Part shown: positions 1 to 44,136 of the stretch, piece after piece
Position numbering within the stretch: position 1 is the first letter of the stretch
Layout: each line of letters begins with the position of its first letter
Assembly (NCBI GenBank): GCA_015039365.1
Contig: WION01000438.1
Location: 1-44,136, forward strand
DNA length: 44,136 nucleotides
Direction: 5' to 3'
Source: Amanita rubescens
Taxonomy: Eukaryota > Basidiomycota > Agaricomycetes > Agaricales > Amanitaceae
Notes under the pieces: model-generated
The model's database searches: none
What the model was told of the DNA's origin: nothing
What the model saw: only the letters and a program-made list of their open reading frames with translations
Position numbers and translations under genes: made by a program

Positions 1-2114
1 CGCAAGCCATGATTCGAATTGAATTGCAGAGTAGCATTGAAGGACGGACGTCGTCGCCTTGCCGTAAAGGATCTAAGATAAGCGATCTAGAGTCTATCCA
101 CCGACCCTTTGCGTTCCAACAAGCTTTAAAAGATTGGGAACTCGGAGCTGAGGACGCCTGCTGAACCGTCTCCTATAAATTCAAAACCAAGCTTAAAAAG
201 CTTCCAGAAGGCCGCCAGGCTCTATGGTCATGAGCATCGACTCAATCGCTTATTGCGCGACTTACCGTTTCGACTGCTGCATGCGCTTGAGATAGGTTCT
301 TCCATCGGTAGTGCCAGCTCTACAATCATCTTTGGCAATGAAATGGGAGGTTCATGAAGTAACACGACCTCTTTGACAGCTCTGATGGGGTATTCGACTG
401 CGGGTCGTCACCAGTCCACATCTAAGACGCATTCAATAAATGTTTTTTTAGGGAATATCGTTAATTCAAAACGTACACAATAAATTTAATGCAAGAGACT
501 TAAACTGCGAAACGGGAAGGTAAAGCTTGAGTTTTGCAGACCTTCTGGACAGAGCTTGTGGATTTATGATGTGCACAAACAACGAGATGGCACTTACATA
601 AACTGCGAGCAGCGATAACGGTGCTTGTTTCATCGTCACCATCAGCGGCAGACCCAGCCGAATTCATCCAGTCACCTCCACGGGCCAGTGAAAAACTCAG
701 CTAGACCCTCTACCGGACCCTCTGCAATGCTCAACTACCGCGACAACAAGCACCCTAAATTCCAGACACGACCAAGAACGTAGCTCTCGCATCCTTCCTC
801 ATCTCACCATCTCTTCTGTCATCTGCCGTTCAGAGGACTTCGTTCCAACTTCACACTTTACTTTGACGAAGGATGTTTAAAAAAAGTATCACTGCCGTCT
901 GACGTTTCGTCGATGAAAGTGACGGCATAGGAGCAGTTGGCGAAGAGGTTAAGCAGGACGAAGAAAAGGAAGACGAGGGCAAAAGGAAAGGGTACACTTC
1001 AGCCGCAACAGACCCGTCTACCGTTCTACCTCTGTCGTGGAGCAACCGCAGCAATCGTATCGACCACGACTTCACCTCCTCCTGCTCTGGTACTCGAATA
1101 ATCATGGGCATCCCTCCAATCACGTCAAACGTCATGTCATGAGGATATCTACTGCGCGCCTTCTCTAATCACGGACGCGCGTTTAGTGAGCCGCACACAT
1201 CACGCTTTCGAGCCATCGTGATGCTGCTGGGGCCGGCGTGACGACCGGACCTCGCAACCTGGCCAATAACGACAATGGGTTCCCATGTCGTGCCGCCGAC
1301 ATTCGTCCTGAGCCTCTTTTTCTTTGTGGATGATGTTTATATTCTGCGAATGGAGATGGGTTGGTTCAATGCGGTGAAGTGATATTTCGATGTTGAGGGA
1401 TGAGAATTTCCTCTTGATCCCGGTTCAGCAGTGCAACCACAACAAGAAGACGTAGCAGGCTCTTGCAGACGCCGGAAGAGGAGCTGGCGTCGGCGAAAAA
1501 GACGTGAGGAGGAGTCGTGCGCATCATACTGCCCGGGCTGTCGAGGGGTCTGCGCCAGAGACCGGGGTCTTGCAAGAAGCCGGAAAGCGGAACTGGACGG
1601 CTATCACGTATGCGGTGAATCTTCGTTCGCCAATTTAATCCCCATGCTTACAACCAGCGACAGATTTCAAGCATTCAGAGGCCTGTACCAGAAAATGTTC
1701 GGAGGCAAGTTCAGGACGACGTTAAGAGTTCCTTATGTGACACAGACTCAATTTGTTTACTACTGTACCATTCAAAATTGGAACGAACATTGTCCTCATC
1801 ATACTCTACAGAAATCACGTACTTATTAGCGAAAGGCTATATCAAGATAAAGCAATCGTAATCAACGTATTATCTTTGTCGCACGCTGAAATCATTTTGC
1901 AAGACAGAACGAGAATGGAACGGTTTCAATACTTTGGTACATTCATAAGCTATTCCTACGTGCAGCACTCTATTGTATAAGTGGATCCCGCGCCAAGTAG
2001 CGACAAGCCTACCACCATTCTCGACTCAAGAAACTATACGCAAGCCTCTTGTGCTCGAACACAATACGGCTCGCTAAGTTACGTAAAAACGGATTCTGAG
2101 ATTCGCGACAGAAC
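1..2114. other. Region without a supportable gene
   Basis: Both strands carry only short open frames of 60-130 codons with arginine-rich or low-complexity content and no recognisable domain. A minus-strand frame at 851-1135 and a plus-strand frame at 1431-1829 were examined; neither has convincing splice neighbours or a family signature. This is probably intergenic sequence or decayed gene remnant. I see no repeat or RNA gene here. Confidence 0.5.
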
Positions 2115-3743
2115 TTAGTCCACAATTCCCAGGCCCAAGTTTGGTTGACCACCAGCGTAAGTGAGTCCGGAAGGTACGCAATTACCAACAATAATGTCCC
2201 CTGTTGAAATCGTGTTTAGTATGTGATAAGAATCTAGACTACGAGCCAAACCTACCATCCGCCTGTCGATACTACTCAATTCAGAATCATGATAATAAAG
2301 AACCAGCTGCTTAAGATTTGTGCACTTGAGAAACGCCAACTCATTTTCCGTTTGATGGATACATTGACACAGAACCTCATAGAAAATCCCAAGGCGTGTT
2401 AAGGATTTGGAGTGACGAGACAGGATTCTCACTGTGGTAGAACAGAATGACTCATGGTAGGGACACAATATCGTTAGGCTGATAATGTGAGGATGATGGT
2501 CGAGATATTCGATTGCAAGCTGGTCTATTTCCTTTAACGTTATGGTTGGAGGAAATATGCCTTGTCTCAGCAACTCGTTCAAGATGCGGGAGTCAGCGAT
2601 ATCGATGGAAGTCAAGGAGCGGATATGAGGTGCAAGAGCTGCCAAGTTACGGAAGGAATGAGAAAGGGAAATGTGCTCCAGTTTTAGGGGGTAATCGGCA
2701 GGTACATATGCAAGCATTTGTGCAAGGTCAATGTTTTCGACATCAGGCCAGGAATGTGTCACTTCTAGATGCGTTAAGTTGGAGTTTGCCGCAATGATCT
2801 TCCCAGCTGCATTAATTCGGGGAAGGTTAAAGTCGAGGTCCGGAGGACGGTATAACAAGCCCTCTGGAAATTCGTGATAAAATCTGAACCCGAGCTTGCG
2901 CAAATTGTGCAGCTTGGAGAAGCACTTGACGAGGTGGTTGAACTCCTCCAAGGCTTCATCCATGACAAGGAGAAGTTCACTGAGTCGAGGCAATCGTCGG
3001 AGTAGTTTAGCTGTGCGAGAGATTATCCACTTCGGATCATTGAGATGCACGCTCCATCTAAGATACAATCAGCCATTTTTCCGAAAATATAACGCACGAC
3101 GTACACAACGCAGGAAACATTAGGTAAATTGAACTTGGGCGTGCAGGGCACATACAGCCTGAGTTTTGCAAAAGTGCGCAGGGCAGCATTGAACAGTATT
3201 GTGGGCACAATCCGCGGGTGCATGATTGGGGTGACAAGATAGAAAAAGACGATGCTCGCGGCATTCAGAAATATGTAACCAATCAAGGGTACTTCACGAA
3301 AAGGTATCGTAATGCTGTCTCCATCAAGCCAGTACCAAGTCCGAATGAAAAGGGCCGTCGTCACGTTCAATTGCTCATTTGGTTTTGAAGACAAGAGAGT
3401 CAGGAGCTGGTGCACATTGGACAATAGATCCTCATCGGAAGGGTGGAATGCTTTGATATGGGAAGAATACACCCTAGGTTTAACAATTGCGTCGAACCGT
3501 CTGCAGACAAGGCGGAGAGTTTTGATTTCATCAAAAGTCGTGCCTAAATTCCCTACGAACTACGAGAATACGAACGGTCAATCAGATGCCGTAGCTACAG
3601 AACATGAGCACGCATACCTCGGTGACAATGTAGTGATGTATCTCGACTGGAAGGTCCATGAAGCTGAGTCGCGTGCGCTGCTCAGGTATGGCCGGGCTCG
3701 CAGCGATGGCATTGTGTTTTTTGCCAGGGAATCTGAATTTCAT
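2115..3743 (-). CDS. F-box protein with LRR-like C-terminal half, three exons
   Basis: Three minus-strand exons join in frame: 3743-3618, 3559-3105 and 3057-2115. Exon 1 holds the F-box core (LSFMDLPVEIHHYIVTE). Its donor is GTATGC and the acceptor is CTCGTAG at 3562-3560. The second intron (3104-3058, 47 nt) has donor GTACGT and acceptor ATCTTAG. Exon 2 continues with a segment typical of mushroom F-box proteins (EIKTLRLVCRRFDAIVKPRV). Exon 3 carries leucine-spaced blocks such as LRKLGFRF and NLTHLEVTHSW that look like divergent leucine-rich repeats. By family knowledge it would be an SCF ubiquitin ligase substrate adaptor binding Skp1 through the F-box; the substrate is unknown. A later ATG at 3660 (MDLPVE) would cut into the F-box, so I prefer 3743. 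Splice sites are inferred from phase and consensus only. Confidence 0.72.
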
Positions 3744-4026
3744 AGGAAGTTCTGGAGGGATGTTGAAGCTGAAGGCAAAGCTGCCAGAAAGCTGTGCGCT
3801 GGAATTCGGATGCAATAACTGATTGCTGACGCAATTCAAGCTTCGCCGAAAATTGATTGGATACTCGTATTTGATTCGTGATGGGCATGCGGTTTAGGTG
3901 CCTTTCGGTTGCAGTCGGCATTCGTGACACTTCGGCCGCTCAGCGTTATCATAGTGCATTTCGATCCTTCGGACCTCGCCTTGACTTGCTTCGCACAACC
4001 GAATTAGTATCCTACATGGCCTTACT

Positions 4027-4509
4027 TTACCCTTTTGTTAACGTTGTTATTAGGTTGAACGAACGTAAATGTTTGAACGTCGTGTTAACAGAGATTATAT
4101 CAGATGATGTGCATATGTTGATTATGTCGATGGATGGAGCATGTGATAACATTCCATTGCGCGTTACAGCATCCAGGCGCGATATCCCACGATACAGGAT
4201 CAACTGTGGCGCCTTGTTCGAGATAAGGACAAGTATTGACCTGACCTGAGCCAGCCTTACGTATCGCGAATCCAATCCGCATACACGGACTATGGATTTG
4301 TGTACATGCCTGGGATGGATGATATCATTTATTCCGGGAGACATATTTTTCTCGGCGGTGAGAAAAACTTGACCATCGAGGGTGGTGCTGAAGCGCAAGG
4401 AGGCAGTTTGGGTGATGTTGATAGTAGAGCGTTTGGTGGTTGGGTAAGATCGTTGGAAGGCTGGGAAGAACCAGTCACGATTGGGTAGTGTACCGCCCAA
4501 GGACCGCAA
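4027..4509 (-). CDS. Hypothetical protein or gene fragment
   Basis: A 160-codon minus-strand frame beginning MRSLGGTLPNRDWFFPAF. It shows no domain I recognise and has no clear splice partners. It lies between the F-box gene at 2.1-3.7 kb and the decayed F-box copy at 4.56 kb, in sequence that otherwise looks degenerate. It may be a relic or a chance frame. Confidence 0.2.
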   Translation of the reverse strand: MRSLGGTLPNRDWFFPAFQRSYPTTKRSTINITQTASLRFSTTLDGQVFLTAEKNMSPGINDIIHPRHVHKSIVRVCGLDSRYVRLAQVRSILVLISNKAPQLILYRGISRLDAVTRNGMLSHAPSIDIINICTSSDIISVNTTFKHLRSFNLITTLTKG

Positions 4510-4556
4510 CGTTCGACTTTAAGGGCATAGGCGGCTCTGAATTTTGAACCGATCAG

Positions 4557-4970
4557 TCATCTGCTTTCGAACATGCGATAGCATTTGTTATACGGGCTTC
4601 GGATGGGATATAGACGAACACTCGTCTCCATAACTGGGGCGTAGCTAGCGCGAGTGTCCGCCACATTGAGCATATGGAACAAAGCAGGAAAGGATTGATC
4701 ATCCGGGTTCTCCGATTGGGCATAGTATAGACTCTTTGTGAAGTTCCAAGTCAGTGGGTAGAACAAGAAGGAAGATCTTGCTGAGGACCTCCAAAGGAAG
4801 GTTATGAATGGCGCCGAGCATATCGCCGGAGCCAGCGCTTTCAGCCTGAGATAGCCCGGTACCCGCGCTTGAACAGTCAGCATGGTGCGGGGCGAGAATT
4901 CGGATCGAAGAAGCCTTGAGCGTTATCTGTGCGAGTAAACTGGTAGGACTCGAGAAAGAGTCGGTCATTG
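4557..4970 (-). pseudogene. Truncated copy of the F-box gene at 9164-10693
   Basis: This stretch matches 10270-10694 closely at nucleotide level, including the gene start, the AESAGSGD spacer and the F-box (IHNLPLEVLSKIFLLVLP). The reading is split between two minus-strand frames (4968-4699 and 4883-4557), so at least one frameshift follows the F-box. The C-terminal two thirds of the parent gene are missing. It is followed by a matching intergenic stretch and then the arrestin-tail relic, in the same order as at 10.2-12.8 kb, so it arose by one segmental duplication. Confidence 0.75.
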
Positions 4971-5339
4971 GCCAGTGAAGCGAAGAAAGATGAGACCGAC
5001 CGTAAGAAAACCCTAATCTCGCTCGAGTGCCAAAAGGAAAGCCACACTCGCTGGCACACGCACGAGTCTAATATTTTATGTTCGTGCAGCTGATTACTAG
5101 AAGTATGAAGTAGTGTGAGGATAGTAGCAAAACGCAAACGAGACTGGGATGTACATTGTGCAGGTGGGGTATGCAAACTAGTAAACTAAAAAAAGAAAGC
5201 GTAACGTTAACTAGATTTGGAGAACAGAGACTACGCAAGGGAGAAATAACAGTGTATGAGGCCCATACAGCAACAGCCTTGCTTTCAGTGAGAAAACGCA
5301 GAGATGAACGTAAACCAAAAAGCATACTAGATCATAACA

Positions 5340-6350
5340 AACTTCACCACTCAAGCGCTCAATCTCCAAGCAGTTTCGGCCGTAATGGAGGTGGATTCGC
5401 AATCGTCCAATCACCCACCATCCCCGCCATCGGCTGCTGCTGCTGCTTCGACTTTCCCGACTCGACCTCCAAAGGATTCATGGCCATCTGCGACGCCCGA
5501 ACGTCTTCCTCCTGCGGAGGCCGAGGCAACGGAGACCCGTCTCGGTGAAGACGTGTACGACATTCCAGAGGTGCCCCGCCGGTGATGCTAATAGCACTGG
5601 ATAGGAGCACTGACGTATCCGTTCAGGTACATCGGTGGCGCCTCCCCGCTCAAAGCGGAATCCTGAGCTTCATACTTGGCCCTGAGCAAGGCTTTTCCTC
5701 GCTGCGCTCAACACCCGTTGTCCATTGCCATCAGGTAAAAGCGCTCTGCTCTGATAGGATCCGCACGTCGGCTTCCTCAACTTCACCTTCTCCTCACCCT
5801 CCGAAGGCATCGCCATCGGCGAAACACGCGCGTCTTCCTCCCGCGCCTCCTTGATATGCTCCTGTGGCGGCCGAGACATCAACGCCAAAGTCTCAGCGAA
5901 GACGTGCAATGGAGGGAGGTGCCCCGCCTCCCGCGCTGCTGCTCGCACTAACCAACCAATCGCTGACGTATCCGTTCAGGTGGCGGTGCCTCTTCACTAG
6001 GCCCTGAGCAGTGTTTTTTTCGGCTGCACTCAATATTCGCTGATTCCATCAGCGACGGGTGGTAAAGGCACCTGTCTGCTCCGGAGGAAGAAGTGGAAAC
6101 GAGAGATCCACTGTGTGCGGGCGTCGTCGAGCTGGCGGGCATAGATCCATTGCCACGGGGTGATGTCTGGGGGCAGTAGGACTAGGTGCGCGTTGGCAGC
6201 AGCACCTCGAGCTTCGAACCGCCGACGTGGTAATGGCGGCTAAAGCACTACGCTGGTCCACGTGCTGGGTTGGATCATATCCGTTTCTCCTCGTCACCGT
6301 AAGCCACGCGCCATGTTTGGGGCTGACGCTGCTGCTGCGGACTGTATTCT
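5340..6350 (-). pseudogene. Decayed copy of the alpha-arrestin 3' region
   Basis: The minus-strand sequence matches the last exons of the arrestin gene (11212-12830). The end of that gene (cagtttcgg...ggtggattcgcaatcg near 5373), the EAQ-type helical repeats and the exon near 12770 (gtttctcctc then gtaagccacgcgc at 6280-6312) are recognisable in the same order. Indels break the frame repeatedly and the copy is about 0.6 kb shorter than the original. No start, N-terminal arrestin domain or continuous frame remains. Confidence 0.75.
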
Positions 6351-7541
6351 TTGAACGCGTTAGCGCTGACGAAGAATGCTAGTGACTCTGGAGCGGAGAG
6401 ATCGACGCACCCGACAATTTCTATTTCATTCGAGAAATTCGAGTTGTACAGATGAAGTATCTTGGCTTTTCATTTTGCTCGAGGTGGAAGGTGAATGTCA
6501 ACTTCGTTAGAAAAAGCCAGCTTGTGGACGCTCAGAGACAACAGTGGCAAACGGAGGTCACTAAACAAAGGCAAACACAGTCGACTGAGGCGTTCAACGT
6601 TATGACCGGTACGTAAGCACTGTGTTTTCGGCGTGGACTGACATATTAATACAGAAACATATCACGAGGGACTTGAATAAATACCAGAATTCTCTCCACG
6701 ATGTCGTATCGTTATTGTCCATTGAAATTAACCTCATCGAGTCGTAAAGATCGAGAAGAACGATGAATCAAAGCAGATGATCAGAGTAAGATCTAAGAAT
6801 ACCTAAATCAGGCAAAGATGCTGCCAATCTTCTATAAGCCCTCGCTTACGGAGATGAAAGAACGTCCTTCAGTGAGTTCCAGTGTAAATGCAGGGAGACG
6901 CTGAGAGCCACTTTGACCGCCCCCCTTCTCTGCATTCTAAAGTCCAAACCGGAGATCATTTTCAGAGATGACATCTGATTCGCAGGCAGTGCTTCGCAAA
7001 GAATGTGAAATCGGAAAGCACACGAAGAATAGATGAAGGGTTGCTACTATTGAGAAGTGAATATATGACTCCGTATAGGAACGATGTCAAACAAACCGAT
7101 ATTGAAAGATGATCATTAGCAGAAAGGACGGGCAGTTATTCCAATTCATCCACGAAGTGCCGATGCAGCCGCATGGTGCTGCGGTCGAGAGTCGGGGATG
7201 AGCGGACACAGTTCGCGGGGAGACTATCAAGTCGCTCGAACTCAGACAGACCGCCTATAGGACATTTAGCGTATGGCACAGTTGAATCGGCTTGCTCGAG
7301 CTGACGAGGATGTCGGTCAAATTATTGCTGACATTGAACAGGCTGAGATCGATCATATAACTCAAGTTGACTCTATCTATATAACTAAAACTAATCGCTT
7401 CCTTTGACTTGAAGGATCTTTCCACGTCCGGATTAAACAGCCAGCACAATGAACTTCGATGTTGGATCTTTGGGAAGTCAAGGACTCACAATACCTATGA
7501 TGTACACTTTAGAAAGAGTATACTACTGGTTTCCTTGGCTC
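6351..7541. other. Intergenic region
   Basis: No convincing coding frame, tandem repeat or RNA gene is visible. A weak 64-codon frame at 7255-7449 (-) has no support. The region separates the arrestin relic from the 3' end of the next F-box gene. Confidence 0.5.
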
Positions 7542-8975
7542 TCACCAGTTTCGTAATCCAGTGCAATAGATATCCTGGGAGTACGTCCCTCCTTGTGGCC
7601 AACCAGAGGCTGAGCCACCGCGGCCATCCCAGTCCAATGAATACGCCATTTCGCTCCTTTTAAGAACCTCATCCAGTCGTTTCTGATCAAAATCTACGAC
7701 ACGAGCCCATTGCAAATGGAAATACTGGAGTCGATCGTGCAGAGCACAGGACTGGGGACAAATTCTTGATTCGATCATGCTCTGCACTGCCGAATGTGAA
7801 CCCCAGATACCACGAAGGCACAACAAATTCAAATATGGGCATAGTGAACCGCCCCGGTGTAAAGTGAGTCTCCGAAGTATTTCATCGTCAAGCGTTGGAC
7901 GAAAATCATAGCTCTGACCCGGAACTTCACGGATGATCAATGAAGTAATCAAACTGCAGCACCTATGCGCTAGGAGCCGGGGGATAATATCGCTTGAAGA
8001 AAAGGTTCCCCCGAGCTCCAGCCTGTCAAGGGTACAGGAAGATCGCGTGAGAAAGTGATTAATTGATTCACTGTCTCTTGATGTCATCCAAGTACTGGCT
8101 ACACACATTTCTCGTAGAGATGGTGCAGAAATCGACTCCGTGAATACTGGGAGACAGCCTGTTCCTGATCTGAGGAATATGGAAACCAAGTCGTGTAGTA
8201 GTATTATGGGAGGCTTGTGCGAGTGCGCAGGGCGTTGCGACACTTTGAAATTAATGGATAGCCACACGAGTTTCGAGCATGCCTTGCAGATGATTAACGC
8301 TTGTTGAGGAAATATGGATCTGCGAATTTGGAGGTGCGTAAGTTGCACCCACGAAATAAGCCGATTCTCCTGGGGCGTTGTGTTAGGGCGACGAACTCGT
8401 CGTCGCGACGGGCTTCGTCCAGATTGCCCAGACTGGACGAATGTTTTCAGGAGCATGTTATCTGAAGGTTTTTGAAGGTACAGAGCTCCAAATCGGGTGG
8501 CATTGCATTGGAGAACAGATATGATGGAAGCTACTCTGACAGCCTGATAGCCATGACCGAAGAACCCTTCGGAAGATATGTATAACGCCAGCGGTAGCGA
8601 TCCAGAACACTGTATCCGTTGAAGAAGATGATCTGCTTTTGAACAAGCAGTAGTCTTTGATATGTCTTGCGGGATATGGATAAATATTTGCCTCCATAGC
8701 TGCGGTGTAGCCAAAGCGAATGTTCGCCACATTGAGCATATTGCACAAAGTAACAGAGGGCTTCTCCCTTGGAGTCTCCGCTCGGAAAGTGGCAAGCGCC
8801 ATTCTTCACCGAGTTCCAGGTCGCTGGGTAGAATAAGAAGGAAGATCATGCTGAGTACCTCTAAGGGGAGCTTAAAAATGGGCGAGCGCTGGACAGGGGC
8901 TCGCCGAGATCTGGTGATGGGGCCTCTGTACTCAGCTGTATGAGCCTGTTTTTGGCCATGGTATGAACGCGCCAT
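7542..8975 (-). CDS. F-box protein (477 aa)
   Basis: One uninterrupted minus-strand frame from ATG at 8975. After a short basic N-terminus comes an F-box-like motif (FKLPLEVLSMIFLLILPSD, about residues 34-52). Next is the CAICSMWRTFALATPQLW block that follows the F-box in this mushroom family, then leucine-rich segments such as LRRLTLHRGGSLCPYLNLL near the C-terminus. It resembles the neighbouring gene at 9164-10693 in order and motifs but is clearly diverged, so the two are older tandem paralogues. Expected role: SCF ubiquitin ligase adaptor; the substrate is unknown. No intron is needed. Confidence 0.8.
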   Translation of the reverse strand: MARSYHGQKQAHTAEYRGPITRSRRAPVQRSPIFKLPLEVLSMIFLLILPSDLELGEEWRLPLSERRLQGRSPLLLCAICSMWRTFALATPQLWRQIFIHIPQDISKTTACSKADHLLQRIQCSGSLPLALYISSEGFFGHGYQAVRVASIISVLQCNATRFGALYLQKPSDNMLLKTFVQSGQSGRSPSRRRVRRPNTTPQENRLISWVQLTHLQIRRSIFPQQALIICKACSKLVWLSINFKVSQRPAHSHKPPIILLHDLVSIFLRSGTGCLPVFTESISAPSLREMCVASTWMTSRDSESINHFLTRSSCTLDRLELGGTFSSSDIIPRLLAHRCCSLITSLIIREVPGQSYDFRPTLDDEILRRLTLHRGGSLCPYLNLLCLRGIWGSHSAVQSMIESRICPQSCALHDRLQYFHLQWARVVDFDQKRLDEVLKRSEMAYSLDWDGRGGSASGWPQGGTYSQDIYCTGLRNW

Positions 8976-9163
8976 TGATAATACATCTGGGCACCTACAT
9001 CGCTGTTAAAAGCTTTGGAACTTTTCACCTTGACATGCTGCTTTCGAGGGGGCATCGCGACAAGCCAGTGTGAGATGGTAACTGAGTCAGAGCGTATGTC
9101 TCGTGGAGTCTGAGAATCTGACTAATTATACCAAGCCGTGCTCACGGAAGTAAAATACATCTA

Positions 9164-10693
9164 TTACAAACAACTCAGATAGTTAGAACAGTCGCTTACC
9201 ATGCTATCGGAAAAATACATCTCCAAACTCTGGCCTTCTAACCAGACTTTGTACTCGGTTATGGAATTCTTGGGCTCTCGACACACGGTATAACCCATTC
9301 CGCACCCATTGATTATTTCTTCCAGCTCTTGTTCGTGAGTGAAATATTTCATTTTCAACGAAAGGAAATGAAATTGACTATCACCAGCACGAAGCTCTGT
9401 TCGAGACTTCACCATTTCCAGGAAGGCTGCTGAAAATGATGCGTATCCGGGCCGACAACGGTCCGAAAGTACCAAGAACCTCAAACGGGGGCACAATGGT
9501 TTGTCGTGATACAAGGATAGTCGTTCGAGGAATTCATCTTCAATAAGGGGCTGTGAATGGGATTGTCCATGAATAGACAGAGATATGAGCGAGTTGCAGC
9601 ACTGGTGGGCGAGGACGTGGACAAGACTCCCTTCTCTGAAGATGTATGCCTGAATCTCCAATTTATCAAGGGCACATGCAGATCGAGTGAGAAAACCTAA
9701 TAGTGGTCCGACGTCGTCTTGATCCGGGATAAGTTGGGAAATGAACATTTCCCGCAGAGACGGCAAATAAATTGAATTCATGCCGGCGTCAAGATCGAAT
9801 GTTGAGGGATAGAGGGTGACCAAGTTGGGTAAGATCAAAGGAGGACGTCTTAACCGTGTTGTGTCAAAAAAACCGCGGATCGAGAGCCACGTCAGTTCCC
9901 GACATTCTCTGAGAGCGTCCACTGCCAGATGAAAGAAAGGACCGTCGATTGCAAGATGTGTAAGTTGCGCCCATGGAAGGATAAGCCTGATGTCGATGTC
10001 TTTTGTTATGCCATAGAGTTGTTGAAGGGATACACGCCGCAACGAGGTCCATCCACCCAAGCGATACGCCGATAATGGTCGCGAGTTTCGCTCGATACTT
10101 ACGGGACTTTGGAGGTAAAAAGCTTCCCAACGGGTCGCATAGCGAGTTAAAACGTCGATAATGGGGGTTATGGGACCTGTCTTGTCAAGGAGTGTTGGTT
10201 TGCGGTAGGCATGGTTTAGGTATAACGTCAGAGGGAGTGACCCGGAGCGTTGGATCCATTGAGAGAGGTCGTCTGCTTTCGAACGTGCGATAGTATTTGT
10301 TATAGGGGCGATATAGACGAATACTCGTCTCCATAACTGGGGCGTAGCTAGCGCGAGTGTCCGCCACATTGAGCATATTGAACAAAGTAGGAAAGGATTG
10401 ATCAACCGGATTCCCCGATCGCTGGGTGTAGTATGAGACCTTTCGTGATGTTCCGAGTCGGTGGGTAGAACAAGAAGGAAGATCTTGCTGAGGACCTCCA
10501 AAGGAAGGTTATGAATGGCGAAGAGAATATCGCCGGAGCCAGCGCTCTCAGCCTGAGATATCCCGGTACCCTGCGCTTCAACAGTCGGCATATGGCGCAA
10601 GGGCGAGGTTTCGTAAACCAGGCTAGATCGAAGATGCATTGAGCGTTTGTTTGTGCGAGTACACTGGGTCAGACGGGAGAAAGAGTCAGCCAT
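9164..10693 (-). CDS. F-box protein (509 aa)
   Basis: A single-exon minus-strand frame from ATG at 10693. The N-terminal ~55 residues are variable, then the F-box (IHNLPLEVLSKIFLLVLPTD, about residues 60-80) and the family block LCSICSMWRTLALATPQLW. The rest is a leucine-patterned domain (for example LISLSIHGQSHS and LCPRLRFLVLSD). A truncated copy lies at 4557-4970 and a more distant paralogue at 7542-8975, so this locus has duplicated repeatedly. The expected function is substrate recognition in an SCF ubiquitin ligase; nothing shows the target. Confidence 0.82.
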   Translation of the reverse strand: MADSFSRLTQCTRTNKRSMHLRSSLVYETSPLRHMPTVEAQGTGISQAESAGSGDILFAIHNLPLEVLSKIFLLVLPTDSEHHERSHTTPSDRGIRLINPFLLCSICSMWRTLALATPQLWRRVFVYIAPITNTIARSKADDLSQWIQRSGSLPLTLYLNHAYRKPTLLDKTGPITPIIDVLTRYATRWEAFYLQSPVSIERNSRPLSAYRLGGWTSLRRVSLQQLYGITKDIDIRLILPWAQLTHLAIDGPFFHLAVDALRECRELTWLSIRGFFDTTRLRRPPLILPNLVTLYPSTFDLDAGMNSIYLPSLREMFISQLIPDQDDVGPLLGFLTRSACALDKLEIQAYIFREGSLVHVLAHQCCNSLISLSIHGQSHSQPLIEDEFLERLSLYHDKPLCPRLRFLVLSDRCRPGYASFSAAFLEMVKSRTELRAGDSQFHFLSLKMKYFTHEQELEEIINGCGMGYTVCREPKNSITEYKVWLEGQSLEMYFSDSMVSDCSNYLSCL

Positions 10694-11211
10694 TGGCCAG
10701 TGAAGCGAAAGAAAAGACGAGACCGTTACGATTGAATGCGCCGTTAGTAGACTATACAGTATATGTATGGTAAGTGTGTAGTGTAGAAGCCCACGTGGTA
10801 GCTTTCAAGTCCGACTCTCACCCGATCGACCCAAAAATAAAGCCACACTCCTAATGATTTTGTGCAGCAGCTGATTACTAGAGATATGAAGCAGTGTGAG
10901 CAATAAACGCTAACGAGAGACTGGGGTGTGCATTGTGCAGGTGGGGTATGCAAACTAGTAAATTAAAAAAAAAGAAAAAGAAAACAGAAACAGAAAAAAG
11001 AGGAAAAAAGAACATATAAAAGAAAGCGTAAACGTTACCTAGATTTGGAGCACAAAGACTACAAATTCATATATATATATATCGCAGGGGGAGAAAATAA
11101 ACGAGTGTACGAGGCCCAATACAGTAGCCTTTCTTTCAGTCAGAAAAGGGGTAAACAAAAAAAAAAGCAAAAAAATACTAGATCATAACATAACTTTCAC
11201 AGCTCAACCGC
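10694..11211. other. Intergenic region shared with the 4.97-5.34 kb copy
   Basis: AT-rich spacer upstream of the F-box gene and downstream of the arrestin gene. It contains an adenine-rich run (about 10964-11030) and a short TA run near 11072. A shorter, related version occupies 4970-5340, showing that the segmental duplication included this spacer. Confidence 0.6.
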
Positions 11212-14200
11212 TCAATCTCCAAGCAGTTTCGGAGGTAATGGAGGCGGATTCGCAATCGCCCAGTCACCTACCATCCCCGCTGTTGGCTGCTGATGGTGCT
11301 GCTTCGGCTTCCTCGACTCGGCCTTTCCCTCACCCTCCAAACGCATAGTCCCATTCATTGCCATCCGCGACACTCGGGCGTCTTCCTCCTGCGTCTCCTT
11401 GATATACTCCTGCGGCGGCCGAGGCAACAACGGAGGCGGAGACCCAAGTCTCGGTGAAGACGGGTACGACAGTCCAGATGAATGAGGTGCCCCGCTGGCG
11501 GCGGTGCTGCTTGCACTGGCTAGGGCACTGACGTATCCATTCAGGTACATCGGTGGCGGTGCCTCCCCGCTCGAAGCGGAATCCTGAGCTTCGAACTTGG
11601 CCCTAAGCAACGCTTTTTCCTCGGCTGCGCTCAGCACCCGTTGTTCATTGCCGTCAGCGATTGGAGGTAAAGGCGTCGGTCTGGTCCGAAAGGAGGAGGA
11701 AGTAGATACGAGAGACCCACTCCGCGCGGGCGTCGCAGAGAAGGATCCGTTGCGGGGCGGTGTCTGGGGGGCTACTGGACCAGGTACGCGGTTGGCAACT
11801 GAATCTTGAGCTTCGAACCGCCGTCTTAGCAGTTCTTTTTCGGCTGCAGCACTAGAGTACGCTGGTCCACCCGAAAAAGGGGGAGGGGTTGCGTCATAAG
11901 GCGCTTGTGGTGGGGCAGCTGTGGGAGCTGGTCTGGACTGTATTGTAGACCCTTGAGAACGAATCGTTGCCGTTGCCGAAGTCTGGCGTGAAAGGGCAGC
12001 AGCGTCTTGGGCTTCGTAAGCACGTCGTAGTCGTTCCTTCTCGGACAACTGCTGTGGGGCCGTCATAGGAGGCCCTGCCTCAAATGGTGGGGGAAGATCA
12101 TTCGGAGATGGTGCCATTGCCTGAGCTGCAGAACCCGAGGCGGCAGCCGGATACAAGGAGTCGTACGAAATGAGGCCCGATCCGCTGCCTCCAGGAGTGC
12201 CCGAGAATTGCTCGCTACCGCCTTGGACGATATCCACAGCACGTTTTGCGCTTTCGTACCTTCTCAAAGCGGCTTTTTCTTCTTCGGCTGTCAAGTAACC
12301 GGGTACCTTCGGGGTCTTTGATGGCGTTGCCGCAGGGAGTTGAACTTTTGCCGGGGCAGGCGGAGAGTACGTTTGTTTGTCATTTCGCACAGCTGCAATA
12401 GCCTGCGAGTACATCATGGCGGCTGCCGATGGACCCTTGCTTCCAGAGGAAGATTGGGTGGGATCGGAAACGGATGGAACGGCGTTGAATCCTTGAGTTC
12501 TTGCAACGGCCGCCTGCGCAGATTGGAACAGTTTGAGCTTTTCCTCTTCTGCCGAGGGCCAAGCATTGTTACGGGACGCAGGTTTCGTGGGAGAGGGGGT
12601 GATTTGCGTGATCGGTGGTCCAGGCGACTGAAAAGTCGAAAGTTAATATTCCAAAACTTTCCCAACATGGACGATCCTCACCGGTGCCTTTTGGACAGTG
12701 CCTCCCTGAACAACTTCCACACGTGCCTTGGCCTGTTCATATAACATCTGTTTCTCCTCATTCGCGGTAAGCCACGCGCTCTTGTTTGAGGCCGACCCAT
12801 TACGCTGGTGCTGTGATGATTGCGACTCTTCAGGAATTTCGAGTGGGAGTGCATTGGTAATCGTAAATCGATGTGTTTGGTGGCCAGATCCAGCCGAAGG
12901 GGGCCTCTTACCTGTACCGACTCCGGTTCTACCCGTTGATTTCCAGTTGCCAAAATCGTCCGGCTTGGTGGATCCACTCCCTTGAGAATTGTTCGTCTGA
13001 TGGGCCGGCCTCCTGCTGGATGATGATGCCCCATAGGGATCGTCTGCCCTGGATGTGTTGTGGGGTGCGTTGTTTTGTTGCCTGCCATATCCATAGGCGT
13101 CAGTAGTCGCGGAACCGTTCAATGGCGGGGAAGAGGACTTTTGAGGAGAACGGTTTTGGTCAGGACGGGTGATAGTCTGTTGCGGTAGTGCGTCACCGCT
13201 AGGTCCTGGTCCAGAAAGTACTGATAAGCCTGGAGCAGGACCTATCCGCCTGGGGAATGGGTCAGTATCTAGGTCATCGTGAGACAATAGATGTATCACC
13301 TCATCGCTTCCAAAGATACAGCCCTGTATATTGTCAACGGGGAACTTGGACCCTCAGAATTAATGCATACCTTTGCCAGTTGGAAATAATGACCGGCAGT
13401 TCAATGACAAGAGGTACACCATTCCCCACCAATGCTTTCACGATCAAGACATAGGTGATGTCTATATGTCGCGCGGCGCTCAAAGTGGTGTTTGTATGGG
13501 AGGGCGATAACATGCAAAACAAGTCTTGGGTCGTCTGCATTCCTCCCTGCATTGGCGTGTTGACTTGGAACCTATTTTCACTGATGATGTTCGTCTTCGT
13601 CATCGACTCCCCCTTCTTCCCCGCTACATACATTTGCTGGAACGTGATCGTCTCCTTGAGCAGAATCTCAAAGCCGCGCAACATCATGACGTGTGGACTG
13701 TCTGATCGTACAGTGGCCGTTACGGACATGCGATCACCGGGCCCATAACAACTTTGGTTGCGTTCGACGGTCAATTTTGAGGTGTCTTCAAGGACGTGTC
13801 GCTTTTCTGATTGACAGTAAACCGGCCAAGTAGAATGCAGGTCATGTTTGTCGATGATAACACTGGCGGTTGTCGTTGCAACCGCAGCCTTGCGCTTCCG
13901 AAAGAAGCCCCTATAACCAATGATAAGCGGAACGGCACAGGATATTACAGAAACCGGGGTAATACTTTTTGCCTTTTGTACAAACAGTGGCAATCAGTTC
14001 ATAGTGTACACCGGCTGTAAACAACTTGAATTGGGGGTGACCCGACGTGACAGAGCCGCCGACATACCTCGTTGCTCCAACTGTAAGCTGGGTGGGACTG
14101 CCTCGGGTATCCGTATCGAGAAAGGGAAATCTTGCTATGGTGGAACATATCAGCCCAGCAGCACCAGGGAACGGCAGGATCAACTCACCCCATGCAACGC

Positions 14201-14502
14201 CTCATACTCCGCGCCACCCGACGTCCATAGCGTAACAGACCCAGGACCTATCAGGTCGAAGAATGTATTCGCTGCGCCCGCTCCCGGAAGTGTCTCAACC
14301 TTTCGTAGCTCTACTCTGACCCACTGCGCCTTAACTCCCTGAGCAGGTACTCGAACTTCGATGGCCTGTTAGGCGCGAAAGGGTAGTTTCGGATAACAAG
14401 CCGAAGAATGAGCTGTGCTACGTGGATCTCGGGTGAAAGAACTTACGCCTTTGACCGCAGCCTGGGGTCTATCTGAGCCGTTGGGTGGAATACCGGGGTA
14501 GC
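11212..14502 (-). CDS. Alpha-arrestin-like protein, multi-exon, repeat-bearing tail
   Basis: Minus-strand exons read in frame as an arrestin fold. The exon at 14502-14447 (GYPGIPPNGSDRPQAAVKG) is followed by 14365-14189, with the hallmark WVRVELRKVETLPGAGAANT. Two short exons follow (QDFPFSIRIPEAVPPSLQL; AGVHYELIATVCTKGKK), then a long exon to about 13365 with the C-terminal arrestin-like domain. Next comes about 13330-12680, then about 12629-11212. Introns are short with GTAAGT, GTGAGT, GTATGT and GTGAGG donors. The tail is Pro/Ser-rich and carries six copies of a ~22-residue helical repeat. Alpha-arrestins link ubiquitin ligases to membrane cargo for endocytosis; I see no PPxY motif I would vouch for. 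The first coding exon lies somewhere in 14503-14720 and is unresolved. Confidence 0.75.
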
Positions 14503-15050
14503 CTATTGGAAAAGGAAAGGTCCGAAGTCAGGTTTCTGTTAGTGATTTGCAGAATTTTTTGACTAGCGAACCGGTGACAAAGTCGACATGGGGAGGCGGT
14601 CGGAGGGTTCTGGAATGGGCGCGGAGGTTAGGAGAGCGAAAGGAGATATGAAGAACAGCTCACAGCTGGACTAGGGACATGTGGCCCGGAGGCGCTGGAA
14701 GGAAGAAAAGAAAATGAAGGTTGGCGGATAGACTGCCGGCGTGCCTGTAGCGCCCAGGGCAGCGACACTGATTGATGGCTGTGCGTGACGCGTCTGTGCT
14801 CAAGTTGACGTCACGTTTGCATGAAATTCAGCTTCCTTCTCCTCAGGGGAGATGTATAAATAAGTGACTTCTTTGCTTCAGGGGAGAAGTGTTCGATTTT
14901 CTCACTCTAGGCAGTAGAACGTAGAATGAAGCAATGAAGCAATGATAATATTTCCAATCCAAATACAAACGAAATAGATAGAGAGAATATAGAAGATAAA
15001 TAGGGGGTGAAAAATAGAAAGAAAAGAAAAAACTAGAATGATACGAGTTA

Positions 15051-18000
15051 TTAGTAAAGAATAGTTCGCTTGCGTTGTAAACATTGAGTGCGCTTCACTT
15101 TCGGCATCCAAATCTTTTGAAACTTCCACTTGATGGATTCCCACAATGACGTACTGTCCGAATCGTCGCAAGTAGGTAAAGTTAGCCTAGACGTGTCTTC
15201 TCGTTTCCTAGACCACGGCAGGAGTTTCCTCAACCAAGTCATGACTTTGTTATATAGCACTATCGCACGAGATTCTCGTTGAAGTTGCTCTTCAGGAACG
15301 TAATCCGTGTTCATCGATGGTTCAAAGGTAGGCTCAGAGGTGAGCTCAGAGGCAGGCTCGGCGCATTCAGCCAGAGGCTCAAGTACGGCTTGGAACGGAG
15401 CGGGCCGTGTGAAATTGACGGTAAGCTCCCCTGATGGCGGAGTTGCGAATCGAAGAAGCCGCGGTACGGGCGATCCGACGGGGATAGTAGACTCCCAGTT
15501 AGTCTCGACTGCGGATTTACCGACAGTAGTATAGTCGACGCCGACGACAGGCTCAGTTGCCTCAGACTTGGGGGCGGTAGGACAGAATGGGACCAATGGC
15601 TCGACGATGCATTCAGAAGACGAGGTCGCGAGAGGATTAGCAGATAAGCTTGAGAATTCGGCCAGCTCAGGCATGACAAGGGTGGATTCGGGAATGCAAT
15701 ACTCCACTTGCACAGAAATAGGTTCGGGAACGTGGCAAATGACGGGTTGAGAAGGTTGAACAGCCGCGTGAAGCTCCGGCTCGGAAGGGTATTCAGATTC
15801 AACAAAAGCAAGTAGCGAAGATCCCGAGTGAACCGACGGCAACATAGGGATATGGGGTTCTGGGGTAGATATCGTCGGAAAGTGCGCTTTAACCACATTA
15901 ACGGGGAGAGCATCGTCGTTGTTATCGATCTCGAGAGTCCACAGTTCCTCCTCCTCATCCATGTCGTCTTCCAGTTCAGAAGCAAAGAAATGACCAAAGG
16001 CGTCCTCGGGGAAGCTTTGTTGAGGATTAGAAGGGATCGAGTTCAAGAATTCTTCGTTGATATCTCGTTCAGGGTTAGGGGAATCACAGTCCAAAGTGTC
16101 CTTGATGCTGTTGCATTGCAGGTTGGGAGACGTAAAGGCCAAATTGGGCAGAATAGCTTCTTCTTCTTCGCTGGGCGCACTTCCTGGAATAAAATGCTCA
16201 ATGGTGCCCCAGTCTTCAAAGAAATGATGTCCCTTGACAAAGTCTGGAACCCAAGGAGGTAGCACAGTCCTATTCCTCATAGCTTCCCAGTCTCTGCGAG
16301 CATTGTCAGCAACTAGCGCTCGCGATAAAATAAGGAACGCGTACACTCCAGCAAAGTAAGGGTGCGACGTCATGTCGAGTCCAATTCTGAGCCGTTCAGC
16401 CGGATTCTTCTTCAGCATCTGATGAAGGAAATCTTTGCATTCGTCGCTAATGTCGTCTTCAGGTGCAAACTGGATATCATCTTCAAGTATTTGGATTCCA
16501 ACTTCTTCTTCGTCGTCCCAAGGGTGCTGAGCAGCAGATTTTAGTCTTAAAAGACAAGATAAACAATTGAATGGCTTACACTGCCGGTAACCATCGCGTA
16601 CAGAGTGACGCCCGCAGACCAATAGTCCACGCCAAAAGAATAATAATCTCGGCGGACGATTTCAGGTGCCATCTCCATCTCCGACCCGCACCATTCCTTA
16701 GAAACGAATGTTAGTTCCGTAGGCAAGCGGCGCGGACCCTCAAACACGTTATCGTCCGTCTTGAATGGCCAATAAGGCTGGTAAGACCGTTCGGCTATAG
16801 TTGGCTTGGATCCAAAATCTTTCGCGAGGCCAAAATCAGCTAGGACGATGTGGCCGTCGGAGCGAATAAGGATGTTGGCCGCTTTGATGTCCCTGTGAAC
16901 GATACCACGCTTATGCAATTCTTCCATTGCAATAATCTTAAAACCAATTAGAACGATAGGATCCGAAAACGAAAACGATATTGCTTACGATTTCAGCCAT
17001 GTAGAAACGCGCTCGGTCAGCCGGGAACTTGTCGCACCTGATAATTTCGCTTTCTATATCGGTAGGATAGTACATCTGCACCGAAATTTAGATAATCTAA
17101 AGAACACGGTACAACCACTCACCATAGCAAGATAAATGTTATTAGTATCGTGCCAGCTTGCTTCGAGCTGGACAAACCAATCTGAGCCTTGAAGCGATGC
17201 CATAATCTTCTTCTCTTCAATGAGTATTTGCGCCATGAGCGGATGGTCCCATTCGCCCGCAACCTTTCGGATCACTTTGAGCGCAACTTTCTTACTGGAA
17301 ATGTTGTCCCTCGCGAGATAGACCTGTCCACTCGAACCCTTGCTGAGAAACTCGAGCAGCTCGAAATCCCGGATATTCACGACGCGAGGCTCGGAAAAAG
17401 AGACCCTGGATACATCCGACGTTGGAGACGAAAGAGCAGGGGTGGAGCAAATAAGCGAAGGAGTGCAGGGCGAGGAGGAGATGCTCAAAGAATCTTCAAA
17501 AACCGGAGTGCTCGGAAGCAGGGGAGTATGAGGAATAACGGCGAGGTCCTTGACCACGTCTAAAGGCTCGAGAACTGGTGGTGCCACAAAGACTGGGCTT
17601 TGCGTGGAACCCATTATGTCGTGAATGGCTTGAGTGAAGGAGACAGAGGAGGTTTGTAGAGTGGAGAATTGCAGGACGGTTCCAAGTCCGTGCTTCGTGG
17701 AGCGGCGAACGTCAAGGGTTCCTGGTTCGTGATAGGCATCATTGAGGGCTTCGAGGTATGAGGCTTCATTGGCCTAGAAGGTTTGTAAGGTATCAGAAAC
17801 GCGGACCGATGAATGCAGGAATTGGTGGCTGACCTCATGCTTGACAGCTGCGTCTGACTTGACAAGTTTTGGCTCTTCCATCGACGAGAATGCCTCGTCA
17901 ACGGACTTGCAAGCCTTAACGTGCTTGATCTATATGAATTGTCATGAGCTGAACGGAGCGGACTGTCGGACAGAATCCTTCATGATGACGTACCTTCTTG

Positions 18001-18107
18001 TTTCGAAGAATAAACTCTGTAACTGACCGCTTGATGTGATGGAACGACATCTGGACAGACTGAAAGAAGCTGAGGAACGAGTACAGAACTTCGACGCGGT
18101 TATAGCT
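15051..18107 (-). CDS. Serine/threonine protein kinase with N-terminal extension and long acidic tail
   Basis: Exons on the minus strand join in phase: 18107-17994, 17929-17834, 17773-17123, 17075-16989, 16936-16580 and 16526-15051. The kinase core shows a glycine-rich loop (LSKGSSGQVYLA), the lysine strand (VALKVIRK), the catalytic loop HRDIKAANIL, DFGLAKDFG and an APE motif (EMAPE). About 40 residues lie between DFG and APE, longer than usual. The C-terminal ~400 residues are acidic and Pro/Ser/Glu-rich, ending in a basic segment. The order resembles an AGC-type kinase, but I cannot assign a subfamily. The N-terminal exons (YSFLSFFQSVQMSFHHIKRS) are helical and unassigned. The true start is unresolved; coding-like sequence reaches about 18290, but I could not join it in frame. 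Confidence 0.75.
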
Positions 18108-18299
18108 CACCTGATAAGTCAGTGACTATACCTGTGACGAATGCAACTAGTTGACGTCCTAGTACTTGATGGATCTTACGACGGGCGTTGAGGAATTTGT
18201 CGTGGATGGGGAGGAAAGAGTGAGGATCGCAGATCGGGGCGGGTTTATGTATGGATATGTTGCGGCTGACATGGCTAACAGAAGGTGGAGCCAGTGGTC

Positions 18300-19917
18300 A
18301 GCCACAGAGCCTGCTCGCGTATTGCCGTTTTTGACACAGCCAAATTAGGCACCACGCATAGATATTTCTCAAGCGCAACATTGGCATGGTGCTGCTTTGA
18401 GGAAGCGAGAACGACGCGGGTGGGAGCCGGCCATTCACCAACCGACCTTGGCAAATCTTGGGATTATGTTGTGGTCACATGCCATTCCCCTAGTATGATT
18501 TATGCTGGCGGCAAGGACAAAGTAACGATGAAGCGCTGAAGCGACAAAGGTTGAGATTGCTTAAACGTTTGAAAAGCGGCGAGGACGAGGACTAGAACCT
18601 AGGCAGTCAATGTTAACTTCCTAAGAAAAATGATAGCGGACGAACCACTGAACAAATAGCCGCGAATCCCGAACGTCGTGCTTATGCCCTTCAATAGGCT
18701 CTCCAGGATGCCAAACCTCGGAACCATCCAAACCAGTTTTGGAGCCACATGTACCCCATCAACATGTCTTGACAATTCTTTGGTGGAACGTGGGCTCTTT
18801 TAAAATTTCAAATATCAGGATCACGGGGATTGTTGGACATGAACCAGGTGTCCAAGGAACATAATGGTCAGCCTGACGAGCTATATGAGCCAAGTAGGTG
18901 TGACTTACATGTACTAATCCCACAATGATCATGATGACTTGCATACTTCGCCGGCAAGTCCAATCAGATTGTAGTAGCTTCAATTGTATTCCTGCGCACG
19001 CGCGCCATAGCTTCGCGCTGGAAGAAGTCAGGTTTGGGGGAAGCTGAGAGCGCAGATAAGTGTGAAGTAGGATTGTCCATGGAATGTGTTGGGTCATGCA
19101 GAGGTGGAGCGTGGGTACCAGGTTAGTACCCTCACGCGTTTGCGGATTCTGTCATTCCGTAAAGCATATGAGAGGTTAGAATGGTGCATTGAGGGTGGCA
19201 TTGAAAGGGGTAAGACTCTCGTTTCGAGTTTTTGACAATGACAGTGAATGGTTGACGCGATATTTACATAGATCCCATTCCGGAGTAGCGGACTAATTCG
19301 TGCCCATATCGGTTACTGTCTTCAATGTCAACATGCGACCTTCGCCGAAAAGCATAGGGTCTAAGGACAGCTACTTCGTCGACTCAAAGCAGACTTACGA
19401 CAACTACACGAGGATGGCAATGCAATAATGATGGCAAAGAACGCTCTTCACAATTCAATCTGTACCATATGACGGGGTCGCCTCCCAACTGTCGCATGAT
19501 AGGCTCTTCTAATCTATCTGTTACAGCACCTTGCTTTGTGTCCCCTTACAACGTTCCTGCAATCCCACTGATTTGCCAGCTTATTCGTTGTGACAAAAAC
19601 GAAGATATGTGTGCAATCATGATAAACGAATGGTTCGTTTCGTTAACTCGCCTACTGCTGAATTTACGAAAATTCAAAGAGCTTTCTATGTTCTACCAAT
19701 AGCACCACCAGCAATCGATGAACCTCGTCACCCCGATTTATCAGTGTATGCGTGTACTATCGGTCCACGTTGGCATACAAAAACTCAGAGATGGTAGCTT
19801 GCGCAGCCGTTTTCCGCTAAGGATCTAGTATTTCCAGGGCGATTCGGATGGACCCTGGGATTAGCGCTCTACGCCTTGATTCCATTAGACACTCCAAACA
19901 GAGCATCAATTAATCGA
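18300..19917. other. Region without a supportable gene
   Basis: Short frames exist on both strands (for example 18759-19097 minus and 19469-19702 plus). None has a domain, plausible splice partners or a repeated family signature. No tandem repeat or RNA gene was seen. Confidence 0.45.
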
Positions 19918-20024
19918 AGAGGACATCACTCGTAGTGAACGTGCAAAACTATGTGTTTCTCGATGGTTCATATATTGCACGCCAGAACTTGAACAAGGTG
20001 TGAAGAATAGGGAGTCTGAGCGAT
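19918..20024 (+). repeat. Direct repeat copy 1 flanking the HNH-family gene
   Basis: About 107 bp that recur, with scattered substitutions and small indels, at 22022-22132. The shared core includes ctatgtgtttctcgatggtt and gtgaagaatagggag. The two copies bracket the HNH-family gene in the same orientation. They could be remnants of a duplicated gene end or of a mobile element; no TG...CA termini or inverted repeats are evident. Confidence 0.75.
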
Positions 20025-20358
20025 CTCCTCGTTGATGTACAAAAGGCCTGTGTGACTGCATCCTGCACACATCCTGCGGGCCTCGGGCGGGCTGTGGACC
20101 ACTGGCACCTCCTTTCCCTTTCTTCTCATTATCTCCGCTCTCTCTATCGTTCGCTTCTTCAAGTGCTGGTCCCTTCCGCGACATGATTCTTACTTTAGGT
20201 CACTGAACCTGAACGTTAACTGCGAAAGAGGTTGGTCTATAGTTGTCCCTTCTTGCCGACTTCCTGAACGCACTGGGTTAGTCCTTCATAGCAACACGGA
20301 CATCTCACTGGTCAATTTGTCCCCAGAGAAGTAGTAAACAATAATTGAAGTTGGGATA

Positions 20359-21545
20359 TTACACCAAATTCTCATCATCGGAGGAGTTATAATCATCAGG
20401 TAAAAGTTGACCACTGTGGGCCCTAATCTGCGGATGGGCATCAAAGTAGGCTTGTTTTCTCCTGTCAACAATCGCCCTCCCTGGGTACCAAGTAATATTT
20501 TCATAGTGCCTAGCGGACGCCTTGACATTCGGATCCACTATGATTGATATGTCAAGAGGCTGTTAACGCGGATTTGCATACGTTACATGTGAAATACTTA
20601 CCGAAGAAGGGAAGGGTGTGAGCTGCTGTCTTCATGTCCTCTTCAAATTCTCGGGCTTCACTATCAAGCAACAGCTGGCTACCATCTGGCTCAATAATAT
20701 CAGCATACAACTCTGGGAGGTGTGATGTTGGCCAGGCTCTACCTTCTCGTGGACAGGCATCAGTACCACCACCGCCACCACTGCTTCCGCCGTCTTCGTC
20801 TCCTCCACCACTACCGCCTTCGTCTGCACCACCGCCTTCGTCCCCACCACCGTCTTCGTCTCCGCCACTATCGTCACCTCCACCATCAGTGTCTGAGGCC
20901 GTCAGAAATCTAAACTCTTTCATGTCTGCCGCCGTGGAGCTCTTGACAATCTTCATCAACGCCCACGTGAAACGAGCATAGAGGGCTTCATGGGACAATG
21001 TGTTTTTGTGATCGAATTGAACGTTGTGGTATAGTTGGGCACTTTGATTGGTGGTTTGGAGGAAATGAACAACGAGTTGACCAAGTTTTGGGACGATAAC
21101 AAATCCCGCCTGATCAAATAGGCCCAGGCGTAAGTCCCACCGAAGAGTGAAGAGGTTGCTGGAGCTGTTGATGAGCGAACGTTGGTCACCACTTAGGTAG
21201 ACATGCATATTATTCTAATCCAGCTGATAAGATGACAGATTAGCGACAAATTTACGTCAAAGACGAGCATTTTGCCATTTCTCGTTAATCCTGGCAACAA
21301 CATGGGAAATAGTAAGGCAATCCTGCGATTCCGATGAGACACCGGGTGTCTCGGGTTTTAACTTTTTCGCTTATTGCAGTCCAATTCGAAGGCCAAACGC
21401 CAGTCGTTTGATTGGGAAGCTCGTTCTCCCAGCCCGGTGGGAGGTGTGCGTGCGGAAATTTCCAGCAAGGAAAATCACAGCATATTGGGTATAGCGCTTC
21501 GGATTTTTGTGGTAGTAATATACCCCTGGGGGTATAATTCAACAT
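20359..21545 (-). pseudogene. HNH-nuclease-family gene, probably frameshifted in the HNH region
   Basis: Minus-strand exons at 21214-20602 and 20537-20359 join by a 64-nt intron (donor GTAAGT, acceptor ATCATAG). They encode a segment typical of mushroom HNH-domain proteins: NNMHVYLSGD, SNLFTLRWDLRLGLFDQAGF, then HYENITWYPGRAIVDRRKQA near the C-terminus. A Gly/Asp-rich low-complexity linker sits between. Upstream, 21545-21285 encodes SNWTAISEKVKTRDTRC, after which the family-like continuation (LTISHVVARINEKW) is in another frame. That indicates a 1-nt shift near 21340, and no clean donor joins it to 21214. The family identity rests on my memory of related proteins. It could be a sequencing error rather than a pseudogene. 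Confidence 0.5.
20757..20885 (-). repeat. Low-complexity Gly/Asp/Glu-coding tract
   Basis: A CCACC/TCGTC-rich stretch that on the minus strand encodes repeated GGGDE-like units inside exon 2 of the HNH-family gene. It looks like a microsatellite-derived flexible acidic linker and is a likely site of length variation. Confidence 0.7.
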
Positions 21546-22021
21546 TTATGCGTCCATGAGCATGGCGATGACGAGAAGTGGAGAGATAGCCATCCTCGTT
21601 ACAGGGCAGTATCTGACATGCGGTGATAGTGCGGTTCCATAGTGAATACCAAAGGTAGGAGGACACCAGTCAAGAGCGGGAAGCCTTAGAAAAATAAGAT
21701 TATTGGCTGGATGCCGAAACTGAACCCAAGTTGGCTGGGATGGGGTCCGTGCGGAGCTACGTGGATCTGTGGCCGTTGTCGAATAGCCATTCTTGCTGCA
21801 GTATCATATATCAGGAGCTGGCAATTGACTGGTAGAAGGCTCCATGGTCAATTTAAACTCCGACTTATCGACGCGCATTTGCGTTGCCAGTATACATTGT
21901 ACAACACAAGATATAGTAATACGTATGTTTAAACCAGGTTGCTGTTAGTATAATCCCTAACTCCTTCACAATCATTGGCGCTTCGCGTCCCTACCATCCT
22001 CGTAGACTTGAATGCCACGAA

Positions 22022-22132
22022 AGAGGACATCATGTATGGTGAACGTGCAGAGCTATGTGTTTCTCGATGGTTCATATATTGCCACACGCTAGAACTTGAA
22101 CAAGGCTGTGAAGAATAGGGAGCCTGAGCGAT
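22022..22132 (+). repeat. Direct repeat copy 2 flanking the HNH-family gene
   Basis: Second copy of the ~110-bp repeat at 19918-20024, same orientation and about 2.1 kb away. It starts agaggacatcatgtatggtg and ends at gagcgat; the flanking sequences outside the repeat differ between copies. Confidence 0.75.
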
Positions 22133-22604
22133 ATCAGGCGCAATGAGGTCAAAGATGAACTGATTTGATCAGGTTTGCATGATTCCCAAATGAGGAAGCT
22201 TCAGATGTAGTAGCACATCTGAAGGTGCGAATCTCGGAAGGGTATCCTATCAAGCACTCAACCCTAACCCATCCTTTACCATCGCTTGCCTCGCACGCTC
22301 ACTCTCAAGTCCATCGTGCCAACTTCTCTATCGCACATTCACACAGGCGACCTCATTGCACCAAACGTTGCATCGCCGCGTTCTTAATTTTGACGCAGTA
22401 ACTGTTAATTCTCACAGTCTAATTCCGCCATACTACCTAGCACATCCGAATCCTTCACCTCGTCCACTGAAGTTGGCCCCTTGATCCCCGGTAGTGACTC
22501 CAGTCTCCACACATAGGTACTAGTACGCTGTAGGCCAACCCTCAAGTTCATTATTACTTTTCTGCTATCCTATTGTTGGAACCCTTATTGTACAAGCAGA
22601 GACA
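22133..22604. promoter_or_regulatory. Presumed promoter region of the G-domain gene
   Basis: About 470 nt between the direct repeat and the G-domain start codon. Pyrimidine-rich patches (around 22300-22340) and TTATTACTTTTCTGC near 22551 would suit a fungal core promoter, but no confident TATA box or binding site can be called. Confidence 0.3.
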
Positions 22605-23862
22605 ATGGCAGAGACTGCTGGTGCACATGTATCAGGTATTTTGAAATATAAAGGGTGGCCCCTTGTGCCCTGCAGAGACTGATGTGGGATATATCACAGT
22701 GCTTAAGGAACAATACAAATGCCCCCATTTTCGTGTTCTTATCATGGGAAGGGCCAATGCAGGCAAAACAACCATTCTTGAGAAGGTCTGTGGTGTAGAG
22801 AGTGGAACAGAACCTATCATTTATGACCAGAATGGTGAGTAAATCAAACCCTCAGTTACTTATGTGTATTCAGTATTTAAGGTAAACAATTGCTTCCTTC
22901 CACAATAAATTTGACACCAACAATGGAGGTGAGTTGACTTGTGAGAACAAATGACTGGAACAGATGCAATAGATTATAGCGAGGGATTCATGATATCGAG
23001 CACCAAATTACATACCCTGGAAGTAACTTTATCTTCCATGACTCTCAGGGTTTTGAATCTGGTGCAAGTGAGGAGTTGGAGAATGTTTGGAGATTCATTG
23101 ACAAGAGGTTAAGTGCAACTCGAGTTAAGGATCAATTACATGCAATCTGGTATTTTTTGTTGTTCATTCTTTACAACATTAGATGGTTATGCTTTTTATA
23201 GGTACTGCATACCCATGGACAGTCCTCGTCCTCTTCTGCCTGCAGAACTTGAATTTTTCACCAAAGGTATTGGGAAAGGTTAGTCCTTACTATTGTCAAT
23301 ATTTGGTTGAGTTGGCAAGCTGCCTCTCAAGCCTTCCTTGGAACTTTCCACTAATTGAGACCTTTGCAGTGCCTTTGGTAGTGATATTCACCAAATTTGA
23401 TGGTCAAATAATTCAAGAGTCTACTCAGTTGAATGAAGCTGAAGATAAGTGGGACAAGGCGAGAGAAAATGCTGATAAGACTTTTCAGGGAGTTTATCTT
23501 CCTAAAGTTCTGAGCACAAGATATCCCCCAAAAGCCTATGTGCGATTGGAAGGTGGAAATTAAAAAATATAATAACATATGGAAATCCTAAAGTTACCCA
23601 ACAGATATGGACATTCCAGGGAATGACTGTCCAGAATTGACTGAGAAGACTGCTGATGTAATTGATGATGCTAGTCTTCTGCAGTTGTTTGTCTCAACAC
23701 AGATGAACAATGTCAACATCTGCATCAAAGTTGCACTTGAGTAAGAATCACATTATGAACATTGATCTGAATTTCACAATCTTTAGATCTGTTTTAGCTG
23801 CAAAAGATTCCAGATGGAACATAGTTTTTATGTTGGTTCTGATCAACTTTCCACATTATTGG
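22605..23862 (+). CDS. P-loop G-domain (GTPase-like) protein, exons 1-8; gene continues into the microexon array
   Basis: Eight plus-strand exons join without frame break: 22605-22635, 22676-22834, 22882-22928, 22980-23149, 23202-23278, 23370-23552, 23605-23740 and 23787-23862. The protein has a Walker A/G1 motif (VLIMGRANAGKTTILEKV), a G3-like DSQGFESG and a G4-like FTKFDG, as in the G-domain proteins expanded in mushroom genomes. The likely role is GTP binding and hydrolysis; the physiological role is unknown. Exon 8 (NIVFMLVLINFPHYW) ends exactly in phase 0 at a GTGAGT donor. No stop codon follows in frame before the array, so the coding sequence must continue, presumably through the 3-nt exons described separately. 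The gene is AT-rich and poor in CpG compared with its neighbours. Confidence 0.85.
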
Positions 23863-26800
23863 GTGAGTCTGTGGCATATACTAACAAGAATGTCAAACAC
23901 TTACTAAGATAAACACCAGAGTATTTTAGCAGTATGTTCCTTCAACACAAATGAGTCATGCAAACAGCTGAAGCATCTAATAGGTTGTAAGTATAATGAC
24001 ATGCCCTTGCATGCTTATGTGCTCAATCATAGCACATGGAACAGGATGAACCAAATGTGGGAAATATGACTTGATATTGCAGTGTTTTAGAAGTTCTAAT
24101 CACATCACATCCGAACATTACCAACAGCTTGTGTGTGATGCCACAGCCTTATTTCCTTGGGGGGTCCAATCATACCTCATTATAACCAACAGGAAGTGAG
24201 TGATACTGCAATATTTTCTCCTTAACAGTTGATCATATTATGTACAGCATGTAAGTAATCCTGCAATGTGTTTCCTCCAGACAGCCTGATCATATTTCTG
24301 ACATGATTAATAGTCAGTAAGTAACACAAAGTTTTTTTTCCTGCCAGGCAGTCTAATCATGTCACATAACCAACAGCAAGTAAATGACTCAGCAGTTGTC
24401 ATTTTTTCACCAGGCAGTCTAATGGAATCTTGTCTTATGATTATTAGACAGTGAGTAAGACTGCCATTTTGCTTTGGCAGACAATCTGATCATGGCTCAT
24501 GCTGTGACCAATAGCTTGCAAGTTACCCACCTTTTTACCAGGAATTACATTCAAATCCCACCCCAATTCCAACAGAAGGTGAGTGGCCAGGAGTCCTTGG
24601 TTTTCTGCATCACTAAATCAATTTCTGTATTATAATATAACCAACAGCAAGTGAGGGCAATTTTGCTGTGTTCTATTGAGCAATGTAACCACATCCGCTG
24701 TATCCCTTGTCAACAGAAGGTCCATAAGTGATGCTGCATTACTTTGTTGTCAGGCAGTCTGATACATCTCACCCATGATTGACAGATTGTGAGTGATGAT
24801 GTGATATTTTTCTTGTGGGTGATCTCATCATGCCTCATCCCATGGGCAATAGCTTGTGAGTGACACTCAGGCTAGTGCCACTTCCTACATCATGTCTCAT
24901 GACAAATAGCAAGTGAGTGACTCTGGAGTGCTTTTCAGTCAGGCAATCTGATCACATAACCAACAAGGGGGTGAGTAGCCTCAGTGTTGCATGACACTTT
25001 GATCACATATCATTAATGAGTCACAGGGGGTAAGTGACATGTCTTTCAAGTAAAAGTAAATAGCTTGATCACATCACTCCCATGACCATCAACAGCAAGT
25101 GAGTAAAACTACTTCTTCCAGGTTGTCTGATCACACACAACCAACAGATTGTAAGTGGTGCTCATTTTTTCACATATCCTGAACACCCCTCATGCTATAA
25201 GCAACAGGGAGTGAGCAAAATGTTCCTGCCAGGGTGAATGATTACAATTTGTTCCATGACAATAGTGGGCAAGTGACACTGCCTTTAATCTCACTACTTA
25301 TCTTATCATACATATCCAACAGCAAGTGAGTGAAATTTCAGTTATGTTTTTTAAAGGCACTCAGATCACCTGTCATTCAGTCTGTTAGTGACACTAGAGT
25401 CCTTTTACCAGACATTCTAATTCACATATTGGCAATAAACAGGTTGTAAGTGCTAGCACAGTTTTTTTCAAAAGCACTCTGATAATATCATGTACAATTC
25501 CAAAGCTTGTAAGTGATCATGTATTGTTTTTTAGCAGGAGTATGATCCCATCCCATGCTGTGTTAACAGGAGGTCTGTGATTTTCTGCAAAGCAGTCTGA
25601 TCAAATTCAATCTTTATGACCACCAGGAAGTGAGTAGGAGTACATGCTTTTTTCCTCCAGCTAAGCTTTTTGCATCCAATAGTGGGTGAGCAGGGCTGGA
25701 GTACTTTATGAAAATAGTATAATCACATCAAATCCATGACAAACAGTGGGTGAGTGACATTGCACAAGTCTTCAAAAATGTAATCTCATCACATCACACC
25801 ATCAACAGCAAGTGAGTTGCATTGCAATGATTTCTTTTGGCAGCTTGATCACAGCCAATTCCATGGCCAACAGGATGTGAGTGGTGCTGCAGCTTTTTTC
25901 TCCCATACATTCTTTTCATAATGTGATCAACAGAGTGTAAGTGCCAATACATGAATACTTTGTGTACCAGGGAACTAATCTCATCACATTTCTGGTGATC
26001 AACAGGTTGTGAGTTACACTGCTGTAGGGTTTTTTTACCACATTGCATACCATGGGAACAGGTTGTGGGTAATTTTACAATCTTTGCAGCCAACTGGTCT
26101 GATCACTTTTTATTATACATACCACAACAGCCAGTGAGTAATTCCTGTCATCCAATCTGACTAGATCTCATAATACATGAGCAGGTTGTGAGTAACACTG
26201 TGGGAACTGTTTACAGGAAATCTGACCACATCATATCCTATAACCATCAGCAAGTGGGTACAGTCACTGTAATGCTGTTCTGAACAGTGGCTGGATCAAC
26301 TCATTCCATGACCATCAGCAGGTAAACAACACTACTACTCTTCACTGTGCCAGGCAGTCTTATTGTATTTAATCCCATGACCAACAGCAAGTGAGCAGCA
26401 CTTTTGGCCTGATACTCTAGTCTAATCACATGCTACCTCATGACCAACAGGAAGTGAGTAATTCTGCCATGATTTTTTTACTGCAAATAGACCAGTATGC
26501 CTAATCTCTTGACTACTAATAGTGGGTAAGTTACACTGCATTTTCTTCTCACATACACCTTGATGACAGGTATTTTATTCCATGACAAATAGGAAGTGGG
26601 TAACACTGCAGCATCTTCACTTTGACATCTTACACCATACTACCAACAGAGAGTGAGTGATATTGCATTGGTTTCCGTTAGCTGCCACTTCTCATCTGAG
26701 AACCCTCCTCAACATATGATCAACAGTGGGTGAGCAAGATCACAACATCTTTCATTCATGCAGTCTGATCATATGTATCTCTTTCCATGATCAATAGATT

Positions 26801-26934
26801 GTGGGTAACATAGCTGCACTCTTCTTTCAGGAATCTGATCACAACATTCTATGATCAATAGGAAGTTAGTAATAATTTGTTGCCAGCTACTGTCATCATA
26901 TTTCATGTGCTAATTGATAGCTTGTGAGTGACAC
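23863..26934 (+). repeat. Tandem intron/3-nt microexon array, left block (46 units)
   Basis: Each unit reads: donor (mostly GTGAGT), GACACTGCA-like start, T-rich tract, CAGGCAGT, branch-like CTGATCACA or CTAATCA, CATGACCAACAG acceptor, then exactly 3 nt and the next donor. Triplets (start): 23984 GTT, 24128 CTT, 24193 GAA, 24248 CAT, 24314 TCA, 24377 CAA, 24448 ACA, 24515 CTT, 24576 AAG, 24648 CAA, 24717 AAG, 24786 ATT, 24853 CTT, 24910 CAA, 24968 GGG, 25027 GGG, 25096 CAA, 25148 ATT, 25208 GGA, 25266 TGG, 25323 CAA, 25381 TCT, 25443 GTT, 25506 CTT, 25570 GAG, 25627 GAA, 25683 TGG, 25747 TGG, 25809 CAA, 25874 GAT, 25934 AGT, 26006 GTT, 26062 GTT, 26131 CCA, 26185 GTT, 26251 CAA, 26319 CAG, 26388 CAA, 26451 GAA, 26523 TGG, 26593 GAA, 26650 AGA, 26727 TGG, 26798 ATT, 26862 GAA, 26921 CTT. 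Introns are 49-74 nt, except 141 nt before 24128 and 121 nt before 23984. Donors at 24518 and 25269 are GCAAGT (GC-AG type). That the units are spliced one by one is inference; the repeated architecture is directly visible. Confidence 0.85.
26930..26934. repeat. Target-site duplication GACAC, left
   Basis: GACAC immediately precedes the TG of the left LTR and recurs at 36565-36569 just after the CA of the right LTR. This 5-bp duplication fits Ty3/Gypsy integration and marks the exact insertion point, six bases into an array intron. Confidence 0.9.
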
Positions 26935-27451
26935 TGTTATGATCACGTCGATCTCCACCTACGATGCGTCCACGCTAAGAGTGCTTGACAAAGTAGACTA
27001 AGTCCAACGGACAAGTCAAACAATAGGTGAACGAATAGGCTAAGTGATAAGACAACTAAAAGGAGTCTTATCCTTGAGAGCAATAATGAACGGAGTAGAA
27101 ACGACGTTCTTTAGGTGAGATGGGATGTGATATTGATAAAGACAGTTAAGTCGAACTTAAGGTTCGACGCTACGGTACATCGGTTTATATACATGTACAG
27201 AAACACAGCCGTATCGTAAGTAGAACAAGGGCGATAGCAAGTATAGGTAAAACAAGGGGCATAGGGGATGGTACGCGTATGAACAAGGAGTTGGGCATAG
27301 GGTAAACGGAATGGGGATCGATAAGGGAACGAGGTAGTCTGTTTGATGAACATAATGGGGATGTGACGAAGAGGTAGGCATATACGAAAAAGTAAGCATG
27401 TCCAACGTGTCATGTAATCATAATGTAGGAGTCCGTACCGTGTTTGTAACA
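26935..27451 (-). repeat. Left LTR (3' LTR of the element)
   Basis: 517 bp, TGTTATGATCAC ... GTTTGTAACA on the plus strand. It matches 36042-36564 except for 7 transitions and a 6-bp GAGTCC insertion in the other copy. On the minus strand it contains a TATATAAA box. Confidence 0.95.
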
Positions 27452-27453
27452 CT

Positions 27454-27464
27454 AGCTCTCCTCT
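27454..27464 (-). other. Probable polypurine tract of the retrotransposon
   Basis: On the minus strand the sequence just before the 3' LTR reads TAGAGGAGAGC, a purine run in the position where the plus-strand primer of LTR elements lies. It is short and interrupted, so the call is positional. Confidence 0.5.
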
Positions 27465-27500
27465 ACGTTGTTGACCGCAACAACAATATGCGGGTATCCT

Positions 27501-29006
27501 CTAGGTGTCGAGGTTGTGGCGGGCGTTTTCATCGTCGTAAGGATGATAGCCGGCAGAGTTGTCGACGAAGACGTCGAAGTCATTCGTCCTGGTTCCATCC
27601 TCCTGCGTTCCAGTCGGTGGGTGTGTCCGTATACGTTTGGACGAGTTCTTCGTTGTTGGCCTCAAGTGAGTTGAGGAGTTTGTGGAGAACCTTGAGGCGT
27701 CGGTTCTCTTCTTTAAGGAGCTTGATGATGCGCTCCTTGGATTCGTCGTCGGGACGAGGGACTGTTGGCGGTAGGGATGTGGCGGCAAAGAGCCGGACGT
27801 GGGACTGGTAATGGAGGAAATCCGAGATTTCCTGGTGGATGCGGGCGAGACGTTCTCGGCCGTCGAAAGCGCTGATGTTAAAGGCGGAGGGGGTGGAGGC
27901 CGATGCGGCGTTGGAGATGGTGGGGGTCTGTTGGGTCTGTTCTGCGTTCCCTTCCATAGTCGATAAAGGTTATGTTGGGGAATGAGCGAGCGTCCGAGGT
28001 TCTTAAACCTTTCGGCAGTCTGGGCGACGGGCGTGGAAGGTATAAGATTCTGATGGAGATCTAATTCCATCATGACGTGGGCAACTTCTTCATAGGCGTT
28101 GTGAGAGAGTTGCTGCGGTTTAGCTCCTTTGGTAAACAGATCTTCTGTCCATGCGGTGGTCCGTCTAGAAGATTCGGCGATCTCCTTGATTCGATCTGCT
28201 AGATCAGCTAAGGCGATTGCTCCGATTTCGGTTCTGTTTGTAAGCTCCAAGATATGCTGTGCATCTGGTGCGATCCTGTGAGGGTCAAAGCTGTGATGGA
28301 TGGCGACAAGATCGTTGGGGTCGTCGTTAAGGATGAATGGAGGGTGTGCTTCATTCCTGACGTCTAGGATGGCTTGTTCGTAGAAGCGTTCTACGTCAGC
28401 GGTGAGGATTCGACGTAAGAGGTCGATTCCAAATTGGTGGATGGTGCATCCATGAGAGAGTTTGGTGTACCATTCCATGCGATCTAAGTTGGTCCAGATT
28501 TCTATAAGATCTGCGCAGTGATAGTTGTATCGTTCTCGAGCGTTGACGATGATTGCCTTGGCGAGTCTTGCGTCTGAGAGAATGCGCCAGAGTCTGGTAA
28601 GTCGTTCCAGTTCCTGAGAATTGATTGACAGGCCGGAAAGTCTTTTAATATCGTTGAAACGTGTGAGAAGGGCGTGCGATGTACTTGTCCGCCCAAAGGG
28701 GTCCGAAGGAAAGGCTAACAAAGGGGAACCGTACAGAGTACGGAGACGGAGGGTTCGACGGTGACGGAGTAAACCCGCAATGCAAACGGACGCAAGTCCG
28801 ACGAAGATGCGTCGCGACGGAACGAAGTCGGACAAGTGCGAAGACGTACGACGGTGACGGAGTGAACCCGCGACGTAAAGGAACGTGAGTGCAACGAAGT
28901 TGCGACGGAGAGATATCAAACGGATGCGGAGGAGTGAAGGGCAGTATATTCTGATGTCCATACAGTACAATGAAGCCGTATATAAACTAATATGCACGAG
29001 GCGCAC
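27501..29006 (-). CDS. Retrotransposon-borne helical protein of unknown function
   Basis: A 501-codon minus-strand open frame downstream of pol. The first ~80 residues read through a local DNA repeat and are probably untranslated. From about residue 95 to 345 the protein is strongly helical, with acidic and hydrophobic alternation (for example SQELERLTRLWRILSDARLA and EEVAHVMMELDLHQNLIPST). The end is Pro/Ser/Thr-rich and overlaps another frame (27957-27580) that may be the true continuation. I recognise no family. It lacks the signal peptide and membrane anchor expected of an envelope protein. It may be an accessory protein of this lineage or a captured host fragment; splicing is possible. 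Confidence 0.4.
   Translation of the reverse strand: MRLVHISLYTASLYCMDIRIYCPSLLRIRLISLRRNFVALTFLYVAGSLRHRRTSSHLSDFVPSRRIFVGLASVCIAGLLRHRRTLRLRTLYGSPLLAFPSDPFGRTSTSHALLTRFNDIKRLSGLSINSQELERLTRLWRILSDARLAKAIIVNARERYNYHCADLIEIWTNLDRMEWYTKLSHGCTIHQFGIDLLRRILTADVERFYEQAILDVRNEAHPPFILNDDPNDLVAIHHSFDPHRIAPDAQHILELTNRTEIGAIALADLADRIKEIAESSRRTTAWTEDLFTKGAKPQQLSHNAYEEVAHVMMELDLHQNLIPSTPVAQTAERFKNLGRSLIPQHNLYRLWKGTQNRPNRPPPSPTPHRPPPPPPLTSALSTAENVSPASTRKSRISSITSPTSGSLPPHPYRQQSLVPTTNPRSASSSSLKKRTDASRFSTNSSTHLRPTTKNSSKRIRTHPPTGTQEDGTRTNDFDVFVDNSAGYHPYDDENARHNLDT
27580..27957 (-). CDS. Small coiled-coil open frame near the 3' LTR
   Basis: 125 codons from ATG at 27957 in a different frame from the overlapping 501-codon frame. 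The composition is natural: a Ser/Ala/Thr-rich start, then helical sequence with heptad-like leucines (ERIIKLLKEENRRLKVLHKL). It begins where the helical block of the longer frame ends (RLWKG), so the two may form one product through splicing or reinitiation. No family recognised. Confidence 0.35.
   Translation of the reverse strand: MEGNAEQTQQTPTISNAASASTPSAFNISAFDGRERLARIHQEISDFLHYQSHVRLFAATSLPPTVPRPDDESKERIIKLLKEENRRLKVLHKLLNSLEANNEELVQTYTDTPTDWNAGGWNQDE
28740..28915. repeat. Short imperfect tandem/direct repeats inside the retrotransposon
   Basis: CGACGGTGACGGAGT followed by AACCCGC occurs twice (about 28757 and 28850), with related CG-rich motifs (cgaagttgcgacgg, cgaagtcgga) between and after. 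The repeats lie between the two extra frames downstream of pol and would be poor coding sequence. They may act as an untranslated spacer. Confidence 0.6.
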
Positions 29007-29222
29007 TCACCGCAATCATCCTGAGCTCCTCCGATGGTCCGTGCGCGTATGCGGATTGCCTTGCTGTATGAATATGTCGAGTCGGCGGGTTGAGCCCTTG
29101 GCATCGTGTACGGGTGTCGAGGCGCGAAGGTTTAAGTGCGTCGGAATGCTCCGACGGATATCTCCGATGTCGGAATATCGGGCCGCGGATGCCTGCTGCA
29201 CAACGTAACCGGAATCGGTACG

Positions 29223-29786
29223 TTACATCGTCAATAGTCTTTCGCATAAGAGCTGAGCTGTTATAGTCTGCGAATGTCGTAAAGATCGTCTGAGGTTCAG
29301 AGGGAGTGATGTCTGCCATGATTCGACGACTGCTAGGGCTAGTTGGGTAGTTATCATCGCTTCTGTCGCGAAGATCGCCAGTTGATTCCTTGTCGAATTC
29401 GGCAAGAGAGTCGGGGTTATGATATACCTTTCGCATGTTATCAAGTATTTTCCTAGTTCTCCTTGTATCTTCATTATGTCTTCCGTTACCTTGATCTTCT
29501 GTGGTATCGTGAGGACTCGTAGCTCGGCTTGTTCTGGGTGAATCATCAGATCGATTCTCTTTGTCAGAATCTGAAGCGCTGTGATAAGGAACGAGGCGTG
29601 GCCTATTGGGTTCGGTGATCGTCGTCCTTCTGCTAGCATCCTGATTATTGGATGTATCGGGGGATTCGTCGGTGGTGGTGGTGTTGTCGTCGTTGTCTGG
29701 GTAAAGACTGAGTATATGGGCGGTTCCGGTGATGGTGCTCTCGTCGTTGTTGGCGAGATTGTCGGTGAGGTTCTTGTTGATTCCAT
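29223..29786 (-). CDS. Retrotransposon-borne open frame after pol, unknown function
   Basis: 187 codons from ATG at 29786, about 50 nt after the pol stop. A Pro/Thr-rich N-terminus (PTTTRAPSPEPPIYSVF) precedes an alpha-helical, hydrophobic domain (LITALQILTKRIDLMIHPEQ; ATEAMITTQLALAVVESW). A competing frame starts at 29793 and runs to 28987 but has a hydrophilic, arginine/aspartate-biased composition expected of a shadow. I recognise no family. It could be an accessory gene in the slot where some Gypsy elements carry env, but no signal peptide is visible. Confidence 0.45.
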   Translation of the reverse strand: MESTRTSPTISPTTTRAPSPEPPIYSVFTQTTTTTPPPPTNPPIHPIIRMLAEGRRSPNPIGHASFLITALQILTKRIDLMIHPEQAELRVLTIPQKIKVTEDIMKIQGELGKYLITCERYIITPTLLPNSTRNQLAIFATEAMITTQLALAVVESWQTSLPLNLRRSLRHSQTITAQLLCERLLTM

Positions 29787-29833
29787 GATTCATAGGTGGT
29801 TTCTGAGTCGTTGTAGGTGTAATCTTTGCTCAT

Positions 29834-32800
29834 TCAGAGTTTCCTACGTTTCTTATATTCATCAAGGATATCCTCGGCGTTTGACAAGTTCCTTTGGGGT
29901 TCCCAAGTGTTTTCGCTTGTATCATAGCCTTTCCATTTGACGAGAAACTGTAATTGACGTCCGATCTTTCGGTGTGCGAGAATAGCTTCTATTTCGTATT
30001 CTTCTGATCCTTCTATCAGGTCGGGTGGTGGACGTGTGTCATTAGGTCCATGGAATTCTGTTTCTTTATATGGTGATAGTAGGCATGCGTGGAAAACGCT
30101 GTGTATCTTCCATTGTTTTGGTAAGTCTAGTTGATAGGTGACAGGTCCTAAGACTTTCTTTATCCTGAAGGGTCCTTCTCGTTTAGGTGCGAGTTTACGT
30201 GATTGATAAGGAATGCATAGGTTCTTTGAATCTAGCCAAACCTTTTCTCCTTCTTTGAACGGTTTAGAATGTTTCATCGTTCGTTGTGCCATTTTAAGGC
30301 GTGCAAGGTCGTGTGCTGCCAGAGCTTCTTCTCTTGCTTTGATCAGGAGTCTGATGCGTTCATCTGCTACAGGGGTAGCTGACTGTTCTGTAACCTGAGG
30401 TAGTGCCACAGGGTTAGATCCATACATGAGGTAGAACGGTGATTGTTTCAGTTCTTCATGCGTTCTAGAATTATGAGCAAATTGTGCGATGGGAAGTATC
30501 TTATTCCATTTGTCTGGTTCATAAGCGCAGAATATGCGGAGATATACTTCTAGTACGGCGTTATAGCGTTCCGTTTGTCCATCTGTTTGAGGGTGAAAGG
30601 CGGTGCTCATCTTATGTTTGATCTGAAGTGCGCTGGTTATCCCTTTAAAGACTTTTGCTGCGAATTGCGGTCCTCTGTCAGATATCATGATGTCTGGTAA
30701 TCCGAAGTTCTTGAAAACTTCTTTGATATAGAGGTCGGCGGTTTCGGCTGATGTAATAGTTTTATTACAGGGACATAGAATTACTCCCTTTGAAAGTCCT
30801 TGGTCGACCACGACAAAGATAGAATCAAAACCGTCACTAGGCGGTAGGTCGGTGATAAAATCCATAGTAATCTGTTGAAATGGTCGGTGTGCGTGGGATT
30901 TAATCGGCATTAGGGGTGCGGCGGTGGGGTGTGTATTAGGTTTCATCTGTTGACAGGTAAGACATCCGTCGATAAAACTTTTGACAAGTGTTGTCATTCT
31001 AGGCCACCAATAGTGTTCCCTTAGTAGGCTAAGTGTTTTGAAGAATCCAGGGTGTCCTGCACTTGGTGCTTCATGGTATTCTCTAATAATAGATCGGCGA
31101 AGATCAGAGTCCATTGGGACGTATGCTTTGTTTTTAAATAGGATAATTCCGTCATCTTCGGTCCAATCGGTGATTGCTGTGCGGAGAGGCGCTGTTCCTT
31201 TTTCCTTTAAGCATCTTCTAATGGTTTCGGCAAACTCATCGGTTTGAGTTGCGTTCTTTACTTGATCTCGGAGATCCTCGGCGATGACTTGGATAAATAG
31301 TGAGTCAGGGAGCATCGTGACTGTTTCGTCATCTTCTTCTCCATTAGTGTGATCAGGTCGGCGGGATAAGGCGTCCGCTTGAGTTAATTTTGCTCCGGGT
31401 ACGTGAATTAATTGGTAATTGTATCTTGAGAGATTATTCCACCATCTTGCTTGTCTAGCTGTGAGACGTTGTGGTGCGCGGTAATAGGTTAAGTTTTTGT
31501 GATCGCAGTGTATAGTGAGTGTGTGTTCTGCTCCAAGCAGTAGATATTTCCATTCGTCAAGGGCGTAAATTATGGCAAAGAGTTCTCGGTCGTAGATTTG
31601 CCAATTTCGTTCGGTGGGCGTAAGTGTGTGTGAGAGATATCCACAAGGGTGTAAGTCTCCGTTTTCGTCTTTCTGCATTAAGGCGGCTCCGACAGCCCAT
31701 TTAGATGCATCCGTTTCGAGTATGAAGGGTTGATTGACATCTGGCATCTTTAGTACTGGTGCTGTTACGAAACTTTCCTTTAATGAGTCGAAGGCGACTC
31801 TACATTCTAGTGTCCATTCCCATATTTTGTTTTTCTTTGTTAAGTCGTGAAGGGGTCGTGCGAGATGCGCGAATCCGGATATGAAACGTCTGTAGTAATT
31901 TCCAAATCCAAGAAACGAGCGTACTTGTTTAACTGTTGTCGGAGGGGGCCAGTCTCTGATTCCAGCGAGTTTTATTGGATCCATTTTTATCGTGTCTTTC
32001 GTGATTATCATGCCTAAGAAGTCCACTTCCTCGGCGGCAAATTTGCATTTTTCAAGTTTCAGGTAAAGATCGTGTTTTTTTAATTTTGCGAGTACTAGCT
32101 TTGTTCTTTTCTCGAGTTCTTGTTTGTTGCGCGCGTGTATCAAGATGTCATCCATGTAAATGGCAATCCATCCTTCGTTCATGAAGTCCCTGAAGTAATC
32201 GTCCATCATTGCTTGAAATGTTGCTGGTGAATTGCGTAATCCAAAGAACATAACCGTTGGTTCGAATAGTCCTTTATTCGTGATGAATGCGGCTTTCCAT
32301 TCGTCTCCTTCTTTGATACGAACATTGTTGTATCCCCATCTGATGTCTAGTTTCGTAAAGTATTGTGATCCTTTAAGTTGTAGCATCAGATCGGATATGA
32401 GTGGTAGGGGGTAAGAGTTTGGTTTCGTGTGTTCGTTCAAGTATCGGTAGTCTTGGCAGGGTCTGAGTGTTTTGCTATCCTTCTTTTCGACATAAAAGAA
32501 TGGTGCTGCCTGCGGAGATTTGGATGGTCGTATATATCCTTTAGCTAGTTGTTCTTTGATCCATTCGTCAAGCGTATTCTGTTGTAATGGTGATATTGGG
32601 TAGATCTTCCCTTTCTTTGGTATAAAATCTTCGCGAAGTTCAATTGCGTGATCCCAAGATCTGCGGTCCGGGAATCGTTCTGACGCTTGTTTTTCAAATA
32701 TCTCTTTCCATTCGAGATACTCAGGAGGTAGCGTGATTTCCTTCTGATCGGTGTTGTACTTATGTTCCATTTGTTGAGCTGGTGAATAGCGATTAATCGT

Positions 32801-33241
32801 GATCTCGTCATAATCTTCTTCAGTCCATCTTCCTATATCTTCAAATGGTGGTTTCCAACGTAGACTCTTCTCTTCTGGTCCTTTGTGTGACAACAAATAC
32901 CGAATTACGACGTCTTCTTCCCATTTAGGCATTGCTTCTTCATCGAGTCGATGCAAGATGCTCCGTATTGATGCCTTCCATTCGTCTTCTTTAGAGTTAC
33001 GGAACTCCAGAGTTCTATTCCTCCAGCTTATGATTGGGTCATGCTTCTCGAGCCACGGAAGCCCCAGTATCAAGTTTTGATCGCCAAGCGAAGTGACCAA
33101 GAACCATTCGGTCATCTTCTTTCCATTGATATCGATGGTGATCAAACACTTGTCAGAAATTTCTCCATTCGTATTGTATGTGCCGTCAACGTTCTTGACT
33201 CGGATTGGTCTTGCGAGTTTCTTCTTTCTCCATTTATGCGT
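29834..33241 (-). pseudogene. pol: pol, main part: protease end, RT, RNase H, integrase, chromodomain
   Basis: A long minus-strand frame, intact from the solo LTR junction to the stop at 29834. It contains the protease C-terminal strand (LILGLPWL). The reverse transcriptase has YMDD at 32158-32147. RNase H begins FILETDASKWAVGAAL. The integrase has an HHCC zinc region (GHPGFFKTL ... CLTCQQM), a first Asp in TMDFITDLP and ISDRGPQF around the second. The end is a chromodomain (LQFLVKWKGYDTSENTWEP), which in chromoviruses guides integration to marked chromatin. The 5' part of the polyprotein is cut off by the solo LTR at 33242-33619, so I list it as disrupted even though this segment has no internal stop. 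Confidence 0.93.
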
Positions 33242-33619
33242 TGTAACGGATGGAATCCTGTTACAGTGTGCAGCATGCTCTGAAGCCTTCCGAAGATGTC
33301 CTCCGCCATCCACCTTCGATCCGCTTTCCGTCCGCTTCTGTCCGCTTTCGATCCGCTTCGATCCGCTCCGCTCCGACGCGCGGGAATTCGTCGGAGTACG
33401 TCGGATGCGCGGGAATATGTCGGATTATGTCGGACCACAAGCGCATGGTAAGCGCATGGTAGTTACTATAAGTACATGTCACATGTAGTCGTATACGATC
33501 AGCTACGAACGAGAATCGGAGTCCCCTTCCCCTCAGATCAGCCTTAGCTTAAGTCTGTGCACTATTGTGCATGGCACCTGCAGTGCTGGGTACAACCCAG
33601 AGCACATTGCAGTGTTTCA
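33242..33619. mobile_element. Solo LTR (family B), copy 1, inside pol
   Basis: 378 bp with TGTAACGG ... GTGTTTCA ends (TG...CA on both strands), flanked by the 4-bp duplication GCGT (33238-33241 and 33620-33623). It separates the protease active-site segment from the rest of pol. Removing the insertion and one TSD copy leaves the two frames in phase. A related copy lies at 35585-35952. No internal region is present, so it is a solo LTR or a very short terminal-repeat derivative. Confidence 0.85.
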
Positions 33620-33623
33620 GCGT

Positions 33624-33833
33624 GATTGATGAATTAATAAATAAACCTTCTGCACCGCTGTCAACCAGTGCAGTCATTGATTCAGTGTTGTCTTCGGTTT
33701 CAACTTCGAGGGGAATAGATAATCGATTGCTTGAAATAGAACGTACTATTACAGGTGATATCGAAAGATCGTCCTTTGGAGTTGAATCCGAAGTTATGGG
33801 ACAGGCATCCACTGACATGTGTCCCACTGTCAA
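33624..33833 (-). pseudogene. pol 5' segment with protease active site
   Basis: Minus-strand frame in the -1 register relative to gag, overlapping the gag stop. It carries the aspartic protease motif VDSGAEGLFINSS, as in retroviral-type proteases. It runs straight into the solo LTR at 33619. The gag end has a T-run just before its TGA (ATTTTTGA), which would allow a -1 slip onto this frame; that is inferred, not shown. Confidence 0.8.
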
Positions 33834-34837
33834 AAATCCGGTTTATCCGCGTTGATAAGGAGGTTGATACGTTGATCTGGAGAGAGTTTCTTTAACATAG
33901 CGCGTATCGTTCTGTCGCTAGTGTCTTCTTCTTCTTCTTCTTGTTCATGCTGGCTAGACTCTTCGACGTCTTCATAGTTACTGCCATCGTCATCCTTTTT
34001 GGTTGCTCGAATATGACGACCGTGTGCGAATTTCTTTCCTTTCTTTCCATTAAACTTCTTCTTTCCTTTGTAAGATCCTTTATCCTTCCTCATGGGGCAT
34101 TGTCCTGACATGTGGTCCGGTTTATGACATATGAAACAGAGTCCATCGCGGATATGTCGGGTTCGTTCATCCTTAGATAACGCGCCAAGAATTATTGCAT
34201 CGAGATCCATATCCCATTCGTTTCGAGGGGGTTTGTGTGAAGATGATCCTCCTCTGTTGGTTGCTAGAATGCCAATACGTGTTTCGGCGTTATATGCTCT
34301 AAGTGCTCCTTCGTACCATTCGTCCAAGGTTTTGGGGTCTCTCATTACGACTGCTCTGTACGTGTTGGCGTCGAGTCCTTGTCCGAACATGTGGGTAGCG
34401 GCACTGCCTGTGATTCCAGCTTTCTTTATCAGTTCTTTGAATAAACCAACGTATTTTGGGATTGAGATTCGTTTTCCTTTCTTGTCTTTTCGTTTCTGAA
34501 GCTGTACTAATTCTGTGTACGTGTTTCCGGGTGAATCTATTTCTTGCCAGTTATTGAGGAATCTGGTTTTGAATCCTGTCCAGTCGGTCCATAATATTTC
34601 CGTCTTTGCTGCATCGTTAAGATCGTCGTTCTGATTACGTCTCCAGTTTTCAGCTTTGTCGGTTATCATAGATAACGTCAGTCCGATTTTAAGTCTATCC
34701 GTGTTGATGCGACCTGGATTGAGATCTAGGAATAACTCCATTCGATCTATGAAATCCTGTGCTTGAGATCGCTTTCCTGTGAAGGTAGGGATTTCTCCTA
34801 AGAGACTAGGAATCGGTTGAATTGCTGGCGTTGTCAT
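33830..34837 (-). CDS. gag: gag (capsid/nucleocapsid)
   Basis: 335 codons from ATG at 34837, the first in-frame Met. The Ty3-type capsid region (FTGKRSQAQDFIDRMELFL; NNWQEIDSPGNTYTELVQL) is followed by a CCHC zinc knuckle (CFICHKPDHMSGQC, C-x2-C-x4-H-x4-C) and a basic tract (KGSYKGKKKFNGKKGKK). An acidic Glu-rich end follows. Gag packages the RNA and forms the particle. The same frame stays open for another ~247 codons upstream without a Met, so the native protein may be longer. Confidence 0.88.
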   Translation of the reverse strand: MTTPAIQPIPSLLGEIPTFTGKRSQAQDFIDRMELFLDLNPGRINTDRLKIGLTLSMITDKAENWRRNQNDDLNDAAKTEILWTDWTGFKTRFLNNWQEIDSPGNTYTELVQLQKRKDKKGKRISIPKYVGLFKELIKKAGITGSAATHMFGQGLDANTYRAVVMRDPKTLDEWYEGALRAYNAETRIGILATNRGGSSSHKPPRNEWDMDLDAIILGALSKDERTRHIRDGLCFICHKPDHMSGQCPMRKDKGSYKGKKKFNGKKGKKFAHGRHIRATKKDDDGSNYEDVEESSQHEQEEEEEDTSDRTIRAMLKKLSPDQRINLLINADKPDF

Positions 34838-35578
34838 TGTAACTGTTGGTGGTTCTGGAGGTGGTGTCGGCGGTTTCTGTGGTGGTACTGGTGGTCCTGG
34901 ACTAGGATCAGGTTTAGGATCGACTTCTATGTATTGAAGTCCTGGGGAACTCGGTTTCTCCTGTTCTGTTTCAAACGGGTTGAAATCGATTGGGCTAAGT
35001 AAGTCTGGAACAGTTTTGTCTTCCGACTCGGAAAGGTCACTGGAACTTTCGAATTGCTGATCGGGGTTTTCATCACTAGATTCGGTTCCTGATTCGCTTT
35101 CTTGTGTTACTCCAAAAGTTTTACCTTTTAGTGTAGTTTTGACTGCTGCTTTCGGTGTAGAGACTGCGCTTCTGTGCTGTAGGTTTTCGGGTAAGTTATC
35201 TGGGTTTCCTTCTATCCACTTTGGTCCTTTGAAGAAATCGTCTGGTACAAATTCGTATGTGAGTTCTGATTCAGGGCCTGGGTTATATCCTCCCCAACGT
35301 TTGGTATTTTCGTCGAATTCGACTTCAAATCCTAAGAGATAGTATTTGTCGTTGAACCGATGATAGAATGCGTTGTTGGGTGGTCTGTTGGCTCTCTGTG
35401 GTATCCAAAACTCTGATGTTGGTACGAGACTGTGGTCTTTCGCGTATTTCCAAAGGTGGTCCTTAGGGTCGTTGTAGATAGCGATATGATCTAGATAATA
35501 ATGTCCTCTTGTTCCTCTTGTAGCACGATTAGGCGGTATCCTCTGTTGATCCGAAATTGTTGCAAGCTGACCGGTAAC
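34838..35578 (-). pseudogene. N-terminal extension of the gag frame, cut by solo LTR copy 2
   Basis: The gag frame continues upstream for about 247 codons without a stop and without any Met. The content is protein-like: an aromatic/charged block (YAKDHSLVPTSEFWIPQR; YYLLGFEVEFDENTKRWGGY), then an acidic Ser/Glu tract and a polyproline linker (PPVPPQKPPTPPPEPP). It ends at an in-frame TAG at 35581-35579, three bases before the solo LTR's TSD copy. TAG followed by GTT could be a splice acceptor, which would supply a start codon from an upstream exon. Confidence 0.55.
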
Positions 35579-35584
35579 CTACGG

Positions 35585-35952
35585 TGTAACGGATGGAATC
35601 CTGTTACAGTGTGCAGCATGCTCCAAAGCTTTCTGAAGATGTCCGCCATTGATCATCCTTCAATCCGCTTTCTGTCCACTTCTGTCCGCTTTCGATCCGC
35701 TTCGATCCGATGCGCGGGAATTCGTCGGAGTACGTCGGATGCGCGGGAATATGTCGGATTATGTCGGACCACAAGCGCATGGTAAGCGCATGGTAGTTAC
35801 TATAAGTACATGTCACATGTAGTCGTATACATCAGCTACGAACGAGAATCGGAGTTCCCTTCCCCTCAGATCAGCCTTAGCTTAAGTCTGTGCACTATTG
35901 TGCATGGCACCTGCAGTGCTGGGTACAACCCAGAGCACATTGCAGTGTTTCA
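35585..35952. mobile_element. Solo LTR (family B), copy 2, upstream of gag
   Basis: 368 bp related to 33242-33619 (same ends and order, several C-to-T type changes and small deletions). It is flanked by the perfect 4-bp duplication ACGG (35581-35584 and 35953-35956). Its different TSD shows that the two copies are independent insertions rather than one element with two LTRs. Confidence 0.85.
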
Positions 35953-36027
35953 ACGGGCCGGTTCTCCGGAAGTTCGATATTTATCTTGTGTTTCACCAAC
36001 GAGGTAATACTCGGGTATCGTTTTGAT

Positions 36028-36040
36028 AAGTTCGACTTAA
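36028..36040 (-). other. Probable self-priming primer-binding site
   Basis: On the minus strand, one base after the 5' LTR, the sequence is TTAAGTCGAACTT. Its reverse complement AAGTTCGACTTAA occurs inside the same LTR (36265-36253, minus), about 33 nt after a TATATAAA box, where transcription should start. This is the arrangement of Tf1-like elements, whose RNA 5' end primes its own reverse transcription. I see no match to a usual tRNA-primed site such as TGGTATCAGAGC. Confidence 0.6.
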
Positions 36041-36041
36041 T

Positions 36042-36564
36042 TGTTATGATCACGTCGATCTCCACCTACGATGCGTCCACGCTAAGAGCGCTTGACAAAG
36101 TAGACTAAGTCCAACGGACAAGTCAAACAATAGGTGAACGAATAGGCTAAGTGATAAGACAACTAAAAGGAGTCTTATCCTTGAGAGCAATAATGAACGG
36201 AGTAGAAACGACGTTCTTTAGGTGAGATGGGATGTGATATTGATAAAGACAGTTAAGTCGAACTTAAGGTTCGACGCTATGGTACATTGGTTTATATACA
36301 TGTACAGAAACACAGCCGTATCATAAGTAGAACAAGGGCGATAGCAAGTATAGGTAAAACAAGGGGCATAGGGGATGGTACGCGTATGAACAAGGAGTTG
36401 GGCATAGGGTAAACGGAATGGGGATCGATAAGGGAATGAGGTAGTCCGTCTGATGAACATAATGGGGATGTGACGAAGAGGTAGGCATATACGAAAAAGT
36501 AAGCATGTCCGAGTCCAACGTGTCATGTAATCATAATGTAGGAGTCCGTACCGTGTTTGTAACA
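36042..36564 (-). repeat. Right LTR (5' LTR and promoter of the element)
   Basis: 523 bp with the same ends as the left LTR. In element orientation it supplies the promoter: TATATAAA at 36298-36291 (minus) and an inferred start near 36265. Confidence 0.95.
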
Positions 36565-39220
36565 GACACTGCAATGTTTCTGCATGGTCAGTATGAAACA
36601 CATTCAATTCTCATGACTATGATAGCTTGTGAGTGGCATGAACTCATCATTTCCCAGCAGTCTGAATATGTGACCAACAGCAAGTAAGTAATATTGCAAT
36701 GATCATCAAGCAGGAACTCTGATTGGCACAACACAATGAACAGTCAGTATGGAATTGCATTGCAGTGCTTTAATAGAATTTCAGTCTTTATATCCTATCT
36801 CACAACCAACAGCAAGTCAGTAGCAATACAGTCTTTCTCTGCCTTGAAGTCCAACTACTTCTCATGACATTGACCATAGGTTGTAAGTCACACTTCAGTT
36901 TCTCCTGCCAAGCAATTTTTTCAGGACTCATCTTATGATGAACAGCAGGTGACATGCACTCTTTCTCCACCAGGCAGCCTAATCATGTTTTGTGCAATAA
37001 TCACTAGATTGTAGGTGATGGTGCTATGTTGTGCAAGCAGAGAGTCTGATGAAATATGGTTAACAGGTTGTGAGTAACAATACACCATTTTTTTGGCCAA
37101 GCTGAAGCAGCCTGGTCTTGTATTGTCCCATTTTAGGAAGTGAGTAGCACAAACTTTTGTCTACCAGCAGTTCTCTGATGTCTATTGCTTAACCAACAGC
37201 TTGTGAGTGACACTGGAGCTTTGTTTTCTGACAACATCTTCACTCATTTACATGATCCACTGGCAGAATCCACAGGAAGTGAGTGGTAATGAAATGATGT
37301 GATCACATCTTATCCAATGGCCAACAGCAGGTGAGTGTCACTACAATCCTATCCTTCCAGGCAACCAGGTTAATCTAATTTATGCTGATTTTAAGCAAGT
37401 ATGTGGCACTTTTTTCAGATAGTCTAATTACATACATGCCATACTAATCATGACCAACAGGAAGTGAGTAGTACCATCATAGTGACTTTCTTCCATGGCC
37501 TTTGATTGAATCCCTTCCCATGACCAACAGGAAGTGAGTTAGACATGAGTGATATTCTGGCAGGCAGTCTGATCACACTTGTCATATGTCCAACAGATGG
37601 TAAGTGACTCTGTGACCTTTTTATGCAAGTCTAATCATTGTAATTTCATGGCTGATAGAATGTGAGTGATGCTCCAGTTTTTTTTGCCAAGCAATCTCAT
37701 CTCATCCCATCCAATGGCCAAAAGACTGTGAGTGATGCTGAACTTTTTTTCCAGCCAGCATAATTACTTGTTATGCATTGATAATAGCTGGTGAGGGCAA
37801 TGCAATGTCCTTTGTCACACTGTCTGATCATATCAAATGATCACACCCATGACTAACATAATTGCATAATGCATTCCATGGAGCACAGACAGTGAGTGGT
37901 ATTGCACTTTGTTTGTGCCTGGCAATTTAATGACATACATATCATCCCATTGCCAACAGCAAGTGGGTGACACTTCCCTGCTAATCTTTCAGCTCATACC
38001 ATCCCATGATGATAGGGAGTGAGTCTGAGGCATTCTTCTGTCAGGAAGTTTAATCAAATGCTGTTTTTTCATAAAGGTTGTGAGTAATGCTACAGTGATC
38101 TTCTGCTGTGTAACATGATAAAATCTTGTCTTATGACTAACAGCTACTGGTGATACTGCAATTTCTGTCTTTCTGCCACTCAACCTTCTCACAATAAATA
38201 GGCAGTAAGTGACAATACTATTGTCCTTATTCTACTGCCAGCCATATCTCATAAAATTGCCAACAGTATGTAAGTAATGCAGCCTTTTTATGTTAAACAA
38301 TTGAATCATATCTCATTATACATTACCAATTAACAGCAAGTGAGTGATAATGTGTTTTTTGTTCTGGAAAGTGTGATTCCACACCAAATAGTCTGTGCGT
38401 CTCCAGTGATTTTTGCAAAGCAATCAGTCACATGTCTCCCAATACAAAAAAGCAAGTGAGTACTTGCACAATATTCCTTTTCTAGTCAATCTGATCACAT
38501 CTCCCAATGAGCAACAGATTGTGAGCAACATTGTACTCATCTTAGAACTTTAATCACATCATATCTCACAACTGACAGCAAGTGGGTGGCACTGTACAAT
38601 ATAGCTTCCAGGCAGTTCAATCAAAGCTCATCCCATGCCCAATAGCAAGTTAGTGACACCACAGTATAGCTCTGCAATGCACTCTAACCACACTGTATCC
38701 CATGATGGGCAGCTTGTGAGTACAACATTAATCTTTTTTCATGCCAACCAGTCTCATTTAAGACCACCAGGATGTGAGTGACACAACATGTTTTTTTGAT
38801 TCCATTTAGCTTGATCATGTTGCACCTTATAACAAACAGCAAGTCAGTAGTTTCAGCCATATAATGTGATATATCCTAATTCCATTCACCAACAGATTGT
38901 TGGTTACACCACTGTTTTCATTGTCCTGCAACCTGGTCTGACTATATCTTATACCTTGATGGACAGTGTGTGAGTAATAACATAATGTAGCATTGGATCT
39001 GATCTGATCCTTATACAAATAGGCTGTGAGTAACACTTGCAACATTTCCTTCCATGGAGTCTGATCACAACCTATCCCATTAAATAGCAAGTAAGAAAAT
39101 ATATTGTCTTTTCTATCTTCTTCACTGTCTCACCCTCAATTATCCATAGATTGTATGGCATTATACATGGCCTTCACAGTACATTCTGATGTCACATTTG
39201 TTATCTTACTGGTTCTCTAG
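36565..39220 (+). repeat. Tandem intron/3-nt microexon array, right block (40 units)
   Basis: Continuation of the array after the TSD copy 36565-36569. Triplets (start): 36626 CTT, 36681 CAA, 36744 TCA, 36813 CAA, 36880 GTT, 36946 CAG, 37008 ATT, 37067 GTT, 37137 GAA, 37200 CTT, 37276 GAA, 37328 CAG, 37396 CAA, 37461 GAA, 37531 GAA, 37597 ATG, 37659 AAT, 37725 ACT, 37788 CTG, 37889 ACA, 37960 CAA, 38016 GGA, 38077 GTT, 38144 CTACTG (6 nt), 38202 GCA, 38267 TAT, 38337 CAA, 38392 TCT, 38453 CAA, 38518 ATT, 38579 CAA, 38646 CAA, 38713 CTT, 38771 GAT, 38840 CAA, 38896 ATT, 38967 TGT, 39023 GCT, 39088 CAA, 39150 ATT. Introns are 49-73 nt, apart from one of 98 nt (37791-37888) that seems to have absorbed a lost unit. 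Donors include GTGAGT, GTAAGT, GTGGGT, GTCAGT, GTTAGT and GTGCGT. Array order and spacing match the left block. Confidence 0.85.
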
Positions 39221-39324
39221 GTCAGTGGTAAACACAAAAGAGAACTGATATGCATGCTAATGAGCACTTAGCTTGTGTGCTCATTACCAAATTAAGTTGA
39301 TATTCCACTCATTCTAGTTGCTAG

Positions 39325-39375
39325 ACTGGACTTCTCTCTTTGTTTGGAGATGATCCATCAAGTTTTGAAGAAACT
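39325..39375 (+). CDS. Candidate downstream exon of the G-domain gene (17 codons)
   Basis: After acceptor GTTGCTAG, 51 nt read in phase 0 as TGLLSLFGDDPSSFEET and end at a GTAAGA donor. Start phase, end phase and length all agree with the frame carried through the 3-nt exons. A further triplet exon TCT (39448-39450) lies between CTTAG and GTAATA. The next acceptor (39502-39503) is followed by CAATGA, which in phase 0 is one codon then a stop (39507-39509). The gene could therefore end there. The link from 39150 to 39325 is uncertain because the acceptor at 39220 has no 3-nt exon after it. Confidence 0.4.
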
Positions 39376-39505
39376 GTAAGAGTTATATTTATCCCTGTAG
39401 TACATAGCTGACATAATGTAATCAGCCTGTAGCCTTCCAAATCTTAGTCTGTAATACACCAATGCTTTGATTTATGTTTTTTAATTAACATTACACATAC
39501 AAGCA

Positions 39506-39694
39506 ATGACTATCCTTGCCAAGCTGTCATTTTCCATAAGGAAGCCACTCCTTATGTCATTACAAGATGCTCTTGACCAGTTCAAGGAACAAGACTATAT
39601 GGGCAAACTCAAGATGCAGATTACTTCTGAATCTTTGCCTTCTGACAAAAAAGTGTTGGCTACCTTTCTGTATGATTTGGCTATCTGCATCTAA
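39506..39694 (+). CDS. Small open frame at the 3' end of the array gene
   Basis: 62 codons from ATG to TAA, beginning MTILAKLSFSIRKPLLMSLQ, hydrophilic later. It lies just after the acceptor at 39503 but is not in the frame predicted by phase 0. It could be the last exon under different splicing (for example acceptor at 39531), or lie in the 3' untranslated region. No family recognised. Confidence 0.25.
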   Translation: MTILAKLSFSIRKPLLMSLQDALDQFKEQDYMGKLKMQITSESLPSDKKVLATFLYDLAICI

Positions 39695-39699
39695 TGGTG

Positions 39700-40414
39700 T
39701 GCACTTCACTTATGCTCTGAAAGCTAGCATTTACCTTTACTAATCCACATAGATGTGGCCACCTGCAAAGGGAAAAATCCCTTTCTTTCCCATACCTTTG
39801 GTTGCAATCTTTTCCTCTTACTATGCTTTCATCAATAAAACTGTACTTCCAAAGCTCTTTAGCCTGAATGATTCTCCTACATAGTATATGATGATGTTCT
39901 TGTATACTGTTGGTTTGACAAATTTGACCAACTACCATTTTTCAAGTTATAACATTGACACTTAGTAAGCTGCATATGAGCAAACATTTCTGCATTGGTC
40001 TAGTACATTCTTTCAAGTGGCAGATCTTTTGCAATCTCCCCCAGTCTTTCAAATGAATGTGTTTCCTGAGGAGCCAGCCCGCACTGTAATGACAGTGATA
40101 CATATACAACCATAACTGCCACTATTATATTTATGGACTCGGAGGCCTTCCAACCAGGATATTAGGATAAATGTGAAAAAAATGGCAGGTGTTGGCTGCC
40201 AATGCCCATTTTAAACCTTCTTTCCTATTCTCATTACAGTTTGCTTTCACCATGAAACAAATCAGATTGCCTAGTACTTCTAACATAAACATATAGTAAC
40301 ACACCAAACATCATAATCCATTCAGATACGAAATACCCACCGTTTTGCTGGTAATACAGAACTCTAGTCCTATGGACCACATAATTAACAAAAACTACTA
40401 GCATAATTTCACAA
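39700..40414. other. AT-rich intergenic region
   Basis: Region between the array gene and the 3' end of SF3B2. It contains only short frames and AT-rich sequence similar in composition to the array gene; the genes on either side converge here, so it should hold both 3' ends. No repeat or RNA gene seen. Confidence 0.5.
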
Positions 40415-42521
40415 CTAAAACTTGAACTCTTTGCCCTTCTTGTTATCACGCTCCCGCTCCATCTTTTGTTTCTTCTTCGCCATCTCCTTCGCAACCATAT
40501 CCGAAAAGTCTTCCTTCGATCCAGGCACACCAGCACTACTCCTCGAGCTAGCATCATATCTCCGCCGTAGCTCCTCCTCGGAGATGCCCTCTAGTTCACT
40601 GGCATCGAGTGATACGTCAACACCACCCTTCCGCTGAAGCCAGTCCGTCAGCTAGGAGCTCGGATAAGGTTTTGAAGTAAGCATACCTTCGCAGATCGGT
40701 CATCGCCAAGAACGGGAATGGCAGCACCGGCGCCAGAAACAGCGCTGACATCGTAAGCGCGGTCGCTCCCCACCAGACCGCGGACGGATGTCTGCTTCTC
40801 GGGAACAACCTGATAAAGCGACCGTGGACCGGCTTCCACCGCCTCGGATACAGTACGTTGCGAACTCTTCCGCAATTCCAAGAAATCGGGTGTCTCCAAA
40901 CCGCCGGCAACGGTTGATACGACACTGGCCATGCCTGACGGTGTTTCCATTCCGGATGGCGTTTGCATGCCGTCTGTGGGTGCTGGCTCTGCGATCTCTT
41001 CCTCTTCCTCTGACTCGCTTTCCTCTTCTTCCTCCTCTGTTTGCCAGGTTAGTTACCTATTACGCATAAAAATCGTTTGTAACGCACCTTCTTCCGGCTC
41101 CAACTCGCCCCATGGTTCCTTATCCACAGGCTCGCCGATCTACGGCCAGATATTCGTCAATGAGTCATGATAGTATAAATGATGATGCCTACATTGGTAT
41201 CGGTGACTTTGGGCAAGACGCCAAACACGTCACCATACAACGGACGGTTGTATTCGTCCAATGGTGGTTTCCCCCAACCACCGGGATGGAAACCCCACTG
41301 CGCGCTAGAGATGTAATGAGTCATAGTGAAATGAAAATTGAAACTGGAACGAACCCTTCAGGGATAGGCGCATTTAGCCCAGGTATCCGTAGTGTCGGGT
41401 AGCTGGGTGGTGGACCGAAACGCTGCATGCTGATAAGCCAGGGAGGAGGCGCGAGTGGTGGGATAGACAAAGCCTCGACGAGCTCAGGGGACAGATCTCC
41501 TGGTCGCTTTTCCTTTAGTTGTGTCTCGAACTCCTTCCCTTCGTAATACCTAAGCCGCATATATAAGCTAACAGGGACTTCGAGAAGCCGAAGAAACTCA
41601 CATTTCACCAAAACCGGTCACGATCGGCTTGGTTGCAAACTTGAAGAATGCGTCGTGTAGCTTTTGATAGTCAATGTCCATTTTGCCCATCTTTGGCTGC
41701 ACCCGTTCCCTTGTTTTCGCTTTGAGCGACATATTTGCTTCCTTCTCCTTGATTGCGTCACGCATCTGCGCAATACCCGTGTCCGCTATGTATGCCGGTA
41801 GCTGGAACGGCGGCTTTTCGATACCCCTCTTTCCCTGCAGATAATCCCTCTTTGCGCTCCAATGAGCTGGTATAGGTACCGTATTCCGATAACTTTTGAT
41901 GTGTAACAATAGCCGTGGGTCCGCAGCTGTCACATCCGTCCATTCGACCAACTCGGGCTTTTTCACTAGCTGTTTGAGTTCTGCGACCGTAAGTCTCTTC
42001 AACTTGCGTGCTTTCTTCTTTGATAGTGGTTTTTGCTCCGTTTCAGAGTCGCCTTCGGATTCCATGTCGTCGTCAGAGTAGATGACTTCTCCCTTGGTTG
42101 GTTCCTTATCCTTGACCTTGCGAAAAGCGTCAAGCCTGGGGTGAGAGCGAGAACATACAAGGGACACGTACAGTTATCTCTTCTGGTGGCGGCTGAAAGC
42201 GAGCAAAGACGTCGGAGAATGCTTCAAGAGCAGAGCCTTTGATATCCAACTGCTCAGATACGTACTCGACATTAGCCAAATCCATATCATCGTCTATTTC
42301 CATTTTCGCCTCCGTTTCATCGATATTCGATTGGGAGTCATCTTTAATTTGCTTCAAAAAAGTTTCAGAGGCGCAGTCGGATGTGAGAGACGAGGTCGAC
42401 GCACCACTTTCTTTAGTTTGTGCTTTAGGCGCCGCAATTGGTTCCTGGACTTGACTTTTCCGTTTGCATTAGCTTTCGTGGTGCCGTTCACTGCGGGAGC
42501 CACGTCAATTTGCGCAACCAT
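40415..42521 (-). CDS. Splicing factor 3B subunit 2 (SF3b145/Cus1 family)
   Basis: A multi-exon minus-strand gene that starts MVAQIDVAPAVNGTTKANAN at 42521 and stops at 40415 after DNKKGKEFKF. The central exon (about 42134-41617) has the DUF382 domain: RLTVAELKQLVKKPELVEWT, HWSAKRDYLQGKRGIEKPPF and QPKMGKMDIDYQKLHDAFFK. Next come YYEGKEFETQLKEKRPGDLS and the PSP-domain segment PPPWLISMQRFGPPPSYPTL with PLYGDVFG. An acidic Glu/Ser stretch and a charged helical C-terminus follow. SF3B2 is part of the U2 snRNP SF3b complex and contacts pre-mRNA near the branch point. Introns are short; I did not fix every junction. Its 5' end diverges from the F-box gene at 42659. Confidence 0.9.
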
Positions 42522-42658
42522 GACGGCGTTGAGGATGGTTGTAAAGCGTGTGGGAATATTTACCTCTATTTAGGAATACCTTGTACATATCCACTCAGCC
42601 AAAAAGTATACACTACGGCATCACACACTTCAATGTCTCTATTCGGTTCATCCTTTCA
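42522..42658. promoter_or_regulatory. Short divergent promoter between SF3B2 and an F-box gene
   Basis: Only about 137 nt separate the two start codons on opposite strands, so both genes must share this sequence as 5' UTR and core promoter. No defined motif can be named. Confidence 0.45.
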
Positions 42659-44010
42659 ATGTACCCACAACAGTACACCCAACCTCCGTTGAACAGTTTA
42701 CCTCCTGAGGTCCTCGGAAAAATATTCCTTTACTCCTTGGAACTGCCCGGGAAACGGCTGAAGCTGCCTCACCCGAGAACCCTCTGCTCTGTATGCTCGA
42801 GATGGCGACACGTTGGTCTTTCCACACCCCGACTGTGGACCGCAGTTGTCGTCACCATTCTTCACGGTATTTCCGGACAGAGAGCAGAGGAAAAGATATC
42901 CTACCTTCATACGTGGATCGGACGCTCCGGCGTGCTCCCTTTAACGCTGTATCTTAGACGCGGAAAATGGGACCCTAGCGAACATGATCGCACAGTTCTC
43001 TTCCTAGTTGCCTTGGCCCGTCACGCAAGTCGCTGGGAAGCCGTCTACTTCGATTTTGCGGCAGAACTTCCAGGCCGACGACATTCGCCAGAATTCTACA
43101 TCGATTTTCCTTTTGCCTCGTGGAGCAGCCTGCGCCGCATATCATCTTCCAAGCACTTTGCTCCACTCCATCAGAACAAGTCGATCCCGTGGTCACAGCT
43201 TACACACTTCACCATAGAGGCGGATATGTCACCGCAGGTTGCGCTAGAGATTCTCGAGCGCTGCCCCCATCTCGTTGATGCGCGCATTAGATTGGATTCC
43301 ACCCTAACACAAGCCAAGACCTCGTCCCCTCTCATTCAGAACAACCTGCGCAAACTCGATTTGATGACATACAACCTCGCATTGTTCTTCTCAGCAATCA
43401 CCTTACCCTCACTCGCCGATCTTAGACTGATACTCCTTTCCCCGAGTTCGGAAGAAGCCAACCACTTCGTTAGCTTCCTGACCCGATCACGATGCCAACT
43501 AGATAACTCGCCTTCTCTGGCATCCCGTTCTCCGCAGACGACATGACACACTGTCTCGAGCAAGAAAGCTGCAATTCTCTCACAGAGCTCACTATCGAAT
43601 ACACCATGATCACACAACCGCGTCCTCACAGAATTCCTGCCGTAACCGACGACGTTTTGAAAAGACTTACTTTGCGTTCGTCTAAGCCAGCTCCGCTGTG
43701 CCCAAACCTCTTGTATTTGAGGTTTCACAAGGGCGAGTGGGACTCGCTTGATACTATTGTCGACATGGTATCATCGCGTCTCTGTCCGGAAGAGATACCT
43801 GGCTTGGATGCGCCTCGTATCAGGCATCTACACGTTGAGGTCCTCTTTCATCATCAGCTTGAACAACTTTTAGGCCAGGTGGGGGAGAAGAGCGGGATGA
43901 ACTATGCTTCAGACGGAGATGGCGCATTCTTCACATTTATTGCCTCCCGAGAAGCTATCGTTGGCAAAGTGGGGCCTACTTATGCTCACGGTTCTTTTTT
44001 TTTGATGTAG
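42659..44010 (+). pseudogene. F-box protein gene with a single frameshift
   Basis: A plus-strand frame from ATG 42659 (MYPQQYTQPPLNSLPPEVLG) carries an F-box-like motif (SLPPEVLGKIFLYSLELPG). The family block TLCSVCSRWRHVGLSTPRLW and leucine-patterned repeats to LTRSRCQLDN follow. At about 43503-43508 the frame shifts by one base; the matching continuation runs in another frame to the stop at 44010 (CNSLTELTIEYTMI; LCPNLLYLRFHKGEW). One missing base after GATAA would explain it. This is either a young pseudogene or a base-calling error; no splice sites fit. An upstream in-frame ATG near 42548 overlaps the shared promoter and I consider it less likely. Confidence 0.65.
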
Positions 44011-44136
44011 TGGAAGGCAGAGTATTATAAGGCCAAGTCAAACTGCACGTTACAGACTGAACTTCATTATACCCCAGTGGCTACAGCCTGTATACTAACG
44101 ATTTCTTCATTTTACCAATTCATATGGATCGTCCAA
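44011..44136. other. 3' flank of the F-box gene to the window end
   Basis: Short AT-rich stretch beginning right after the TAG stop; probably 3' UTR. Nothing else visible. Confidence 0.4.

What the first reader, a model, noticed from the sequence alone, without database searches (positions are those of the whole stretch)
23863..39220. A gene tail made of ~86 exons of one codon each
Both halves of this region repeat the pattern acceptor (CAACAG or AATAG), three bases, donor (GTGAGT-like), then a 49-74 nt intron with a T-rich tract and a CTGAT/CTAAT branch-point motif. I count 46 units left and 40 right of the retrotransposon. All the interposed exons are exactly 3 nt except one of 6 nt. Known microexons are usually isolated; I am not aware of a described gene with dozens of consecutive 3-nt exons. 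If spliced, ~5.7 kb of DNA would yield about 87 residues. Steric limits on recognising both ends of a 3-nt exon make the splicing mechanism itself interesting (intron definition, or ordered removal).
Basis: partly seen in the sequence, partly recalled or inferred. Interest (0 to 1): 0.97.

Follow-up and report, generated by a model that had tools for sequence, protein, structure and literature searches.

The report
Gene chopped into one-codon exons
In a mushroom genome (likely Amanita rubescens), genes of a large GTPase family contain long runs of short intron-like units separated by single codons; these codons are predicted to be three-base exons that are likely spliced together one after another to make a highly variable stretch of protein.

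Summary
The window carries a GTPase gene (22605-39694) that reads as one 477-aa frame through 100 predicted exons; 86 are exactly 3 nt, phase 0, between ~60-nt introns. A Ty3-type retrotransposon sits in one intron. It is not a tail: conserved C-terminal exons follow. The unit is genome-wide: CAACAG-NNN-GTGAGT occurs 3050 times (reversed control 4), against 30 and 19 at spacings 2 and 4; 2 of the 3050 triplets are stops, and 0 of 670 parsed codons in 14 genes (column shuffles: 40.6). A JGI protein on a cDNA-sized contig (P0004) matches a sister array codon by codon: 40 of 48 identical, no gaps, above all 100 tail shuffles. P0017 ends in what looks like a retained array intron. The youngest array seen is a 65-bp tandem repeat, each unit an intron plus a codon. 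Best explanation: a spliced coding minisatellite that encodes a hypervariable linker, processed by intron definition (inferred). Splicing of the window copy is untested, and its retrotransposon may silence it. Ten literature searches found no such gene; isolated 1-3 nt exons and microexon genes are nearest.

The parts
22605..23862 (+). Eight conventional exons (22605-22635, 22676-22834, 22882-22928, 22980-23149, 23202-23278, 23370-23552, 23605-23740, 23787-23862) coding the G domain up to the conserved FPHYW; exon 8 ends in phase 0
   Evidence: boundaries chosen by eye for frame and splice sites; homologs
23863..26923 (+). Left half of the array: 48 predicted exons (46 of 3 nt, two of 12 nt) between introns of 49-74 nt, two of them GC-AG
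26924..36625 (+). Array intron that carries the retrotransposon; without it the intron would be 67 nt
   Evidence: flanks joined in the script only to show the empty site
26935..36564 (-). Ty3/Gypsy-type LTR retrotransposon with chromodomain; LTRs 26935-27451 and 36042-36564 are 97.5% identical; target-site duplication GACAC at 26930-26934 and 36565-36569
36626..39149 (+). Right half of the array: CTT at 36626-36628, then 38 further predicted exons (37 of 3 nt, one of 6 nt)
39150..39152 (+). ATT, last codon of the regular array
39220..39221 (+). Possible zero-length exon (ctctag|gtcagt), a ratchet-like site inside the 119-nt intron between ATT and CTT; an AG|GTnAGT site lies at the corresponding place in 8 of 10 sequences examined (window and C767 are alleles of one locus)
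39272..39274 (+). CTT, predicted 3-nt exon; would give the L of EILPxL in cDNA-like relatives P0001, P0002 and P0004
   Evidence: agCTTgt present in 4 of 10 sequences examined; placed by homology, not by the alignment, which chose another path here
39325..39694 (+). Conserved C-terminal exons 39325-39375, 39426-39450, 39504-39694 with stop TAA; helical domain in the model of a relative

Best explanation
The middle of this GTPase gene is an array of 87 intron-like units of about 60 nt separated almost always by a single codon, and these codons are predicted to be 3-nt exons that the spliceosome likely joins in order into one mRNA, which would give a hypervariable linker between the G domain and a helical C-terminal domain. 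Shown by sequence and calls: the unit, its exact 3-nt spacing, an open frame from ATG to stop through the model, avoidance of stop triplets, an array in each of the 14 genes of the pooled set (both ends of the gene mapped in 13), and the codon-by-codon match of a protein from a cDNA-sized contig to a sister array. Inferred: each 50-70 nt intron is recognised as a unit (intron definition), because both ends of a 3-nt exon could not be bound at once; neighbouring introns must therefore be removed one after the other, and each removal leaves the next donor three bases from the new junction. Inferred origin: the unit (62-nt intron + 3-nt exon = 65 bp) multiplies as a minisatellite by tandem duplication and then drifts, so that the linker gains codons one at a time without losing frame.
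For: Frame: phase is fixed by exon 8; 332 codons without a stop in frame 0, against 4 and 39 in the other two frames; in 14 genes 670 one-codon exons with 0 stops, where shuffled columns give 40.6 +- 4.6 and never below 24 in 2000. Genome-wide in strict units: 2 TGA, 0 TAA, 0 TAG among 3050; spacing 3: 3050, spacing 2: 30, spacing 4: 19. One frame of 477 aa through 100 exons. RNA-type evidence: P0004 (478 aa on a 1486-nt JGI contig) aligns through the L043 array with 40 of 48 codons identical and no gap; spliced-alignment score 1579.6 against 100 tail shuffles with mean 1468.7, sd 7.0, max 1488.9. P0001, P0002, P0004 and P0026 cover 97-99% of the query on contigs of 1486-1669 nt, while the genes span about 3 to 17 kb between G-domain and C-terminal exons. 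Retained introns: P0017 ends in VCDIAQFSECQSH, matching a translated array intron (46 against a maximum of 36 in 100 shuffles); P0013 runs from I into the terminal intron (51; 1 of 2000 shuffles as high). Architecture: 70 of 150 G-domain hits have a C-terminal exon 2.5-18 kb downstream on the same strand, controls 7 and 12. Collinearity: 87 of 87 units between the window and C767; 86 of 87 with C56, one unpaired on each side. Young array: 46.2 copies of a 65-bp unit, 98% match.
Against: No RNA from this gene or certainly from this species was seen. The JGI proteins come from contigs whose source and RNA nature I could only infer from length, missing introns and two likely retained introns. Only P0004 matches one array end to end; P0001, P0002 and P0026 match the sister arrays that I had poorly in the linker, P0013 and P0055 only at its start. 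In the broader test the P0013 retention was not significant (29 against null mean 25.1, max 37), and P0055 and P0015 showed none. The parser favours exon lengths divisible by 3 (checked with a flat prior). Array codons change as fast as introns (10.4% against 10.2%; conventional exons 2.5%), so selection is visible on openness, not on the residues. Some copies decay: L043 has a 4-nt exon and a broken C-terminal exon, L056 has exons of 1, 2 and 4 nt, L057 has three of 2 nt and two of 4 nt. The window copy itself may be silent because its array intron now holds 9.6 kb of retrotransposon.
Confidence: 0.92

Rival explanations
1. The array is a non-coding intronic satellite with splice-like motifs, removed as one large intron from exon 8 to the C-terminal exons.
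For: Deposited gene models leave the array out: 44 of the 49 models with FPH end within 45 aa of it (66 further deposited models without FPH were not counted), and P0042 and P0133 go from FPH.W almost directly to the C-terminal domain. Array codons evolve at the intron rate.
Against: 0 stops in 670 codons, in the phase set by exon 8; 2 stops in 3050 strict units; P0004 reads the codons of the sister array in order; the JGI relatives that reach the C-terminal domain have a linker at this place (tails).
Confidence: 0.04
2. The triplets are recursive-splicing (ratchet) sites used to remove a long intron piecewise; the 3 nt are mostly skipped or variably included, so isoforms differ by single residues.
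For: A zero-length site AG|GTnAGT lies in the terminal intron in 8 of 10 sequences; skipping any 3-nt exon keeps the frame.
Against: P0004 has residues for all 48 codons without a gap, so inclusion in order occurs. Partial skipping in other transcripts is not excluded.
Confidence: 0.15
3. The species behind the JGI proteins has the linker in ordinary exons, and only A. rubescens has (perhaps defective) introns between the codons.
For: The DNA of the JGI contigs was not available; P0004 could come from an intron-poor gene.
Against: P0017 ends in a peptide that matches a translated array intron and P0013 in one that matches the terminal intron, which points to such introns in their species too; deposited models of A. 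brunnescens, A. polypyramis and A. muscaria also tend to stop near FPH.W.
Confidence: 0.05
4. The arrays come from introner-like elements that insert beside earlier copies with a 3-bp target-site duplication, rather than from tandem duplication.
For: A 62-nt element plus a 3-bp duplication would also give a 65-bp unit. Adjacent identical codons are slightly in excess (55 of 656 against 42.4 +- 6.0), which both origins predict.
Against: I saw no terminal inverted repeat by eye in the unit (not formally tested); a 46-copy array at 98% match is what unequal exchange or slippage gives.
Confidence: 0.15

Closest known systems
Microexon genes (MEGs) of schistosomes
   Same: A central coding part mostly of tiny exons, mostly of length divisible by 3, missed by gene finders (passages of PMC4671649)
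   Different: There the microexons are under 36 bp, 26 of 33 symmetrical in the newly described MEGs, between two long flanking exons; here 86 are exactly one codon, the unit is a tandem repeat, and the host is a GTPase family in a mushroom
Bicycle genes of aphids
   Same: A fast-evolving family with many tiny internal exons of one phase (passages of PMC9168663)
   Different: About 17 exons per gene and phase 2; no one-codon arrays or tandem-repeat unit in the passages seen
Isolated 1-nt exons (Arabidopsis APC11; Fusarium CYP621A) and 3-nt exons
   Same: Shows that spliceosomes can include exons of 1-3 nt (abstracts of PMC4674806, and PMC12940212)
   Different: Single exons in otherwise ordinary genes
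Introner-like elements and stwintrons of fungi
   Same: Multiplying families of similar introns (abstracts of PMC4457414, and PMC9024468)
   Different: Those are at separate gene positions or nested in pairs; here dozens lie head to tail in one gene, one codon apart
Recursive splicing ratchet points
   Same: AG|GT zero-length sites (term recalled)
   Different: Here the exon left behind is a codon; zero-length sites are the exception
Immunity-related GTPases (Irga6, GM4951)

Membership tests
Microexon gene (MEG-like architecture) | Central coding part mostly of exons under 36 bp | tested here: met
   89 consecutive predicted exons of 3-12 nt
Microexon gene (MEG-like architecture) | Symmetrical (multiple of 3) microexons | tested here: met
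   796 of 807 exons of 1-30 nt are multiples of 3 under a flat prior
Microexon gene (MEG-like architecture) | Two long flanking exons | tested here: not met
   Eight 5' exons of 31-183 nt and three 3' exons of 25-191 nt
Microexon gene (MEG-like architecture) | Signal peptide, secreted product | not tested
   no call
Introner-like elements | Near-identical introns at many unrelated gene positions | not tested
   Most of the 100 places listed lie in clusters, a few stand alone; what genes they are in was not surveyed
Introner-like elements | Insertion signature (target-site duplication, terminal repeats) | not tested
   A 3-nt unit spacing is compatible; ends were only looked at by eye
Minisatellite (tandem repeat of 10-100 bp) | Head-to-tail copies of one unit | tested here: met
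   L057: period 65, 46.2 copies, 98% match; L041: period-65 rows with 66 and 72% match; in the window the repeat finder does not report the array
P-loop GTPase (TRAFAC, HSR1-like) | G1, G3 and G4 motifs | tested here: met
   GRANAGKT, HDSQG and TKFD read by eye in the predicted protein (motif names recalled)
Pfam MMR_HSR1 (PF01926) | Score at or above the curated cut-off | tested here: not met
   20.6 bits against 21.9 for the version of the window protein; several relatives bear PF01926
Immunity-related GTPase (IRG) | IRG fold over G and helical domains | tested here: inconclusive
   11% identity; interferon induction and membrane targeting were not testable
Ty3/Gypsy chromovirus (insertion in the array) | LTRs with TSD, RT-RNaseH-integrase order, chromodomain | tested here: met

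The most novel reading that the evidence does not exclude
A spliced coding minisatellite: a 65-bp tandem unit that is a whole intron plus one codon has spread through a mushroom GTPase family with 150 or more copies in the assembly, giving on the order of 12,000 one-codon exons. The spliceosome must decode the linker codon by codon, all 20 amino acids are in use, and since any skipped exon costs just one residue in frame, the arrays would be a generator of protein variety, by change of copy number and codon and perhaps by splicing, in proteins that resemble immunity GTPases.
Probability: 0.65. Interest if true: 0.98.

Novelty: categorically new. Interest (0 to 1): 0.96.

Why it matters
If confirmed it would be the most finely split coding sequence that I know of, with about 90 introns in a row at one-codon spacing. 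It gives a natural test of how short an exon can be when introns are recognised as units, and of the order in which neighbouring introns leave. It would show intron gain by tandem duplication at several ages in one genome. It also suggests that annotation pipelines lose the last third of these proteins: 44 of the 49 deposited models with FPH in my hit lists end within 45 aa of it.

Tried and rejected
Rejected: chance (control; reverse strand). A non-coding satellite (stops, frame and P0004). A retrogene origin of the JGI proteins is made unlikely for P0017 and P0013 by their likely retained introns; for P0001, P0002, P0004 and P0026 it was not tested. My first 3' end (a 7-nt exon GTCAGTG and frame IVSVARLD...) was phase-consistent but wrong by homology and was replaced; the searches used that first version. 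CTRAY as branch motif was not enriched in pooled introns; CTNAT was. I looked for tandem growth in intron similarity by distance along the array; it is flat (0.65 at lags 1-8 in five arrays). Introns at the same position in paralogs are more alike (0.733, n 54) than others (0.542, n 432), so the older arrays seem inherited by gene duplication; the shuffled baseline for intron identity is high (0.56), so within-array similarity is modest (0.69 same gene, 0.63 different genes). A neutral simulation of window against C767 gave no clear selection on residues: 1 synonymous change against 3.4 expected, P 0.15; mean BLOSUM P 0.067; 0 stops P 0.047; 0 NNC P 0.038. Exon lengths changed in 1 of 87 pairs while 56 introns changed length, but exons are so short that only a few changes would be expected; not counted as evidence. 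P0042 (full coverage) is not a copy with the linker in one exon as far as its model shows: the model goes from FPHYWV almost directly to the C-terminal domain; its DNA was not examined. In the pooled codon count I left out C767 (allele), C192 (same as C767), L043 (decaying) and the partial arrays in L001-L038; L056, L057 and L058 were fetched later and are not in it. The intron statistics leave out parsed introns longer than 80 nt outside the window. Arrays outside Amanita are only hinted at by deposited models of Mycena, Jaapia and Athelia that stop at the same place; no DNA of those was available.

Controls against the design of my parser: the parse favours lengths divisible by 3; one search repeats it with a flat prior.
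Full report
WHAT WAS CHECKED. I read the region and parsed it with a chain model of donors, acceptors and introns. Allowing GT and GC donors, the window has 49 introns to the left and 39 to the right of a retrotransposon (the 49th left intron ends inside the element and was replaced). Left exons are 46 of 3 nt and 2 of 12 nt; right exons are 37 of 3 nt and 1 of 6 nt; one more 3-nt exon (CTT, 36626-36628) appears when the retrotransposon's intron is closed, and two more (ATT at 39150 and CTT at 39272) when the 3' end is modelled by homology. Because that model could favour multiples of 3, I repeated it with a flat prior on 18 stretches: 767 of 842 exons are 3 nt; of the 807 with 1-30 nt, 796 are multiples of 3.

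A GENOME-WIDE UNIT. CAACAGNNNGTGAGT occurs 1554 + 1496 times in the 75.7-Mb assembly, the reversed pattern 2 + 2 times. With 2 or 4 bases between, the counts are 30 and 19; ten of the 30 and three of the 19 lie in one decayed array (C749). The strict form is only 198 of 767 parsed 3-nt exons, so roughly 11,800 one-codon exons are expected in the assembly. This counts assembly copies, and some loci are present as two or more near-identical copies (for example C192 and C767, 99.99% over 6481 bases). The species is inferred: contig lengths such as 1,667,397 (C1) and 976,794 (C650) equal those of contigs that hold Amanita rubescens proteins.

THE GENE. Eight conventional exons code a P-loop GTPase domain ending in FPHYW in phase 0. 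The array follows, then C-terminal exons at 39325-39375, 39426-39450 and 39504-39694. The whole reads as one 477-aa frame over 100 exons; the conventional exons were chosen by eye and homology, so only the array part of that frame is an independent test. The last-exon query finds 126 matches in the genome (150 of 212 candidates scored), the G-domain exon 150 (150 of 266 candidates scored). Of the 150, 70 have a C-terminal exon 2.5-18 kb downstream on the same strand (median 4.9 kb); controls on the opposite strand and upstream give 7 and 12. I then took twelve genes with both ends mapped (the arrays of two, on C1 and C3, were already known): all twelve have an array between, of 22 to 78 introns.

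CODING SIGNAL. Phase 0 is set by exon 8 independently of the array. In that phase 332 codons hold no stop, against 4 and 39 stops in the other phases. Over 14 genes: 739 codons, 0 stops, against 7 and 101; the 670 one-codon exons hold 0 stops where independent columns give 40.6 +- 4.6. Among the 3050 strict units two are TGA and none is TAA or TAG. All 20 amino acids occur, with E, Q, G, K and R most frequent. The third base is almost never C (3 of 670; 35 of 3050). As this base is also position -1 of the donor, I infer a splice constraint; it costs no amino acid, since every NNC codon has an NNT synonym.

RNA-TYPE EVIDENCE. A search with the predicted protein (version) returned, among the 120 listed of 949 hits, four JGI proteins that cover 97-99% of the query on contigs of 1486-1669 nt (P0001, P0002, P0004, P0026). 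Coding length fills 90-97% of the contig for P0001, P0002 and P0004 (lengths), whereas the genes here need 3 kb or more between the two ends. A spliced alignment of P0004 to the gene at C1:29749 (L043) runs codon by codon through the array: 38 of 45 aligned one-codon exons identical, 40 of 48 in the gapless comparison (one of the 48 exons is 4 nt and was shortened for it); the score exceeds all 100 shuffles of the 46-residue tail (1579.6 against a maximum of 1488.9). P0017 ends in a peptide that fits a translated array intron (46 against a maximum of 36 in 100 shuffles), and P0013 runs on from the last I into the terminal intron (51, reached by 1 of 2000 shuffles; not significant in the broader scan). 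So the source species of these transcripts most likely have introns of this kind. P0055 and P0015 gave no such signal. P0001, P0002 and P0026 match no fetched array well in the linker; P0013 and P0055 match only its first part. That these contigs are cDNA is inferred; no call showed their source.

HOW IT EVOLVES. Window and C767 loci match 87 units to 87; intron substitutions 520 of 5092 (10.2%), codon substitutions 29 of 279 (10.4%; one unit whose exon length differs left out), conventional exons 28 of 1131 (2.5%). With the C56 paralog 86 units align and one on each side is unpaired; 14.1% and 15.4%. Of 24 changed codons 1 is synonymous. So residues drift at the intron rate while openness is kept. 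P0001 and P0002 are 96% and 95% identical before and after the linker, but their linkers are 77 and 60 aa with 34 identical positions. The C13 array (L057) is a near-perfect 65-bp tandem repeat of 46.2 copies at 98% with codons such as CTA CTA CTA CTA CAA CGA CGA; the C1 array has diverged, and in the window the repeat finder no longer sees the array. Decay is visible too: L056 has exons of 1, 2 and 4 nt.

HOW IT WOULD WORK. Introns (696 of up to 80 nt, plus all of the window's) have a median of 61 nt (5-95%: 50-68), GT 682 and GC 14, T runs and a CTNAT motif 15-45 nt from the acceptor in excess. This suits intron definition (recalled as the mode in fungi). A 3-nt exon could hardly be bound at both ends at once, so neighbours must be spliced one after the other; that is inference. 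One site at the end of the array is a possible zero-length exon (39220/39221), found in 8 of 10 sequences. The predicted structure of P0004 has low confidence (pLDDT under 50) at 317-328 and 334-360, within or next to the array-coded residues 327-374, and high confidence in much of both sides. I read the array product as a flexible linker. The fold is closest to immunity-related GTPases over the whole length, with about 11% identity; a role in nonself recognition is speculation.

THE WINDOW COPY. A Ty3-type chromovirus of 9.6 kb with 97.5% identical LTRs and GACAC duplications sits in one array intron. If introns are recognised as short units, this allele is likely to be spliced badly; the C767 allele lacks the insertion. 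Tests should use that allele.

LITERATURE. Ten searches listed no paper on genes with runs of one-codon exons; six phrases for such exons gave 0 papers. Known: single 1-nt exons (abstracts PMC4674806, PMC12940212), 3 nt as the smallest alternatively spliced exon before that (abstract PMC4674806), microexon genes (passages of PMC4671649), bicycle genes (passages of PMC9168663), introner-like elements and stwintrons (abstracts PMC4457414, PMC9024468), and a Trichoderma microexon whose abstract says that functional microexons had not been described in filamentous fungi (PMC11121469, search listing). The library lacks most subscription journals, so absence there is not proof.

Noticed in passing
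window 40400-42570, minus strand: The neighbouring gene encodes DUF382 and PSP domains, the pair that I recall from the splicing factor SF3B2; a splicing-factor gene beside the array gene is probably coincidence.
   Followed up: partly
window 42548-43543, plus strand: An open stretch with an F-box-like domain.
   Followed up: partly
window 26935-36564: Recent Ty3/Gypsy chromovirus insertion with chromodomain; reading frames on the minus strand; also an internal direct repeat of about 380 bp at 92.7% identity, one copy near the 3' LTR.
   Followed up: partly
L056 (C749) and L057 (C13): Arrays with 1-, 2- and 4-nt exons (L057 only 2 and 4), some of which could compensate each other's frame shifts.
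   Followed up: partly
array codons, 14 pooled genes and strict units genome-wide: The third codon base, which is donor position -1, is almost never C: 3 of 670 and 35 of 3050.
   Followed up: partly
deposited protein models of Amanita, Mycena, Jaapia and Athelia: 44 of 49 deposited models with FPH end within 45 aa of it (66 models without FPH not counted), which hints that tiny exons follow there in other Agaricomycetes too.
   Followed up: partly
ATT-to-CTT intron, window 39153-39271 and homologs: Zero-length AG|GTnAGT site in 8 of 10 sequences, a possible ratchet point.
   Followed up: partly
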